Assembly: GCF_028368935.1 (NCBI RefSeq)
Contig: NZ_JAQNDK010000002.1
Coordinates: 1,426,001 to 1,490,000, forward strand
Length of the DNA stretch: 64,000 bases
Reading direction: 5' to 3'
From: Sorangium aterium
GTDB lineage: Bacteria > Myxococcota_A > Polyangia > Polyangiales > Polyangiaceae
Translations under genes and position numbers: made by a program
Part shown: piece by piece, positions 1-64,000 of the stretch
How positions within the stretch are numbered: position 1 is the first letter of the stretch
How the letters are laid out: every line of letters begins with the position of its first letter
Notes under the pieces: model-generated
Told to the model about the DNA's origin: nothing
The model's database searches: none
The model's input: only the letters and a program-made list of their open reading frames with translations

Positions 1-2
1 CG

Positions 3-632
3 CCCACCCCCGTCGCCCTGGTCGAGCAGATCGTGAGCGGCAGCGAGGACGCCGAGCGGGCGCGCGCCTTCGCCCGCGGGCTCGGCGAGATCATCTGCGC
101 GGTCGCCGACAACTTCCCCGACAACATCTTCTGGGATCTCGACTACCTGGCCTGCTGCCTGTGGCAGGCCGGGAGCGCGCCCGCGATCGGCGACTTCGCC
201 CGCCGCGTGGTGTCGCTCTGCCTGGGCTTCGGCAACAAGTCGAAGCTGCGCTTCCGCTACGCGCACGACTTCCTCTACGGCTACGACTGGGCTCGCTGGG
301 TGATGCGCAAGCCGGACGAGCGCGCGGGCATCGGGCCCTTCGACGTCTCGTTCTTCGATTACCTCGACGGCCGGCAGAGGACGCTCATCGAGCTCGTGGC
401 CAGCAACGATCGCAAGTACTCCCAGCTGAACGGCCGGGAGTACCGCAACCCCTTCTCGTTCATCCGCGAGCCGCCCGAGGAGTCGCAGCTCCACTGCCTG
501 CTCGCCCAGGTCGACCTGATCCCGCTCAAGGCCTGGCGCCTCGACGGCGAGCGCCGCTGGGACCTCCCCTTCACCGATCTGCGCGCCAAGCTGGCCGATC
601 GCCTCGGCCTGTCGCGGGGCGAGGGGCGATGA
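3..632 (+). CDS. hypothetical protein, 5' end outside window
   Basis: The reading frame is open to the left edge of the window, so the true start probably lies upstream; the first in-window start is a GTG at 33. The visible ~200 residues are soluble-looking, with no membrane segment and many aromatic and acidic residues (for example the stretch around DNIFWDLDYL near the N-terminus and RYAHDFLYGYDW in the middle). I do not recognise the family. Its TGA overlaps the ATG of the UbiA-type prenyltransferase (ATGA at 629-632), so the two are probably translationally coupled and belong to one operon with the lycopene-cyclase-domain gene. That context suggests an isoprenoid or quinone-related role, but this is inference only. 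Confidence 0.75.
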   Translation, partial: PTPVALVEQIVSGSEDAERARAFARGLGEIICAVADNFPDNIFWDLDYLACCLWQAGSAPAIGDFARRVVSLCLGFGNKSKLRFRYAHDFLYGYDWARWVMRKPDERAGIGPFDVSFFDYLDGRQRTLIELVASNDRKYSQLNGREYRNPFSFIREPPEESQLHCLLAQVDLIPLKAWRLDGERRWDLPFTDLRAKLADRLGLSRGEGR

Positions 633-1546
633 GCGCCCGGCCGGGCGCGCTTCGAGCGTGGCTCGATGCGTCGCGGCTGGCCTCGCAGCCGAGCATCGCG
701 CTCCCGCTGCTGCTCGGGCAGCTCGTCGGCGCGCAGGCGGCCGGCCGACCGCTCGACCTGGGGACGCTCGCGGCGGTCCAGCTGTTCGGCCTGCTGGACC
801 AGCTCTTCATCGTCTACGCGAACGACGTCGCCGATCGGGAGACCGATCGCCGCAACAGGACCGCCACGCCCTTCTCGGGCGGCTCGCGCGTGCTCGTCGA
901 GGGGCGCCTCTCGCCCCGCGCGCTCGGCGCGGCGGCCGCCGTGTGCGCCGCGGCGCTCGTGGCCGTCTCCGCGGCGCTCGCCGCGGCGCTGGCGACCGCC
1001 GCAGCGCCGCTCCTCGTGCTCCTCGCGATCGCGGCGCTCCTGCTCCTCTGGGCCTACAGCTACCCGCCGCTTCGCCTGTCGTACCGCGGCGGCGGGGAGC
1101 TGCTCCAGATGGTCGGCGTCGGCGCGGTCCTGCCGCTCTACGGTTACATCGCCCAGGGGGGCGACCCCGCGCGTTTTCCCTTCGCGCTGCTCGCGTTCCT
1201 GCTGCCGAGCCACCTCGGCTGCGCGATCGCCACCGCGCTCCCGGACGAGCCCTCGGATCGCGAGAGCGGCAAGCGGACGCTGCCGGTGCGCGTGGGCGGA
1301 GAGCGCGCGGCTCGGTGGGTGGTCCTCCTGAACGGGCTCTCGCTCCTGCTCGCGCCGGTCGGCCTGGGCGCCGTGGGCCTGCGCCCGGGGGCGGGCCTGC
1401 TCGCGCCGGCGGCGGCGGCGCTCGTCGTGCTGCTGGCCCGCCCGGCGCCGCCGGGCTCGCGCCTGCTGCTGGTCCGGGTCGCGGCGGCGGGCGCGGCGAC
1501 GCTGGCGCTGGTCGGCTCGACCGCCATCGCGCTCGCAGCGCGCTGA
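629..1546 (+). CDS. UbiA-family prenyltransferase
   Basis: A 305-residue integral membrane protein that should transfer a polyprenyl chain from its diphosphate to an acceptor. Both Asp-rich motifs of the UbiA family are visible: NDVADRETD (residues 65-73) and a second motif DEPSDRESGKRTLPV (about 206-220), which together bind the Mg-diphosphate. Several hydrophobic Ala/Leu-rich helices lie between and after them. Length is typical for the family. The start is fixed by the ATGA overlap with the upstream gene. The acceptor is unknown: menaquinone, carotenoid/glycosyl-carotenoid or aromatic prenylation are all possible. The neighbouring lycopene-cyclase-like gene favours a carotenoid or terpenoid setting, but the sequence alone cannot decide. 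Confidence 0.88.
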   Translation: MSARPGALRAWLDASRLASQPSIALPLLLGQLVGAQAAGRPLDLGTLAAVQLFGLLDQLFIVYANDVADRETDRRNRTATPFSGGSRVLVEGRLSPRALGAAAAVCAAALVAVSAALAAALATAAAPLLVLLAIAALLLLWAYSYPPLRLSYRGGGELLQMVGVGAVLPLYGYIAQGGDPARFPFALLAFLLPSHLGCAIATALPDEPSDRESGKRTLPVRVGGERAARWVVLLNGLSLLLAPVGLGAVGLRPGAGLLAPAAAALVVLLARPAPPGSRLLLVRVAAAGAATLALVGSTAIALAAR

Positions 1547-1560
1547 GGGGCGAGGGCGCG

Positions 1561-2262
1561 ATGTCGCACGAGTTCCTGCTGCTCTCGTTGCTCTTCCTCG
1601 TGCCAGGGGGCGTCATCTGGCTCGCGCGCCCGGATCTGCGCCCCCTGATGAAGCGGATGGCGCTCGCCTCGCTGCCGTTCGCGGCGGCCGAGCGGCTGTT
1701 CTACCCGAGGTACTGGGCCCCGAAGTTCCTGTTCGACCTGGCCGATCGGATCGGGTTCGGCATCGAGGACGTGCTGTTCGTCGTCGGGCTCAGCGGATTC
1801 TCCTCGACCGTCTATGCCGTGGTGTTCCGCCGCGCGCCCGTGCCCTGCGCGGCGCGGGGGGCGCGGCCGTGGCGGCGGGCGGCGGCGGCGATCGCGCTCG
1901 TGCTCGCGGTGGCCGGGGCGCTGCTCGCGGCGGGGGTGCCCGTGCTCTATGCGTCGGTGACGGCGATGGTGGCGGTCGCCGCGGCGCTCGGCGCGGCGCG
2001 TGCCGATCTGCTCGTGCCGGGCCTGCTCGGAGCGCTCCTGTCGGCGGCGCTCTATCTCGGCCTGTGCCTCGTCTTCGCCGCGCTCGTGCCTTCCGTGTTC
2101 GAGCGCACCTGGCGGCCCAGCGTGCTGCTGCCAGGGAGGGCGCTGCTCGGCGTGCCGCTCGACGAGATCCTCTACGGGCTCGGCGCGGGGTTCGCGGCCA
2201 CGGTGTTCCCGGCGTGGGCGTTCGGGTTCAGGTACGGGCGCGCCGGAAGCGACGGGGATTGA
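1561..2262 (+). CDS. lycopene cyclase domain-like membrane protein
   Basis: A 233-residue, very hydrophobic protein. It starts 14 bases after the UbiA stop behind a GGGGCGAGGG ribosome-binding sequence. Two related blocks are visible: GIEDVLFVVGLSGF (near residues 60-75) and PLDEILYGLGAGF (near 200). They resemble the paired acidic motifs of the heterodimer-type CrtYc/CrtYd (CarR-type) lycopene cyclase domains, where each half carries a conserved acidic pair before hydrophobic residues. I therefore call it lycopene-cyclase-domain-like; actual cyclase activity is not shown. It closes an apparent operon with the UbiA gene and is convergent with the GH31 gene downstream. Confidence 0.65.
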   Translation: MSHEFLLLSLLFLVPGGVIWLARPDLRPLMKRMALASLPFAAAERLFYPRYWAPKFLFDLADRIGFGIEDVLFVVGLSGFSSTVYAVVFRRAPVPCAARGARPWRRAAAAIALVLAVAGALLAAGVPVLYASVTAMVAVAAALGAARADLLVPGLLGALLSAALYLGLCLVFAALVPSVFERTWRPSVLLPGRALLGVPLDEILYGLGAGFAATVFPAWAFGFRYGRAGSDGD

Positions 2263-2340
2263 ATTTCCCCCGGCGCCTCCGGCGCGCCTCTTCTTCAGAG
2301 GAGCGGTGTCGCCACCGCAGGGCCGAGCCGCCCCCGTCGC

Positions 2341-4884
2341 TCAGTTCGCGGTGACGACCACCTCTGAGCCATTGTAGGTGACCATTTGATCCGGCGCGGC
2401 AGTGACGTCGACGCCGGCGCCGTGATTGGAGCCTACCCGCACGATCCTGAACGTCCTGCTGGCCGGCATTCCGGTATAGCTCCCCTTCCGTGCGCCGATG
2501 GTCAACTTCTTGGTAGACTCGTTCCATGTGAATGGAATCGTCGAGTATTTGCCCTCCTCGTAGCTGTAGCTGTCGCCCTCGTCTTCGTAGAGAGTGAAGG
2601 ACCCGTCCTGGCCCGTATAGATCCGGATCTCCAGCGGGTCGATGCTCTGCGTCGCGTACTGGACGCTGGGACCCATGGGGACGATCGAGCCCGCTTTGAC
2701 GAAGAGCGGCATCTCGCTCAGCGGCGCGGGGACCGAGGCGGTACGTCCGCCGTCCGTCGTCGAGCCTGTCCAGAAATCGTACCAGGTCCCCGCGGGGAGA
2801 TAGACGGAGCGGCTGGTGGCGCCCGCGGTGGTCACTGGATTGACAAGGAAGGCAGGCCCGAACAAGAACTGATCCTTGATGTTGAACACCTTCGCGTCGT
2901 TGGGATAGTCGAAGACCAGGTGCCGCATCATGGTGTAGCCCTCGCTGGTCACCTTCCATGCCAATGAGTAGATGTAAGGCATCAACCGATAGCGCAGGTT
3001 GTCGATCTTGAGGAGATTGGCCTTGGTGGCGGCGCTCCAGCTGTCGCTGTACAGCTCCCTCGAGCCGCCTCCATGGATCCGGAAGATCGGGGAGAAGGCG
3101 CCATACTGAAACCAGCGGGTAAAGAGCTCATTGTTCGCGCTGGTGGTCCAGTTCACGTTGTGTCCCCAGTACCCGCCGATATCCGTGGTCCAGTAGGGCA
3201 TGCCCGCGAGCGAGAAGTTGAGCCCCGCGGGGATCTGCTTGGCATAGGTCGCGAAATTACTGTCGATGTCTCCCGACCAGCACGTCGTGGCGTACCGCTG
3301 CTGGCCGGCGAAGGCGCTGCGGGTGAGGACGTAGACCCGCTTTGGCTTCGGGCCGATGCTACGCCAATGCTCGTACACCCCCGCGGCGTGTCCCAGGGGA
3401 TAAGCGTTCAGGTACAGCGCGCCCTTGCCGAGCGCGGTATCAGCCGCCCGCACGTTCACGGGGTCCGGATAGGCCTGGGGTTCGGTGTTGTCTGCCCAGA
3501 TGCCATCCCAGCCGTACGGCCCCAGCAGGCGATCGTGGATCTGCTGGTACACCAGCGCTCTGGCGGCGGGGTTGAACGTGTCGTAGAAGCGGTGTGTCCC
3601 GCTGCTCGGGTACAGAGCTCCAATTTCATTGAGCGCGTTGTAGTTGCCCATCTCTCCGGCCTTCCGCTCGGTGTTCACGCGTTGATACACGGGCCAGATC
3701 GATATCATCGTGTGAACGTTGGCCTTGTGCATCTCGGCGATGAGGGCCGCTGGATCCGGGTAGCGGCGTTCATCCATGAAGTGGGAGCCCCACGCGTACG
3801 GGGTCCAGTAGTCCCAGTCTTGAACGATGCAGTCGACGGGAATTTTGTTGTCGCGGTAGCCGTCCTTGATCCTCAGCAGCTCGGCCTGGCTGCCGTACTT
3901 GTCCTTCGACTGGAAGAGCCCGTAGGCCCACTTCGGGAACAGCGGGGCCGCGCCGGTCGCGGTGCGGTACTGGGCTACTATCTGATCGATGCTCGGACCA
4001 TAGAAGAAGTAGTAGTCCACCATCTCGCCGGCTTCGGACGAGTAGCTGTACTTGCTGTTGTTGGACCTGGTCCCGTCGAAGTTCGAGGTGGAATAGTTGT
4101 CCCAGAAGATCCCGTAGCCCTTGTTGGACACCAGCACCGGAATGTTGATCTCCGTGTTGGCGTTGACGATGCGCCGGGTCGTCCCTTTGCGGTTCATCAC
4201 GTTGTCCTGGTGCTGGCCAAGACCGAACAGGGCTTCGTCGGCGGGTGATTTGAAGACGGTCTCGACGCGGTTGGTGCTGACGCCCTCGACGGTCGCGGGC
4301 GTCAAGGTCTTGCTGTCTTCCGACAGGAGAACGCCGTCGTTCAGGTCGGTGTATGTGACCAGGCCGTCGGTCGTGTTGACGTTGATCTTCAACCGTGAAG
4401 TGGTGATGGTCACGGTCCCCGAATTCTCCGCGACGCAGAAGCTCGGCTTGTCCCACTCCTTGTTGACGGACAGAGATTTCTTGTCCGGGGGTGAAGCGGC
4501 CGTGGTGTACTGGACTCTGATTATGCTTTCATTGCAGACCTCCAGTCTCAGCAGGCCGGTCTCCAGGTTGAAGGTGACGCCGGTGGCGTCGGCGGCATAG
4601 AGCCCGGTCTCTGGAGGTGCAGGCGGGCAAGCCAGCTGGTCGTCGTCGCCTCCCTGGCCTCCGGAACCGCCGCCGCCGCCGACCCCGGCCGCACCGGCTG
4701 TACCGGTCGTACCGGTCGTACCGGTCGTACCGCCTCCCCCCACCCCGCTGGTCGTGCCAGCGGCGCTGGTCGACGCGCCTTCGGCACCCGGATCGGGGGT
4801 GGTGGACCCGCCCGAGCACGCGCCGCCGAGCGGCAAGAGGCCGATCAGAGCCGCGTAGAGATGACGGTTAATCAAGTTTCGCAT
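2341..4884 (-). CDS. exported glycoside hydrolase family 31 (alpha-glucosidase/alpha-xylosidase type)
   Basis: An 847-residue exported glycosidase. The chosen ATG (4882-4884) is preceded by GCGAGGAG and begins a hydrophobic signal followed by Cys23 (LGGAC), so it is probably a lipoprotein; an in-frame upstream extension to 5022 looks non-coding. Residues 25-85 form a Gly/Thr/Ser-rich linker. The catalytic domain shows IVQDWDYW (about 353-360), the nucleophile block GIWADNTEP (Asp465) and the acid/base block CWSGDIDS (Asp539), all GH31 hallmarks, then beta-rich C-terminal domains. GH31 members hydrolyse alpha-glucosides or alpha-xylosides by a retaining mechanism; the exact substrate is open. 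The gene stands alone and is convergent with the upstream operon. Confidence 0.9.
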   Translation of the reverse strand: MRNLINRHLYAALIGLLPLGGACSGGSTTPDPGAEGASTSAAGTTSGVGGGGTTGTTGTTGTAGAAGVGGGGGSGGQGGDDDQLACPPAPPETGLYAADATGVTFNLETGLLRLEVCNESIIRVQYTTAASPPDKKSLSVNKEWDKPSFCVAENSGTVTITTSRLKINVNTTDGLVTYTDLNDGVLLSEDSKTLTPATVEGVSTNRVETVFKSPADEALFGLGQHQDNVMNRKGTTRRIVNANTEINIPVLVSNKGYGIFWDNYSTSNFDGTRSNNSKYSYSSEAGEMVDYYFFYGPSIDQIVAQYRTATGAAPLFPKWAYGLFQSKDKYGSQAELLRIKDGYRDNKIPVDCIVQDWDYWTPYAWGSHFMDERRYPDPAALIAEMHKANVHTMISIWPVYQRVNTERKAGEMGNYNALNEIGALYPSSGTHRFYDTFNPAARALVYQQIHDRLLGPYGWDGIWADNTEPQAYPDPVNVRAADTALGKGALYLNAYPLGHAAGVYEHWRSIGPKPKRVYVLTRSAFAGQQRYATTCWSGDIDSNFATYAKQIPAGLNFSLAGMPYWTTDIGGYWGHNVNWTTSANNELFTRWFQYGAFSPIFRIHGGGSRELYSDSWSAATKANLLKIDNLRYRLMPYIYSLAWKVTSEGYTMMRHLVFDYPNDAKVFNIKDQFLFGPAFLVNPVTTAGATSRSVYLPAGTWYDFWTGSTTDGGRTASVPAPLSEMPLFVKAGSIVPMGPSVQYATQSIDPLEIRIYTGQDGSFTLYEDEGDSYSYEEGKYSTIPFTWNESTKKLTIGARKGSYTGMPASRTFRIVRVGSNHGAGVDVTAAPDQMVTYNGSEVVVTAN

Positions 4885-5091
4885 GACTCCTCGCAAGCAA
4901 CAGAGTGCATGATGGTTCTCCCGACTTCGATGATGTATGCCAGCTGTAAGAGCGCGGACTGCCCCCATGCGGCCGGGGCACGGAGCTGTTTCCGCCTGCG
5001 CTTCGCACCGCTGAATCAGCATGGGAGCATCTGGAAATAGCCCGCTGATCCCGCTCGCTTGGGAGAGGCGGAGCGCGCGACGGAATAGGAT

Positions 5092-5303
5092 GTGGGAAAG
5101 CTGCTGGTGCCGGACGAACGCTGGGAGCGACTTGAACCGCTACTTCCGAAGACGGAGCCGAATCCGCAGGGCGGCCGGCCGCGTACGCCTGGTTGGATCG
5201 CCTTGACGAGGATCTCGTTCGTGCTCGAGGCGGGGTCCCTCGGGAGTACCTGCCGCGAGAGCTCGGCTACAGCGGAGCGCCTCGCTGGCGCAGGCTGCCC
5301 GAC
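5092..5303 (+). pseudogene. IS5-like transposase N-terminal remnant, frameshifted
   Basis: A GTG-started frame reads MGKLLVPDERWERLEPLLP and then a GGRPR block. This is the characteristic N-terminus of IS5-group transposases. Homology then jumps to another frame (about 5233-5303), which continues with GVPREYLPRELGY and WRRLPD, again a family hallmark. The catalytic DDE region is absent. So this is a short, frameshifted remnant of a transposase, not a functional gene. No terminal inverted repeats were recognised by eye. It sits just upstream of the divergent GH31 gene, together with a second decayed transposase at 5790-6184, suggesting an old insertion hotspot. Confidence 0.7.
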
Positions 5304-5459
5304 TGTCCATTCCCAAGGTTGCCATCCGGCCGCACCGCCAGTATCGCCGGATTCGTGACGAAATCATCTCCGGTGGACAGCACTCAGGCTTTCACGACAG
5401 GCGTCGAATGAACGATGCTCGTCGTGTTCTCTGGCGGATCGCCCTTGGCAAAACGCCAA

Positions 5460-5654
5460 TCACCATCGATCAGCGATCGCTTTCTCGAAGGCCGAGCGAA
5501 CAGAATCGGTGCAAAAATCGATCAAAAGTGAATGGATGACGAAGAACTCGGTGCCCACGGGGACCGAGGAGGCCGAAGCGAAAGGATGCCCCTCGACCGC
5601 AATGTGAACGCTCACATGATTGATGTCAATTCCAATCAACCGGCCCGCGGGCAT
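5460..5654 (-). CDS. small ORF of doubtful status between transposase remnants
   Basis: A 64-residue frame beginning MPAGRLIGIDINHVSVHIAV. The GIDIN-type opening is faintly reminiscent of RNase-H-like domains in OrfB-type transposases, but the rest does not match convincingly. Base composition here is less GC-rich than in neighbouring genes. With decayed transposases on both sides it may be another mobile-element fragment, or simply chance. No good ribosome-binding site is seen. I keep it only as a low-confidence candidate. Confidence 0.15.
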   Translation of the reverse strand: MPAGRLIGIDINHVSVHIAVEGHPFASASSVPVGTEFFVIHSLLIDFCTDSVRSAFEKAIADRW

Positions 5655-5789
5655 CCTCGAGGCCGAGGGAGGACGAGGCTGGCGGGGCCGCTCCGGAGCG
5701 CCGCGTCAAGAGGGGGAGCGCTGGACCGCGGTCATCGCTTTACCGCCGGACCAGCTCGACGCGTCGGAGGCAGCTCGATCAACCGTCGA

Positions 5790-6184
5790 GAGGGCGCGCG
5801 CAGACGGCGTGAGGGGGATGTGGCGGTACCAGCGGGTGAAACGGCGAACCTCATCGTGGCCAAGGCAGACCTCGCTCAGCGCCCTCTCGACGCGCTCTTC
5901 AATCGACCAGCGGCTTTCAACGGTACGGAGCACGTCGATCAGCGGGGTGATTTCCGTGGTCCAGACGGCGTAGTGGGCGACGTCGGTCGGGCCACCGAGG
6001 CTGCCGCGGAACAGGATACCGCGCCTCCGACGACGCGGCTCCGCTTCGACGAGCGGGCGAAGGCCCGGTCCTAGCTCCGTGGTCCCTTGGCACTGTCGCC
6101 TGCGCCGAGGTGGTGCCAGCGACCCGAAGGCGCCTGCTGCCGCAGCTCGCTCACATCGATCTGCGGCCGGTCCTGCCAGATCCG
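5790..6184 (-). pseudogene. IS701/IS4-type transposase C-terminal remnant, frameshifted
   Basis: Read on the minus strand, one frame (about 6184-6072) ends in GRWHHLGAGDSAKGPRS, and another frame (about 6060-5790) continues with PTDVAHYAVW, ESRWSIEERVERALSEV, DEVRRF and WYRHI. These blocks, in this order, are the C-terminal half of IS701-like transposases (WHxLSAGxGxKGPR, then PTxxAYY, RWxIEExFExAKxEVGLDxYEVR, WYRHITL). The glutamate of the RWSIEE block is retained. A frameshift near 6065 splits it, the N-terminal half is missing, and the end is degraded. It is a dead fragment. Confidence 0.65.
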
Positions 6185-6248
6185 ATGCTGGCTCGAGGGG
6201 GCCGCGCGGCCGCGCAGCGCCGGGGCGGTGCCGTCCTGAAACGCCGAT

Positions 6249-6295
6249 GCGCCGGGAGCGCCAGGGGATCGCGTTTCCCCTGGCGCTCCCGGCGC
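6249..6295. repeat. perfect 19-bp inverted repeat (strong hairpin)
   Basis: The arms GCGCCGGGAGCGCCAGGGG (6249-6267) and its exact reverse complement (6277-6295) flank a 9-base loop. It lies about 100 bases beyond the stop codon of the Cys-rich repeat gene (minus strand), so it could act as a transcription terminator or mRNA-stabilising hairpin, but there is no T-run on either side. Such a perfect stem is unlikely by chance, even at this G+C content. Confidence 0.6.
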
Positions 6296-6395
6296 CTTCG
6301 TCATTCGATCGGAGCTGCGGCGCTCCAGGGCGCGGGCGGCGGCGGTTCGCTCGCGAAACCTCCCGCCGTCGGGGGGATCGCCCGCGCCCGTCGCG

Positions 6396-8066
6396 TCACG
6401 GCAGCATCAGGACGCACTCGGTCCGGCAGATCGGGGCGGAGCCGCCGGCGCTGATCTCCTCGCAGATGGTCCGGATGGTCGCGCCGGGAGGGCAGGTGGC
6501 TCCCTCCACGCACTCGATCCAGCAATCACCGGGGGGGTACGCGTCGGCGCCGCCCATGCCGGTGCCGGTGCTGCTGCTGCTGCTCTCGCCGGAGCAGACC
6601 TTCTGCTCGATCATGCCAGGCGGGCAGTAGGGCTCGACGGGCACGCACTCGGTCCAGCAATCGCCGGGGTAGGGCATGCCGCCCACGCCGGTGCCAGTGC
6701 TGCCCGAGCTGCCGACAGAGACAGAGCTGCCGCCGCCGCAGACCGTCTGCGGGATGCTGTCCGGCGGGCAGTAGGGCTCGGTGGGCACGCAGTCGGTCCA
6801 GCAGCCGCCGCCGGGGTAGGGCATGCCGCCCACGCCGGTGCCGCTGCTGCTCGTGTCGGGCGTGCCGCCCTCGCAGATGGTCTGCTGGGTCGTGCCAGGC
6901 GGGCAGTAGGGCTCGACGGGCACGCACTCGGTCCAGCAGTACTCCTGGCCGGGGTACGGGCTGGCGCCGCCAGCGCCGCCGTAGCCGGTCCCGGTGCTGC
7001 CGACCGAGACCGCGCTGCCGCCGCAGACCGTCTGCGGGATGCTGTTCGGCGGGCAGTAGGGCTCCGTGGGCACGCACTCGGTCCAGCAGCCGCCGCCGGG
7101 GGGGACCGGCGCGGCAAAGCCTGGATCGGCGCCAGCGGTGTTCCCGCCGGCGCCGCCGGTGCCCGCCCAGCCGCCCGAGCCGCCGACGCCGACGCTGCTG
7201 CTGGTGACGGTGGTGCCGCCGTCGCAGTAGGTCTGCGGGGTGGTGCCGGGCGGGCAGTAGGGCGCGGTGGGCACGCACTCGGTCCAGCAGCCGCCGCCGG
7301 GGCGCGGCGCGGCGAAGTCTGAATCGGAGCCGCCGATGCCCCCGCCAGCGGTGCCCCCGCCGGTGCCCGCCCAGCCGCCCGAGCCGCCGGCGCCGCCGGT
7401 GCCCGCCCAGCCGCCCGAGCCGCCGACGCCGACACTGCTGCTGGTGACGGTGGTGCCTTCGTCGCAGAAGGTCTGCGGGGTAGTGCCCGGCGGGCAGTAG
7501 GGCTCGACGGGCACGCACTCGGTCCAGCACGGCTCGGAAGGCATCGGAATGCCGCCAGGGCCCGAGCCGCCGACGCCGACAGCGCTGCTGGCGCTGCCCC
7601 AGCCGCCGGAGCCGCCCGCGCCGCCGACGCCGACCGTCACGGAGCCGCCGCACACGGTCTGCTCGATCGTGCCCGGCGGGCAGTACGGCTGCGGCGGGAT
7701 GCACTCGGTCCAGCACTCGCCCGGATCGACGGGCATGGCGGTGCCGCCGGCGAAGCCACCCTGGCCCGAAGAGGTGGTGCCGCCGCTGCAGATGGTCTGC
7801 TCGCTCCAGTCAGCAGGACAGACGCTGTCGGGCACACACTGCTCCTCGCACATCTCGCCGATCTCGCACGGTGAACAGACCGTCTCCCAGTGAAAGCCAG
7901 GTCCGCAGTTGGGCTCCGGTGGCGGTGACGGCTCGTCCACGCCTCCACAGCCCTGCCCCTTGGCGCCGGTGAGCACAACGAGCGCGGAGAGCGCAATGAG
8001 CCCCTGGAGAGAGGAGCGAGCGGCTGACGAACGCGGGATAAGAGAGGAGAAGATCGCGAAACGCAT
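6396..8066 (-). CDS. secreted Cys-rich tandem-repeat protein
   Basis: A 556-residue exported protein of unknown function. The ATG at 8064-8066 follows GGAG at good spacing; the first ~40 residues are a signal peptide ending near a Cys (GQGCGG), so it may be lipid-anchored. The mature part consists of nine related units. Most start CWTECVP and continue with PYCPPG, then Q(T/K)xC, separated by Gly/Ser/Thr linkers rich in GVGGSGGW-like sequence. Each unit therefore carries about four Cys, presumably disulfide-paired outside the cytoplasm. Linker length varies between units, and units 3 and 4 are nearly identical, which points to recent internal duplication. No enzyme motif is visible. It may be a cell-surface or matrix protein; that is inference. 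Confidence 0.8.
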   Translation of the reverse strand: MRFAIFSSLIPRSSAARSSLQGLIALSALVVLTGAKGQGCGGVDEPSPPPEPNCGPGFHWETVCSPCEIGEMCEEQCVPDSVCPADWSEQTICSGGTTSSGQGGFAGGTAMPVDPGECWTECIPPQPYCPPGTIEQTVCGGSVTVGVGGAGGSGGWGSASSAVGVGGSGPGGIPMPSEPCWTECVPVEPYCPPGTTPQTFCDEGTTVTSSSVGVGGSGGWAGTGGAGGSGGWAGTGGGTAGGGIGGSDSDFAAPRPGGGCWTECVPTAPYCPPGTTPQTYCDGGTTVTSSSVGVGGSGGWAGTGGAGGNTAGADPGFAAPVPPGGGCWTECVPTEPYCPPNSIPQTVCGGSAVSVGSTGTGYGGAGGASPYPGQEYCWTECVPVEPYCPPGTTQQTICEGGTPDTSSSGTGVGGMPYPGGGCWTDCVPTEPYCPPDSIPQTVCGGGSSVSVGSSGSTGTGVGGMPYPGDCWTECVPVEPYCPPGMIEQKVCSGESSSSSTGTGMGGADAYPPGDCWIECVEGATCPPGATIRTICEEISAGGSAPICRTECVLMLP

Positions 8067-8440
8067 GGGGTACTCCATCCTGCGTGCCTGTGCGAGACAC
8101 GCGATCAAGGAACGATGGCTCTGCGCCGCGGCATGCGGAGCGCTGCTGCGCGCGGCGTCTCAGCGCCGACTCGAAGAGCTCGCGTCGAGATAAAGCACTG
8201 GACATGCCAGGCGCGCCCGCCTGCTCGGTCGGGTTTCCGGCCCCGGAGCGACGTGTACCGGCCGGCTTTTCGCGGTCGCGCGGCGTCCGCTGCGCGCAAC
8301 CGCACGGCGCGACAGGGCCACAGTGTGACGGGGAGCGCTGGCTACGTGTCACGTTGAGCCAACCGGCGCCGCAGGGGGTGCCGGCAGGCAAGCGGATGGA
8401 GTGATGGCGGAATTTTCCTCTTGAGTGACCTGGGATGCCC
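8067..8440. other. intergenic region, no gene supported
   Basis: This is the upstream region of the Cys-rich repeat gene. Open frames here are antisense or extension artefacts without coding character. No promoter could be assigned with confidence. The minisatellite array begins at its right end. Confidence 0.5.
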
Positions 8441-8784
8441 CGACCCAGGTTGAGGTTCGGCCGGGTGGTAACCCGGTGGTAACCCGACCCAGGTTGAGGT
8501 TTGGATGACCCGACCCTGGAGGACCTGGATGCCCCGACCCAGGTTGAGGTTCGGCCGGGTGGTGACCCGACCCCCTGACCCGACCCAGGTTGAGGTTTGG
8601 ATGCCCCGACCCTGGAGGACCTGGATGCCCCGACCCAGGTTGAGGTTCGGCCGGAGGTTCGGCCGGGTGGTGACCCGACCCCCTGACCCGACCCAGGTTG
8701 AGGTTTGGATGACCCGACCCTGGAAAGCCCGACCCAGGTTGAGGTTCAGGTTCGGGGAGGCGGTCGATCCGACCCAGGTTGAGG
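8441..8784. repeat. intergenic minisatellite array 1, core CGACCCAGGTTGAGG(T)
   Basis: Eight copies of CGACCCAGGTTGAGG(T) start at 8441, 8485, 8535, 8581, 8631, 8689, 8730 and 8770. They are interleaved with shorter relatives (CGACCCTGGA, GGTGACCCGACC). Copies 2-6 form a higher-order repeat: 8485 to 8581 and 8535 to 8631 are both 96 bases apart, and the next step is 108 bases with a 12-base insertion. The array fills the gap between the end of leuD and the upstream region of the Cys-rich gene. An open frame runs through it but is not coding. Related arrays occur at 14993-15052 and 22261-22368. Confidence 0.85.
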
Positions 8785-8852
8785 AGGTGCTTGAGGTTGA
8801 GGTGCTTGCTCGCGCGCCCCAGGTTGGGGCAGCGCCCCGCTCGAGCGCGGAG

Positions 8853-9470
8853 CTACTGCGCGGAGGCGGGCCGCACGTAGGGCAGCCGCGCCGCCACCTG
8901 CTGGACCTCCGAGGCCCCCTCGAGCAGCTGGGCGATCGGATCCCACGTGCCCCGGATCAGCGACTCGCGCGCGCCCGGCTTGATGGTGAAGGGCACCGTG
9001 AGATCGCTCCCGGCCCGGATGACCTGCCCCTGCAGGTCGACCGTGACGGGCGTCTTCGGGTCGGCGTTCACGCGCGCCACGAGCGCGGCGCGGTCCTCCC
9101 GGCTCACCGAGACGCAGGGGATGCCGAGCGTCGTCGAGTTGCCGAAGAAGATCTCGGCGAAGCTCTCGGCGATGACGGCCTTGAAACCCGCCTTCGCGAT
9201 CGACTGCGGCGCGTGCTCGCGCGACGACCCGCAGCCGAAGTTGCGGTCGGCGATCAGCACCGTCGCGCCCGCGAAGCGCGGGTCGTTCAGCGGGTGCTCC
9301 CGCTTCTCGCCCCGCTCGTCGAAGCGCACGTCCCGGAAGAGGTGCTCGCCGATGCCGTCGAAGGTGACGCACTTCAGGAAGCGCGCCGGGATGATGCGGT
9401 CCGTGTCGATGTCGTCCCCCGGAACGTGAACGGCGCGACCGGTGACGGATTGAATCAAATCGAGTGCCAT
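8853..9470 (-). CDS. leuD: 3-isopropylmalate dehydratase small subunit
   Basis: A 205-residue small (swivel-domain) subunit of isopropylmalate isomerase, which converts 2- to 3-isopropylmalate in leucine synthesis as a heterodimer with LeuC. The family blocks are clear: a DDIDTDRIIPARF-type motif near residues 19-31, and FGCGSSREHAP in the first half, which positions the substrate carboxylate. Length matches the family. It starts 27 bases after the leuC stop on the same strand, so the two form an operon. Downstream lies the minisatellite array. Confidence 0.96.
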   Translation of the reverse strand: MALDLIQSVTGRAVHVPGDDIDTDRIIPARFLKCVTFDGIGEHLFRDVRFDERGEKREHPLNDPRFAGATVLIADRNFGCGSSREHAPQSIAKAGFKAVIAESFAEIFFGNSTTLGIPCVSVSREDRAALVARVNADPKTPVTVDLQGQVIRAGSDLTVPFTIKPGARESLIRGTWDPIAQLLEGASEVQQVAARLPYVRPASAQ

Positions 9471-9497
9471 TGGGATCTCCCTCGGGTGCGAGCGTCG

Positions 9498-10907
9498 TCA
9501 GATTCCGAACACGTCACGAGCGTCGGCGATCTCGCCGCGGACGGCGGCAGCCGCGACCATCACCGGGCTCATGAGCACGGTGCGCCCGGTGGGGCTCCCC
9601 TGCCTGCCCTTGAAGTTGCGGTTGGACGAGGACGCGCACAGCTCATCCCCGATGAGCTTGTCGGGGTTCATCGCCAGGCACATCGAGCAGCCCGGCTCGC
9701 GCCACTCGAAGCCCGCCTCGCGGAAGACCCGGTCCAGCCCCTCGGCCTCGGCCGCGCGCGCCACCTCCATCGACCCCGGGACGGCCAGCGCGCGCACGTG
9801 CGGCGCGACCTTGTGCCCCTGGATGCGCCGCGCCACCTCCCGGAAATCGGAGATGCGGCCGTTCGTGCAGCTGCCGATGAACGCCACGTTGATCTTCGTC
9901 CCCTCGATCGGCTTGCCGCCCTCGAGCCGCATGTACTCGAGCGCCTCGCGGATCAGCGCCCGCTCGGACTCGTTCGCCACGTCCTCGGCCGCCGGGACCC
10001 TCTCCTTCACCGAGATCGCCTGCCCCGGCGTGATGCCCCAGGTGACCGTCGGCGCGATCTCGCTCGCGTCGATCCGGACGACGTCGTCGTAACGCGCGTC
10101 CTCGTCGGAGGCGATCGAGCGCCAGTACTCGAGCGCCTTGTCCCACGCCTCGCCCTTCGGCGCGTACGGACGCCCCTTGATGTACTCGAACGTCGCCTGG
10201 TCAGGGTTCACATAGCCGACCCGGGCGCCGCCCTCGATCGACATGTTGCACAGGGTCATCCGCTCCTCCATCGAGAACCCCTCGATGGTCGACCCGCCGT
10301 ACTCGTACGCGTAGCCCGTGCCGCCGGACACCCCGAGCCGGCGGATGATCTCGAGGATGATGTCCTTCGCGTAGACGCCCGGCCCGAGCTTGCCCTCCAC
10401 CTGGATCCGCCGGACCTTGAGCCGCTGGAGGCTCAGCGTCTGCGTGGCGAGCACGTCGCGCACCTGCGTCGTCCCGATCCCGAACGCGATCGCGCCGAAC
10501 GCGCCGTGCGTCGACGTGTGCGAGTCGCCGCACGCGATCGTCATGCCCGGCTGCGTGAGGCCGAGCTCGGGGCCGATGATGTGCACGATGCCCTGCCGCC
10601 CCGACTCGAGATCGAAGAACGTGACGCCCTGCTCGGTGCACGCCTTCTTGAGCGCGTCGACCATCCCCTCGGCCAGCGTGTCCTTGAACGGCCGCTTGCG
10701 GTTGTCGGTCGGGACGATGTGATCGAGGGTCGCGAACGTCCGCTCGGGCATGCTCACCCGCAGGCCGAGATCGCGGAGCATCCCGAACGCCTGGGGGCTC
10801 GTCACCTCGTGGATCAGGTGAAGGCCGATGAAGAGCTGATCCTCGCCGCTCGGCAACGTGCGGACTTTGTGGAGGTCCCAAACCTTGTCATAGAGACTCT
10901 TACCCAT
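9498..10907 (-). CDS. leuC: 3-isopropylmalate dehydratase large subunit
   Basis: A 469-residue aconitase-family catalytic subunit. The [4Fe-4S] ligands are visible as Cys347 (FIGSCTNGR), Cys407 and Cys410 (GCSMC); the substrate-channel block [12 protein letters not shown] lies at about 128-138. The ATG at 10905-10907 ([10 protein letters not shown]) is the natural family start; an upstream in-frame extension to 11000 is not conserved-looking. It is the first gene of leuCD. A LysR-type gene starts divergently 232 bases upstream, the classical arrangement for a pathway-specific regulator, so leucine-pathway control by that protein is likely but inferred. Confidence 0.96.
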
Positions 10908-11094
10908 GATGGCCTCTCGCGGTGCGCTGGAATCGGGTGAAGGGGGGTGAAGGGGGACGGCGTGCGAAGCGAAGCGGACCAGCCCGAGCGCCGCAGCCAC
11001 GGCGCGCCGGCAGCCTCGTTGGAGGCGTCCGGCGCGCCGCCGGTCTGGCGGTCCAACGTCGGGCGGGCGGCATGACTATGCGGGCGCGAGAGGA

Positions 11095-11131
11095 TTAAGT
11101 CGAATGAAACTTTTTTCACGATCGGTTAAGT
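11095..11131. promoter_or_regulatory. putative control region between leuC and lysR-type gene
   Basis: A conspicuously AT-rich patch in an otherwise GC-rich gap. It holds a direct repeat TTAAGT (11096-11100 region and 11126-11131) and a dyad TGAAA-N4-TTTCA (11105-11118), close to the T-N11-A type of LysR-family site. It ends just before the LysR ATG at 11140, so it could be the autoregulatory operator and the lysR promoter. Assignment is from position and symmetry only. Confidence 0.35.
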
Positions 11132-11139
11132 AAAACTAC

Positions 11140-12051
11140 ATGGACGCGTCGCTGCTCCCCGCGCTCGAGGATGTGCTCATGGTGGCCCGGTCGGGCTCGG
11201 TCGCCGAGGCGGCGCGGCGGCTGCACAAGACGCCGTCGGCGATCAGCCAGCAGGTGCGGCGGGTGGAGGAGCGCTTCGGGGTGGCGCTGTTCGAGCGCGA
11301 CGGGCGCGGCGTGCGGCTGAGCCCGGCCGGCGAGGCGGCGCTCGGCGCGATCACGCGGCTGTTCGACCAGGCGGAGGGGGTGTTCGAGCTGCTCTCGGAG
11401 CTGGCGGGGGAGCCGTCGACGACCCTGCGCGTGGCGGCGAGCGACTACCTCGGCAAGGGGCTGCTCGTGCCGGTGATCCGCCAGATGCTCGAGAAGCGCG
11501 CGCCGGTGCGGTTCGCGATCACGACGGCGAACTCGGTCGACGCCGCGCGGGGGGTAGAGCGCGGCGAGGTGGATCTGGGCCTCGCGTCGGCGTCCTCGGC
11601 GGGCGGCGACCTCGTGAAGCAGCCGCTGTTCGTGCAGCCGTTCCTCTGGGTAGGGCCGCGGCTCAAGGGCTCGGCGCCGGCGCTGCGCGAGCGGCTCCGG
11701 CACGAGCCGCTGCTCCGGCTGGCGCCCGGCAGCGTGGGGCGGCGGATGCTCGACGCGTACCTGGATCGCGAGCGGATCCGGCCCATCTCGACGATCGACG
11801 TGTCGAGCGTGTCGCTCCTCGTCTCGTACGTCTCCGGCGGGCTCGGCATCGGCCTCGCGCCGGCGCTCGCGCTGACCGAGGTCGCGCGCTCGCGGCTCGA
11901 CGTCGAGGTCGCGGAGGTCGACCCGCTGCCCGTCGAGCTGATGACGCGCGAGAATTTCCGGCGCAATCCGATCATCGAGCGCTTCGTCGAGCGGCTCGCC
12001 GCCGAGGGGCGCCGCGCGGAGCAGCGGACGCGCGCGCTCCTCGGCGGCTGA
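11140..12051 (+). CDS. LysR-family transcriptional regulator
   Basis: A 303-residue DNA-binding regulator. The winged helix-turn-helix occupies residues 1-60 (SVAEAARRLHKTPSAISQQ, then RRVEERFGVALFER), followed by the periplasmic-binding-like effector domain (about 90-300), including the usual GGLGIGLAP block. Divergent placement beside leuCD suggests it responds to a leucine-pathway intermediate, as many LysR proteins regulate the adjacent divergent operon; the effector cannot be read from sequence. The start lies behind an AT-rich patch with a dyad (11105-11118). Confidence 0.92.
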   Translation: MDASLLPALEDVLMVARSGSVAEAARRLHKTPSAISQQVRRVEERFGVALFERDGRGVRLSPAGEAALGAITRLFDQAEGVFELLSELAGEPSTTLRVAASDYLGKGLLVPVIRQMLEKRAPVRFAITTANSVDAARGVERGEVDLGLASASSAGGDLVKQPLFVQPFLWVGPRLKGSAPALRERLRHEPLLRLAPGSVGRRMLDAYLDRERIRPISTIDVSSVSLLVSYVSGGLGIGLAPALALTEVARSRLDVEVAEVDPLPVELMTRENFRRNPIIERFVERLAAEGRRAEQRTRALLGG

Positions 12052-12183
12052 CGCCGCGCGAGGCGCGCCGCCGCCCGTCAGGTGGACGGGGTGCGACACG
12101 ATGACTCGCCCCGTCGACAAGAGCGTGCGCCCCGGGGCGCAACAGGGGTGGTCGGCGCGGCCGGCGCGGCCGGCCTGCGTGGC

Positions 12184-13728
12184 TCAGGGCTCGCGCGTGT
12201 TGCCGCGCGTGTCCTTCAGCATCACGTCGTGGACGCCGCCCTCGTGGATGCTCACCGCGGACGCGACGGTCAGGCGGGCGCGCATGTACAGGTCGCGCAG
12301 CGAGGTGGCGCCGCAGTTGCACATCGTCGAGCGCACCTTGGCCAGGGTGACGTCGAGGTTGTCCTTCAGCTTGCCGGCGTACGGCACGTAGCTGTCGACG
12401 CCCTCCTCGAACTCCAGCTGATCCTTCTTCTTGCTGGTATCGCCGTGGTCGTAGCGCTGCCAGTTGCGCGCGCGGTTGCTCCCTTCACCCCAGTACTCCT
12501 TCATGAACTGGTTGTTCACGCGGACCTTGCGCCCGGGCGACTCGTCGAAGCGCGCGAAGTAGCGGCCCATCATGACGAAGTCGGCGCCCATCGCGAGGGC
12601 GATCGTGATGTGGTAGTCCTGGCTGATGCCGCCGTCGGAGCAGATCGGCACGTAGACTCCGGTCCGCTGGAAGTACTCGTCGCGCGCCTTGGCCACCTCG
12701 ATCACGGCCGACGCCTGGCCGCGGCCGATCCCCTTCTGCTCGCGCGTGATACAGATGGATCCGCCGCCGATGCCGACCTTGACGAAGTCGGCGCCCGCCT
12801 CGACCAGGTAGAGGAAGCCCTCGCGATCGACGACGTTGCCGGCGCCGACATAGGCCGGCTTGCCGAGCGACTTCACGAAGGCGATGGTGTCGCCCTGCCA
12901 CTCGGAGTAGCCGTCCGACGAGTCGATACAGAGCACGTCGGCGCCCGCCTCCACCAGCGCCGGCACGCGATCTCTGTAGTCGCGCGAGTTGATGCCGGCG
13001 CCGACGATCAGGCGCTTCTCGTGATCCACGTTCTCGAGCGGGTGCGCCTGGTGCGACTCGTAGTCCTTGCGAAACACCAGGTACTGGAGGTGCTGTCGCT
13101 CGTCGATGACGGGCAGGGTGTTGAGCTTGTGACGCCAGATGAGCTCGTTCGCCTCCTGCAGATCGAGGCCGACCTTGCCGCAGTGGATCGACTTGAACGG
13201 CGTCATGATCTCGCGCACCGGCGTGCTGAGCGGCGTCTTGCCGAGCCGGTAATCGCGGCTCGTGATGATGCCGACGAACCTGCCCGTGGGCGTGCCGTCC
13301 TCGGTGATCGCAATCGTGGAGTGGCCCGTGCGATCGGTGAGCTCGAGGACGTCGCCGAGCGTCGCGTCGGGGCGCAGGTTCGAGTCGCTCACGACGAACC
13401 CTGCCTTGTAGTTCTTCACGCGCCGCACCATGGCGGCTTCCTCCTCGATGCCCTGCGAGCCGTACACGAACGACAGGCCGCCGCAGCGCGCGAGCGCGAT
13501 CGCGAGGTCGGCGCCCGAGACCGACTGCATCATCGCGCTGGTGACCGGCACGCTCATCGTGAGCGGCGCGAGCCTCGGATCTGGCGGCGTCGCGCCCGGA
13601 TCGGCCTTGAACCGGACGACAGGGGCCGTGAGATCGACGTTCGCCGGGACGCAGTCCTTCGTCGTCAGATTCGGGACGAGCAGGTACTCGCCAAACGTCC
13701 TGCTCGGCTCATCGTAGATGAATGCCAT
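12184..13728 (-). CDS. guaB: IMP dehydrogenase
   Basis: A 514-residue enzyme oxidising IMP to XMP with NAD in guanine nucleotide synthesis. The (beta/alpha)8 barrel is interrupted by two CBS domains (about residues 110-230; [17 protein letters not shown] and [12 protein letters not shown] are visible). The catalytic Cys is Cys326 in [10 protein letters not shown]; the usual bacterial loop reads GPGSICTTR, so this belongs to a less common loop variant. The GAGINSRDY and [10 protein letters not shown] blocks and the mobile-flap region ([15 protein letters not shown]) are present. The C-terminus carries a cysteine-containing [12 protein letters not shown] block. It stands alone, convergent with the LysR gene. 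Confidence 0.92.
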
Positions 13729-13940
13729 GTCGGCTCCTAGTGCAAGGATCCCCGGCTGTCAAACACGAGCGGCGCCGTTCTCCCGGGAAAGTCGTGTAAT
13801 ATCGATGGTTTGCGGGGGCAACGGCGGGCCTGGAAGGGCGGCGCGAGGCGCGAGGCGACAGGGGCCCGGCCGCCCGCCAGCGTCGCGGCGAGGCGGTGCA
13901 GGAGCCCGGGCGGGATGACCGGGCTCCCTGGGGGGCGGAG

Positions 13941-14906
13941 CTAGAGCGGGCGCACCGGCAGGCAGAGCTCGCAGCGGAAGCTGTTGGTCTTGGGATCGTG
14001 GAACTCGCCCTGGTAGAGCTCGAAGCAGGGCCGGTGATCGGGCTGATAGCCGCTCTCAGGGAGCCACCTGCCGAAGAGCTGGTCCCAGGCGGCGCCGATC
14101 GTGTGCGCCTCGCCGAGGAACGCGCCCGCGGCGTACTTGCCGCCGGCGACGTCGGTCACGTTGACGTCGCCGTCCGCCTTGAAGTCCTGCGGGATCACGA
14201 TGGCGGCGTCGAGGCGGCACTTGGCAGGCTCGGTGACCTTGGGGTTGTCGTGCGCGATGTTGAGGCAGATGCGGTCCGGGGTCCACAGATCGCGGGCGCT
14301 GGCCCAGCGCACGAGCCGCTGCCAGGCCTCGTCGACGCTCCCTCCCGGGCCGTAGGGGCCGACGCATCGGACATAGGCCACGTGGTAGCTCGGCAGGGTC
14401 TTCACGGTCACGTTCATGATCTCCTCCTCGTCTTGGCGGGCGTCCGCGCCCGACGAGGAGGCATCTTGGTAGGGCGCGCAGACCGCTGCTTTGCACGGAT
14501 TGCGCTCGACTTCACCCGGCTTGCGATCCGCTTGCCCCGCCTTGCGCGCGTCCGTGGCGCCGCCGTTGCGCCAGGCGGACGCGCTCATGCCGAAGCGCTC
14601 CTTGAAGGCGCGCGCGAAGGCGCTCGCCGAGCCGAAGCCGTTCTCGAGGGCGATCTCGAGGATGTCGGCGCGCGGCCGCTGCACGAGGTGGCTCGCAGCG
14701 GTCTCGAGGCGCGTCCGCTGGATGAACTCGCGAAGGTTCTCGCCCGTCATGGACTTGAACACGCGGTGGAAGTGAAACGGCGAGAACGCCGCCACGGCCG
14801 CCAGCGTGTCGAGGGAGAGGTCCTCCGCGCGGTGGGCCTGGATGTAGTCGATCACGCGGTTGACCCGCCGCTGGTACTCGGCGCGGCTCCTGTCGGACGT
14901 TGCCAC
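13941..14906 (-). CDS. AraC-family regulator fused to a GyrI-like effector domain
   Basis: A 321-residue one-component regulator. Residues ~12-115 form the double helix-turn-helix AraC DNA-binding domain (LSLDTLAAVAAFSPFHFHRVFKSMTG-type start, then IALENGFGSASAFARAFKERFG). A polar linker follows, then a GyrI-like small-molecule-binding domain from about 160 to the end (starting VTVKTLPSYHVAYVRCVGPY). N-terminal AraC plus C-terminal GyrI is the Rob/BltR-like layout that senses hydrophobic drugs or dyes. No partner operon is obvious; the next gene upstream (DUF4185) is on the same strand beyond a minisatellite. Confidence 0.88.
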   Translation of the reverse strand: MATSDRSRAEYQRRVNRVIDYIQAHRAEDLSLDTLAAVAAFSPFHFHRVFKSMTGENLREFIQRTRLETAASHLVQRPRADILEIALENGFGSASAFARAFKERFGMSASAWRNGGATDARKAGQADRKPGEVERNPCKAAVCAPYQDASSSGADARQDEEEIMNVTVKTLPSYHVAYVRCVGPYGPGGSVDEAWQRLVRWASARDLWTPDRICLNIAHDNPKVTEPAKCRLDAAIVIPQDFKADGDVNVTDVAGGKYAAGAFLGEAHTIGAAWDQLFGRWLPESGYQPDHRPCFELYQGEFHDPKTNSFRCELCLPVRPL

Positions 14907-14992
14907 GGGCGGAGGGTACCTGATGGATGGTCGCAGAAAAAAGGGCCTCGGCCGCGACCGCGCCCAGGTTGGGAGGGGCGCCCGGCACCCGA

Positions 14993-15052
14993 CTCAACGT
15001 GGGTCGGGTCGCCTCAACGTGGGTCGGGTCGCCTCAACGTGGGTCGGGTCGC
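14993..15052. repeat. intergenic minisatellite array 2, inverted orientation
   Basis: Three exact head-to-tail copies of the 20-base unit CTCAACGTGGGTCGGGTCGC. Read in reverse complement this is GCGACCCGACCCACGTTGAG, a variant of the GACCCAGGTTGAG core of arrays 1 and 3 (one base differs). A lone CGCCCAGGTTGGG relative lies at about 14971. The array ends two bases before the stop codon of the DUF4185 lipoprotein gene and fills the gap to the AraC-GyrI gene. Confidence 0.8.
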
Positions 15053-15054
15053 CT

Positions 15055-16182
15055 CTACTCGAGCTCCAGCTCGACGAGCCGGATCTCCCCCTCCAGGAAC
15101 CCCGTCTCCCGGAAGTACGTCATGTACTCCACCCGCTCTCCTTCCCGCGCGAGCTCCGCGTGCACGAGGGCGGCATAGGGCCACGCATCCGGCGTAGGCG
15201 GGACCTCGGCGGTGAGAACCACCGCGCTGTCCGACCAGGGCCCCTCCGGCGCCGGAGCCGTCCGGATCGAGATCTCCGACGATACCGGCTCGCTGTACAG
15301 CGCGATGTACCTGCCGACATGCTCATTCCAATGCACCGACATCATCGGTGCCCCCGCCATGACCGGCTCCGCCTCACCATGGCCCTTCACCCAGCGCTCG
15401 TCCGAGAAGAACCGCCACGCGTCGCGCTCCGTTGCCTCCGCGAGCGGGGCGCGCGCGACGATGCACGGGCACGTGAGACCCGAGCACGCGCAGGCATAGG
15501 CGTAGAGCATCCCCTCGCGGACGAGCGCCGCCGACGTGAGCAAGGGCTCATCCGCGCCGAAGAGGAGCGTCGGATCCGCAGCGCCCGGGCGCACCTCCGG
15601 GCGTGCGGGGGGCGCGTCGAGGCTCTCCCAGACAGCGATGGACGAACCCAGCATGTCGACTTCGAACGCCCCGGCCCCGAGTCGCCCCGTCACCTTGCTG
15701 TAGAAGACGAGCGCACGGCCGGTCGCCTCGTCGACGACGATGGGGCCCGGCCACAGCGCATAGCGCGCTCCGCAGTCCTCCTCGCACGTCTCCTCCGAAC
15801 GAGGGTCGGAGTGCTCGAGGTTGAACGCGAGCTCCTCCTCGGTGAACGGCAGGAACTCCCGCGGCGCGCCGTCCGCGTCGAGCGGCTCGGTGAGCGACGA
15901 GAGCCCATCCGACGCATCCAGATCGTCGGTCGCGCAGAAGGTGCTCGACCTCCAGAGCGCCCCGTCTTCCCCCGGCATCTCCAAGGTCGTGTCGCCGAAC
16001 ACCCACACCGATCGGTCGCCCCACCGCGCGCTGTAGCCGCCGTCCCGCCCTCGGATCGCCGGGGCAAACTCCAGCGCGCCCAGGTCGCGCACCGCGCGCA
16101 CCGCGGCCTCGGGCGCCTCCTCGCCACACCCGGCGCACAGGAGAGCGAACCCGGCGGCTCCCATGGTCCTTCGATAACGCAT
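15055..16182 (-). CDS. DUF4185-type lipoprotein
   Basis: A 375-residue exported protein. The ATG at 16180-16182 gives a short positively charged start, a hydrophobic run and a lipobox-like end at Cys19 (LLCAGC). An in-frame extension upstream to 16284 has no signal character. The mature part shows repeated blades such as SVWVFGDTTLEMPG, ALWPGPIVVDEATGRALVFYSKV and PMMSVHWNEHVGRYIALYSEP. These fit the beta-propeller DUF4185 family related to GH43/GH32-like folds. No confirmed activity exists for this family; a carbohydrate-related surface role is plausible. Four Cys (CSGLTCPC, ETCEEDC) suggest disulfides. Confidence 0.75.
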   Translation of the reverse strand: MRYRRTMGAAGFALLCAGCGEEAPEAAVRAVRDLGALEFAPAIRGRDGGYSARWGDRSVWVFGDTTLEMPGEDGALWRSSTFCATDDLDASDGLSSLTEPLDADGAPREFLPFTEEELAFNLEHSDPRSEETCEEDCGARYALWPGPIVVDEATGRALVFYSKVTGRLGAGAFEVDMLGSSIAVWESLDAPPARPEVRPGAADPTLLFGADEPLLTSAALVREGMLYAYACACSGLTCPCIVARAPLAEATERDAWRFFSDERWVKGHGEAEPVMAGAPMMSVHWNEHVGRYIALYSEPVSSEISIRTAPAPEGPWSDSAVVLTAEVPPTPDAWPYAALVHAELAREGERVEYMTYFRETGFLEGEIRLVELELE

Positions 16183-16383
16183 GCGCGCGAGGGTACCATG
16201 GGGAGCCTGAACGCCGCCGCCGTCGGCGTCGCTCCGCTGCCGGACTACACGCGACGGGGGCGCCGGCGGGCCCCGCGCGCACAAGGGCTCTGGCGCAGAG
16301 GATGGCGGCGATCCGCAAGAGGCGAGGAGAGCTACTCCGCTGATCGGTTCGCGGTCTGGAGGACGGCGATGCCTCCGCCGCTG

Positions 16384-16722
16384 TCAAATCTGCCTGCAGG
16401 CGGCAGCGCAGCGGCGGCACTCGTCAGCGCACGTCTTCATCTGCATATCCCCAGTGAGCTTATCGCAGCTCGCCGCGCACTGCTCGCAGAGGCTGGCGCA
16501 CACGCTCATCATCTGGGGGATCTGGGGCGAGCTGCGCAGGAGGAGCTTCGAGGTCGCCTCGCAGATATCGGCGCAGTCCTGGAGCATCCGCATGTGCGTG
16601 GCGCTCACGTGAGAGCCTCCCATCTCGAGGCAATACTGAGCCGCGTGCGTGCAGATCGAGCTACAATCCTGGGTGAACCGGGCCACCTCCCGGAACGATC
16701 TGTCCCCCGGAAACTTGATCAT
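16384..16722 (-). CDS. Cys-rich four-helix protein, copper-storage (Csp/DUF326) type
   Basis: A 112-residue protein with 13 Cys arranged as CX3C, CX2C and CX6C pairs along amphipathic helices: C20/C24/C31, C50/C54, C75/C79/C82/C86 and C98/C102/C105/C109. This is the signature of the DUF326/Csp family, cytosolic or exported four-helix bundles that fill their core with Cu(I) thiolates. No signal peptide is seen with the chosen start (MIKFPGDRSF), so it would be a cytosolic Csp3-like store. The ATG has a strong GGGGGG ribosome-binding sequence. A longer in-frame extension upstream is rejected. The upstream neighbour is a ferritin-like protein, so the two may both serve metal handling (inference). 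Confidence 0.8.
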   Translation of the reverse strand: MIKFPGDRSFREVARFTQDCSSICTHAAQYCLEMGGSHVSATHMRMLQDCADICEATSKLLLRSSPQIPQMMSVCASLCEQCAASCDKLTGDMQMKTCADECRRCAAACRQI

Positions 16723-17000
16723 GAGAACCCCCCTTGATCCAACCGGCCGCCCCTCGCCGCGAGGGAGCCTCGCGACAAGGCGGCAACTTCGGTATCTGGA
16801 GGGTGCATGGATTCGATGGCTTTCGCATGTCGGGCCATCCCGTAAATGGGCCTCGGAACAGCGACCGACGCCGAGACCGCCGTGCCCTCGAGCGCGCCTC
16901 GCGAACAGCCGGGACGCCGCGAGACATGCGCGAACGCCCCGCCCGAACCGCTGGTCCCGCCCTGGTCGCTCCCTCCGCGCAACGCGGCGACACAACGTGG

Positions 17001-17168
17001 CTCTACTGCGGGAAGTTGCCCCGGCTCGGCAGAAAAACCGCCAAGCCGCCAAAGACGCCAAGGGGAGAGGGGGAAGGGGGCCGTCCGGGCATCCCCCTAT
17101 TCCCCGGTTCTCTTGGCGCCCTTGGCGGCTTGGCGGTTCGCTTCCCCGGCCGACTTGCCGCAGTAGAG
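17001..17168. repeat. long imperfect foldback element (~170 bp)
   Basis: Two arms face each other. The outer 11 bases CTCTACTGCGG (17001-17011) pair exactly with 17158-17168. The inner 17 bases AACCGCCAAGCCGCCAA (17036-17052) pair exactly with 17122-17138, and the sequence between is partly complementary (GACGCCAAGGGGAG against the CTCTTGGCGCCC side). The loop is about 40 bases, purine-rich (GGGGGAAGGGGG). It begins directly after the stop codon of the ferritin-like gene (minus strand), upstream of the Csp-like gene. It could be a MITE-like mobile element or a REP-type transcript-end structure. Confidence 0.75.
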
Positions 17169-17169
17169 C

Positions 17170-17835
17170 TTAGCACCCAGGCGCGCGGCAGATACCCATC
17201 TTCAGGCGCGCGATCTCCTGGAGCTCCTCGGCGATCTCGAGCGTGCGCATCGCGGCGGCGCGCGCGAGCGCCTGGGACTCCTCGGTGACCGCGAGGCGCG
17301 CGAGGAGCCGCCGGCCCATCTCGTGGTGATGGCCCTCGTCCGGCTGGATGACGTCGCGGTAGAGGCGCGCTGTCTCGGCGTCGCCTTGCGACTCGCAGTA
17401 GTCGATGAACGCCTGGTTGTGCACCTTCGCGAGCGCCTCGCGTGTGAACTGGCCCGCTGCGACGCGCTCGACCGTGGAGCCGAGCCCCTTCAAGTACCCG
17501 AACATCGGCGTGGGAGGCCCGAACTTCGCCGGGATCGCCGCGGGGTCGACGCCGAGCGCGCGGAGGCGCTCGGCGATGAGCCGGTAATGCCTCGCCTCGT
17601 CGCCGCACTGGCGGGCGAGGGCGAGCTTCACCTCCACGTCGGTCTCGGTGGTGAGCCAGAGCGCAGCCTCCTCGGTCGCCTCGAGCTCCTTCTTGAGCGC
17701 GGTCGCGAGCAGCGCCGGGATGCCGACGCCGCTCGCCGGCTCCGCCGCGCGGGCCACGGCGCCGATGTGGGCGAGGCGCTCACCGACCTTGCGGTCGAGC
17801 TCGTCGAGGAATTCCTCTGGTTTCATGCGGGGCAT
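17170..17835 (-). CDS. ferritin-like domain protein
   Basis: A 221-residue all-helical protein. Metal-ligand-like motifs appear as EATEEAALW, GDEARHYRLIAERL (ExxH type, near residues 80-92) and QPDEGHHHEMGRR (near 166-178), the spacing expected of the ferritin-like di-iron four-helix bundle. No signal peptide. The closest families are the uncharacterised ferritin-like proteins, not ferritin or bacterioferritin themselves. The foldback element lies right after its stop. The hypothetical gene at 17906 is divergent, 70 bases away. Oxidative or metal-storage function is inference. Confidence 0.75.
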   Translation of the reverse strand: MPRMKPEEFLDELDRKVGERLAHIGAVARAAEPASGVGIPALLATALKKELEATEEAALWLTTETDVEVKLALARQCGDEARHYRLIAERLRALGVDPAAIPAKFGPPTPMFGYLKGLGSTVERVAAGQFTREALAKVHNQAFIDYCESQGDAETARLYRDVIQPDEGHHHEMGRRLLARLAVTEESQALARAAAMRTLEIAEELQEIARLKMGICRAPGC

Positions 17836-17905
17836 GATGGGCGCGCCCCGCGCGGCGGGTCAATAGGCCGCGCTTCCGGCGGCCAGGTGGGTGTACCCTC
17901 CTCGA

Positions 17906-18889
17906 ATGGCCTGGTGCTTCCTGCCGCCGTGGATCGATCTCGAGTCGGTCTCGATCTCGTTCGAGCTTCCCGCGCGCACCGTCCTGAAGCGCACCGGCGT
18001 GGCCGCGCTCGCCACGTCGAGCGCGACGGCGCTCCGCCTGACGCTCGCGCCGGCGCTCCTGCGGATCACCTTCGAGCCGTACCTCGTCATCGACCTGCCG
18101 CCGCCGCTCGGTGACATGGGGCTCCAGCAGATCGAGTACGACTTCCGTTCAGGCGCGATGACGCCCAACGTCTTTTACACGGGAGGGCTCGTCCGGGTCG
18201 GAAAGGGATCGGCGGAGGACGAGGCGCGCGCCTTCATGCGCGGACTCGTCACGTCGACGCCCATGGCCATGCCCCCGTACGACCCCACGAGCGATCCCGA
18301 TCTCGTCGTGACGGTGCGTCAGGCGCTCTCGAACCTCGAGGCCGGCAGCAGTACGGCCGTGCGGGGCGCCCGCCTGTCCGCGCGGCTGACGCTGCGCCAG
18401 GAGCTCGCTGGCGGGGTGGGCTCGGACGGGTTCCGCATTCCGACCGGCGCGACCGTCGCGGCCAGCGTCGATATCGAGGGCACCCGGCAGGAGATCGAGA
18501 CGGCGCCGCGCGTGCAGCGCATCGAGGTCGACTGTTCGTCGGCGGTGCTCCAGAAGGGGGGAGTCGACCAGGCCGATGTCCGTCGCTTCATCGTGAAGCG
18601 CGGCGGAGAGATCGCCGTCGAGCGGGTCGAGCCGCTCGGCGCGGCGCGCCAGGCCGCGGGCGCCGAGTCGCTCGTGCGCCTGTTCAGCGCCCTGGTCGCG
18701 GGCGGCGGCGTCGCGCTCGACCCGCAGCGCCTCGGGCCGAGCGTCGTGGAAGGGCTCGTCAAGGAAGAGATCGCGCGCGCCCTGCGCCCCGCGCTCGTCG
18801 GCTGGGTGCGGCAGAACGCCGACGTCGTCGTGGGGATGGACCTGCGGCAGGTGCTCGGGATACCGGCGGAGGGAGGCGACGTGGCATGA
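17906..18889 (+). CDS. hypothetical protein
   Basis: A 327-residue protein starting MAWCFLPPWIDLESVSISFE. I do not recognise the family. The N-terminal third is beta-rich, with SSATALRLTLAPALLRITF-like alternation. The middle carries repeated beta strands (ARLSARLTLRQ, TGATVAASVDIEG), and the C-terminus is helical (SVVEGLVKEEIARALRPAL). No signal peptide or membrane segment. The codon-position pattern looks like a normal high-GC gene, and a same-strand MOSC gene follows after 79 bases, so it is probably real. Confidence 0.7.
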   Translation: MAWCFLPPWIDLESVSISFELPARTVLKRTGVAALATSSATALRLTLAPALLRITFEPYLVIDLPPPLGDMGLQQIEYDFRSGAMTPNVFYTGGLVRVGKGSAEDEARAFMRGLVTSTPMAMPPYDPTSDPDLVVTVRQALSNLEAGSSTAVRGARLSARLTLRQELAGGVGSDGFRIPTGATVAASVDIEGTRQEIETAPRVQRIEVDCSSAVLQKGGVDQADVRRFIVKRGGEIAVERVEPLGAARQAAGAESLVRLFSALVAGGGVALDPQRLGPSVVEGLVKEEIARALRPALVGWVRQNADVVVGMDLRQVLGIPAEGGDVA

Positions 18890-18968
18890 GGGGCGGCGCG
18901 GGCGTTCGCGACGCGCGCTCCGTGCTTCTCCAGGCGCCGAGCGCCCGAGGGGTGTTATAAGCTACGGA

Positions 18969-19787
18969 ATGCGACTCTCCGCGATCCACATCTATCCCGT
19001 CAAAGGCTGCCGGGGCCTCACGCTCGACGCGTCCGCCGTCGACGCGCTCGGCCTCGCCGGCGATCGGCGGTTCATGATCGTCGACCCCGAGGGAAAGCCC
19101 CTCACGCAGCGCCCGCTGCCGCGCATGGCGCTCATCGAGACGCAGCTCTCCGAGAGCGCGCTCACGCTCGGCTTCGCCGGCCGGCCGCCGATCTCGGTGC
19201 CGCGCAGGGCCGAGGGCGCGCGCCTGCTCACGGTCGAGGTCTGGAGCAGCAGCGGCCTCCTGGCCGAGGATTGCGGTGACGAAGCCGCCGCGTGGCTCAG
19301 CGGCGTCCTGGATCACCCGGCGCGGCTCGTCCGCATCGGCGAGGCGTTCCGGCGGCCCGTCCTCAAGGCCTCGGTGGCAGGCACGGAAGACGTCGTGTCG
19401 TTCGCCGACGAGTTCCCGCTGCTCGTGATCTCCGAGGCCTCCCTCGCCGATCTGAACGCTCACCTCGAGGGCCGGGGCGCCGCGCCGTTGCCGATGGATC
19501 GCTTCCGGCCCAACCTCGTCGTGAGCGGCTGCGCTGCCTTCGACGAGGACCTGTGGAGCCGCGTCCGCATCGGAGACCTCGTGCTCCGCGCCGGCGGCCC
19601 GTGCGGCCGCTGCGTCGTCACCACGACCGACCAGCGCACCGCAGAGCGCGGCCCGGAGCCGCTCCGCACGCTGGCCAGCTACCGGCGCGATGCGCAGAGG
19701 CCCGGCGAGGTGAACTTCGGACAGAACTACATCCAGGAGACGAAATCCGGCACATTGCGCGTGGGGGACGAGGTGACGGTCGTGTGA
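18969..19787 (+). CDS. MOSC-domain protein (YcbX-like)
   Basis: A 272-residue protein with the N-terminal MOSC beta-barrel (residues 1-~115: AIHIYPVKGCRGLTLD, LGLAGDRRFMIVD) and the C-terminal MOSC domain (~130-272). The catalytic-type Cys lies in the block GPCGRCVVTTTDQ (Cys212/Cys215), which in MOSC enzymes carries the sulfur or binds molybdopterin. The family includes YcbX and mARC, molybdenum-dependent reductases of N-hydroxylated compounds. No ferredoxin domain is fused, so an electron donor would have to be separate. Single gene by spacing. Confidence 0.88.
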   Translation: MRLSAIHIYPVKGCRGLTLDASAVDALGLAGDRRFMIVDPEGKPLTQRPLPRMALIETQLSESALTLGFAGRPPISVPRRAEGARLLTVEVWSSSGLLAEDCGDEAAAWLSGVLDHPARLVRIGEAFRRPVLKASVAGTEDVVSFADEFPLLVISEASLADLNAHLEGRGAAPLPMDRFRPNLVVSGCAAFDEDLWSRVRIGDLVLRAGGPCGRCVVTTTDQRTAERGPEPLRTLASYRRDAQRPGEVNFGQNYIQETKSGTLRVGDEVTVV

Positions 19788-19908
19788 CCGAGCACCCGAT
19801 CTGCTCCTGCGTGGCGGCTCCTCGGGTGTCGCGGCGGCTCATGGGAGAGAATGCGGCGGGCCAGCCTGCGCGGCTCGGATCGCGGCGCGGTCGTGATACA
19901 AAGGGCCG

Positions 19909-20385
19909 ATGAGAAAGCACGCGCTTCGTTCATGGATCGTCTCGCTCGCCGTCGTGACCTTGCTCTCGTTCGTGTCGCTCGGCAGCGCCTACGCGGGAGA
20001 GGCGGAGAAGAAGCTCGCCCTGGAGCTCACGCACCTCGTCATGCCGAAGGACGTCTACAACGCGCTCCTCGATCAGCTGATGACCAACATGAGTGCCTCG
20101 ATGCAGCAAGCGGGCGCGAAGGTCTCGACCAAGGAGGCCAGCAAGCTGAAGGCGGTGGTCGCCGAGGTGCTGCCGTACGACGAGCTCGTCCAGTGGAACG
20201 TCGATATCTACGCGGGGAAGTTCACCGCCGATGAGCTGAAGGAGCTCATCAAGTTCTACGGCACGCCGGTCGGAAAGAAGGCCGCGAAGCTCCTCCCGGA
20301 GATCAGCGGCGAGGTGGGGAAGAAGGTCGGGACGGTCATCGTCCAGCGGATGCCCGCGGCGATGAAGAAGGCCGGGATCCAGTAG
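19909..20385 (+). CDS. exported DUF2059 protein
   Basis: A 158-residue protein with a clear Sec signal peptide (KHALRSWIVSLAVVTLLSF, cleavage near AYAGE) and a helical mature part. The block FTADELKELIKFYGTPVGKKAAKLLPE-type region (about 105-130) is the hallmark of DUF2059, a family of unknown function found in periplasmic proteins. The start is preceded by AAAGGGCCG. It is convergent with the hydrolase downstream. Confidence 0.85.
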   Translation: MRKHALRSWIVSLAVVTLLSFVSLGSAYAGEAEKKLALELTHLVMPKDVYNALLDQLMTNMSASMQQAGAKVSTKEASKLKAVVAEVLPYDELVQWNVDIYAGKFTADELKELIKFYGTPVGKKAAKLLPEISGEVGKKVGTVIVQRMPAAMKKAGIQ

Positions 20386-20417
20386 AGGGCGCGACGCTCG
20401 GCGGTGCGCTCTGCGCG

Positions 20418-21278
20418 CTACCGCCTCTCGGCCAGGAAGCCGGCGACGGCGTCGAGCAGCGCCCGCGGCTCGTCAGCGCGCACCCAGTGGCTGCTGCGCT
20501 CGAAGATACGTAGATCCGCGCCCGGGATGAGCCGCGCGATCTCCTCCGAGAGATCGGGTGGGCAGATCCAGTCGTGTCGGCCGGCGATGACGAGCGTGGG
20601 CACGGCGATCTCGGGGAGGCGCGGCGTGAAATCGAATCTCCGCATGAACCTCTCCAGGCCGACGTTCCACGCGTCGACGCTGTAGATGGTGCGCGCGCCG
20701 GCCTCGTTCGCCTTCTGCGGATCGAAGGTGGTCGAGTAGAGCGGCCCCAGGATCTGGAGGAGCTCGGCGAACTGCGCGTCGCCCTCGATCTCGCCGGCCC
20801 AGAGGCGTTCGCACGCCGCTCTCTGCTGCTCGGTGCCGCGCTCCGCGACGATCCGCTTGGCCCGGTCGATGAGGCGATGGCTGGCTGCCGTGGCCACCAG
20901 GATGAGATGAGAGATGTTGCGCTGGTATTCGAGCGCATAGGCCATGGCCACCATGCCGCCATAGGAGGTGCCCATCACGACGATACGATCGAGGCCGAGG
21001 TGCAGGCGGAGCGCCTCCATGTCCTCGACGTTGTTCTCGAGGGTATACGTCTCCTTCGGCCCGCGCGCGGAGCGGCCCTGTCCGCGATGATCGAAGTAGA
21101 CGAGCTGCGCCTGATCGGCGAGCGGCGTCATCCCGCCCTTGTGCGAGGCGTGATCTGCGCCAGGTCCGCCGTGTACGACGAACATCACCGGCTTCTCGCG
21201 CATCCGCGGGCCGTCGGGGACGAGGCCCATGCCCTCGATGTCGAAGTAGAGCTCGGTGCCTCGGATCCTGGCGCGCAC
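20418..21278 (-). CDS. alpha/beta hydrolase, proline iminopeptidase type
   Basis: A 286-residue hydrolase. The oxyanion block HGGPG is at 36-40, the nucleophile Ser105 sits in GTSYGG, the acid is probably Asp236 (GRHDW) and the base His264 (SSHW). HGGPG plus this cap arrangement is typical of prolyl aminopeptidase and related amide/ester hydrolases; the substrate is not predictable. I chose the GTG at 21276-21278 (VRARIRGTELYFDIEG) because the long in-frame extension upstream is Pro/Arg/Ser-rich junk. The ribosome-binding site is weak, so the start is uncertain. Confidence 0.82.
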   Translation of the reverse strand: MRARIRGTELYFDIEGMGLVPDGPRMREKPVMFVVHGGPGADHASHKGGMTPLADQAQLVYFDHRGQGRSARGPKETYTLENNVEDMEALRLHLGLDRIVVMGTSYGGMVAMAYALEYQRNISHLILVATAASHRLIDRAKRIVAERGTEQQRAACERLWAGEIEGDAQFAELLQILGPLYSTTFDPQKANEAGARTIYSVDAWNVGLERFMRRFDFTPRLPEIAVPTLVIAGRHDWICPPDLSEEIARLIPGADLRIFERSSHWVRADEPRALLDAVAGFLAERR

Positions 21279-21405
21279 GGCGTCAGGGTATCCGATCGGC
21301 GGGGCGCGGTGGCGCGGGCGGGAGGTGCGTGGGGAGTAGCAGTGGAGGCGCAGCTTGTTGCCGGGGCAGCAGGGGCCGCCAGGGCGCTGTCGCGGCTGGT
21401 CGCTG

Positions 21406-22218
21406 TCAGGCGACGCCGTGTCGGGCCAGCCAGTCGAGCTGGCGCTGCCAGGCGTCGGCGGCGGCTTCCGGCCGGTAGCTCGGCCGGTAGTCGGCGTAGA
21501 AGGCGTGCGGGACGTCCGGGTAGACCTGGATCTCGGAGTGCGCGGCGCCGGGCGCGCTGCCGGCCTCGGAGGCGGCACGGAGCGCCTCCTGCAGCGCGGT
21601 GACCGTCGGGAGGGGGATGCCCTGGTCCTGTCCGGCGTAGAGGCCCAGCACGGGCACCTGCAGCGCGCCCGCCACGTCGATGGGGTGCCTGGGCTGGGCC
21701 TCGGTCCGATCGCCGGTCAGGCGTCCGTACCAGGCCACTGCCGCCTTGAGCGCCGGGTTGTGCGCGGCGTACAGCCACGTGATGCGCCCGCCCCAGCAGA
21801 AGCCGACCGCGGCCACCTTGCGGACGTCGGCCTTTCCGGAGGCTTGGGCGAAGGCCACGCTGGCGTCGAGGTCGGAGAGGACCTGCCGGTCGGGTACGCG
21901 GCCCGCCAGAGCGCGGAACTCATCGACGGTGTGGAGGTGGCTCGGATCGCCTTGCCGAACGAACAGATCCGGGGCGAGGGCGTAGTAGCCGCGGTGTGCG
22001 AGGCGGCGGACCACGTCGCGGATGTGCTCGTGGACGCCGAAGATTTCCTGGATCACCAGCACCAGAGGAAAGGGGCCACCGGAGGCGGGGTGGGCGCGGT
22101 AGCCGGGGAGGTCACCCGCGGGCGCGGGAAGGGTGATCGCGCCTGCGATGAGTCCGGCGTCGTCGGTGTGGATGGGCTTCGGAGCGTTGCTCTCGGCGAT
22201 GGGCGTGGAGGCGGTCAT
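21406..22218 (-). CDS. dienelactone hydrolase family protein (Cys nucleophile)
   Basis: A 270-residue alpha/beta hydrolase. The triad reads Cys141 (GFCWGG), Asp198 (AGQDQG) and His238 (VPHAFYADYRP). The substrate-gating glutamate block QEIFGVHEHIRDV is at about 57-69. This is the classical carboxymethylenebutenolidase pattern, used to open dienelactones in aromatic breakdown, although many family members have other substrates. The ATG at 22216-22218 is right; the frame extends upstream only because it runs through the minisatellite, which translates to an artefactual APQPGS repeat. A second, Ser-type homologue lies upstream at 22386-23237. Confidence 0.88.
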   Translation of the reverse strand: MTASTPIAESNAPKPIHTDDAGLIAGAITLPAPAGDLPGYRAHPASGGPFPLVLVIQEIFGVHEHIRDVVRRLAHRGYYALAPDLFVRQGDPSHLHTVDEFRALAGRVPDRQVLSDLDASVAFAQASGKADVRKVAAVGFCWGGRITWLYAAHNPALKAAVAWYGRLTGDRTEAQPRHPIDVAGALQVPVLGLYAGQDQGIPLPTVTALQEALRAASEAGSAPGAAHSEIQVYPDVPHAFYADYRPSYRPEAAADAWQRQLDWLARHGVA

Positions 22219-22260
22219 GGCGGGCGCCCAGCAGCCTCCGTGCCATGGGCGCGACCGACC

Positions 22261-22368
22261 CGACCCGGGTTGGGGAGCCGACCCAGGTTGAGGAGCCGAC
22301 CCGGGTTGAGGAGCCGACCCAGGTTGAGGTGCCGACCCAGGTTGAGGAGCCGACCCAGGTTGAGGTGC
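22261..22368. repeat. intergenic minisatellite array 3, 18-bp period
   Basis: Six head-to-tail units of 18 bases start with CGACCC at 22261, 22279, 22297, 22315, 22333 and 22351. Unit form is CGACCC(A/G)GGTTGAGG(A/T)GC. The array lies between the end of one dienelactone-hydrolase-like gene and the start of the next, on the minus strand. Same core and same strand as array 1 (8441-8784). Confidence 0.9.
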
Positions 22369-22385
22369 CGGCGGTGGAGCCGCAG

Positions 22386-23237
22386 CTACCCCGCCGCGCG
22401 CACACCCTCGCCGGCGACTGCCTGCGGCCGCCACTGCGCGACGTTGCCGGTGCGCTCGGCGAAGAATTCCCGCGTGCGCCGCCACGAGAGCTGCGCCGCG
22501 TCGGCGTGGTACGCCGGCCGCGTCTCGTTGAAGAACCCGTGGCGCGTCCCAGGGTACACGAACGAGATCAGCTCTCGCCCCGCAGCCCTGAACGCCTCCC
22601 CCACCGCTGGCGCCCTCGGGGTGATCGCCGGATCGTCCTCCGCATAATGCACCTGCAGCGGAAATCGCACGTTCCTCACCTGCTCCAGGGCCGGCGCCTG
22701 CCCATAGAACACAGCGCCCGCCGCGAGCTCCACGCCTGCGACCGCGAGCTGCCCCACGAGCCCGCCGCCCAGCGAGAACCCGACGGCGGCGACGCCCCCC
22801 GACCGCACGTCCGACCGGCCGACGAGGTGCGCCGCCGCCGCCCTCGCGTCGGACAGGTAGGTCGACGTGTCGCGGCTACCGAACCAGGCGAACACCTTCT
22901 TCAGCCGCTCCTGTTCGTCCGCCGGCAACCGCGCGACCACCTCGTCGCGGTCGGCGGCGCGCAGCAGGCTCACCCCCCGGGCCACCTCCGCCTCGGTGAA
23001 GGTCCGGTGCGTCGTGTCGTGCGAATACAGGTTCGGCGCAAACGCGATGTACCCTTCCTGCGCGAAGCGCCTCGCCAGCTCGATCGTATGGACCGTGAGC
23101 CCCAGCCCCTCGTGGAGGATCAGCACCGCCGGCGCCGGCGAGCGCCCGCCCGACGCCGGGCGGACCTGCACCGCCTCCACCGGCCCGTGGGGCCCCTCGA
23201 ACGACGTCCTCTCGACGCCTGTGCTCGCGGCGCTCAT
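22386..23237 (-). CDS. dienelactone hydrolase family protein (Ser nucleophile variant)
   Basis: A 283-residue alpha/beta hydrolase. The nucleophile is Ser155 in GFSLGG, replacing the Cys of the classical enzyme; the acid is Asp201/Asp202 (AEDDPA) and the base His233 (TRHGFFNETRPAY). The N-terminal block LHEGLGL replaces the usual QE(I/W)FG. Its ATG overlaps the TGA of the TauD-type dioxygenase (ATGA, 23234-23237), so the two are translationally coupled and probably act in one degradative route; the substrate is unknown. Confidence 0.85.
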   Translation of the reverse strand: MSAASTGVERTSFEGPHGPVEAVQVRPASGGRSPAPAVLILHEGLGLTVHTIELARRFAQEGYIAFAPNLYSHDTTHRTFTEAEVARGVSLLRAADRDEVVARLPADEQERLKKVFAWFGSRDTSTYLSDARAAAAHLVGRSDVRSGGVAAVGFSLGGGLVGQLAVAGVELAAGAVFYGQAPALEQVRNVRFPLQVHYAEDDPAITPRAPAVGEAFRAAGRELISFVYPGTRHGFFNETRPAYHADAAQLSWRRTREFFAERTGNVAQWRPQAVAGEGVRAAG

Positions 23238-24217
23238 GCCTGCACCTCCGCCTCGGCCGCCTTGTCCTTGCGGGCGGGCTTCAGCTTGCTCGGGGGCCGC
23301 TTGCCGAATGGCTCCCCGGCCACGATCTCGGAGCGGACCCCGTCGACCCCCACCGGGATATCTCCGGTCAGCGTCACCCGGTAGAGGACGCGCTCGACGT
23401 CGAGGTGCCCGAGGTCCTGCGGCCCCAGGTGCGCCGTGGCTCGGTTGTCCCAGAATGCAATGCTGCCGGGCTCCCACCGGAACCGCACCGTGTAGGTCGG
23501 GCGGCTGATCTGCTCGAAGAGCAGATCGAGGATCGCGCTGCTCTCGCGCGGCGACAGCCCGACGATGTGGCTGGTGAATCCAGGGCTGACGAACAGCGCC
23601 CGCTCGCCGGTCTCGGGGTGGACGCGCACCACGGGGTGGATCGAGATCAGCGGGTTCTCGCGCACCTTGCGCAGGTACGGGCTGTCCTGGTCCTGCGGCG
23701 CGAACCGCAGCCCGAAGCGGTGCTCCGCGCGCAGGCCGTCGACGAGCGCGCGCAGCGGCGCGGACAGCCCCTCGTAGGCTGCCACGAGGTTCGTCCAGGT
23801 CGTGTCGCCGCCGTACGGCGGCAGGATGTGCGCCCGCAGGATCGACGCCGCCGGCGGGTTCACGGCCGCGGTGACGTCGGTATGCCAGCGGTTCTCGTAG
23901 CTGAAGCGCCTGCCGTACCGGCGATCGTAGCGGCGGCTGTCGATGGCGAGGATCTCCGGGTGCTCGTCGAACGGCTCGTCCTCGTGCGGATGGGCATAGG
24001 TCACCTCGCCGAAGCGCGCCGCGAAGGCGATCTGCTCGGCGTGCCCGAGCGGCTGGTTCCGGAAGAAGACGACCTTCCACTTCAGCAGCGCCGCGCGGAT
24101 GGCCGCCACGGAGTCGTCGGGCAGCGGCTTCGAGATGTCGGCGCCGTGGATCTCGGCGCCGATGTGCCCTGCGAGCGGCTTTACCTGGATGGCTTGATCG
24201 GATGCTCTCTGGCTCAT
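23234..24217 (-). CDS. TauD/TfdA-family Fe(II)/2-oxoglutarate dioxygenase
   Basis: A 327-residue non-heme iron dioxygenase. The facial triad is visible as His112 and Asp114 (RWHTDVT) and His263 (RATAHLG), with the 2-oxoglutarate-binding Arg in ERVLYRVTLTGD. Family members hydroxylate taurine, 2,4-D, alkyl sulfates and many other compounds. The start is set by GGAGGAG five bases upstream of the ATG at 24215-24217. The C-terminal ~30 residues are Lys/Pro-rich and lie beyond the usual family end. Coupled to the downstream hydrolase. Confidence 0.9.
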   Translation of the reverse strand: MSQRASDQAIQVKPLAGHIGAEIHGADISKPLPDDSVAAIRAALLKWKVVFFRNQPLGHAEQIAFAARFGEVTYAHPHEDEPFDEHPEILAIDSRRYDRRYGRRFSYENRWHTDVTAAVNPPAASILRAHILPPYGGDTTWTNLVAAYEGLSAPLRALVDGLRAEHRFGLRFAPQDQDSPYLRKVRENPLISIHPVVRVHPETGERALFVSPGFTSHIVGLSPRESSAILDLLFEQISRPTYTVRFRWEPGSIAFWDNRATAHLGPQDLGHLDVERVLYRVTLTGDIPVGVDGVRSEIVAGEPFGKRPPSKLKPARKDKAAEAEVQA

Positions 24218-24339
24218 AGGTCTCCTCCGCGTGGTCCCCCCGCCACGTCCTTGCTGGCGGTCGGTATGCGGGCGCCGTGCCAGGATGCGAGCGGCGGCGT
24301 GCGCGTGGGGACACACGGTGCGGGGCGCGCGTGCGGAAG

Positions 24340-24688
24340 TCCCCAGAACGTCTCCAGCGGGGGCCTAGTGACGTCGCCGCCCACGGCGAGCGCGTCGAAC
24401 ACCTTCGTCCTCTCCGCGATATCGCCGAGGTGCAAGCAGACCTCGGTGTCGCTCCCCTTCGCGGCCGGCGTGCCGGGCATCGTGTCGATGACGATGATGA
24501 CGCCAGGACCGATGTGCAGCGTGGCGTGGAGGATCCGGTCCTTGCTCTCGGGAGATGGGTTGTCGCCCGACACATCGCCGAAGCGCATCACGCCCTCACA
24601 CTTCGCCCCGAGCGCTCTTGTAGAGCGTGATGGCCTTCTCGGCGGTTCCGCCGAACATCAGACAGGGCTCCATGCGCTTGAACGACAT
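24340..24688 (-). pseudogene. broken VOC/PhnB-like glyoxalase-fold gene
   Basis: The gene starts normally (MSFKRMEPCLMFGGTAEKAI, ATG at 24686-24688) but hits a stop at 24596. A neighbouring frame continues the homology (VMRFGDVSGD, ESKDRILHATLHIGPG, DTMPGTPAAKGSD, VCLHLGDIAE, then ETFWG near 24340). This is the PhnB-like VOC fold used by 3-demethylubiquinone-9-methyltransferase-domain proteins. A one-base shift near 24600 breaks it, and the family's last ~25 residues after ETFWG are missing. It is probably dead. Confidence 0.7.
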
Positions 24689-24888
24689 GGGTGTGCCCCC
24701 GTACGGCCCAGGAGCGAGCGGCGTCGCTCCGGGAGCGATTTCAATGCGTCGACGCTTTGAGGAGCTCCAGAACATCCGTCGTCGCGGAGCCGGCGCGGCT
24801 GACGAGCGGGAGGGGCGTCCCGGAGGCGTCAGTCCACTTCGGCGCGGAGATGGGGGACGCGCGAGCGGCTCGTGCAAACGGCGCGACG

Positions 24889-25764
24889 TCATTCGTTTCC
24901 CTGCGGCGCCACCACGATCTCCGTCCGCAGCCGGACGCCGCGCGCGCCCTCGGCGGTGCCCCTGAGCGGCGCGACGTCATCGTAGTCGCGTCCGTAGCCC
25001 AGCACGATGTGCCCTGGCGCGCCCAGGCGCCCGAGCGTCGGATCGAGGTCGTGCCAGCCGCCCGACGGCAACCACACCGACGCCCACGCGTGCGAGGCGC
25101 GCGCCGGCGCCGAGGCGGAGCCGGTCACGTAGCCGCTCGCATAACGCGCCGCGAGGCCCATCGATCGCAAGCACGCCACGGCGAGGTGCGCGAAGTCCTG
25201 GCAGACGCCGCGCCGGAGCTCGCAGAAGACGGCGATGCCGGTGTCCGCGGTGGTGACGCCCGGGGTGAAGGTGAAATCCCGTCGGATCTGGTCGACCAGC
25301 CCCTCCAGCGCTCCGCCGAGCGGGAGGCCTTCCCGGAAGCTCCCCCGCGCGTAGTCCGCCATCGCGCCGCTCCGCGGCGCCCGCGCCGTGCCCTCCACGA
25401 GCGCGCGAAGCGCCGGGTCCTCCGCCGCGGCGGCCGCCGTGCGCGCCGCCACGGCCCGCCAGTCGTCCCCGAGATCGTCGGCGCCGCCCGCGGCCTCCTC
25501 GCAGAGGCGCACCACGCTGAGGGCCGTGACGTCGATCGCGCCGAAGCTCCCGCAGATATCTATCCGCGCGCGGCGATTGCCGAAGGCGTCCTCCTCGACC
25601 CGCCTCGAGCGCGGCGGCGGCCGCACCACGAGCTGGTGGAACTCGACCGCTTGATGCGGCAGCGCGCGCGGGGTGAGGTGCGCCTCCAGCCGGCACGCGA
25701 CAGCGCCGTCGGCCCCGAGCTCGTACCGGCTGCGGTGAACCACGCGGTAACGACGCGCCGCCAC
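24889..25764 (-). CDS. transglutaminase-like protein
   Basis: A 291-residue protein. Residues 1-~85 match the bacterial transglutaminase-like N-terminal domain (RYRVVHRSRYELGADGAVACRLEAHLTPR-type beta sandwich). The catalytic core follows with Cys188 (RRGVCQDFAH), His225 (SHAWASVW) and Asp241 (WHDLDPT). The family comprises papain-fold proteases or transglutaminases, usually of unknown substrate. Unusually, it starts only 30 bases after the DUF4150 stop, at the 3' end of the T6SS cassette and on the same strand. It may be cargo, or an ordinary housekeeping homologue that happens to be next door. No signal peptide. Confidence 0.85.
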   Translation of the reverse strand: MAARRYRVVHRSRYELGADGAVACRLEAHLTPRALPHQAVEFHQLVVRPPPRSRRVEEDAFGNRRARIDICGSFGAIDVTALSVVRLCEEAAGGADDLGDDWRAVAARTAAAAAEDPALRALVEGTARAPRSGAMADYARGSFREGLPLGGALEGLVDQIRRDFTFTPGVTTADTGIAVFCELRRGVCQDFAHLAVACLRSMGLAARYASGYVTGSASAPARASHAWASVWLPSGGWHDLDPTLGRLGAPGHIVLGYGRDYDDVAPLRGTAEGARGVRLRTEIVVAPQGNE

Positions 25765-25794
25765 GTGGACCCTCTCCGCCAGCCGCGCGGCCCT

Positions 25795-26208
25795 TCAGCC
25801 GCTCACCATCACCTTCGCCTGCGACGGCGCGACCTGCACGCCCATGGGCATGTTCGGGCTCTTGCCGTTCTGCGCCACCGCGCACGCGTGGAACACGACC
25901 GGATTGCCCTCGGCCTTCACCTTCGCCGAGAAGCTGCGGAACATCGCCTCGCCTTTGATCTTGCCGCTCACGACGCCGCCGGCAGCTCCCGCCTCGTCGC
26001 CGGTCGACATCGGGATCTCGCTCTGCTTCGTGAGCACCGGCTTGCCCTCCACCAGCACCTTCAGGGCGCAGGTGCTCGGGAGCGCCTGGTTGCACATCGC
26101 CACGTTCGGGTACGGCAGCGGCACCGGCGGACCGGGCGGCGCAGGGGTCTTGCACGTGTCCGGCATGGCCTGGCAGATCCCGGCCTGCGTCGTTGTTACA
26201 GGGAACAT
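25795..26208 (-). CDS. DUF4150 PAAR-like protein
   Basis: A 137-residue protein starting MFPVTTTQAGICQAMPD, then CKTPAPPGPPVPLPYPN. This is the diagnostic N-terminus of DUF4150, a PAAR-like domain thought to cap the VgrG spike of T6SS. It is small and carries no C-terminal toxin extension, so it would serve as a tip only. Twelve bases separate it from the DUF3540 gene upstream, supporting one operon. Cys residues near the start (C12, C19, C39, C48) could coordinate metal as in PAAR proteins. Confidence 0.85.
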   Translation of the reverse strand: MFPVTTTQAGICQAMPDTCKTPAPPGPPVPLPYPNVAMCNQALPSTCALKVLVEGKPVLTKQSEIPMSTGDEAGAAGGVVSGKIKGEAMFRSFSAKVKAEGNPVVFHACAVAQNGKSPNMPMGVQVAPSQAKVMVSG

Positions 26209-26220
26209 CGCCGCGCCCTC

Positions 26221-26952
26221 CTACCCCAGGTTGATCCGCTGGCCATCGATGCTCACGTCCTCGCGCGCGTCCACCGATACCTCGCGCCCGCGCAGCTCGA
26301 TCACGTCCTCGACCAGCGCGCGCACCCGCCCGGCGCGGAGCTGGTGCAGCTCGCGCACCTCCTGGAAGAGATCCCCCGCCCGCGCGATCACCCGCCCGGC
26401 GATCGACTCGATCTTGCCCACGGTGGTGTGCGCCCGCTCCAGCACGGCGGTGAGCGCCCGCCCCTCATAGCGCGCCTCGGCGATGCGGACGTCGCCCCGC
26501 TCGGCGACGGCGGCGAGCGCCTCCCCGGCCACGGTGACGCGCCCGGGCGCGACCTGCACCGTCGCGCCGCGCTCGCCGGCGCGCGCGCTCAGGGTCGCGC
26601 CGCTCCGGCTCGCGATCGCGACCTCGCCGGCCGCCCAGCAGCGGATGGCGCCGCCCGCCACGAGATCGATGTCGCCCCCGGGCGCCGCGAGCGAGAGGCC
26701 GCCCGCCGCGACGAGGCTGCCCCGACCGGTCTCCGCGTCGTACTCGAAGAGCAGCCGGCCGGCCCGGTCGTGCACCGCGACGACCTCGTGGCCGTCGCGC
26801 TCGACGATCGACGCCGAGGCGCCCCCGCTCGCCACGATGCGCAGCGGGCGCTCCGCTGACTGCGCGCGCGGCGCGCCGTCGCGGAGCCCCTCGGGGCGCG
26901 CGTCGGAGGGCGGGGGCTCGACGGGGAGAGCAGGGAGGGCGGCGGTGGGCAT
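26221..26952 (-). CDS. DUF3540 protein of the T6SS cassette
   Basis: A 243-residue protein. The N-terminal ~35 residues are Pro/Ala-rich. The rest is beta-rich, with regularly spaced Gly and Val (AAGGLSLAAPGGDIDLVAGG, ATVQVAPGRVTVAGE) and ends in DVIELRGREVSVDAREDVSIDGQRINLG-like strands. This matches DUF3540, which co-occurs with VgrG, DUF2169 and DUF4150 genes; its role is not defined, but it is thought to help assemble or load the spike. The ATG at 26950-26952 is chosen over a much longer Arg-rich frame upstream, which is antisense noise. Confidence 0.75.
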   Translation of the reverse strand: MPTAALPALPVEPPPSDARPEGLRDGAPRAQSAERPLRIVASGGASASIVERDGHEVVAVHDRAGRLLFEYDAETGRGSLVAAGGLSLAAPGGDIDLVAGGAIRCWAAGEVAIASRSGATLSARAGERGATVQVAPGRVTVAGEALAAVAERGDVRIAEARYEGRALTAVLERAHTTVGKIESIAGRVIARAGDLFQEVRELHQLRAGRVRALVEDVIELRGREVSVDAREDVSIDGQRINLG

Positions 26953-26996
26953 GGCGGTGGTCCTCGGGTCGTGGCTTCGCGGCCGTCGTCGGCCGT

Positions 26997-29009
26997 TCAT
27001 AACAGCGTGGGCGGGCGCCAGTCCTCGGCGCGGGCACGCTCCGGATCGGTCTCGCGGGCGCCCTCGCGCTTCGCGCCGTCCCAGCGCGCGCGCGCGGTGG
27101 TCGCCCGGTGCAGGTTCATCCCGCGGCAGTCGGCGCCCGACAGATCGGCGCCCGACAGGTCGGCGTGCGACAGGTCCGCGCCGACGAGCGAGGCGCCCTC
27201 GAGCCGCGCGCCGCTCAGATCCGCCTTGCGCGCCATCGCCTCGTCGAGCCGCGCGCCGCCGAGATCGGCGCGCGCGAGCGCGGCGCCGTCGAGGCACGCC
27301 CGGGAGAGATCGGCGCCGGCGAGCCGCGCGCCCCGGAGGCTGGCGCCGGTCAGGTTCGCGACCCCGAGGCGCGCCGAGGCGAGCGAGGCGCCGCCCAGCT
27401 CGGCGCCGGCCAGGCTCGCTTGCGCCAGATCGGCCCCGTCCAGCCGCGCGTCCCGGAGGTCCGCGCGCGACAGGTCGCAGTCGCGGAGCTCCGCGCCCGA
27501 GAGATCCATCCCGCCGAGCTTCGCCCCGACGAGCGAGCTCCTCGCGAGCCGCGCGCCGGCGAGCCGCGCGCCCCGGAGATCGAGCCCGACCAGCGAGGTC
27601 CCCTCGAGCGAGGCCCCTCCGAAATCCGCGCCGGAGAGGGCGGCGCCGGCGAGCTGCGCGCGCTTCAGCGTGGCGCCGTGCAGGCGCGCGCCGGCCAGGT
27701 TCGCGCCGCGGAGGCGCACGCCCGCGATGCGCGCCTCGGAGAGATCGGCGCCCGCGAGGTCGGCGTCCGAGAGATCGACGCCGGTGAGCTCGGCCCGGGC
27801 GAGGCGGGCGCCCGGGAGGCGCGCGCGGCGCAGATCCGCGCCGTCGAGCGCGGCGTCCTGGAGCGACGCCTCGGAGAGATCGGCGCCGGTGAGCTCGGTC
27901 CCGCGCAGCACGGCGGCCGCGAGCAGCGCGCCGCGCAGGCGGGCGCCGCGCAGCCGCGCGCCCGACAGATCGCAGCCCGACAGGTTGGCGCCGGTGAGGT
28001 CGGCCCCCTCGAGGCCGGCGCTGTCGAGCCGGGCGCCGTCGAGGTTCGCGCGCTCGAGCACGGTGCCCTCGAGGTCGGCCCCGCTCAGCGTGGCGCCGGC
28101 GAGGCGCGCGCCGCGCAGCGACGCGCCGCGCAGCGACGCGCCGCCGAGCGCCGCGGACGGGAGCTGCGCGCCGTCGAGAGCGGCCGCGTCGAGCTTGCAG
28201 CCGCGCAGGTCGAAGCCGGACAGGTCCGCGCCGGTGAGGTTCGCGCCCGTGAGGTCGCCGTCGGCGAGGTCGCGCGGGAGCGCCGCGCCGCGGAGATCCT
28301 GGTTCGGAACGCGGAGCCCGCGGACGAGGCGCGCGCGCGACAGGTCGAGCGCGCCGAGCTCGACGCCGATGAGCGTCACGGCGGCGAGCTCGGCGTCGAT
28401 GAAGCTCGCGCCCGCGAGCCCGCAGCGGTCGAGCTCGACCTCGCCGAGCGTCGCGCCGTCGAGGCGCGCGCCGTCGAGGGCGCACTCCGCGAGCGCGGCG
28501 CCGGTCAGCGTCGCGGCCGAGAGATCGGCGCCGGCGAGGTCCACGCCCTCGAGCCGCGCGCCCGACAGATCGGCCCCACGGAGCGACGCGCCGGCGAGCG
28601 ACGTGGCCCCGGCGGCGTATCCCGCGTACCCGGCGGCGCGCAGCGCCTCGACGGACTCGGCGCCGAGGTCGCGATCGGCCTCGAGCGGCAGCGTCGCGGC
28701 CGCGGCATCGCGGGTGAGCCGCACGTGGCGCGCGAGCACCGCGCGCTCGAGGCGCGCGCCCGACAGATCGGCCCCGCGGAGCGTGACGGCCAGGAAGACG
28801 GCGCCGGCGAGCCGCGCGCCGGCGAGCCGCGCGTCGCTCAGGTCGACGCCGTTGAAGAGCACGCCCGAGAGATCGCGGCCCGCGAGGTCGACGCCGCGCA
28901 GGTCGAGGCCGAGGATCATCGGCGGATCGAGCGGTCCGGCGTCGAGGCGCGCGAGGAGATCGTCCCTGTCCCGCGCGAAGCCCGCGGAGGTGGCGGCGGC
29001 CCCGGTCAC
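26997..29009 (-). CDS. giant pentapeptide-repeat protein
   Basis: A 670-residue protein made almost entirely of A(D/N/R)LxG pentapeptide repeats, expected to fold as a long right-handed quadrilateral beta-helix. The only interruptions are the first ~30 residues and an insert after the early repeats (VRLTRDAAAATLPLEADRDL region). It starts at a GTG that overlaps the upstream TGA (GTGA at 29006-29009), so it is coupled to the DUF2169-pentapeptide gene. No signal peptide, enzyme motif or membrane segment. In T6SS cassettes such proteins may be structural adaptors; a DNA-mimic function like Qnr is possible but not supported here. Confidence 0.88.
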   Translation of the reverse strand: MTGAAATSAGFARDRDDLLARLDAGPLDPPMILGLDLRGVDLAGRDLSGVLFNGVDLSDARLAGARLAGAVFLAVTLRGADLSGARLERAVLARHVRLTRDAAAATLPLEADRDLGAESVEALRAAGYAGYAAGATSLAGASLRGADLSGARLEGVDLAGADLSAATLTGAALAECALDGARLDGATLGEVELDRCGLAGASFIDAELAAVTLIGVELGALDLSRARLVRGLRVPNQDLRGAALPRDLADGDLTGANLTGADLSGFDLRGCKLDAAALDGAQLPSAALGGASLRGASLRGARLAGATLSGADLEGTVLERANLDGARLDSAGLEGADLTGANLSGCDLSGARLRGARLRGALLAAAVLRGTELTGADLSEASLQDAALDGADLRRARLPGARLARAELTGVDLSDADLAGADLSEARIAGVRLRGANLAGARLHGATLKRAQLAGAALSGADFGGASLEGTSLVGLDLRGARLAGARLARSSLVGAKLGGMDLSGAELRDCDLSRADLRDARLDGADLAQASLAGAELGGASLASARLGVANLTGASLRGARLAGADLSRACLDGAALARADLGGARLDEAMARKADLSGARLEGASLVGADLSHADLSGADLSGADCRGMNLHRATTARARWDGAKREGARETDPERARAEDWRPPTLL

Positions 29010-31363
29010 GTCGCGCCTCGATCGCTGGTGAGCAGGGTGGACGCGAGCTGCGCGCCCGTGAGATCGGCGCCCTCGAGCCGCGCCTGCCACAGGGCGGCCT
29101 CGTACAACCCTGCGCCGCGCAGGTCGGCGTCGCGCAGGTCGGCGCCCTCGAGGCGAGCCCCGTGCAGGTTCGACCGCTCGAGGCGGGCGCCGCCGAGCCG
29201 CGCCCGCGTCAGGTCGGCGCCCGCCAGGTCGGCGCCGCGCAGGTCGGCGCCGCCGAGCTCGGCCCGGCCGAGATCCGCGCGGCGCAGGCTCGACAGCGCG
29301 AGGTCGGCGCCCGTGAGATCGGCGTGCATCCAGCGCGAGCCGTCGGCGCGGGCGCCGCGCGCCTGGGCGCGCGGCAGGCGGGTGTGCTCCGAGGCGCGCA
29401 GCCCGCGCAGGTCGGCGCCGCGCAGGTCGACCGCCTCGCCGTGCGCCCCCTCGATGCTCGCGTCCTCGAGCGCCGCGCCGGCGAAGGACGCGCGGTCGAG
29501 CGCCGCGCGCGCGAGGCGGGCGCCGGCGAGCTGCGCGCCGTCGAGCCGCGCCCCGGTGAGGTCGGCCTCGAGGAACGAGGCGCCGGCCGCGGCCGCGCCG
29601 GTCAGGATGGCCCCGCGCAGCGCCGCGCGGTCGAGGCGCGCCTTGCCGAGCGCCGCGCCGGTCAGGTCGGCGCCCGCGAGGTCGGCGCCGGAGAGGTCGG
29701 CGTCGTTCAGTCTGGCCGCCGGGAGCCACGCGCCCGCCATCCTGGCGCGAGCGAGCGTCGCGCCGTCGAGGTCGGCCCCGGCGAGGCGGGCGCCGGTCAG
29801 GTCGGCGCCGACGAGCAGCGCGCGCGCGAGGCTCGCCTCGCTGAGGTCGAGCCCCGACAGGTCGAGCCCCGAGAGATCGGCGCCCGCCATGCTCTCGCGG
29901 ATCGACAGGCAGAGCTCCACGCGGTCGCGCGTCCACGGCGCCGCGCGCTCCGTGGCTGCCCGGTCCCGTGCCTCGTCCTCGCGGTCCAGCGCGTCGAGCT
30001 GCGCCGGGTCGTGCCCCCCGGCCTCGAGCGCCTTCTTCATCTGCTCGCGGCTCTCCCGCTGGATCTCGTCGAGCTGCGCCGGATCCCCGCCGAGCTTGCC
30101 CAGCCACGCCTCGAGCTCCGCGCCGGGCGGGCGCGGGCCATCGACCGACGCGCCGAGCGAGGCCACGAGCGCCGCGGGGGCGCCGCCCCGCTCGAGCGTC
30201 GCGCGGATCTGCGCGAGGAGCGCGGCGTCGTCGACGCCGGCCAGGGGAGACGCTCCGTCGTTGTCGTTGCCGGGCGGCGCCGCCGCGGCGGGCGCCTCCG
30301 CCACGGCAGGGCGCGCCTCCATCAGCGCGAGCGCGAGCTCCTCGCGGTAGCGCGCGGCCGGGACGCGGCCCTCGCCGAGCGGCTCGCTCGCGAGGAGCAC
30401 GTGCCGCACCTCGGGGTGGTCCTCGGCGGAGACGGGCGCGTGGCCGCGCCACACGAGGATGAGCGCCTCGGCCTCCATGTCGACCCGGACCGTGTCGAGG
30501 TGCATCTGCACCTCGCGGAAGCGCTCCGCGCCGCCCGCGAGCTCGTCGAGGAAGCAGCGCATCCGGACGCCGGGGAGCCGCGCGCGGTAGTCGCGCCGCG
30601 CGCGGTGCAGGTTGTGGCAGACGATCTCCTCGTCGCCGCGCGAGTACTCGGCCTGGAGCGCCGGCACGGCCGCGTTGAAGTGGCTCCAGTCGAAATCGTC
30701 GGGGAAGAACGGCCAGCGCTGCTTCAGCCAGCGCTCGTCGTAGGTGCCGAGCTTGCTCGCGCGCAGCGCCCAGGCGGCGGCGAGCGGCCCGAAGCCCGCG
30801 GGCGGCGGCCGCGCCGCGGGCGAGTCGACCAACGCGCGCGGATCCTCGATGTTCGGCAGCGGCCGCCGCCGCAGATCGCGCTCGCCCGGGTCGAACACGC
30901 CGCGCCCCGCCGGGTTGGCCGCGAAGCCCGGGCCCCCGAAGGCGCGGTCATGGCCGAGCGGCATCTCGACGAACGGCTGCGGGTCGGTGCGCTTGCCGGC
31001 GGCCGGATCGGTCCAGTACCGGTCGCCGGTCACCTGCAGCGCGAGCGACGTCTTGCCGACGGCGAAGCTCACCGGCAGGGAGCTGACGGGCCGGCCGCCG
31101 GGCGCGTGGGCCTTGCCGAGCAGCAGGAGATCCGCCTTCGGCTTGAAGGGGGCGAAGTCGGACGCGCGGAGGAGCGCCCCGCGCGGATCGTCGCCCTCGT
31201 GCGCGTCGCCGAGCGGCGGCTCCGGGGCGCCGGCGGGGATCGCCGGCTCGCCGGGCACGAGGCGGTAGGTGCCCTTCGCGATCAGGCACAGGTCCCATTG
31301 CGGGGGCCGGATCTGCCACGAGACCGCGGCGAACGTGGTGGGCGTGGGGTTGATGATCTTCAT
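29006..31363 (-). CDS. DUF2169 / pentapeptide-repeat fusion protein
   Basis: A 785-residue two-part protein. Residues 1-~330 are the DUF2169 domain (PPQWDLCLIAKGTYRL, DRAFGGPGFAANPAGRG, LPNIEDP, GFGPLAAAW and DEEIVCHNLH), found next to VgrG and thought to act in T6SS effector loading. An Ala-rich helical linker follows (about 345-480), then a pentapeptide-repeat domain (about 495-785). Its ATG is 57 bases after the VgrG-1 stop. Its last codons overlap the giant pentapeptide gene. The fusion suggests the DUF2169 domain and a beta-helix work as one delivery unit. Confidence 0.9.
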   Translation of the reverse strand: MKIINPTPTTFAAVSWQIRPPQWDLCLIAKGTYRLVPGEPAIPAGAPEPPLGDAHEGDDPRGALLRASDFAPFKPKADLLLLGKAHAPGGRPVSSLPVSFAVGKTSLALQVTGDRYWTDPAAGKRTDPQPFVEMPLGHDRAFGGPGFAANPAGRGVFDPGERDLRRRPLPNIEDPRALVDSPAARPPPAGFGPLAAAWALRASKLGTYDERWLKQRWPFFPDDFDWSHFNAAVPALQAEYSRGDEEIVCHNLHRARRDYRARLPGVRMRCFLDELAGGAERFREVQMHLDTVRVDMEAEALILVWRGHAPVSAEDHPEVRHVLLASEPLGEGRVPAARYREELALALMEARPAVAEAPAAAAPPGNDNDGASPLAGVDDAALLAQIRATLERGGAPAALVASLGASVDGPRPPGAELEAWLGKLGGDPAQLDEIQRESREQMKKALEAGGHDPAQLDALDREDEARDRAATERAAPWTRDRVELCLSIRESMAGADLSGLDLSGLDLSEASLARALLVGADLTGARLAGADLDGATLARARMAGAWLPAARLNDADLSGADLAGADLTGAALGKARLDRAALRGAILTGAAAAGASFLEADLTGARLDGAQLAGARLARAALDRASFAGAALEDASIEGAHGEAVDLRGADLRGLRASEHTRLPRAQARGARADGSRWMHADLTGADLALSSLRRADLGRAELGGADLRGADLAGADLTRARLGGARLERSNLHGARLEGADLRDADLRGAGLYEAALWQARLEGADLTGAQLASTLLTSDRGAT

Positions 31364-31419
31364 GGCAGCTCTCGACGCGCGCAGGCCGCGAGCCCGCGCG
31401 CCCGCCGAGCGGGCTCCTC

Positions 31420-34098
31420 CTAGAGCATGTGGAACTGGGCGCCCTGAATGACGGCTCCCCCGGCGTCAACCTGGACCTGGTGGCCGCCGAACCTCAGGAC
31501 GGAGGACGCGGCTGTGCTGCTCAGCTCCAGCTTGGCGGTCCCTGTTCCGGCGATGACGCTCGTCGCGTCGATCCTGAGGCTGCTGGGACCGCAGGCGAGC
31601 TCGATCGCGGCGGGCTCGATCTTGATGTACGCGCCGGCCAGCCCGCCGCAGCGCAGCAGGAGCTGGGTCGGCTCGATGATCAGCTCGGCGTCGTTCAGCG
31701 GGCTCGCGTGGGCGAGCTTGTGGACCAGGTACGTGCCGACGAGCGCCCCGAGCGTCGCGATGCCCCACGTCGCGCCCGTGAGCCCGCTGCCCTTCTCGAG
31801 ATCGTCCTTGCCCGCGGAGGCGCCGAGCGGGCCCGCCACCGCGCCCAGGGCGCCCGCGGCCACGGCGGCTGCCCACGGCTTCGCGGCTTCGACCGTCGGG
31901 GCGTCGGTGCTCCGCACGCGCAGGTGCACCTTGGAGCGCGCCTTGATGTCCTGCTCGTCGGCCGTGGTGAGCTTCTTCGTGCTGCCGAACTCGAGCACCG
32001 GGCCGTACGCGATGTTGCAGCTCATCCCGGCCGTGATCCCCGTGTTGAGCCCGAGGAAGACGTTGCCGTTCACGCCCGCCGCGATGCTGTAGTTCCCGCC
32101 GAGGCTCGCCCCGAAGTTGATGCCGGTGAAGAAATTCGAGTTGTCGCCGTACGTGAGGTTGACCGTCGAGACGTGGCTGCGCGTCGTCTTCCGCCAGCCC
32201 TGCCAGTCCTTGCTGAACGTCATCGAGTAGAAGTCCACGTCGAAGATGCCGAGCGTCCGGTTCGGGATGACGAGCCGGTAGTTCCCGAGGACGACGTCGG
32301 TGCGGTTGCCCGTGGTGACCGACTGGTAGTCCCCCTGGGTCACGACCGTGCGGTTGCCGTCCGTGTGATCGTAGACCCCGTCGCTCGCCGCCCAGCCGAA
32401 GTGCGCCGCTTTCCCCTTGTCATTGGCGTCCGAGCTCGTGTCGTAGCCGTTGTCGAGGCTCGACCACGTCCAGCCGCTGTCGCCGAACCCCGCGGTCGGA
32501 TCGAGCCGCGCGGACTCGGTGAACGTGCCGGCCGCCGCGGTCGCCCGCTCGCCGTAGCGCAGGTAGCTGTACTTGCCGTCGCTGTGGGGGACCGCGATGC
32601 GGATCCAGTCCTCCGCGCTGCTCGCGGTGGTCGTCATCTCGTCCTGGCCGAGCTGCTGCTCCGTCGGCAGCGCGCCCTCGGCGCCGGCGCGCGTCGCGGG
32701 CCCGCCGCGCGCGCGCCCGAAGCCGCCTCCCATCTCGACCATGGCCCCGTTCGGCATCCGGATGCGGCCGCGCCCCTCGTCGGCGCTCGTGACCACGCGG
32801 CTCTTCGCGTTGGGCACGACGCCGGTGATCACCGGCCGCTCGGGATCCCCGCCGACGCCGGTCCACAGCACCTCGGCGCCCTTGCGCAACGTGAAGTGCA
32901 TGCCCTCGTCGGCCCCGCCGTAGGGCGTCGCCAGGCGCATCGGCACCGAGCCCTGCGCCTCGGCCGCGCCGCTCAGATCGAACGGCATCACCACGCGGTA
33001 GCGCCCCTCGGCGTCGACCGCGGCGACGCCCTCCGGGCCGCGCGCGTCGACGTGGGCGACCATCGCGCCCTCGAGGCGCGGCCTCGGCGTGACGCGCGGC
33101 GGGCGGTAGCGCGTCGAGGCCGGGATGGCCTCGAACTGGCAAGCATAGCGCGGCTCGTCGACCGCCCCGGCGCTGTGCACCGCGCGCGTCACCAGGTAAT
33201 CGCGGTTCCAGTCGGCCCGGAAATGGCCGGAGAGCCCGAGGCGCTCGCCCGCGGCGAGCGGCGCGCCGATCGCGCCGTCGTACACGGTCGCGCGGCAGCG
33301 CAGCTCCTCGGCGCGCACGGCGGCGAGCGCGGCGCCCTCCTCGGGCGCCGCGAACGAGCCGCCCTCGTCGACGAGCAGCCCGAAGCCGCGCGCGTCGACC
33401 TCGGCCTCGGCCTCCAGCGGCACCTCCGGCGTGCGCTCGTTGTAGTCGAGCAGCACGAGCGCGCGCGGCGACATCCGGCGCCGGCAGCGCAGCGCGCGCA
33501 CCCCTCCGGCCTCCCCCATCGCGGCCTCGACCGCGCCCCGGAAGCCGTCAGGGTGGTCGCAGAGGACGAGCCGCTCCGCCCCCCCGCGTGGCTCGATGAA
33601 GTAGCTGACGCCCGCCTGCTCCAGCTGCCGTGACACGAAGTCGAGCGCGCTCTCCTGGTACTGCACGGCGTGCTCGCGCGGCGGATACGCCCGCTCGAGC
33701 CGCCGCTCCACCTCGATCCCGAGGCCGCTCCCGGCGATCACCGCCTCCACCAGGTCCGGCACGCTGAGCCGCTGGTAGAAGCGCGTCTGCCGCGCGAGGC
33801 CGAGCAGGGCGAGGCGCGGCACGAGCACGACCCGGTAGGCGTACCGATCGCCGCCGAGCGCGCCGCCCTGCTCCACCTCGGCCACGACCCCCGGGACCGT
33901 GCGGCCGGCGAGATCGAGCTCCCCGGCCGCGCCGACGAGGTCGTCGAGCGGCAGCGCGGGATCGGGCGACGCGAGATCGATCTCGAAGCGGTACGGGCGC
34001 GACAGCGCCTCCTCGCCGCGCAGCCCCAGCACCGTGAACGCTCCGGCCGGGGCGGCCTCGGAGCGGAAGTGCATCCCGACCGTCGTGGGCTTCGTCAT
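31420..34098 (-). CDS. VgrG-type T6SS spike protein with long C-terminal extension
   Basis: An 892-residue protein. The gp27-like part (1-~330) shows YPPREHAVQYQESALDFVSRQ and ISYFIE-type blocks; the gp5 OB-fold follows with HFTLRKGAEVLWTGVGGDPERPVITG (about 425-455 region). After a short linker (QQLGQDEMTTTASSAEDW), the protein continues for ~370 residues of mainly beta-repeat sequence and a hydrophobic Ala/Gly segment (AAAVAAGALGAVAGPLGASAG). That extension is larger than a plain beta-needle and does not match a toxin I know. The ATG overlaps the VgrG-2 TGA (34095-34098). Confidence 0.88.
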   Translation of the reverse strand: MTKPTTVGMHFRSEAAPAGAFTVLGLRGEEALSRPYRFEIDLASPDPALPLDDLVGAAGELDLAGRTVPGVVAEVEQGGALGGDRYAYRVVLVPRLALLGLARQTRFYQRLSVPDLVEAVIAGSGLGIEVERRLERAYPPREHAVQYQESALDFVSRQLEQAGVSYFIEPRGGAERLVLCDHPDGFRGAVEAAMGEAGGVRALRCRRRMSPRALVLLDYNERTPEVPLEAEAEVDARGFGLLVDEGGSFAAPEEGAALAAVRAEELRCRATVYDGAIGAPLAAGERLGLSGHFRADWNRDYLVTRAVHSAGAVDEPRYACQFEAIPASTRYRPPRVTPRPRLEGAMVAHVDARGPEGVAAVDAEGRYRVVMPFDLSGAAEAQGSVPMRLATPYGGADEGMHFTLRKGAEVLWTGVGGDPERPVITGVVPNAKSRVVTSADEGRGRIRMPNGAMVEMGGGFGRARGGPATRAGAEGALPTEQQLGQDEMTTTASSAEDWIRIAVPHSDGKYSYLRYGERATAAAGTFTESARLDPTAGFGDSGWTWSSLDNGYDTSSDANDKGKAAHFGWAASDGVYDHTDGNRTVVTQGDYQSVTTGNRTDVVLGNYRLVIPNRTLGIFDVDFYSMTFSKDWQGWRKTTRSHVSTVNLTYGDNSNFFTGINFGASLGGNYSIAAGVNGNVFLGLNTGITAGMSCNIAYGPVLEFGSTKKLTTADEQDIKARSKVHLRVRSTDAPTVEAAKPWAAAVAAGALGAVAGPLGASAGKDDLEKGSGLTGATWGIATLGALVGTYLVHKLAHASPLNDAELIIEPTQLLLRCGGLAGAYIKIEPAAIELACGPSSLRIDATSVIAGTGTAKLELSSTAASSVLRFGGHQVQVDAGGAVIQGAQFHML

Positions 34099-35555
34099 CG
34101 CTTCTCCGAGATCTCGAGCATGGCGCCGGACGCCGTGGTGATGCGGCTCTGGTTGGCGTTGCGGGCCGTCACGGGGGACGGCGCGAGCGGGTTGAACATG
34201 GCGCCGAGGATCACCGGGCGATCCGGATCGCCGTTGGCGAACGCCACGAGGACCTCGGTGCCGGGGCGCAGCGGGAAGTGCATCCCGTGGCCCACGCCGC
34301 TGAAGGGCTGCGCCATCCGGACAGGGCGCGAGGCCTTCTGCTCGCCCGGCTCCGCCGTGTCGAAGTGGAGCTGGACCGTGTAGCGCCCCTCGGCGTCGAG
34401 CAGGGCGACGCCGTTCGTCTTTCCCCCGGGCCCCGGCTGCACGATCCCCGTGACCACGCCGGAGATGCGCGGCCTCGGCGTCCGGCGCGGCGGCCGGTAG
34501 GCGACGCGCGCCGGGATCGCGCGGAATGCGTTCCTGTAAAACGGGCTCTGCTCGCCGGCGTCCTTGAACGCCGGGAGCCTCGCCTCGTGCTCCACCTCGA
34601 CGAGCAGCAGCTCCTCGCGCTCCGGGAAGCGCGGGTGCTCGATCAGGGTCACGCGCCGCCCGGCGGACAGCGCCGCGCGGCTGGCCTTGCCCTCGTACAC
34701 GCGCTGCCGCGACAGCCGCTCGTCCGCCCGGATCTGCGCCAGCTTCGCGGCCTCCTCGGGCGTCTTGACGTGGCTGCCGTACTCGACGACGCCGCCGCCG
34801 TCGCCCGAGCCCAGGCTGGCGTAGGCCGTCAGGTCGAGCTGCGGCGCGCGGTAGTTGTAGTCCTGCACCACGTAGCTGGTGGGCACCAGGTCGGTCGTCA
34901 CCTCGAGGGCGAAGATGTCCGCGGCCTCGCCGCGGGCGCGGAAGGGCACCGTCTCCGCGCCCGCGGCGAGGCGGAAGCCGGAGGGGTGATCGGTGAAGAC
35001 AAGCCTGTCGCGGCCGCCCTCGTGCTCGAAGAAGAAGCTGATGCCGACGTGCTCGGCCAGGCGGCTGATGAACGCGAGATCGCTCTCGCCGTACTGCACG
35101 ACGAACTCGCGCTCGGGGTAGGTCTCGAGCAGCCGCAGCTCGACGTCCTCGGAGCCCAGGCCGTGCCGCTCGAGCTTGCTCCGGAGGATGTCCGGAACGC
35201 TGCGATCCAGGTAGATCTCCTGCGTCTCGACAAGGGTGAGCCGGAACGCGCGCGGCACGAGGCGCAGGCGGCAGGTGGCGCGCTCCGCCAGCGGCTCGAG
35301 GCGGTCCCGGATCGGGCCGAGCATGCCCGAGACGCGGCGGATCTCCTCGCCGTCGGCCTCGAAGACCAGGCTGATCTCGGCGCCGGGCGCGGCGTCGGCC
35401 GGGAGCTCGCGGCCCTCGTCGATCACGACCTCGAGATCGAACGAGAAGAGCTGCGAGATCGCCTCTCGCCCGTGGAGCTCGCGGACCTTCACGTGGTCCC
35501 ACGGCCCCCGCTCTGACTCGATGCGAACGTCCAACGTCCCGGAGGCTTCCTTCAT
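34095..35555 (-). CDS. VgrG-type T6SS spike protein, short form
   Basis: A 486-residue spike protein. Family blocks are clear: FSFDLEVV, ETYPEREFVVQYGESDLAFISRL, GISFFFEHEGG and the OB-fold HFPLRPGTEVLVAFANGDPDRPVILG. It ends soon after the OB-fold and a short beta extension (ITTASGAMLEISEKR), so it lacks an effector domain and probably trimerises as a simple spike. Start is the ATG at 35553-35555 behind GGAGAACGAGCG; an in-frame upstream extension is not coding. It directly overlaps VgrG-1, so both are made together. Confidence 0.9.
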   Translation of the reverse strand: MKEASGTLDVRIESERGPWDHVKVRELHGREAISQLFSFDLEVVIDEGRELPADAAPGAEISLVFEADGEEIRRVSGMLGPIRDRLEPLAERATCRLRLVPRAFRLTLVETQEIYLDRSVPDILRSKLERHGLGSEDVELRLLETYPEREFVVQYGESDLAFISRLAEHVGISFFFEHEGGRDRLVFTDHPSGFRLAAGAETVPFRARGEAADIFALEVTTDLVPTSYVVQDYNYRAPQLDLTAYASLGSGDGGGVVEYGSHVKTPEEAAKLAQIRADERLSRQRVYEGKASRAALSAGRRVTLIEHPRFPEREELLLVEVEHEARLPAFKDAGEQSPFYRNAFRAIPARVAYRPPRRTPRPRISGVVTGIVQPGPGGKTNGVALLDAEGRYTVQLHFDTAEPGEQKASRPVRMAQPFSGVGHGMHFPLRPGTEVLVAFANGDPDRPVILGAMFNPLAPSPVTARNANQSRITTASGAMLEISEKR

Positions 35556-35714
35556 CGCTCGTTCTCCGATTCCTCCGCGGCTTTCCCTGGAGCACCGGAA
35601 AGGTGGAGGAGCCGCGTGGGCGTGCGCGCCGCGGGGGCGCCGGGGTGGCCGCATGAGGGCAGCTGACACGCTGCGCCGGGGCTCGCCCTTCGGGGTTTCA
35701 CGGGCATCGGAGCG

Positions 35715-37370
35715 TCAGCCTCGCCCCTTGCCGGCGCCGTACAGGAGCGCCCGCACATCGAGCTTCGCGGGCCGCTTCGGCGCTCCGGCGGGCGGCGGCT
35801 CCGGGGGCGGCGGTTCGGGGGGTGGTGTCGCCCAGGCGAAGGCGCCCCCCGCGGCCGCGGGGCTCACCGGGTCCGGCGTGGGGACCGCGGGCGCGGCCGC
35901 GCTGGCGGCGGGAGCGCTCGGCTCGGCCGGCGGCGCGCGTGGCGGCTCGGCCGGCTGCGCGCGTGGCGGCTCGGCCGTGAAGGGAGTCGCCGGCTGGCGC
36001 GCCGCATGGCTGTCGACGTCCTTCGGCATCTGCATCGTCCCCGACCTGGCGAGCGGAGCCTCGGGCGGCGATGGTGCAGGCCGTTTCGGCGGCGACGGCG
36101 AAGCGCCTTGGCTGCCGACGTCCTTCGGCATCTGCATCGTCCCGGACCTGGCGAGCGGAGCCTCGGGTGGCGGTGGTGCGGGCCGTTTCGGCGGCGACGG
36201 CGAGGCGCCTGCGGGGGCCGGACGAAACGGCAGCGTCCCCGGGACCGCGAGCGCCCTGTTCGGCGCGACGTCCAGCGTCCCTGTGGGACTCATGCTCGGC
36301 GCGGCGGACAGCGCGACGGTCGACTCGAGGGAAGCGTCGTCCTCGTCGCCCGCCGCGCCCGCGCGGGGCGCCGTCGCTCCGGCCCTGCTGACCGCGGCGC
36401 CCGGAGCGGGCCACGCGATCGGCTCGCCCGGGAGCTCGACGCCGGCGAAGATGCGCATGCGCGGGAGCGCGTCCTCCGAGGGCACGGGGAAGCTGCTGCG
36501 CCACGTCACCGTGCAGCGCTGCTCGTCGCCGTCGATGCGCAGCACGTCGGCGCTCAGCGGGAGCTCCTGGTGCTCGGCGAGGCCGAGGCCCGCGAGGCCG
36601 TGGATGCGCGCGACGCCGCGCGCGCCGGGCAGGCGCATGCGCATGCGCGGCGCGCTCGGGTGCAGGCCGTCCATCACGATCCACTCGTCGCCGCGCAGGA
36701 AGTGCGTGCGCTGATCCGGCGGCGCCGCCTGGAAGTAGTCCCAGCTGAGATCGTCCGGGATCTCGGGGATGCCGCGCTCCAGCAGGGCGCGCGGGGTCGC
36801 CCCGAGGAGCCGCCGGCGGGCGGGGCTGGCCTTCGAGATCGGGCCGAAGCCAGCCACGCGCCTCGCGTCGACCGGATCGAGGATGTTCGGCTCGCCCGAG
36901 CCCTGCGGATGGCCCTCCCCGAACGGGTTGTCCGGGAAGCCGATCCCGCCAAAAGCATGCTCGTAATCGATGGGGAGCCGCACGAAGCCGCCCCGCTTAC
37001 GGACCATCAGCGTCTTGTCCAGCAGCGTCCAGCTGCTCGAGAAGAGCCCCAGCCGGACATGCGCCGCCTCGACGGGGCGGCCGTGCGGCGCATGCGCATG
37101 GCCCGTGAAGAGCACGTCGGCCTTGAGCAGGCGAGGAACCAGATCGGTCGTGAACCGGATGCTCCGCGAGGGCAGCCCGCGGTGATGGACCTCCTCCCGG
37201 ATGATCTCCTGCGGCGCGATGCGCTGCATCATCGTGTCGCTGGCGAACCCGAAGGTGGCTTTCACCATCGCGGTCACCCAGAGCTTGCCCTTGAACCTCC
37301 ATGCCATGGCGGCGGCGGTCGCAGCGCCGACCGGCATCGCGCTCACATGCGGAGGGCTGCTCGTCGCCAT
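35715..37370 (-). CDS. DUF2169 protein with long Pro-rich tail
   Basis: A 551-residue protein and the apparent first gene of the T6SS cassette. Residues 1-~290 are DUF2169 (MAWRFKGKLWVTAMVKATF, DYEHAFGGIGFPDNPFG, EPNILDP, GFGPISKAS, RGDEWIVMDGLHP). The rest is a low-complexity tail rich in Pro, Ala and Ser that contains two nearly identical copies of SPSPPKRPAP followed by PLARSGTMQMPKDV, the mark of a recent internal duplication. Tail function is unknown; it could be a flexible tether. Confidence 0.88.
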   Translation of the reverse strand: MATSSPPHVSAMPVGAATAAAMAWRFKGKLWVTAMVKATFGFASDTMMQRIAPQEIIREEVHHRGLPSRSIRFTTDLVPRLLKADVLFTGHAHAPHGRPVEAAHVRLGLFSSSWTLLDKTLMVRKRGGFVRLPIDYEHAFGGIGFPDNPFGEGHPQGSGEPNILDPVDARRVAGFGPISKASPARRRLLGATPRALLERGIPEIPDDLSWDYFQAAPPDQRTHFLRGDEWIVMDGLHPSAPRMRMRLPGARGVARIHGLAGLGLAEHQELPLSADVLRIDGDEQRCTVTWRSSFPVPSEDALPRMRIFAGVELPGEPIAWPAPGAAVSRAGATAPRAGAAGDEDDASLESTVALSAAPSMSPTGTLDVAPNRALAVPGTLPFRPAPAGASPSPPKRPAPPPPEAPLARSGTMQMPKDVGSQGASPSPPKRPAPSPPEAPLARSGTMQMPKDVDSHAARQPATPFTAEPPRAQPAEPPRAPPAEPSAPAASAAAPAVPTPDPVSPAAAGGAFAWATPPPEPPPPEPPPAGAPKRPAKLDVRALLYGAGKGRG

Positions 37371-37442
37371 GGATCCACCAGCGATGAGACCCGCCCTCCG
37401 ACGCTGCTGTCAAGCCATCGTGGCCGTCACGCGGCGCAGCGA

Positions 37443-37810
37443 TCACCGGTTCAATCGGCAAGAGGATCGCGCCGCTCCGCTTCTGGCGAGCGCGTCCTCG
37501 AGCGATCTCTGCGCGGGCCGATCGAGCTCGACCCTCCCTTTTTCGGCGAGCATCGCAATCTCCCAGCAGCTCATGGCCGAGACGCCAAGCCTATCCGCAC
37601 CATCGACGGCCACGGCTGCCTGCTCGGAGAGGCGATCTGGGGACGCGACGAGCCAGAACCAAGCGTGCGTCTCCAGCACGATCACGGCTTGAAGCTCTCC
37701 TCGTCGCGCGGCCGCGCATCGGCATCCTCTGCGGGAGATTCGATGTCATCGACGTACCGAGTGGAGCTTGCGAGCTGTTGAGCCAGGTGCTGCCGGGCGG
37801 TCGCGATGGT
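37443..37810 (-). pseudogene. decayed VapBC-type toxin-antitoxin remnant
   Basis: The frame at 37443-37685 opens MIVLETHAWFWLVASP and carries GVSAMSCWEIAMLAEKGR, the N-terminal two-thirds of a PIN-domain VapC toxin. The canonical first Asp (VLDTHAW) is Glu here. Homology then shifts frame near 37475 (ILLPIEPVIAAP) and is cut off by the upstream region of the DUF2169 gene. Just upstream, a frame ending at 37682 (RQHLAQQLASSTRYVDDIES, then ESFKP) overlaps the toxin start by ATGA and looks like the C-terminal end of its antitoxin, but no start codon is found for it. Toxin and antitoxin are both broken. Confidence 0.6.
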
Positions 37811-38045
37811 GAGCCTACTGCGCGGCGCGAGCGCGCTCCACCGCCGGCATCGCGAGCGCCTGCCTGGGACCGGCCAGGCCGGCGGTTTCTGGGAAATGTC
37901 GCCGCTCCGCGGGGCTCGTGAGCTGTTCGGGTCGGCCGCGATCGAGGGCGCCGGAGACGCCGCCTTGCGGCGCCGGACGCGGAGGCCGCGCCCGAGCGCC
38001 CGCCACCCGCGGCGAACGCCGTGCGCTGTGCCATACTGCGCGGCC

Positions 38046-38624
38046 ATGGTGGCCCCGGCACATCGCATCCACTACACGTACGCCGAGTACCTGACCCTCG
38101 AGGCGTCCAGCAACGTCAAGCACGAGTACCTGGACGGCCAGATATACGCGATGGCGGGAGGTACGCCCGAGCATGCCGCGCTCGCTGCGGCGGTCATCGG
38201 CCTCCTCTTCCCCGAGCTTCGCAGAGGTCGATGCCGTGCTTACGACGCCGATCTTCGCGTGCGTGTGCCGTCGACAGGCCTCGCCACCTACCCCGACGTC
38301 ACGGTCGTGTGTGGGCCGATCGAGCGCGACGCCCAGGACGAGCAAGCCGTGACGAACCCCACGCTCATCGTCGAGGTGCTGAGCCGCAGCACCGAGGAGT
38401 ACGACCGAGGCGACAAGTTCGAGCATTACAAGAGCCTCGCCTCATTGCGCCAGTACGTCCTGGTGTCGCACCGGGAGCGCAGCGTGGAGGTGTGGACTCG
38501 CGACGTCGACGGCGACTTCACGTCTGCCATCGCGCGGGATGGCGACGTCGCGCACCTCGCGTCGATCGGCGCCCGGCTCGACGTCCGCGAGCTGTACGAG
38601 GCTGCGGCCGAGCCGGGGGCCTGA
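38046..38624 (+). CDS. Uma2-family (DUF820) putative endonuclease
   Basis: A 192-residue protein with the PD-(D/E)XK-type core of the Uma2 family: Glu27 (VKHEYLDGQI), Asp84 (TYPDVTVV) and Glu110 in a TLIVEVLSRST block. Uma2 proteins are abundant in cyanobacteria and myxobacteria, and their biological target is unknown. The start ATG at 38046 (MVAPAHRIHYTYAEYLTLE) matches the family N-terminus; upstream codons in the same frame are Arg-rich and unlikely to be translated. It lies between two decayed genes. Confidence 0.88.
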   Translation: MVAPAHRIHYTYAEYLTLEASSNVKHEYLDGQIYAMAGGTPEHAALAAAVIGLLFPELRRGRCRAYDADLRVRVPSTGLATYPDVTVVCGPIERDAQDEQAVTNPTLIVEVLSRSTEEYDRGDKFEHYKSLASLRQYVLVSHRERSVEVWTRDVDGDFTSAIARDGDVAHLASIGARLDVRELYEAAAEPGA

Positions 38625-38724
38625 GAGGGCGCAGCCGGCGGAGCTCTGTGCCCGGCACAGCGTTCGAGGGCGCGCAGGCGGCGCTCATCCCGCGGCGGAC
38701 GTGCGGCGCCTTTCCACTGCTGGA

Positions 38725-39397
38725 ACTCAGCCCGGCGAGCGGCACGCCATGCTCGCCCGTCGCGAGCCGCATCACCTGATCTTCGGTCACGCGCAGCCTC
38801 CCGGCGTCGGCGTCGTCGCCGGCGAGCCACGCCGTGTCGAGGCCGATGATCTGCACAGGTGATGCCTCATCGCCCAGGAACAGCGTGCGCCGATAACCCA
38901 GCCGCCCATGCGGTGATCCCGCCGGATCGAGCTCCGGCCGGCCCAGCGCTCCGCGTACCCATGCTCGGTAGGCGTCCTGCCGTTTCAAGAGCCGCTCTCG
39001 AAGGCTGGCCTCGACGCCGAGCGGAGGGGCCTTGTCGAGGCCCGACATCCGCCGCGACAGCGCCAGCGGATCGAGCGAGCGCGTCCCGCAGCGCCTTCCA
39101 AGCGTCCTCCTCGACCGCGCGCGCGACATCATGGTTACCCGGCACCATGAAGAGCCGCTCGGCGCCGAGCCCTAGTCGCGAGAGGAGCCGCTCGAAGAAC
39201 GCGGTCGCTGCCTCGTACTCCTTGGCGATCCCCCAGTCGGCGACGTCGCCCGTGAAGCAGACGAGGTTGATGGCCCCGCCTCTCAGAACCTCATCCAGGT
39301 TTCGCTCCCAGGCTGCTCCGAGCACGCGCTGCCGCCGCCAGTGCTCCCGTCCACGCGGTCCACGTTCGTGCAGATCCGAGATATGGAGGATTCGCAC
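38725..39397 (-). pseudogene. decayed metallophosphoesterase
   Basis: On the minus strand a GTG start at 39397 gives VRILHISDLHERGPRG, then CFTGDVADWG and MVPGNHDVARA: three metal-binding motifs of calcineurin-like phosphoesterases (DxH, GD, GNHD). Near 39070 the homology switches frame and goes on with KAPPLGVEASLRERLLKRQD, RRTLFLGDEA, IGLDTAWLAGDDADAGRLR and EDQVMRLAT, then stops at about 38725 without the later His motifs. So it is a frameshifted, 3'-truncated copy. It is divergent from the Rhs gene. Confidence 0.7.
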
Positions 39398-39570
39398 GCG
39401 AAGCGCTGCATTGGGCGAGAGTTGCCCGGGCTCATCGAGGCACATTGTACACCAGCATGCATGGGCTGGAAGCTGCGCGTACGTCCGGTCACCGCGCGCT
39501 GCACGATCCCAGCACATTTCTGCGTGGCAGCGGGTATTGACTCCGTGGCTCGTTGGGCGACCATCGCATC

Positions 39571-41595
39571 ATGGCGCGCACAGCTCCGGTTCCGAACATC
39601 CCCGCGATCCCTGGAATGAACCCTGGTGTCTTCATCCTCGGCGGCGGCGCCGGCGGCGGTGGCAGCGGCGGGCGGGGCGGCAACGGCGCCGGCGGCGATC
39701 AGGGCGCGGGCGGCAAGAACGGCGGCAACGGCGCCCAGGGCGGCGGCCGCAACGCCGGCAGCTGCGGTCAGGGCAGCGGCGGCGGCTGCCCCAACCCGAC
39801 GCACGGGGGCGGTGGAGGAACGCACGCGGGGCACCCCATCGATCCGGTCACGGGCCGTGTCTACACGCTCGCCGTCACCGACATGGCGCTGCCGGGAGCG
39901 TTCCCGCTCGTGATCGAGCGCGCCTATAACTCTGCGCAGCGCGACCTCGACTACGGCCTTGGCTACGGCTGGAACCATTCGCTCGGCTGGCGCGTCATCG
40001 AGCTCCGCCGCCGCAGGGTGCGCGTCGTCACCGCGACGGCGCTCGCGTGCGAGGACCGCTGCCCCGACGAGGGAGAGACCGTGAAGCTCCCCGTCGGATG
40101 GCTGACGCGCACCCGCGACGGCTATCTCCTCGAGGCGGACGACGGGATCACGCGGGTCTTCGAGGACGTCTTTGCCATCGACAACGAGTTCCGCCTCAGC
40201 GCGCTCCTCGATCACAACGGCAACCAGGCCCGGCTCTTCTACGAAAACGGCACCGGCCCGCTCCAGTTCGTGAACGACAGCGTGGGCCGCCTGCTCCGCG
40301 TGCGGCGGCACCGCGACGGCCGCATCGCCGCGTTCGAGGTGAAGAACGCGTCATCGAGGGGCGCCTGGACGTCCTTCCGCACGTACGAATACGATGAACG
40401 CGGAGATCTCGTGGTCGCGCGCGACGCCCTGGGGCACGCGATGACCTTCGCGTACGACATGGACCATCGGCTCGCGCTGGAGCGCTGGCCCACGGGCCTC
40501 GAGGTGCACTACCGCTACGATGACCGCGGTCGCTGCGTGGAGACGTGGTGCAACGACCCCAATGAACGCGCGCTCCTGGCCGAGGGCGTGCCCGAGGTGC
40601 TCGCGGACGGAAGTCGCGCAAAGGGGGTCCTGCACGCGAAGGTCGAGTACTGCGGGGACGAGAACAACGTCATCACCTCGCGCGCCCTGCGGAGGATCGG
40701 GGTCAACGCCTTTGGCAAGGCGGACCGGATCGTGTGGGCGGGACAGGTGCACGAGAATGTGTTCGACGATGCAGGCGAGCTCGTGGGGTATCGCGATGGC
40801 CTCGGGCGCACATGGCGGATGGGCGAGGCCGGCGGCGCGTACCGTGTGGTCGACCCGCTCGCTCAGGTGACGGAGTACCGCTACGACGATCGCGGCAATG
40901 TCGTGACCACGCGCGGCCCTGACGGCCTGGAGACGCAGCACGCGCGCGATCCTGACGGAAACCTGATCTACCTCTCCGACGCGATGGGGCTCGTCGCGAG
41001 CTTCCGCTACGACGAGCGCGGCTGCCTTGTCCACGCCGAGACAGCCGACGGCGGCAAGACGGCGATGACGTACGACGCGCTCTGCAACCGCATCGGGATC
41101 GTCGAGCCGGACGGCGGCGCGCGGGCGCTCCGCTACGATTTCCTCGGGCGGCTCGTGGAGATGCGGGACGAGAAGGGCGGGGTGCACCGCTGGATCTACG
41201 ACGCGATGGGGCGCGTGGTCGAGCACCGCTCGCCGCTGGGCGCTCGCACGGTCACGAGCTACGACGAGGCCGGCCGCTTCGCCGGCGAGCGAGACGCGGA
41301 TGGCCGCTGGTTCCGGCTGATCTACGCGGGCCTCCGCGAGGTGATCGCGGTCGAGCGGAGCGACGGCACGCGCGTCTCGTACGCCTACGATCGAGAGCTC
41401 GACTGGTACGCATCGTCAACGAGGAGGGCGACGTGCACACCATCGAGCGGGACCTCGAAGGGCGGATCCTCTCGGAGCGCACCTTCGACGGTCGCTGGCT
41501 GCGGTACAGGAACGATCAGGCCGGGCGGCTGTCGAGGATCACCTTCGACGACGGCGAATTCGTCGAGCTCGCCTACGACGAGCTCGATCGGCTGA
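39571..41595 (+). CDS. Rhs-repeat toxin, N-terminal portion (frameshifted)
   Basis: N-terminal ~611 residues of an Rhs protein; true homology ends near 41402. It opens MARTAPVPNIPAIPGMNPG, then a Gly-rich stretch (residues ~28-90), and then the module HPIDPVTGRVYT, ALPGAFPLVIERAYNSA, YGLGYGWNHSL that starts Rhs/YD shells. YD-type repeats such as YEYDERGDLV, YRYDDRGRC and FRYDERGCLV follow. No PAAR domain is seen; the Pro/Gly signature takes its place and recurs in a second locus (60452-60811). At 41401-41405 one base is missing relative to the next frame (GAC TGG should read GAx CTG), and the remainder is in the second part at 41403-43724. Confidence 0.85.
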   Translation: MARTAPVPNIPAIPGMNPGVFILGGGAGGGGSGGRGGNGAGGDQGAGGKNGGNGAQGGGRNAGSCGQGSGGGCPNPTHGGGGGTHAGHPIDPVTGRVYTLAVTDMALPGAFPLVIERAYNSAQRDLDYGLGYGWNHSLGWRVIELRRRRVRVVTATALACEDRCPDEGETVKLPVGWLTRTRDGYLLEADDGITRVFEDVFAIDNEFRLSALLDHNGNQARLFYENGTGPLQFVNDSVGRLLRVRRHRDGRIAAFEVKNASSRGAWTSFRTYEYDERGDLVVARDALGHAMTFAYDMDHRLALERWPTGLEVHYRYDDRGRCVETWCNDPNERALLAEGVPEVLADGSRAKGVLHAKVEYCGDENNVITSRALRRIGVNAFGKADRIVWAGQVHENVFDDAGELVGYRDGLGRTWRMGEAGGAYRVVDPLAQVTEYRYDDRGNVVTTRGPDGLETQHARDPDGNLIYLSDAMGLVASFRYDERGCLVHAETADGGKTAMTYDALCNRIGIVEPDGGARALRYDFLGRLVEMRDEKGGVHRWIYDAMGRVVEHRSPLGARTVTSYDEAGRFAGERDADGRWFRLIYAGLREVIAVERSDGTRVSYAYDRELDWYASSTRRATCTPSSGTSKGGSSRSAPSTVAGCGTGTIRPGGCRGSPSTTANSSSSPTTSSIG

Positions 41596-43724
41596 TCGCG
41601 CGCACCTTCTCGGACGACACATCCCACAGGCTGGAGTACGACGAGCGCGGGCGCCTCCTGAGCTTCGAGACGGAGGCCGTCAGCACGCGCTACACGTACG
41701 ACGCGCGAGGGCGTTGCACCCGCGAGGACACGGAGCGGAAGGACGATCCGTGGTCCGCTACATCGCTCCGGCACGTCTACGACACCGGCCTGCATCGCAC
41801 GAAGGTGGAAGTGCTCGGCGCCTTCTCGATCGCCGCGCCGCGCGACGCCGTCGGGCGATGCGCCGCGCTCGTCTTCTCGGATGTCTCGGGCGCCCGGGGT
41901 GCGGATCCGCCGATCGCGACGTTCGCGTACGACCCGACGGACGGCGAGACAGGGCGCTTCTTTGCCGGCGGTGGCCGTATCGAGCTCACGAGGGACGCGC
42001 ACGGCAACGTCCTCCGCTCGGCCGTCTTCGGCCGTGGCACCGCGGTTGTCCGCCCGGGCGAACCCATGTGGGTCGGCGGCCTGGGCGGCCCGGAGACCCT
42101 GCGGTTCGACTACCGATGGTCGCCGGCCGACGAGCTCCAGGTGCTCGTCGATCGCGATCGCGGGGCGCAGTCCTTCCTGTACGACGCGCGCGGCCGGATC
42201 GCGCAGAAGCGGCACGAGGGGCGGGCCAGGACCGAGGACTACGCGCTCTCGCCGCGAGGCGACGTGCGCTGGATCGACGGCCGCGCGCAGTCCCACCTCA
42301 GCGGCGGCCGCCTCGTGACCACGAACGGCGCGGCCCTCACGTACGACGCGCGCGGCCGGCTCGTGAAGAAGGTGGAGGGCGCCGCGGTGACCACCTACGC
42401 GTGGAGCGTGCTCGGCCTGCTCTCCGGCATGGCGCTGCCCGACGGCACACGGCTGGAGTTCGTCTACGACGGGTTCGCCCGGCGCATCGAGAAGCGCGTG
42501 CTGCGCCGGGACGCGGCGATGGTGCGGCACCGCTACCGCTGGGATGGTGAGGACCTCCTGGAAGAGGCGGTCGAGCGCGGGGCGAGCGCTACAGGCGCAT
42601 CCGCGGCGTTCACGCTGGCGGAGCGCCGGCGCTACGCGTACTCGCCGGGCTCGCCGGCGCCGGTCGCGCAGGCGATCGACACCGAGGCGGGCCCGGGCGC
42701 CTGGAAGTACTTCGTGCACCGGGACGGGGCGCCTGTGCCGCTCGGGCTCGTCAATGCTGACGGGAGCGTCGACCAGGTCTTCGAGACCGACGCGTACGGT
42801 CGGGTGATCGCGGGCGACGCGGCTGCCACGCTGGTCCGGTTCCCGGGGCACTGGTACGAGCCGGAGACCGGGCTCCACTACAACCGGTGGCGGTACTTCG
42901 ATCCGGCGAGCGCGACGTACCTGAGCCCGGAGCCGCTGGGGCTAGAAGGGGGGCTCGAAGCGTACGGGTACGTGAGCGGGAGACCGCTCGCGTTGGTCGA
43001 CCTGGATGGGCTGATGGGCTCCGACCTCAGCACCCGGCGCCTTCCGCAATCTCAAGGTGGCGGCACGCGCGAGTTCACCGGGCAGTCAGCCAGTGAGCGC
43101 AACGTTGGTGGGAAAGGGCCGCTGCACGATCTCCACCCGGCGGTCGCCGCCGCGCTCCCGCAAGACTCGGGGCGCGGTCAGGGCAGGGATCCGTCTTGGT
43201 GTTCCGAGCCCCATGCGGTCAGTAATTATCTCTACGATTACGAGGAACGAAATCGGGTAAAATGCGATCCGGGCACGTCCGGGGGCCAGCGACACCTCCG
43301 ACGCGCCTTACGCCGCATGGGGCCGATCGGAAGCACCGATGTCAATGGAACCGCTTGCGCGCCGTGCCCAAACTGCTCGCAGACGCTGGCTCGCTTGCAC
43401 GCGCTGGTAGGCACGGGCCAGCAGCCCGAGACGATTCCCGCGTCGCCTCCTAAAGGCGGACCGCCCCTCAACTTCAGGCCCGCAGGCGCGGGAGCACCGT
43501 TGGATCGAGCACGGCAGCAGGCCGCCCAGGGGAACAACGCACCTCTAGACGACGCGCGCAGGGCGAACGCAACGCGGTATCGACAGCAGCTCGAGGCCGA
43601 CCGGGCGGCAGGACGCAACAATCATTCGGACGCGGAGATTGAGCGCCGCGCCAATCGCGTGTCCGGAATGACGCCGGGCGTCTTCGGAGGTACCGGCCTG
43701 AACAACGACTGGGGGCCGACGTGA
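41403..43724 (+). CDS. Rhs-repeat toxin, C-terminal portion with deaminase-like tip
   Basis: Continues the Rhs shell in a frame shifted by one base: LVRIVNEEGDVHTIERDLEG, then many YD repeats. The shell ends in RYFDPASATYLSPEPLGLEGG and EAYGYVSGRPL, the universal Rhs closing block, after which the variable toxin tip begins (about 43015-43724, ~235 residues). The tip contains WCSEPHAV (~43198) and, ~50 residues on, CAPCPNC (~43363). The spacing C-x-E ... C-x-x-C is that of YwqJ-type nucleic-acid deaminases, where Cys/His and two Cys bind zinc and Glu is catalytic. A GTGA overlap links it to the next gene. Confidence 0.8.
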   Translation: MVRIVNEEGDVHTIERDLEGRILSERTFDGRWLRYRNDQAGRLSRITFDDGEFVELAYDELDRLIARTFSDDTSHRLEYDERGRLLSFETEAVSTRYTYDARGRCTREDTERKDDPWSATSLRHVYDTGLHRTKVEVLGAFSIAAPRDAVGRCAALVFSDVSGARGADPPIATFAYDPTDGETGRFFAGGGRIELTRDAHGNVLRSAVFGRGTAVVRPGEPMWVGGLGGPETLRFDYRWSPADELQVLVDRDRGAQSFLYDARGRIAQKRHEGRARTEDYALSPRGDVRWIDGRAQSHLSGGRLVTTNGAALTYDARGRLVKKVEGAAVTTYAWSVLGLLSGMALPDGTRLEFVYDGFARRIEKRVLRRDAAMVRHRYRWDGEDLLEEAVERGASATGASAAFTLAERRRYAYSPGSPAPVAQAIDTEAGPGAWKYFVHRDGAPVPLGLVNADGSVDQVFETDAYGRVIAGDAAATLVRFPGHWYEPETGLHYNRWRYFDPASATYLSPEPLGLEGGLEAYGYVSGRPLALVDLDGLMGSDLSTRRLPQSQGGGTREFTGQSASERNVGGKGPLHDLHPAVAAALPQDSGRGQGRDPSWCSEPHAVSNYLYDYEERNRVKCDPGTSGGQRHLRRALRRMGPIGSTDVNGTACAPCPNCSQTLARLHALVGTGQQPETIPASPPKGGPPLNFRPAGAGAPLDRARQQAAQGNNAPLDDARRANATRYRQQLEADRAAGRNNHSDAEIERRANRVSGMTPGVFGGTGLNNDWGPT

Positions 43725-45016
43725 AGCCTCGATTCAGCCATTTCCTCCTCGGAACGGTCGAGAAGGGCATGTTCAGCCCCCAGCTCCGATCCATCTGCGG
43801 AACCAAACAGCTCACGGTGTCCGTTGCCCAGTTGAACGAGGTGGCGGAGAGGCTCGAGGGGTGGCGGGCTCCGGGGTTTGAGCTGCGTGCCCGTGTCCAC
43901 CTCGGTACCTTCGAGCCGGAGGTGGGACCGGTCACCGCGCTCGACAAGACGACCGCTCTCGTCAAGGGCGTTGCTCGCCGGATCGGCCAAGCGAGTCGTT
44001 CGTCTCGCCTGCACGGATTCGTGTGGCACGTCTGCGACGGGGTGCTTGCCCTGCGCGACGACGTGTTCTTGCGGGTGCTGGGCCCCACGGCGGCCAGCCT
44101 GCGGCCCTGGCTTGAAGAGTGTGCGGCCCTGCGGTTGCAGTGCGCCTTTCCGGTGGTGCGAGCGGCGGGAGAGGCGCCTCGTGCGCCCGAATCTGGCTGG
44201 ATCGAGTTCCGCGACAACTATGCTGATTTGACGGCGCGCGCGGCTCTGGACAACGACGCCGTGCACCTCGATCTCCCGCTCGAAGAGGCGAACCACCGGT
44301 TTCGGCAGAGCGTGGTCGGGTTTCTTTGCGCAACCGTCGATCCGGCATCGAAGACGCTGCCGCTGTCGCCTCGTGCGAGAGAGGCGGCATCGCGCTGGCT
44401 TTGTCGGCTGCACGATCCCGGCGATCCCGAGCGGCTCGCCTCGTGGGTGCTGGAGAACGGCGGCAGCGAGGCGCTCGCCAGGACGGCCGCTGACGCCGAG
44501 CGCTCGTTCGGTGGTCTGCGTAGCGTCGACCGGATCCAGCGCTTCGGCGGGATCCAGATGCTCGATCGAGCCCTCGCCGAAGGGAGCGTCGCCGAGTGGC
44601 CGCTTCAGCAGACGCCGGATGGCCCTGCGATCCTGGTGAGCCCGCGAGACATCGACAACCCTGACACCCTCGCATGCGTGACGGAGGACGGCAGGATGTG
44701 GGCGTATGGGTTCGGCTGGGACGAATGGGAGCGAACGAGCGACTCGGTGCGCACCTTCCTCTCCCGCATTGCGTTGTGGGGACACCCCAAAGAAGTGCCG
44801 GTTCATGTCTCGCGGTCGTCGCACGGTCGTGAGCTCGCGCAGGCGCTCGGCCTCGACGAGGTTGAAGAGGCGACCGACTCCACCGGCACTTTCTACGCGG
44901 GCGACGCGGCGCTGGTGTTCGAGCGGAGGCTGTCCGAGGGGCGCGCAGTGACGTGGTTGCGCGAGCTGCGCCCCGAGTCGGTGCGTGTCTGGGACGACCT
45001 CACCTCGTCTACCTGA
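43721..45016 (+). CDS. candidate immunity protein for the Rhs toxin
   Basis: A 431-residue soluble protein, starting at the GTG in the GTGA overlap with the Rhs stop (43721-43724), hence translationally coupled. I do not recognise the family. Long for an immunity protein, it shows a beta-rich N-terminal region (FELRARVHLGTFEPEVG), a central helical part and a C-terminal portion with GRMWAYGFGWDEWER and SDSVRTFLSRIAL. Direct coupling to a toxin tip is the standard signal for immunity genes, so that role is inferred. It might be a fusion of two domains. Base use resembles the Rhs tip (lower GC, more AT-rich codons). Confidence 0.65.
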   Translation: MKPRFSHFLLGTVEKGMFSPQLRSICGTKQLTVSVAQLNEVAERLEGWRAPGFELRARVHLGTFEPEVGPVTALDKTTALVKGVARRIGQASRSSRLHGFVWHVCDGVLALRDDVFLRVLGPTAASLRPWLEECAALRLQCAFPVVRAAGEAPRAPESGWIEFRDNYADLTARAALDNDAVHLDLPLEEANHRFRQSVVGFLCATVDPASKTLPLSPRAREAASRWLCRLHDPGDPERLASWVLENGGSEALARTAADAERSFGGLRSVDRIQRFGGIQMLDRALAEGSVAEWPLQQTPDGPAILVSPRDIDNPDTLACVTEDGRMWAYGFGWDEWERTSDSVRTFLSRIALWGHPKEVPVHVSRSSHGRELAQALGLDEVEEATDSTGTFYAGDAALVFERRLSEGRAVTWLRELRPESVRVWDDLTSST

Positions 45017-45181
45017 ACTCCGGGTCGCGGCGGCCGACGTCCCATGCCATTCCACGCGCGTGGATCGACGAGGAACGATGAGCGATCCCGCCGTCGACGA
45101 CGCGCAGCCACCGCGTGATCTCACGGAGCACCCTGACCATGAGCCCCCGCCCCGCCCTGCCGGTCGAGTAAGCTGCGGCGC

Positions 45182-46843
45182 ATGAAGGTCCCCCGACTCA
45201 CCGGCCGCGCGCTCACCGCGGCGCGCCTCGCCGCCGAGGCGCCCGGATCCTCCGCCGCGCTCCGGGAAGTGATGAAGCGCAGCCTGGGCATCGATCGCCT
45301 CGCCTCGCTTCCGGACGCCTTCCGCGACGACGCCCCCGCCGAGGCGCGCCCCCTCCAGGCCGCGCCGCCGCGGCGCTGGGAGGACGCCGGCCTCGGCGCG
45401 CCCCCTGTCCGCGACTGGCCCCGGCCCGCGCTCGCCTACGCCGCGGCCTACCGCAAGGGCGCCACCACCCCGCTCCGCGTCGCCGAGCGCGCGCTCTCGG
45501 CGCTCGAGGCGCTCGCCGCCGAGCGCCCGTGCATGAACATCGCCGTCGCCACCTTGCGCGAGGCGACGCTCAGGGACGCCGACGCGTCGACCGCGCGCCA
45601 CGCCGAGGGGCGGCCGCGCGGCCCGCTCGACGGCGTGCCCCTGCTCGTCAAGGACGAGTTCGACGTCGAGGGCCTCCCGACGACGCTCGGCTCGCCCTGC
45701 GGCCCGCAGACGCCCGCGCCGCGCGACGCCGCCGTGGTCGCGCGGCTCCGGCAGGCGGGCGCCGTGTTCCTCTGCAAGACCGTGCTCACCGAGTGGGGCA
45801 TGTCGCCGATCGGCAACAGCATCCACCAGCGCATGCCCCACAACCCGCACCACAAGGAGCGCGCCGCGGGCGGCTCCTCCACCGGCTCCGCCGTCGGCGT
45901 GGCGCTCGGGCTCGCGCCGCTCGCGGCCAGCGGCGACGGCGGCGGATCCATCCGGGCGCCGGCCGCGCTGAACGGCGTCTTCGGCCTCAAGCCGACCTTC
46001 GGCCGCGTCAGCCGCGCCGGCGACGGCTTCAAGGGCTCGGTCGCCCATGCCGGCCCGATCGCCAGCAGCACGGCCGATCTCGCGCGCTTCCTCGACGCCG
46101 TCGCGAGCGAGCCCGACCCCGACGACGACCTCACCGCGTGGGCGCCCCCGCCGCCCCCCGGAGGCTTCGGCGCGCGCCTCGGCGCCGGCGTGCGCGGCCT
46201 GCGCATCGGCGTCGACGAGGAGGAGTGGCGCGACGCCTCCACCCCGGTCGCGAGCGTGTGCTGGGGGGCGCTGCGCGCGCTCGAGCGCGAGGGAGCGACC
46301 CTCGTGGACGTGAAGATCCCCCTCGCGAGGCACGCGGCCTCCATCGGCTACCTCGTCATCGGCCCCGAGTCGCTCGCGGCGAACCAGCGCGCCTGGAGGG
46401 AGCAGCGCGACCTCATCAGCGAGGACCTGCGCGTCACCTTCAGCCTCCTCTCGGGCGTCACCGCGCTCGAGCAGATCGACGCCGCGCGGCTCCGCGCGGG
46501 CATGCGGCGCGAGGTGGCGCGCGCCCTCGCCGGCGTCGACGTCCTCGCGCTCCCGACGACGGCGATCACCGCGCCCCGCTACGCCCAGGCCGAGGAAGGC
46601 CGCGCCTTCCTGGATCCCATGGCCCTCGACGGCATGTGCCGCTTCGCCTTCCTCGGCAACCTCACCGGCCTCCCCGCCGGCACGGCGCCCGTCGGCGTCG
46701 ACGCCGAGCGCCTGCCCATCGGCCTGCAGATCCTCGGCGACGCGTGGGACGAGGCGGCCGTCCTCGCCGTCCTCGCCCACCTCGAGAGGTCGGAGCTCGC
46801 GCGCGCGCGGCGCCCCCCGGGAGCGATCGATCTGCTCGGGTAA
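45182..46843 (+). CDS. amidase-signature family hydrolase
   Basis: A 553-residue amidase. The Ser-cisSer-Lys triad is readable: Lys157 (LLVKDEF), cis-Ser232 (AAGGSSTGSAVG) and nucleophile Ser256 (SGDGGGSIRAPA). Family members hydrolyse small amides, fatty-acid amides or acyl-tRNA amides (GatA); the N-terminal extension (~85 residues) and lack of a GatCAB partner argue against GatA. Substrate unknown. An acetoacetate-decarboxylase-like gene follows 32 bases later behind GAGGAGAG, so the two may share a transcript. Confidence 0.9.
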   Translation: MKVPRLTGRALTAARLAAEAPGSSAALREVMKRSLGIDRLASLPDAFRDDAPAEARPLQAAPPRRWEDAGLGAPPVRDWPRPALAYAAAYRKGATTPLRVAERALSALEALAAERPCMNIAVATLREATLRDADASTARHAEGRPRGPLDGVPLLVKDEFDVEGLPTTLGSPCGPQTPAPRDAAVVARLRQAGAVFLCKTVLTEWGMSPIGNSIHQRMPHNPHHKERAAGGSSTGSAVGVALGLAPLAASGDGGGSIRAPAALNGVFGLKPTFGRVSRAGDGFKGSVAHAGPIASSTADLARFLDAVASEPDPDDDLTAWAPPPPPGGFGARLGAGVRGLRIGVDEEEWRDASTPVASVCWGALRALEREGATLVDVKIPLARHAASIGYLVIGPESLAANQRAWREQRDLISEDLRVTFSLLSGVTALEQIDAARLRAGMRREVARALAGVDVLALPTTAITAPRYAQAEEGRAFLDPMALDGMCRFAFLGNLTGLPAGTAPVGVDAERLPIGLQILGDAWDEAAVLAVLAHLERSELARARRPPGAIDLLG

Positions 46844-46875
46844 CCTGATCCCAGCGAGCCCGAGGAGAGATCGTC

Positions 46876-47571
46876 ATGAGCCAGAGCGCCGGAAGTCGTC
46901 CTCCTGACGTGAAGCCAGCGCCGGCGCCGTGGACGCTGGCCGGCGATGCGACCATCGTGATGCTCGAGCTCCCGGGGCCGCTGCTCGAGGAGCAGAGCTT
47001 CATCCCGGAGGCGCTCCGCCCCCGCTTCGAGGGGCGCTACAGCCTGCTGATGGCCCTCGACTACACGTCATCGAACGTGGGGCCTTATCGCGAGCTCCTG
47101 TTCATCCCCGGGCGCTTCCGCACGCGACACGGCCTCTGCTGGTCCATCAGCAAGATCTACGTCAGCTCGTGGGACAGCGTGGTGAACGGGCAGCGCAACT
47201 GGGGCATCCCCAAGGAGCACGCCGATCTCGAGATCGCGCGCGAGGCGGACGGGAGCGAGCGATTCCGGGCGTCGCAGGGCGGTGACGTCTTCGCCGATCT
47301 GCGCTTCGCGGCCGCGGGCCCGAGCCTGCCCGCCTCGAGCGCGCTCGTGCCCGCGCGCCTCCGCCGGCTGGTGCACCACCGCGACGGGCACGACTATTTC
47401 TGCGCGCCGACCGCGCGCGGGAGCGCCCGCCACGCGCGCCTGCTCGAGGCGCGCGTCGATCCGGCGCGCTTGCCGCGCGTCGACGAGGGTCGTGTTGTGT
47501 TCGCCGTCCGGCTCTCCCGCTTCCAGGCCGAGTTCCCGGTCGCCGACGTCGAGCTCCCTCCCTCCTCCTGA
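46876..47571 (+). CDS. acetoacetate decarboxylase-like protein
   Basis: A 231-residue protein of the acetoacetate decarboxylase (ADC) superfamily. The blocks YSLLMALDYTSSNVGPYREL, ISKIYVSSWDSVVNGQRNWGIPKE and FAVRLSRFQAEFP fit the family's central beta barrel. The enzymatic ADCs use a Lys-Lys pair to form a Schiff base; here a Lys is present in WGIPKEHADLE, but I cannot confirm the equivalent of the catalytic Lys. Many myxobacterial homologues are uncharacterised. It is convergent with the PilZ gene. Confidence 0.75.
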   Translation: MSQSAGSRPPDVKPAPAPWTLAGDATIVMLELPGPLLEEQSFIPEALRPRFEGRYSLLMALDYTSSNVGPYRELLFIPGRFRTRHGLCWSISKIYVSSWDSVVNGQRNWGIPKEHADLEIAREADGSERFRASQGGDVFADLRFAAAGPSLPASSALVPARLRRLVHHRDGHDYFCAPTARGSARHARLLEARVDPARLPRVDEGRVVFAVRLSRFQAEFPVADVELPPSS

Positions 47572-47582
47572 AGCAGCGCGGA

Positions 47583-47996
47583 TCAGCTGAGCGCGATCAT
47601 CGCGGCCGTCGCCGCGTAGTCCACGCGCTGCGCGCGGTAGGGGTACGTCGGCGGGAAGCGCTCGAGCGCCGCGCGCAGGCGCCGGATCGACGCCCTGTCG
47701 AGCGGGTCGAAGCGCAGGCCCACGGCGCGCCCCGGGTCGCCCTGGCGCCGGCCGTGGAGGGTGCGCGCGATCGTCGCCGTCGCGTCGATCCATACGTTCG
47801 TCTCCGGGATCCGGAACGAGACGATCACCGGCTCGCCCGTGAGCGCGCGGGCGCGCGTCAGCACGAGCATGCCGTCGATCGACAGGTCGATCGCCCGGGT
47901 GCCGAGCAGCCGAAAGCCCCGCTCGCGCACGGCCTGGCACTCCACGATCGCGGCGCGGCGCGTGGCGCGGCGCTCGCTGGCGAGCAGCATCTCCAT
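47583..47996 (-). CDS. PilZ-domain protein
   Basis: A 137-residue single-domain PilZ protein. The c-di-GMP-binding Arg motif is near the N-terminus (ERRATRRAAI), and the second motif is DLSIDGMLVLT (the D/N-x-S-x-x-G block). PilZ proteins bind cyclic di-GMP and regulate motility, exopolysaccharide or development. Here it stands alone, followed by the large gap before the surface-protein operon, with no obvious partner. Length is normal for a PilZ-only protein. Confidence 0.88.
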   Translation of the reverse strand: MEMLLASERRATRRAAIVECQAVRERGFRLLGTRAIDLSIDGMLVLTRARALTGEPVIVSFRIPETNVWIDATATIARTLHGRRQGDPGRAVGLRFDPLDRASIRRLRAALERFPPTYPYRAQRVDYAATAAMIALS

Positions 47997-48232
47997 GGTC
48001 GTTCTCCTTGGCGCGGTACGCTACGGAGGACGGCTACAGGTGGACAAGAAACTTACACGATGGTGCCGCCCGCTGCGGCGGGTCGAGGAGGAACGCAGGT
48101 AGGGGAGCGGGTGGGGGATCTCGGCGCCCCTGAGGGCGCTCGCGGCGAGAGGCGCCCGCGGCCGCTGGGGAGGTCGCCGCCCGCCAGGTGGGCGGGGCGG
48201 CGCGCGGCCGTGGGCCTCTCTCTATCCGGCGG

Positions 48233-52335
<4,103 letters not shown>

Positions 52336-52339
<4 letters not shown>

Positions 52340-54189
52340 GGCGCCTCCTGCTGCTGCTTCGGCTTCTTCTCGAGGATCTTGAACTGCACGCGGCGGTTCT
52401 TCTGGCGTCCCTCGTCGGTGTCGTTGTCCGCGATCGGGACGTCGGGCCCGTAGCCCTTCGACGCCAGCCGCTCGGCCTCGACGCCGCGCTGGACCAGCGC
52501 CTTCATGACCGACTCGGCCCTCGCCTGGCTGAGCTTGATATTGTACGCGCGTCCGCCGCGCGGGTCTGTGTGTCCTTGCACCTCGATCTTGGCGATCTCC
52601 GGGTGCTCCTTCAGCACACCCGCGACCTCATCGAGGAGCGGATCGCTCACCTTCTTGATGGTCGCCTTGCCGGTGTCGAACTGCACCTGCTGGAGAATGA
52701 CGATCTCGGTCTCGGTCATGCGCACAGCGACGGGGCAGCCGTTCTTCGAAGGATCCGGATCGGGCTTGCCCTTGATATCGGGGCAGGCGTCCTGATCGTC
52801 GCGCACCGTGTCGCCGTCGCGGTCGCCGGGGCAGCCGTTCGTCGCCGGATCCGAGGTGCGGATACCGGGGATGTCGGGGCAGGCGTCCTCCGCGTCGATC
52901 ACGCCGTCGCCGTCCCTGTCGGGCGGCGGCGGGCAGCCGTGCTTCTTCGGATCCTCGTTCGCCGGGCCTGCCTCGTCCGGGCACGCGTCGACGTCGTCCG
53001 TGATGCCGTCCTTGTCGCGGTCCCCTGGCGGCGGGCAGCCGTGCTTCTTCGGGTCGTCGTTCGCGACGCCGGGCTTGTCCGGGCACGCGTCGACGCGATC
53101 GAGGATGCCGTCCTCGTCGCGATCCGAGGGCGGGCAGCCGTTCTTCTTCGGATCCGGGTCGCCGACGCCGGGCACGTCCGGGCAGGCGTCCTTCTCGTTG
53201 ACGATGCCGTCCTTGTCGCGGTCCGGGTCCGCGCGCCGGACCTCGGGCGAGTACGCGAGCATCGCGACGGCGCGGAAATCCGGGGTGCCGATGCCCGAGG
53301 TGAAGCCGGGGCCGGCGGCGACGCCGAGCTCGAAATCGCGGAGCGTGGGCGCGAAGCGGTAGCGCAGGCCGAGCAGCGCCTCGACGTTCGTGTTGCGGGC
53401 CTCCGGGTCCTCCAGCACCGTCGACACGGTCGCCTCGGGGCCGATCTGGAGCTGCTCTTCCGAGCCCAGCAGCAGGCCGACGCCCGCGCCGCCGTTGAAC
53501 ATCAGGCCTTGCCGCACCTGCGCGAACGTCTGCGCGGGGCGCAGATCGACGCCGGCCGCGGCCGACCAGACGAAGCCCGGGATCCGGCCGCCGGCCAGGA
53601 TCTGAGGCAGGCCGCGGACCGACTCCTCGCCCACGAACGAGCCGTCGCGGTCGCCGGTCGGCACCCACACGAAGCCGCCGACGGCGAGCTGGAACGGGTC
53701 GAAGTAATCGCCGAGGAGGCGCAGGCGCAGCCCGACCCGGAGATCGCCGAGCTGCACGTCGCTCGGCGACCTGAACGAGAGGCCCTCGGCCGCGGGGCTG
53801 TCGCCCTGCTGCAGCACGGCGAGGGGCAGGTCGACGTTGACGTGCAGCCGGTCCCAGAGCGTGAGCGAGGAGTTCAGGTGCAGGAACAGCTGGTGGCCGA
53901 CGATCGCGCCGAGGTTCTCGTCGCTGCCCTGCCGCGTGAGCACGAGCGGGTTGTGCGCGTAGTCACCGAGCAGCATCACGTGCAGCGTCGCGCTGCCGTC
54001 CTGGTTCGGCGAGGCTGCGTACGGCGACGGCACGCCGAACATCCGGTCGCCGGCGGGCGCGGGGCTGAAGCGGTTGAGGGCGAGGCCGCGCGCCGGTCCC
54101 GCTTCCTGAGCGGACGCTGGCGCGGCCCACGCCGCCGCGGCTAGCGCGGCGGCGCCGCAGATCCATCGAGGGGGCAAGGGGGCTCTCAT
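52336..54189 (-). CDS. OmpA-family protein with beta-barrel and thrombospondin-3 linker
   Basis: A 617-residue outer-membrane protein. A Sec signal (PRWICGAAALAAAAWAAPASAQ) precedes a ~310-residue beta-barrel-like part (LFLHLNSSLTLWDRLHVNVDLPLAVLQQG, then GVGLLLGSEEQLQIG-type strands). Five TSP3 repeats of the form DRDKDGIVNEKDACPD follow (about 320-480), then a C-terminal OmpA peptidoglycan-binding domain (VQFDTGKATIKK, GHTDPRGG, NIKLSQARAESV, SKGYGPDVP). This layout equals TraB, the OM-exchange partner of TraA in Myxococcus. With the coupled MYXO-CTERM protein it forms a TraAB-like pair, by analogy only. I chose the ATG at 54187-54189; a GTG 12 bases upstream is possible. Confidence 0.88.
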
Positions 54190-54662
54190 TCGCAGGATCA
54201 CCTTGGGTGCTTTGGGCGAGCGGCCGTCGACTGCTCCGGCGCGCAGGCAAGTTGGGGGAAACGCCGCATGCTCGACGAGGAAGATCGCGAGCAGCCTCGA
54301 AATCCCGGGCCGTCTTATAGGCTTCGCAGGACGCTACGGGTGGACTTTTCGCTGGGCGGCCGTCCGAATTCGGATCGGCCTCGACAGGGCGGCTCTCCAG
54401 CGAGCCGGCCTTCGCAGCGCGGCCTATGCAAGGCGTGTGCACGCCTCGCCGTCGCGCGGGGCCGGTGGTTTGTCGGGGATCTGGCGCCTCAAGCCGGCTC
54501 TGCGGCGGGTCGATTGAGGCCTACAGACATCAGCACTGCGGCCCCGGTGCGGCGGTATCGACCGCGATCGAGCGGGGGGCGCGCCGGCGCGCCCGGTTGG
54601 CGGGCTCTGCGGCGCTCGCGGCCCCGGCGCTGCGCCGCCGGAGGCCCGGCTTCACCGCGGGG
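54190..54662. other. intergenic region with perfect 18-bp palindrome
   Basis: No gene supported in 473 bases; frames here are antisense or chance. It contains the upstream region of the OmpA-type gene and the 3' side of the DUF2690 gene. A perfect palindrome GGGCGCGCCGGCGCGCCC occupies 54577-54594, about 70 bases beyond that gene's stop. It may be part of a terminator-like structure, but there is no T-run. Confidence 0.55.
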
Positions 54663-55181
54663 TCAAAAGTTCGTGCGGACGGTGCCGCTGAATTGAAAAA
54701 TGCCAGGATTCGAGCCGATCTTGCCAATGGCGGTGAACCTGGAGCCTGGCGTGACGGCCAGCATGGCCGAGCGCAGCGCGTCGGTGGGTGAGGTCGACTC
54801 GGCCTGGCTCGTCGCGTAGGGCGAGCTCCTCGTGATCTCTGCCCGGAGATACGAGCTGCCGCTCGTCACGACGGTCCTTGCCCATGCCGCGTTGCAGCTC
54901 GGCGAGTACCGGATCACGATCTTGCCGATCGCGGTGGTGCCCGACAGGATGTCGCTCGACGCCCGCGTGACCGCGTCGGCCTCGCACCCGGTCGCGCCAG
55001 GGTCCTGCTCCGTGCATGACGCGCCGTAGCAGCTGCCGAGCGCGGCAGCGGCCTCGCCCACGTCCTCCTGCGCGGAGCCCTCTCCGTCGAGCGGCTCGGG
55101 ATCGGACGTGTCGGCGATGCAGCCGGCGAGGGCAAAGGAAGCTCCGAGGGCGACGACGGCAAACGAGGAGGCGATACGCAT
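54663..55181 (-). CDS. DUF2690-type lipoprotein
   Basis: A 172-residue lipoprotein. The signal ends in a canonical lipobox LAGC (Cys21). After an acidic spacer the DUF2690-like block appears: CYGASCTEQDP, GCEADAV, VIRYSPSCNAAWAR. The Cys pattern of four in this order is the family mark; the family is best known in actinomycete secreted proteins and has no assigned activity. Start is the ATG at 55179-55181 with AAGGAC upstream. Divergent from the P450 gene. Confidence 0.8.
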   Translation of the reverse strand: MRIASSFAVVALGASFALAGCIADTSDPEPLDGEGSAQEDVGEAAAALGSCYGASCTEQDPGATGCEADAVTRASSDILSGTTAIGKIVIRYSPSCNAAWARTVVTSGSSYLRAEITRSSPYATSQAESTSPTDALRSAMLAVTPGSRFTAIGKIGSNPGIFQFSGTVRTNF

Positions 55182-55535
55182 GGTCCATGTCCTTTCGAGC
55201 CCTGGGAACGCGGGCATTGCGCTACCGAGCGGCGCCGGCGCGTCGAGGTCTCGGCCTGGGTACGGGCGCCGGGCCCCGACCGGTTCCCGCGACCGCGAAA
55301 GGACCCGTGTCGGGCGCCTCCCGGGACTCGCTACGTCGGGAGCCGCGGGCTCGTCAGGGGCCGCCGGCGGCGCGCGGCGCAAGGCGATCGCGCGGCGCGT
55401 CCGTCCGGGTCGTGTCGACTGGGGCATTCCGTTCGGGAGGCGCGTTCCAGCGCTCCATCTGGTGGTTGCATCGATTACCATCGTCTCCCGAAGGGCTGCT
55501 GCCACCGGCGACTCCAGACGACGGAGGTTTCGACG
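55182..55535. other. divergent intergenic region, no gene supported
   Basis: 354 bases between the DUF2690 lipoprotein and the P450, both transcribed outward, so it should hold two promoters. Apparent frames inside it are Arg/Gly-rich noise. I see no clear promoter consensus or operator. Confidence 0.5.
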
Positions 55536-56753
55536 ATGAACCTTTTTCCGGACGAGATGCGGCGGGATCCTTATCCCCTCTACGATCAGCTGCGGACCGG
55601 CTCTCCCGTGTTCCACGTCGCTCCGCTCGATCTCTGGATGATCTTCGATTACGACGGGGTGAAGCGGGCGCTGACCGATCATGACGCGTTCAGCTCCGCG
55701 GTGACGCCTCCCACGGGCAAGGCGCCGGACTGGATCGTCTTCTCGGACCCGCCGCGCCACACGAAGCTTCGATCCATCGTCCTGCGGGCGTTCACGCCGC
55801 GCTCGATCGCGGGCCTGGAGCCGCGCATCCGGGAGCTGTCGCGCGAGCTCCTGGATCCGTGGATCGAGCGCGGGGAGATGGACCTCGCGGCGGACTACGC
55901 GGGGCCGCTGCCCACGATGGTGATCGCGGAGATGATCGGCATTCCCTTCGAGGACCGGGCGCGGCTGCTGCGCTGGAGCGAGGTGATAGCGAACCTCAGC
56001 CACGCGATCTCGGGCGGCGAGGAGGCGGCGAGGGCCGTGAGCGAGCACGCCGTGGTGAAGGAGGAGATGAAGGCGTATCTCGCCGACCTGATCGAGGCGC
56101 GCCGGAGGGCGCCGGCGGAGGATCTCTTGACCCGGCTCGTCGAGGCCGAGGTGGACGGCGAGCGGCTGACCGAGGGAGACATCCTGAACTTCTTCCAGTT
56201 CCTGCTCGCGGCGGGCACCGAGACGACGACGAACCTGATCGACAACGCGATCCTGTGCTTCATCGGGAGCCCGGCGGAGCTCTTCCGCCTCCGGGCGGCG
56301 CCCGAGCTCTTGCCCTCGGCGATCGAGGAGGTGCTGCGCCACCGCTCGCCGCTGCAGATGGTGTTCCGCGAGACGAGGCGCGCCGTCGAGGTGCACGGCC
56401 AGGTGATCCCGGCCGGAAAGCTGGTGTTGCCCGTGATCGGCTCTGCGAACCGGGATCCGCTGCAATTTCACGACCCTGGCCGCTTCGACATCGGGCGCGA
56501 TCCCAACCCGCACGTCGCGTTCGGGCACGGCATCCATTTCTGCATCGGGGCGGCGCTGGCGCGCCTGGAGGCGCGGATCGCGCTGCCGGATCTCCTCTGC
56601 CGGTTGAAGGGCCTCCGGCTCGCGAGCGACGAGCCGTGGGAGCCGCGCAAGGCGATCATCGTGCACGGTCCGGCGCGCTTGCCCATCCGCTTCGAGCCGG
56701 GGAGGCGCGCCGCGGTGCACGCGGCGGGGGCGCAGACGCCGTGTCCAGGGTGA
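55536..56753 (+). CDS. cytochrome P450
   Basis: A 405-residue bacterial soluble P450. The heme-binding loop FGHGIHFCIGAALARLE places the thiolate at Cys336. The I-helix oxygen-activation motif is AGTETT (226-231), and the K-helix ExxR motif is EEVLR (Glu265-Arg268). No fused reductase domain and no ferredoxin gene nearby, so a separate redox partner is needed. The start MNLFPDEMRRDPYPLYDQLR matches class I bacterial P450s. It is not in an obvious biosynthetic cluster; substrate unknown. Confidence 0.95.
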   Translation: MNLFPDEMRRDPYPLYDQLRTGSPVFHVAPLDLWMIFDYDGVKRALTDHDAFSSAVTPPTGKAPDWIVFSDPPRHTKLRSIVLRAFTPRSIAGLEPRIRELSRELLDPWIERGEMDLAADYAGPLPTMVIAEMIGIPFEDRARLLRWSEVIANLSHAISGGEEAARAVSEHAVVKEEMKAYLADLIEARRRAPAEDLLTRLVEAEVDGERLTEGDILNFFQFLLAAGTETTTNLIDNAILCFIGSPAELFRLRAAPELLPSAIEEVLRHRSPLQMVFRETRRAVEVHGQVIPAGKLVLPVIGSANRDPLQFHDPGRFDIGRDPNPHVAFGHGIHFCIGAALARLEARIALPDLLCRLKGLRLASDEPWEPRKAIIVHGPARLPIRFEPGRRAAVHAAGAQTPCPG

Positions 56754-56958
56754 AGGGCGGGAGGACCGGCTCGGGGAGGGGAGGGGGCTCTGGACGGGCG
56801 GAGGCGAGGTGGGGGAACGTGGTCTCTGAAGCGCGCCGCCCCGTTCTGCCCCGGCAAAGAGTTGCAGCCCTCTGAAAGGCCCGCCGTAGCGCAAGGCGCT
56901 GCCGCGGATCGTCGTGGAAGTAAGCGCCGTAGCGTAGAGGTCGGCGGGGTTAGCCGCC

Positions 56959-57852
56959 TTATGCCCCCATATAGGCCGCCAGCTCGTCAGGCTTTCCCAT
57001 AGGAAAGGCTTCCTTCAAATAGTCGAGGAAGGCGGATACACGAGCGCTCAGCAGCCGCCGGGACGGATAGAGCGTCCACAGGGCGATGTCTGGGCCGTCC
57101 ACATCGCCCCAATGCACCAGAGTTCCAGCGGCCAGATCGTGACTTACAAGTGAAATTGGCAGGCGTCCGGCGCCGACGCCCGCTCGGACAGCATCGCGGA
57201 CCATGATGAGCGACGATAGGCGCAGGACTGGATCAACCATGATGCGTGATCTTCCAGTTGGCGCCGTGATATCCCAGGCCGCAGTCCGATCGCCTGCCCC
57301 CCGCACTACAGCCGGAACAGCGAGATTGTCCGTCGGTCGAGCGAGGCCCGGGCTCGCGACGACTACCAGCCGATCGCGCAGCAAGACTCGTCCGACAAGG
57401 CTTTCATCCGGATCCGGATTGACCCGGATTACCAGGTCATAACTTTCCTCTACCATGTCGACGGTCCGATCTTCCGTCGTGACCTCGAGCCGGACCTCCG
57501 GATATCTCAGCGCAAACCCGGCCGCAAGCTTGCCCATCGCGGTCTGCGAGAAGAGCAAAGGCGCGCTGATTCGTAACTTGCCTCGCGGCCGGTCCCCGCC
57601 CGAGGCGATCGCTGCCGCAGCCTCGTCGAGTTCGGTAAGCAATGCCCCCGTTCGCTCGAAGAGCGCCCGTCCTTCCTCGGTGAGCTTCAGTGTGCGCCCC
57701 CCGCGCTCGAAGAGACGCAGGTCGAGGGCGGCCTCCAGCTCCGCGACCCGGCGCGACAGGGTGGCTTTCGGGCGCCCCGCGGCGCGTGCGGCTCGTCCGA
57801 AGCCTCCGTGTCGGGCGACGAGGCTGAAGTCAGCGAGAGCAAGCAGATCCAT
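56959..57852 (-). CDS. LysR-family transcriptional regulator
   Basis: A 297-residue regulator. N-terminal winged helix-turn-helix (DFSLVARHGGFGRAARAAGRPKATLSRRVAELE), then effector domain with RLRISAPLLFSQTAMGKL-type start at about residue 90. The ATG at 57850-57852 is preferred because it places the HTH at the family's normal distance; a GTG/ATG further up adds 16 odd residues. It is divergent from an AtaL-like gene and an NAD(P)-binding gene, the usual layout for a LysR that controls its divergent neighbours. Confidence 0.92.
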   Translation of the reverse strand: MDLLALADFSLVARHGGFGRAARAAGRPKATLSRRVAELEAALDLRLFERGGRTLKLTEEGRALFERTGALLTELDEAAAAIASGGDRPRGKLRISAPLLFSQTAMGKLAAGFALRYPEVRLEVTTEDRTVDMVEESYDLVIRVNPDPDESLVGRVLLRDRLVVVASPGLARPTDNLAVPAVVRGAGDRTAAWDITAPTGRSRIMVDPVLRLSSLIMVRDAVRAGVGAGRLPISLVSHDLAAGTLVHWGDVDGPDIALWTLYPSRRLLSARVSAFLDYLKEAFPMGKPDELAAYMGA

Positions 57853-57984
57853 GCGTTCCACCAGTGAGACGGTCTGTCCCAAGTTAACGTCTATTGGCAC
57901 GGATGTAAATCACTAAGTACAGGGTGTCTTTTGGCCCAAGCCGGAGCCGAGCGATACTCGACACTCACGACAAGGAACATCATC

Positions 57985-58458
57985 ATGATCTATTCGACCG
58001 CCATCGTCCCGGTGAACCCGGAAGGCGAGACCGAGCTGACCCGCGCGCAGGCATGGGATGGCCTGGTCCTCAAGGCCCGCGACGCTCGCCTGTTCCTCCC
58101 GCCCGGGCTCTGCACCCGCTGCGACGTCGTCGAGGAGAGCGGATCTCACATCGTGCGTATAGCCACGATCGCAGGCGACGACCTGCGCGAGATCATCATG
58201 TTCGAGCCGCAGAGCAAGGTCACTTTCTTCCAGGCCACCGGTCCCCGCGAGGGCGCGATCATCAACGAGCTGTTCGAGGACGCCGACGGCACGCTCCAGC
58301 TCCGCTTCTACTGCTACCTCGGCCTGCGCGGCAAAGAGCCGAACGGCCCCGAGGAGCAGGCCGAGCAGGAGTGGATGAACAGTGATAAGGGCTACAAGAG
58401 CGCCTTGCTGTCAACGCTGAAGCGCACCCGGGAGCTGCTCGCGGAGGGCCGGCTCTGA
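57985..58458 (+). CDS. AtaL-like (DUF1857, SRPBCC-fold) protein
   Basis: A 157-residue protein starting MIYSTAIVPVNPEGETELTR behind AAGGAA. The family block (LTRAQAWDGLVLKARDARLFLPP) and the late REGAIINELFEDADGTLQLRF-type beta strand match DUF1857/AtaL-like proteins of the START/SRPBCC fold, which bind small hydrophobic molecules. It is the first gene after the divergent LysR, with the NAD(P)-binding gene 67 bases downstream. Function unknown. Confidence 0.8.
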   Translation: MIYSTAIVPVNPEGETELTRAQAWDGLVLKARDARLFLPPGLCTRCDVVEESGSHIVRIATIAGDDLREIIMFEPQSKVTFFQATGPREGAIINELFEDADGTLQLRFYCYLGLRGKEPNGPEEQAEQEWMNSDKGYKSALLSTLKRTRELLAEGRL

Positions 58459-58525
58459 TCACCTCGAGGGACATAAACGACGGGACTGCCTCTCAGGAGG
58501 CGTCCCGCTTTCCGAGATAGCTACC

Positions 58526-59194
58526 ATGCAAGATTCCGTAACCGACGACATCCGGACTGTCCAGCCGAAGATACTGGTCCTTGGAGCGACCGGCGCCACC
58601 GGCCGCCTGATCGTCAGCCAGGCGGCGGCGCGAGGGTACGATGTCACCGTGCTCGTGCGTTCTGCCGAGAAGGCGAGTGACCTCAAGGGGGTGAAGCTCG
58701 TCGTCGGAGACGCTCGCGACGAGAGGATCCTGCGCCAAGCGCTCAAAGGCCGGGACGCCGTGGTCAGCGCGCTCGGCACACCCGCTAGCCCATTCCGCGA
58801 GGTGACCCTTCTCTCGTCCGCGACGCGCGCTCTCGTGAGCGCAATGAAGATCGAGCAAGTTTCACGTCTGGTCTGCATCACGGGGATTGGCGCCGGGGAC
58901 AGTGCGGGGCACGGAGGCTTTCTCTTCGACAACGTGATTTTCCCTCTTCTCTTGCGCAAGGTGTACGCCGACAAGAACCGGCAGGAGACCATCGTCAGAG
59001 ACAGCGGGCTCGACTGGATTCTCGTTCGCCCCTCCGTCCTCAACGACAAGCCCAGCCGCGACACAATCCGCGCGCTCACGGATCTCTCCAGCTTCCACGG
59101 CGGAACCATATCGCGAGCACATGTTGCGAGCTTCGTCTTGGACCAAGTGCGCGACGACACCTGGGTGCATCGTTCCCCGTTGATCACCTGGTGA
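58526..59194 (+). CDS. NAD(P)-binding (NmrA/SDR-like) protein
   Basis: A 222-residue atypical short-chain-dehydrogenase-fold protein. The dinucleotide-binding loop is GATGATGR (residues ~20-27), followed by the usual acidic region (GDARDERILRQALKGRDAVVSALG). It lacks a clear YxxxK catalytic pair, so it looks like an NmrA-type sensor or flavin-reductase-like protein rather than a standard dehydrogenase. Lies in line with the AtaL-like gene, probably under the divergent LysR. Confidence 0.85.
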   Translation: MQDSVTDDIRTVQPKILVLGATGATGRLIVSQAAARGYDVTVLVRSAEKASDLKGVKLVVGDARDERILRQALKGRDAVVSALGTPASPFREVTLLSSATRALVSAMKIEQVSRLVCITGIGAGDSAGHGGFLFDNVIFPLLLRKVYADKNRQETIVRDSGLDWILVRPSVLNDKPSRDTIRALTDLSSFHGGTISRAHVASFVLDQVRDDTWVHRSPLITW

Positions 59195-59438
59195 AAGCAA
59201 CTCAGCGCGATCAGACCTGTGGTCGTCCGTGATAGAGCACGAGATCAGCTCGTCGGACGCGCAGGCCATGCAGGCGATGCGTGCCATGTTCGCCGCAGCG
59301 CTTTGGACGAGCCCAGTCTGGCGGCGCGTACAGTCGAGCGGTAACCGCTGAGCCCAACGGGACACGCCCCTGGTAAGCGCCGGAGCGCCCGGTAGCGCGG
59401 AGCCACGCGCGCTCGCGCGCTTCCTCCGCGACCTCAAG

Positions 59439-59759
59439 GTGCCTCAACACCTGCGTTATCTGCGCGATGCTCTCCAGGACAGGGGCCATGCCCGGCGCTC
59501 TCGCTTGATCGCGGGAATGGTTTTATCCTGCCTTGCCTGCGTCTTCTGGACGCTGAACGGTAAAGCGTGGATGATCCCCACGCTGATTGGAATGACCCTC
59601 TACAATGCCATGGTCCCGAGCTCGCTCCGGGGCGCGATCGAGCACTACTCCGCTTCGGGCGACTCCGGCTTTGCCAACGAGTACCGGAGCTTGTTGCCTG
59701 TCTTCAACATCAACGGGCGGCACCCGTTTATCGGTGGACGTGGCTCCAGCGTAGGTTGA
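59439..59759 (+). CDS. small membrane protein of uncertain status
   Basis: A 106-residue frame with one or two membrane segments (RLIAGMVLSCLACVFWTLNG and WMIPTLIGMTLYNAMV) and a polar end. Base composition is less extreme than the surroundings, which favours a real gene, but the start is unclear (GTG at 59439; the frame stays open upstream). It faces the immunity gene of the collapsed Rhs locus, end to end. A role in that system, for example as a second immunity protein, is conceivable but unsupported. Confidence 0.35.
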   Translation: MPQHLRYLRDALQDRGHARRSRLIAGMVLSCLACVFWTLNGKAWMIPTLIGMTLYNAMVPSSLRGAIEHYSASGDSGFANEYRSLLPVFNINGRHPFIGGRGSSVG

Positions 59760-59793
59760 ACAGCAGGCGGTTCAATCGAGATGGATGGCGTTG

Positions 59794-60189
59794 CTATTGC
59801 CGCGAACCACCTTTTGATTGAAGCTTGCGCCTGCGAGCCACCTCCGCTTCGATCGCGCGTGTATCCTGAAGCCGCGCCTCGATCCAGGCGGTGAGCTCCG
59901 AGAGGCTACGCGTCTCCAGCGCCGAGAATGGTGACTGCCAATCATCGCCGATCAAGACCTCGGCTTTGAAAGAGCCGTCGGGATCCATCGATGGATACCA
60001 GCCTGCGTCCACGGTGGCGCCGAGCGGCTCATGCCTCAACGCGAGCAGATCCTCTTCGAGGTACTCCCACTGTGGATCGTCACGCGCCTGGATCTGCGAC
60101 GGGTCGATCTCGCACAGGTTGTTCACTACCATGCTCCACCCGGTCGGGATGCGCAACGACTGAAGGGGGGCGATCCGGAAGGCTCTCAT
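59794..60189 (-). CDS. candidate immunity protein of collapsed Rhs locus
   Basis: A 131-residue acidic, soluble protein starting MRAFRIAPLQSLRIPTGWSM. I do not recognise the family. Its ATG overlaps the stop of the upstream toxin tip (ATGA at 60186-60189), the classical toxin-immunity coupling. Blocks such as QWEYLEEDLLALRH and DGSFKAEVLIGDDWQSP suggest a small alpha/beta fold. Intact, unlike the toxin gene next to it, so it may be kept as orphan protection against sibling toxins (inference). Confidence 0.65.
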   Translation of the reverse strand: MRAFRIAPLQSLRIPTGWSMVVNNLCEIDPSQIQARDDPQWEYLEEDLLALRHEPLGATVDAGWYPSMDPDGSFKAEVLIGDDWQSPFSALETRSLSELTAWIEARLQDTRAIEAEVARRRKLQSKGGSRQ

Positions 60190-60510
60190 GGTTCGGCGTC
60201 CGGGATGAACTTGCGAACCTCCGACAGAGGCCGCGGGTGTCCGTGGATACTTCCAGATGCGTACTCCGCTCTCAGCCAGCGGGTCGGCTCGCCGTTGGCG
60301 TATCCAACCGGCGAGTCGAATCGACACAGCGTGTGGAAATTATGTTCCGTCATGGGGTTGCCTCGCGACACGGTACCTCGGCGAATGGCCTCTCGCTCCA
60401 GGGCGTCGGCGTTCACGGAAGGATCGTACTGCGCAGGGCCACCCCGAGCGCTCAGGGCAGCTGCCTCCTCGCAGCTCCGGGCCCTCCGGTGCTTCGGATA
60501 AGGCGCGATC
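60186..60510 (-). pseudogene. orphan Rhs-type C-terminal toxin tip
   Basis: The recognisable part reads AQYDPSVNADALEREAIRRG, then FHTLCRFDSPVGYANGEPTR, then SGSIHGHPRPLSEVRKFIPD and stops at 60186. Small C-terminal domains ending in a (T/S)IHGHP block are, from memory, recurrent at the ends of Rhs and other polymorphic toxins; I cannot name the activity. The frame is different from the N-terminal Rhs piece directly upstream (60452-60811), so no fusion protein is made without a frameshift. It is coupled to the immunity gene. Confidence 0.55.
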
Positions 60511-60811
60511 CTGCCCTGGTACGCCGCGCGTCGCCGATCACGCTCGGATGAGTGAAGGCGCGGCCGGTGGCGACGTCGACGGGATGCGACTTGGTGCCGC
60601 ACAGCGGATAACGCTGCGGATCGAGCGCTCCCTTGCCGCCGCCCGACGCGCTCTTTCCGCCGTTGCTGCCTCCCGCTCCTTGCCTGCCCGCACCGCCGTT
60701 GCCTCCGGTGCCGTTGGAGCCACCGCCACCACCGCCGCCGCCGAGAATGAAGACGCCCGGGTTCATTCCGGGGATGGCGGGGATATTCGGGACAGGTGCT
60801 GTGCGCGCCAT
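60452..60811 (-). pseudogene. truncated Rhs N-terminus with shared signature
   Basis: The frame begins MARTAPVPNIPAIPGMNPG, then FILGG and a Gly/Ser/Asn-rich stretch, and then CGTKSHPVDVATGRAFTHPS: the same order as in the Rhs toxin at 39571. Homology ends at about residue 95, where the large Rhs shell should begin; the shell is missing and the frame stops at 60452. A deletion has thus joined the N-terminus to a toxin tip out of frame. It could still give a short peptide. Confidence 0.7.
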
Positions 60812-61385
60812 GGGAAGCATGATGGCTGGACGCTCCAAGGCGTCAAGCGTGAACGCGAAGGATGCCTCGATGGCGGAGTGGGACGGAGCCGACCGCATTT
60901 CCCCGGGCGTTATCGCCAGGCTGGAGGGGCGTCGTACTCCGGTATGCCATGATGGCGGCACCGATCCTCGCTGTCGGCCCGCGGCGCCAATGGACACCAA
61001 CCGTCCAGGTTCGTGGCCCCCTCCTTCGCGATCACGCGAGGTCAGCCGCTCGCCAGGGCACCGGTGGGCCGCAGCCGGCGTCCGCCGACCTCAGCGGGCC
61101 CTGAGCTCCGAGCTTCGTGCTGAGCTCGATCGCCGGCTGGATCGCCTCGATCTCGTAAGCCCCGCCGTGGGCTCCCGGGAGATCGTCCGCGCCGAGATGA
61201 CCACCAGCAAGTCGTGAGGAACATTGTGACCTCGACGAACATGGCGAGTCCCGCGCCACCTCGGGCGCAATCCTTACGTAGCGCGCGCATCTCCCGCGCC
61301 GCGCAGGTCCTCGGCGGCACGCGCGCCCTCGCAGGGCAGGTCGCGACGCTTGGCGCGCGGCTTGCTATGTTTGCGCGGCGAGCCG
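60812..61385. other. intergenic region, no gene supported
   Basis: About 570 bases upstream of the Rhs N-terminal remnant and the universal stress protein gene, which are divergent. Frames here are short and of uneven composition. One minus-strand frame near 61100-61200 (HGGAYEIEAIQPAIE) looks faintly protein-like and might be a remnant, but I cannot assign it. Confidence 0.4.
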
Positions 61386-62387
61386 ATGCGCCGCACCGAC
61401 GCCACGCCCGCCACGCCTCCGAGCTCGCCCGCCCAGGCGGGGCCGGCCCATCGGCGCGACGGCCGGACGACGAGCACACCGCGCCGCGACGCTCGCCTCG
61501 GCGACGTCCTTGCAGCAACCGATTTCTCGCCGGGTGCTCTCGCGGCGGTCGAGCGCGCCGCGTGTCTCCCCCTCTCGGCGGGCAGCACCTTGCACCTCGT
61601 TCACGTGCTGCCAGCGCCCGCCTCGCCCGCGGAGGGCGACAGCGCGGAGCAGGCCGCGCGTCGCTCGCTCGACGAGATCGCGGCCCGCGCTCTCGATGTC
61701 GCCCGGGGCGCGGGGAACGCAGGTCTGCAGGTCGTCCCGAGCGTGCTCGTCGGCAGAGGGTTCGTCGAGATCATCCGTCATGCGCGCAGCCACGGCGCGG
61801 AGCTGATCGTCCTCGGCAGGCACGGGGAGCGCTCGATCCTCGATCTCCTGCTCGGGTCGACGGCCGAGCTCACGGTCCGTCACGCGGACACTCCCGTGCT
61901 CGTCGTGCAGCGAGCCCCCGCCAGCGCCTACAGGCGACCGCTGCTCGCCGTCGAGCTCTCGGACGTCGCGCTTCGGAGCGCCGTGCTCGCGACGAAGGTC
62001 ATCGACCCCGAGGTGAGCCGCATCCGGGCGATCCACGCCTATCGCGTGCCCTTCGAGGACAGGATGGCGCTCGCCCTCCCCTCGCTGGAGTTCGCGGCCT
62101 ACAAGGCGCGATACCATGACGACGCGCGCGCCGGTCTACGGCGCCTCCTCGACTCGTTCGACGGGCTCGGCGTGACGTGGGAGCCGTCGGTCCGGCGCGG
62201 CGACGCGAGGCGCGCGATCGTCCGCGAAGCCCGGCGGTGGAAGGCCGATCTCATCATCATGGGCACGCACGGGCGCTCGGGGATCTCGCGCGCTCTCCTG
62301 GGCAGCGTGGCCGAATCCGTCATGCGCTCGGCGCCGTGCGACGTGCTGGTCGCGCGCCCCTCCACGTTCGTGCTGGAGCTGCCCTGA
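61386..62387 (+). CDS. tandem universal stress protein
   Basis: A 333-residue protein with two Usp domains (about 40-190 and 195-333). Each carries the ATP-binding loop of UspFG type: GRHGERSILDLLLGSTAELTVRHAD in the first and GTHGRSGISRALLGSVAESVMRSAP in the second (G-x2-G-x9-G-[ST]). The tandem form is common in delta-type proteobacteria and may sense ATP or nucleotide status in stress or dormancy. ATG at 61386 chosen over an upstream TTG; the first ~35 residues are disordered (Pro/Ala/Arg-rich). Confidence 0.88.
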   Translation: MRRTDATPATPPSSPAQAGPAHRRDGRTTSTPRRDARLGDVLAATDFSPGALAAVERAACLPLSAGSTLHLVHVLPAPASPAEGDSAEQAARRSLDEIAARALDVARGAGNAGLQVVPSVLVGRGFVEIIRHARSHGAELIVLGRHGERSILDLLLGSTAELTVRHADTPVLVVQRAPASAYRRPLLAVELSDVALRSAVLATKVIDPEVSRIRAIHAYRVPFEDRMALALPSLEFAAYKARYHDDARAGLRRLLDSFDGLGVTWEPSVRRGDARRAIVREARRWKADLIIMGTHGRSGISRALLGSVAESVMRSAPCDVLVARPSTFVLELP

Positions 62388-62539
62388 GCGGCGCGGCAGC
62401 GAAGCATGCCCGTGCGGCGCCCGGCTCATCGTGCACTCCAGCGCCGCCGGGAGCATATCGTTTCACTTTTCCTTCCCCCCGTTCCTCGATATCCTCGGCG
62501 CGATCGTCCCCTGGACCATCGCCGGCGAGCCATTCATCC

Positions 62540-64000
62540 ATGCCTGAACCCGTCATCCGCAATCCGATCCTGCCGGGCTTCAACCCCGATCCGTCCATCG
62601 TCCGCGTCGGCGACGACTACTACGTCGCGACATCGACCTTCGAGTGGTACCCCGGCGTGCAGATCCACCACTCGCGCGACCTCGTGCACTGGCGTCTGCT
62701 CTCGCGTCCGCTCAACCGCGCGAGCCAGTTGAACCTGCTTGGCGACGGCGATTCGTGCGGCGTCTGGGCGCCGTGCCTGACGTATGCGGATGGCCTGTTC
62801 TGGTTGATCTACACCGACGTGAAGCGCTACGGCCGGACCAGCGTCGGCGGCGCGTCCGGCGCGTCCATGCGCGACTTCCACAACTACCTGGTGACCAGCC
62901 CCACCATCGACGGCGAGTGGTCGGATCCCGTTCATCTCAACTCGAGCGGCTTCGACCCGTCGCTGTTCCACGACGACGACGGCCGCAAGTACCTGAGCAA
63001 CATGCTGTGGGACCACCGGCCCGGCCACGATCGCTTTGCCGGCATCGTGCTCCAGGAGTACTCGCACGCCGAGCGCAAGCTCATCGGGCCTGTCACGAAC
63101 ATCTTCAAAGGCACGCCGATCGGCTACACCGAAGGTCCGCACATCTACAAGCGCGGCGGCTACTACTATCTGATCACCGCCGAGGGCGGCACATACCAGG
63201 GCCACGCCGTCACCATGGCGCGCTCCCGTGACCTCACCGGCCCGTACGAGCTGCACCCCGAGACGTACATCCTGACCTCGCGCGCTCGCGCCGACGTCGC
63301 GCTGCAGCGCGCGGGCCACGCTGACCTTTGCGATACGCCGTCGGGCGACGTGTACATGGTCCACCTGTGCAGCCGTCCCATCCCGAACCGCGGGCGCTCG
63401 ACGCTCGGCCGCGAGACGGCGATCCAAAGGATGGTCTGGTCGGACGACGGCTGGCTTCGCAAGGCCGATGGTGAAAATGTCCCGCGCGTCGAGGTCCCAG
63501 CCCCCGGCCTGCCCGCGCATCCCTTCCCCGCCCCGGCCGCGCGCGAGGACTTCGATTCACCGCAGCTGCCGATCGACTTCCAGTGGCTGCGCTCGCCCTA
63601 CCCCGACGAGCTGTTCAGCCTCACCGCACGTCCCGGTCATCTCCGGCTCTACGGCCGCGAGACGCTCGGCAGCCTGTTCCGCCAGTCGCTCGTCGCACGT
63701 CGCCAGCAGGCGCACTGCTACACCGCGGTCACGTCGGTCGACTTCGCGCCCGAGCGTTATCAGCAGATGGCCGGGCTCATCTGTTACTACAACACGAGCA
63801 AGTTCCATTACCTGCACATCTCGCACGATGAGACGATCGGGCGCACTATCCGGATCATGTCGGCGATTCCGGATGGGGTCATGGCGGACGCCTTCACCGC
63901 GCCCGTCCCCATCCCGGGCACCGCGCCCGTGCACCTGCGCGCCGAGCTCGACCACGACCGGCTCTACTTCGCCTACAGCCTCGACGGTACGGACTGGAGC
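62540..64000 (+). CDS. glycoside hydrolase family 43, 3' end outside window
   Basis: At least 487 residues, open to the right edge. It starts MPEPVIRNPILPGFNPDPSI. The GH43 catalytic acids are readable: general base Asp17 (NPDPSI), pKa-tuning Asp139 (GFDPSLFHDDDG) and general acid Glu198 (YTEGPHIYK). The five-blade propeller (to ~320) is followed by a beta-sandwich (from ~335), the layout of XynB-type beta-1,4-xylosidases that cleave xylo-oligosaccharides. No signal peptide, so it acts in the cytoplasm on imported oligosaccharides. The GH31 gene at 2341 may act on xylo- or gluco-oligomers, but the two are far apart. Confidence 0.92.
   Translation, partial: MPEPVIRNPILPGFNPDPSIVRVGDDYYVATSTFEWYPGVQIHHSRDLVHWRLLSRPLNRASQLNLLGDGDSCGVWAPCLTYADGLFWLIYTDVKRYGRTSVGGASGASMRDFHNYLVTSPTIDGEWSDPVHLNSSGFDPSLFHDDDGRKYLSNMLWDHRPGHDRFAGIVLQEYSHAERKLIGPVTNIFKGTPIGYTEGPHIYKRGGYYYLITAEGGTYQGHAVTMARSRDLTGPYELHPETYILTSRARADVALQRAGHADLCDTPSGDVYMVHLCSRPIPNRGRSTLGRETAIQRMVWSDDGWLRKADGENVPRVEVPAPGLPAHPFPAPAAREDFDSPQLPIDFQWLRSPYPDELFSLTARPGHLRLYGRETLGSLFRQSLVARRQQAHCYTAVTSVDFAPERYQQMAGLICYYNTSKFHYLHISHDETIGRTIRIMSAIPDGVMADAFTAPVPIPGTAPVHLRAELDHDRLYFAYSLDGTDWS

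Follow-up and report, generated by a model that had tools for sequence, protein, structure and literature searches.

The minisatellites that are dispersed through Sorangium genomes and built around one conserved core are read here, with somewhat better than even confidence, as a REPtron/TIRtron-like system, in which the core is the repeat going with a divergent multicopy RAYT-like HUH transposase of Sorangium. The transposase-like gene, the predicted fold of its product and the inverted core arms around it together lead to this reading. Since the same core flanks this gene of the RAYT kind in mirror orientation, the arrays are probably putative recognition sites of the gene that have grown into minisatellites.

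The window, a stretch of 64,000 nucleotides of the Sorangium aterium genome (G000; 13.47 Mb, 7 contigs), contains three arrays of the core, and the gaps in which they lie are bounded by minus-strand genes on both sides (Table 1). Array 1 has eight exact GACCCAGGTTGAG cores at 8442-8783 (+), array 2 has three copies of GACCCACGTTGAG at 14993-15045 (-), with one mismatch to the motif of the preliminary description, and array 3 has six copies of GACCC[A/G]GGTTG[A/G]G at 22262-22364 (+), five of them exact. The eight cores reported for array 1 and the two further arrays of the same core with 20- and 18-bp periods are thus all present. The window holds 22 core matches with up to two mismatches, against 3.8 expected (100 shuffles, maximum 8). 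The core-to-core steps of array 1 are 44, 50, 46, 50, 58, 41 and 40 bp, and the distances between every second core are 94, 96, 96, 108, 99 and 81 bp. The two-core higher-order repeat that had been described with a 96/108-bp super-period is therefore real but loose, at 94-108 bp, with the last distance at 81 bp. The leuD-like and leuC-like genes are presumptively so named from their domain pair. Genes were called with a caller built for this analysis and trained on this genome, which scores RAYT-like genes low and missed the one at C2:1561940, and so some gaps counted as intergenic may hide such genes.

Table 1. Core arrays and neighbouring genes of the window, with RAYT-like gene copies and GCAACCGAC-type arrays found elsewhere in sampled DNA. 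Positions are those of the window unless a contig or block is named.
Feature	Position	Strand	Remarks
Array 1: eight CCGACCCAGGTTGAG cores	8441..8784	+	3' of leuD-like gene; core antisense to genes
Degenerate core GCCCCAGGTTGGG, 2 mismatches	8816..8828	+	trails array 1
Array 2: three CCGACCCACGTTGAGGCGAC units, 20 bp	14993..15055	-	abuts stop codon of DUF4185 gene
Degenerate core, 3 mismatches	14959..14973	+	beside array 2, on the other strand
Array 3: six CCGACCC[A/G]GGTTG[A/G]GG[A/T]G units, 18 bp	22260..22370	+	between two dienelactone-hydrolase-like genes
Gene flanking array 1 opposite the leuD-like gene	6396..8078	-	no Pfam match
leuD-like gene, aconitase C-terminal domain	8853..9470	-	flanks array 1
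leuC-like gene, aconitase-family	9498-10907		beside leuD-like gene
Gene with AraC-type HTH and GyrI-like domain	13941..14906	-	array 2, start-codon side
DUF4185 gene	15055..16182	-	stop codon abuts array 2
Dienelactone hydrolase family gene	21406..22218	-	array 3, start-codon side
Dienelactone hydrolase family gene	22386..23237	-	stop codon 21 bp from last core of array 3
RAYT-like copy, G000	C7:77789-78706		
RAYT-like copy, G000	C2:1561940-1562842		
RAYT-like copy, G000	C1:1710183-1711100		
RAYT-like copy, G000	C1:1320886-1321785		
RAYT-like copy, G000	C6:787762-788661		more distant copy
GCAACCGAC-type array (L071)	C2 block 6523-6556		
GCAACCGAC-type array (L171)	C3 block 57241-57330		
GCAACCGAC-type array (L151)	C7 230383-230439		

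The conserved core is 15-16 bp long and sharply bounded, with the consensus CCGACC[C/g][A/g]GGTTG[A/g]G(g), and the linkers, spacing and copy number are particular to each array. Alignments anchored on GGTTG recover CCGACC at 83-93% per position and those anchored on CCGACC recover GGTTG at 84-88%, with information dropping at both edges (motif-selected regions, averaged per array; 92 and 90 arrays for the two anchors). The two halves form an imperfect inverted repeat, YCRACC-NN-GGTTG, whose centre is CA in 395, CG in 127, GA in 53 and GG in 17 of 601 copies and whose stem of 4 bp is worth -3.0 kcal/mol or weaker by RNA parameters. There is no conserved GT[AG]G tetranucleotide, or foot, beside the core, and GGGGWSAS is absent from its consensus. 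In 73 of the 79 arrays with three or more cores, all cores lie on one strand and run head to tail.

Exact copies of GACCCRGGTTGAG and CGACCGRGGTTGAG number 60 and 45 in the 13.47-Mb genome, with 0 for each reversed control. These 105 copies fall at 25 sites. The earlier view of the arrays as one family, scattered mainly between genes and varied in period around a single core, is supported. Two or more exact copies lie at 18 of the sites and a single one at seven; six of the latter were inspected, of which two have degenerate neighbours, one has an inverted partner and three stand alone (no intact core within 250 bp on the same strand), two of these three in called genes. Contigs C3 and C4, which make up 3.7 of the 13.5 Mb, have no exact GACCCRGGTTGAG, though there are 60 elsewhere, and C4 has two CGACCGAGGTTGAG copies. 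Five other Sorangium genomes have 48, 13, 120, 148 and 68 copies of GACCCRGGTTGAG. Of 183 genomes of the order, 9 contain tandem pairs of CCGACCSRGGTTGAG, namely all six Sorangium genomes and three of the 177 others (G034, G030 and G080); the arrays of G034 have the same core and other linkers. Single exact copies in other relatives are found in 10 of 33 genomes, near the level of the reversed control (6 of 33), with the exception of G034, which has 10 copies. A scan of bacterial genome contigs for exact GACCCRGGTTGAG pairs gave 62 stretches, 60 of them in Sorangium; the other two (L017 and L054) look unrelated by eye and were rejected as members. The scan of viral contigs gave no matches.

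A word count over 126 merged intergenic tandem arrays in a 1.264-Mb sample of the genome placed core 12-mers in five arrays, tied with a second family and with a shuffled maximum of 4, and words of 9 and 10 letters showed no excess over GC-rich words. This sample is not blind, in that its C2 block surrounds the window and C7 was known to hold copies, and its C3 and C4 pieces come from contigs without exact copies. A second minisatellite family, made of ACGACCACG and ACGTTTACGTGGTCGT modules, lies on contig C7 at 347547-509059 (loci L157-L165), with six intergenic arrays in about 160 kb, all on C7 among the stretches sampled. A 9-bp unit of the GCAACCGAC type occurs in three arrays on three contigs and is possibly a third small family. 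No published description of the core repeat was recognised in literature searches, which mostly covered sources other than subscription journals; the words 'Sorangium' and 'Myxococc' do not occur in the main texts of PMC6006769, PMC3733652 and PMC12306157, and 'tandem' is absent from PMC3696898.

The multicopy gene beside the arrays encodes an HUH tyrosine-transposase-like protein of the RAYT kind with 306 residues. It was found through corresponding array pairs between species, as two of the first 25 pairs rested solely on this gene and were dropped for that reason. A tblastn search of the sampled stretches of six genomes places it at about 20 sites, fragments included. All 15 aligned copies match the NCBIfam model NF047646 for REP-associated tyrosine transposases (best 4.8e-18), the bit scores of two copies being 49 and 53, under the curated cut-off of 80. 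H60, H62, Y120, N124 and P125 are invariant in all 15 copies and make up HuH and Y---NP motifs, which are those of class 2 TnpA_Y1 (PMC6006769). No Pfam transposase family matches up to an E value of 10, and PF01797 was not found. A PDB sequence search with the alignment has 4er8 as its sole match up to E 1 (E 0.008). An AlphaFold model built on the 15-sequence alignment (mean pLDDT 73.8) has as its best structure match 4er8, a TnpA_REP with a REP hairpin (E 4.7e-6, TM 0.74 by target), followed by IS200/IS605 transposases. In So ceGT47 the gene is in two pieces about 1.4 kb apart (L065:3-674 and 2126-2296), apparently split by an insertion. Two divergent copies, L203:7289-8179 (So0157-2 387289-388179) and L103:7063-7962, are 41% and 65% identical to L064, respectively, and may have repeats of their own.

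The cores around this gene are arranged as inverted arms. Across 15 copies with both flanks, cores with up to two mismatches within 600 bp of the gene number 60 on the + strand and 2 on the - strand upstream, and 47 on the - strand and 11 on the + strand downstream; the reversed consensus has two matches in the same flanks. Both arms are present and point inwards in 11 of the 15 copies. The last + core precedes the gene by 116-210 bp in 12 of 13 copies, and the first - core follows it at 129-512 bp in 11 copies. The downstream side lacks inverted cores in L109 and L016, and cores are missing altogether from L103 and So0157-2 387289, the two copies that diverge most. When the 416 called genes of 600-1400 bp in the G000 blocks were screened for such arms, a single gene had them, namely the RAYT-like copy C7:77789 itself, whose contig was known beforehand to hold cores. 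Most gene copies came from loci chosen for their cores, and so the association between core and gene is inflated; of the copies not chosen by cores, two (C2:1561940 and So0157-2 150787) are flanked by both arms and one (So0157-2 387289) lacks cores.

The stretches C7:77571-78800 and C2:1561721-1562951 are 98.1% identical over 1232 bp, so one unit with the gene has moved or been copied recently. On its left this unit starts at a core-like site, and it stops some 0.1 kb past the gene, short of the inverted cores downstream. The same neighbours that bound the gap of array 2 enclose + cores, a RAYT-like gene and - cores in So0157-2, and the gap in this genome has one degenerate + core and three - cores. 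The degenerate core corresponds to the upstream arm in So0157-2, and array 2 thus looks like the remnant of a RAYT module. In So0008-312 another gap has two cores, and its So0157-2 counterpart holds the gene and long arrays between matching neighbours.

A gene copy lies within 1.5 kb of at least 20 of 93 core clusters, which is a lower bound because the loci end at the edges of the examined pieces. At least 73 of the 93 have no copy within that distance in the sampled DNA, the moved unit lacks the downstream arm, and two divergent copies are without cores, as would be expected if the gene merely lands in core arrays and the core is kept by another host protein as a multivalent binding platform or a tandem-amplification signal. 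We consider this explanation unlikely, because the arms are inverted, point inwards and are similarly spaced, which random landing in head-to-tail arrays would not produce; a gene that landed within one array would have cores of the same strand to its left and right.

A cluster matches one beside a similar gene in another species in 42 of 93 cases, and at least 31 of the 93 match on two or more genes, so that many arrays are inherited and expand again where they stand. The independent local expansion supposed in the preliminary description is half right in this respect. In a strict set of 21 nearest-gene pairs, which cover 30 clusters and are not independent of one another, the orientation is kept in 20 pairs and a core-plus-linker unit is common to none. 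Sharing of linker 6-mers is 0.151 in strict pairs (n=11) and 0.115 between unrelated arrays (n=2461; p=0.06), and it was 0.127 in the earlier set of 25 pairs (p=0.17). Ordinary short gaps align between G000 and So0157-2 with a median of 80% (30 gaps), and non-family control arrays in gaps conserved in So0157-2 number four, too small a set. The gap of array 1 has arrays in G000, So0157-2 and a MAG and no core array in the other three Sorangium genomes. That of array 3 is occupied by arrays in G000, So0157-2 and So0008-312, with linkers that differ among them, and no close ortholog of the flanking gene exists in the other three Sorangium genomes. The G000 gaps that match those of two So0157-2 arrays contain no array. 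Within arrays, a shared linker goes with a shared core in 278 of 349 cases, and a shared core goes with a shared linker in 278 of 908. The linkers vary in length and 46 of the 64 arrays with at least three linkers repeat one, unlike CRISPR arrays, whose spacers are unique and nearly constant in length.

These data also bear on whether the arrays are neutral minisatellites, whose core would be common by descent only and would have spread by slippage and recombination. Minisatellites between genes are common apart from this family (126 merged arrays in 1.264 Mb), copies at the edges of arrays have decayed further than those inside (0.89 v 0.53 mismatches, p 0.001), and the linkers of strict pairs are slightly more alike than those of unrelated arrays, all of which fit such an origin. 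It is nevertheless improbable, since concerted evolution should alter core and linker alike, the strict pairs share no unit, and the inverted arms around a transposase gene are left unexplained.

Quite improbable, too, is a typical IS200/IS605-type insertion sequence with subterminal hairpins, of which the arrays would be decayed ends. The HUH fold, the multicopy gene and its one recent copy agree with this, but the invariant Y---NP of the protein is not the Y---Q that marks IS200 transposases (PMC6006769), the other gene copies compared in this genome are just 72-81% identical, and the arrays are far more dispersed than the gene in the sampled DNA.

The genomic setting of the arrays is intergenic without being tied to gene ends. 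All 38 copies of GACCSRGGTTGAG in the 1.264-Mb sample have another within 150 bp, and 34 of them are intergenic, where intergenic DNA makes up 20% of the bases. The 79 arrays of six genomes comprise 31 in gaps between tandem genes, 14 in divergent gaps, 9 in convergent gaps, 18 at the edge of the examined piece and 7 in called genes. The 54 intergenic arrays with both called neighbours visible compare with 59, 29 and 12% of intergenic bases in tandem, divergent and convergent gaps, respectively. The orientation of arrays relative to genes is the same in 18 and opposite in 13. Of the 31 arrays in tandem-gene gaps, 21 lie closer to the stop than to the start, the medians being 65 bp to the stop and 154 bp to the next start. 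Since neither gene ends nor orientation are preferred, the stop-codon adjacency described for the window is a local coincidence: it holds for array 2, which abuts a stop codon, and for array 3, at 21 bp, and not for array 1, where 69 bp separate the last core from the leuD-like stop codon. No pattern of 10.5-bp helical phasing is visible by eye, and the replication-strand bias at 20 So0157-2 loci is 11 v 9 by eye, assuming an origin at 0 and a terminus half way.

An RNA-level element at gene ends, such as a terminator or 3' UTR signal, is very improbable and a stop-codon or terminator role was rejected on gap classes and orientation, since divergent gaps hold 14 of the 54 arrays and orientations stand at 18:13, even though each window array lies after a stop codon, 21 of 31 arrays in tandem-gene gaps are nearer the stop and the + strand of array 3 folds better as RNA than shuffles (z -4.9), the other five strand folds having z between -2.2 (array 1 +, with array 1 represented by its first 145 bp) and +0.4 and window positions 8000-23000 having no Rfam match. 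A tRNA search of the window found none, and as DNA the window arrays fold no better than shuffles.

The three window arrays lie strictly between minus-strand genes, as had been described, and this is not general: five arrays lie in frame inside convincing open frames. All 36 core steps of these five are multiples of three, compared with 198 of 476 steps in intergenic arrays; L094 and L109 have weak gene calls and were left out of this count. The core is read as PTQVE, STWVG, PQPGS, STSVG or LNPGP, and the constraint acts on the DNA. An origin at the peptide level was rejected because frame and strand differ between genes. Three of the four coding arrays scanned (L013 left out) have Pfam matches, namely a polyketide synthase, a von Willebrand-A protein and a PD-(D/E)XK protein named AddB-like here. 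In the polyketide synthase of So ceGT47 (L061:1-3858), eight core units form a tandem TSTSVG/TSTWVG peptide; the array lies between the acyltransferase and ketoreductase regions. Among the coding arrays the AddB-like one (L085) is the least secure. Three AddB-like orthologs cover the linker, and in two of them, from GT47 and So0157-2, it carries repeat-like sequence of another kind. Among the AddB-like orthologs (L205, L207-L210), the repeat-like sequence in the same inter-domain linker differs between Sorangium species. If insertions in genes survive only in frame, the arrays would be mostly intergenic, as found.

Among known systems, compared here with the available parts of the papers cited, REPtrons (RAYT/TnpA_REP with REPs; PMC2817692, PMC6006769) are alike in the HUH-Y1 protein, the Y---NP motif and the fold, in a gene flanked by inverted repeats, and in repeats that are dispersed, extragenic and clustered. 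In-frame insertions of REPs in flexible protein regions have been reported (PMC6006769), which the coding arrays of the Sorangium core fit. Unlike REPs, the Sorangium core has no GT[AG]G foot and a weak palindrome, and it forms head-to-tail minisatellites with array-specific linkers; the Sorangium protein differs in having 306 residues and several copies per genome. The long subclasses 2.1 and 2.3 are reported without REPs, and atypical foot-less repeats are reported for subclass 2.6 and class 3 (PMC6006769). BIMEs alternate in orientation (PMC2817692), whereas 73 of 79 Sorangium arrays run head to tail. TIRtrons (TIRYT with terminal inverted repeats; PMC3733652) are alike in being RAYT relatives flanked by non-GTAG inverted repeats; their host species have no GTAG repeats, and their TIRs can form dispersed families in dimers or clusters (PMC3733652). 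Many TIRs, not all, have GGGGWSAS (PMC3733652), which the Sorangium core does not, and the available text of PMC3733652 holds no description of minisatellite growth. Several observations speak against the REPtron reading: the GT[AG]G foot is absent, the palindrome is weak, NF047646 scores are under the cut-off, no Pfam transposase is matched, the moved unit stops short of the downstream inverted cores, some gene copies are core-less, and no gene copy was found near arrays 1 and 3 in the sampled stretches of this genome or in the 19 kb examined of G034, though G034 has arrays.

Minisatellites with the Jeffreys core (PMC2782130) are alike in that dispersed arrays of different units embed a core some 15 bases long, and this core gave the impression of a sequence that drives tandem repetition. 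They are eukaryotic and have another core, and the available text describes no transposase, so the likeness is one of behaviour only. The GGGNATC repeats of Xanthomonas and Nostoc and the TAACTGA repeats of Beggiatoaceae (PMC4692102 and PMC4679880 as a pair) are, in the parts available, likewise dispersed tandem repeats mostly in non-coding DNA of bacteria. Both have a fixed 7-bp unit, in contrast to Sorangium steps of mostly 15-60 bp. GGGNATC, a G4 repeat, is under-represented between divergent genes, whereas 14 of 54 Sorangium arrays lie there, against 29% of intergenic bases; TAACTGA lies mostly just upstream of starts, whereas the Sorangium median is 154 bp from the next start.

A plausible mechanism for the REPtron/TIRtron-like system can be outlined. 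The RAYT-like protein may recognise the core as single-stranded DNA and nick or rejoin it, as TnpA_REP does REPs, and arrays without a gene would then be its non-autonomous offspring or leftovers. Tandem growth may proceed by slippage, by unequal exchange or by the protein itself. The cores would be retained because recognition or amplification is limited to units that carry one, or because the host uses them, and the linkers would be passengers. There is also the possibility, which we regard as tentative and rather doubtful, that a RAYT/TIRYT-type protein multiplies its core head to tail besides dispersing it, so that a domesticated single-strand transposase makes and renews minisatellites. 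If so, a family of shared-core minisatellites would gain a known enzyme, and one of the long RAYT subclasses, for which no repeats have been reported so far, would turn out to make them.

Why dispersed minisatellites have a common core is an old question, for which Sorangium offers a candidate enzyme with several copies per genome and six species whose arrays can be matched by their neighbours. The REPtron reading would extend these systems to myxobacteria, where the repeat either has lost the GT[AG]G foot or never possessed it. The arrays offer typing markers for an important producer genus, and they bring the caution that tandem peptides in linkers of large enzymes, as in one polyketide synthase, can stem from a repeat at the DNA level.

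Two further repeats of the window lie apart from the core family. A 402-bp tandem repeat of 4.8 copies occupies 48561-50501 within a long minus-strand open frame. Many repeats with a 15-bp period run along minus-strand open frames at 27129-29872, as might be guessed for pentapeptide-repeat-like proteins.
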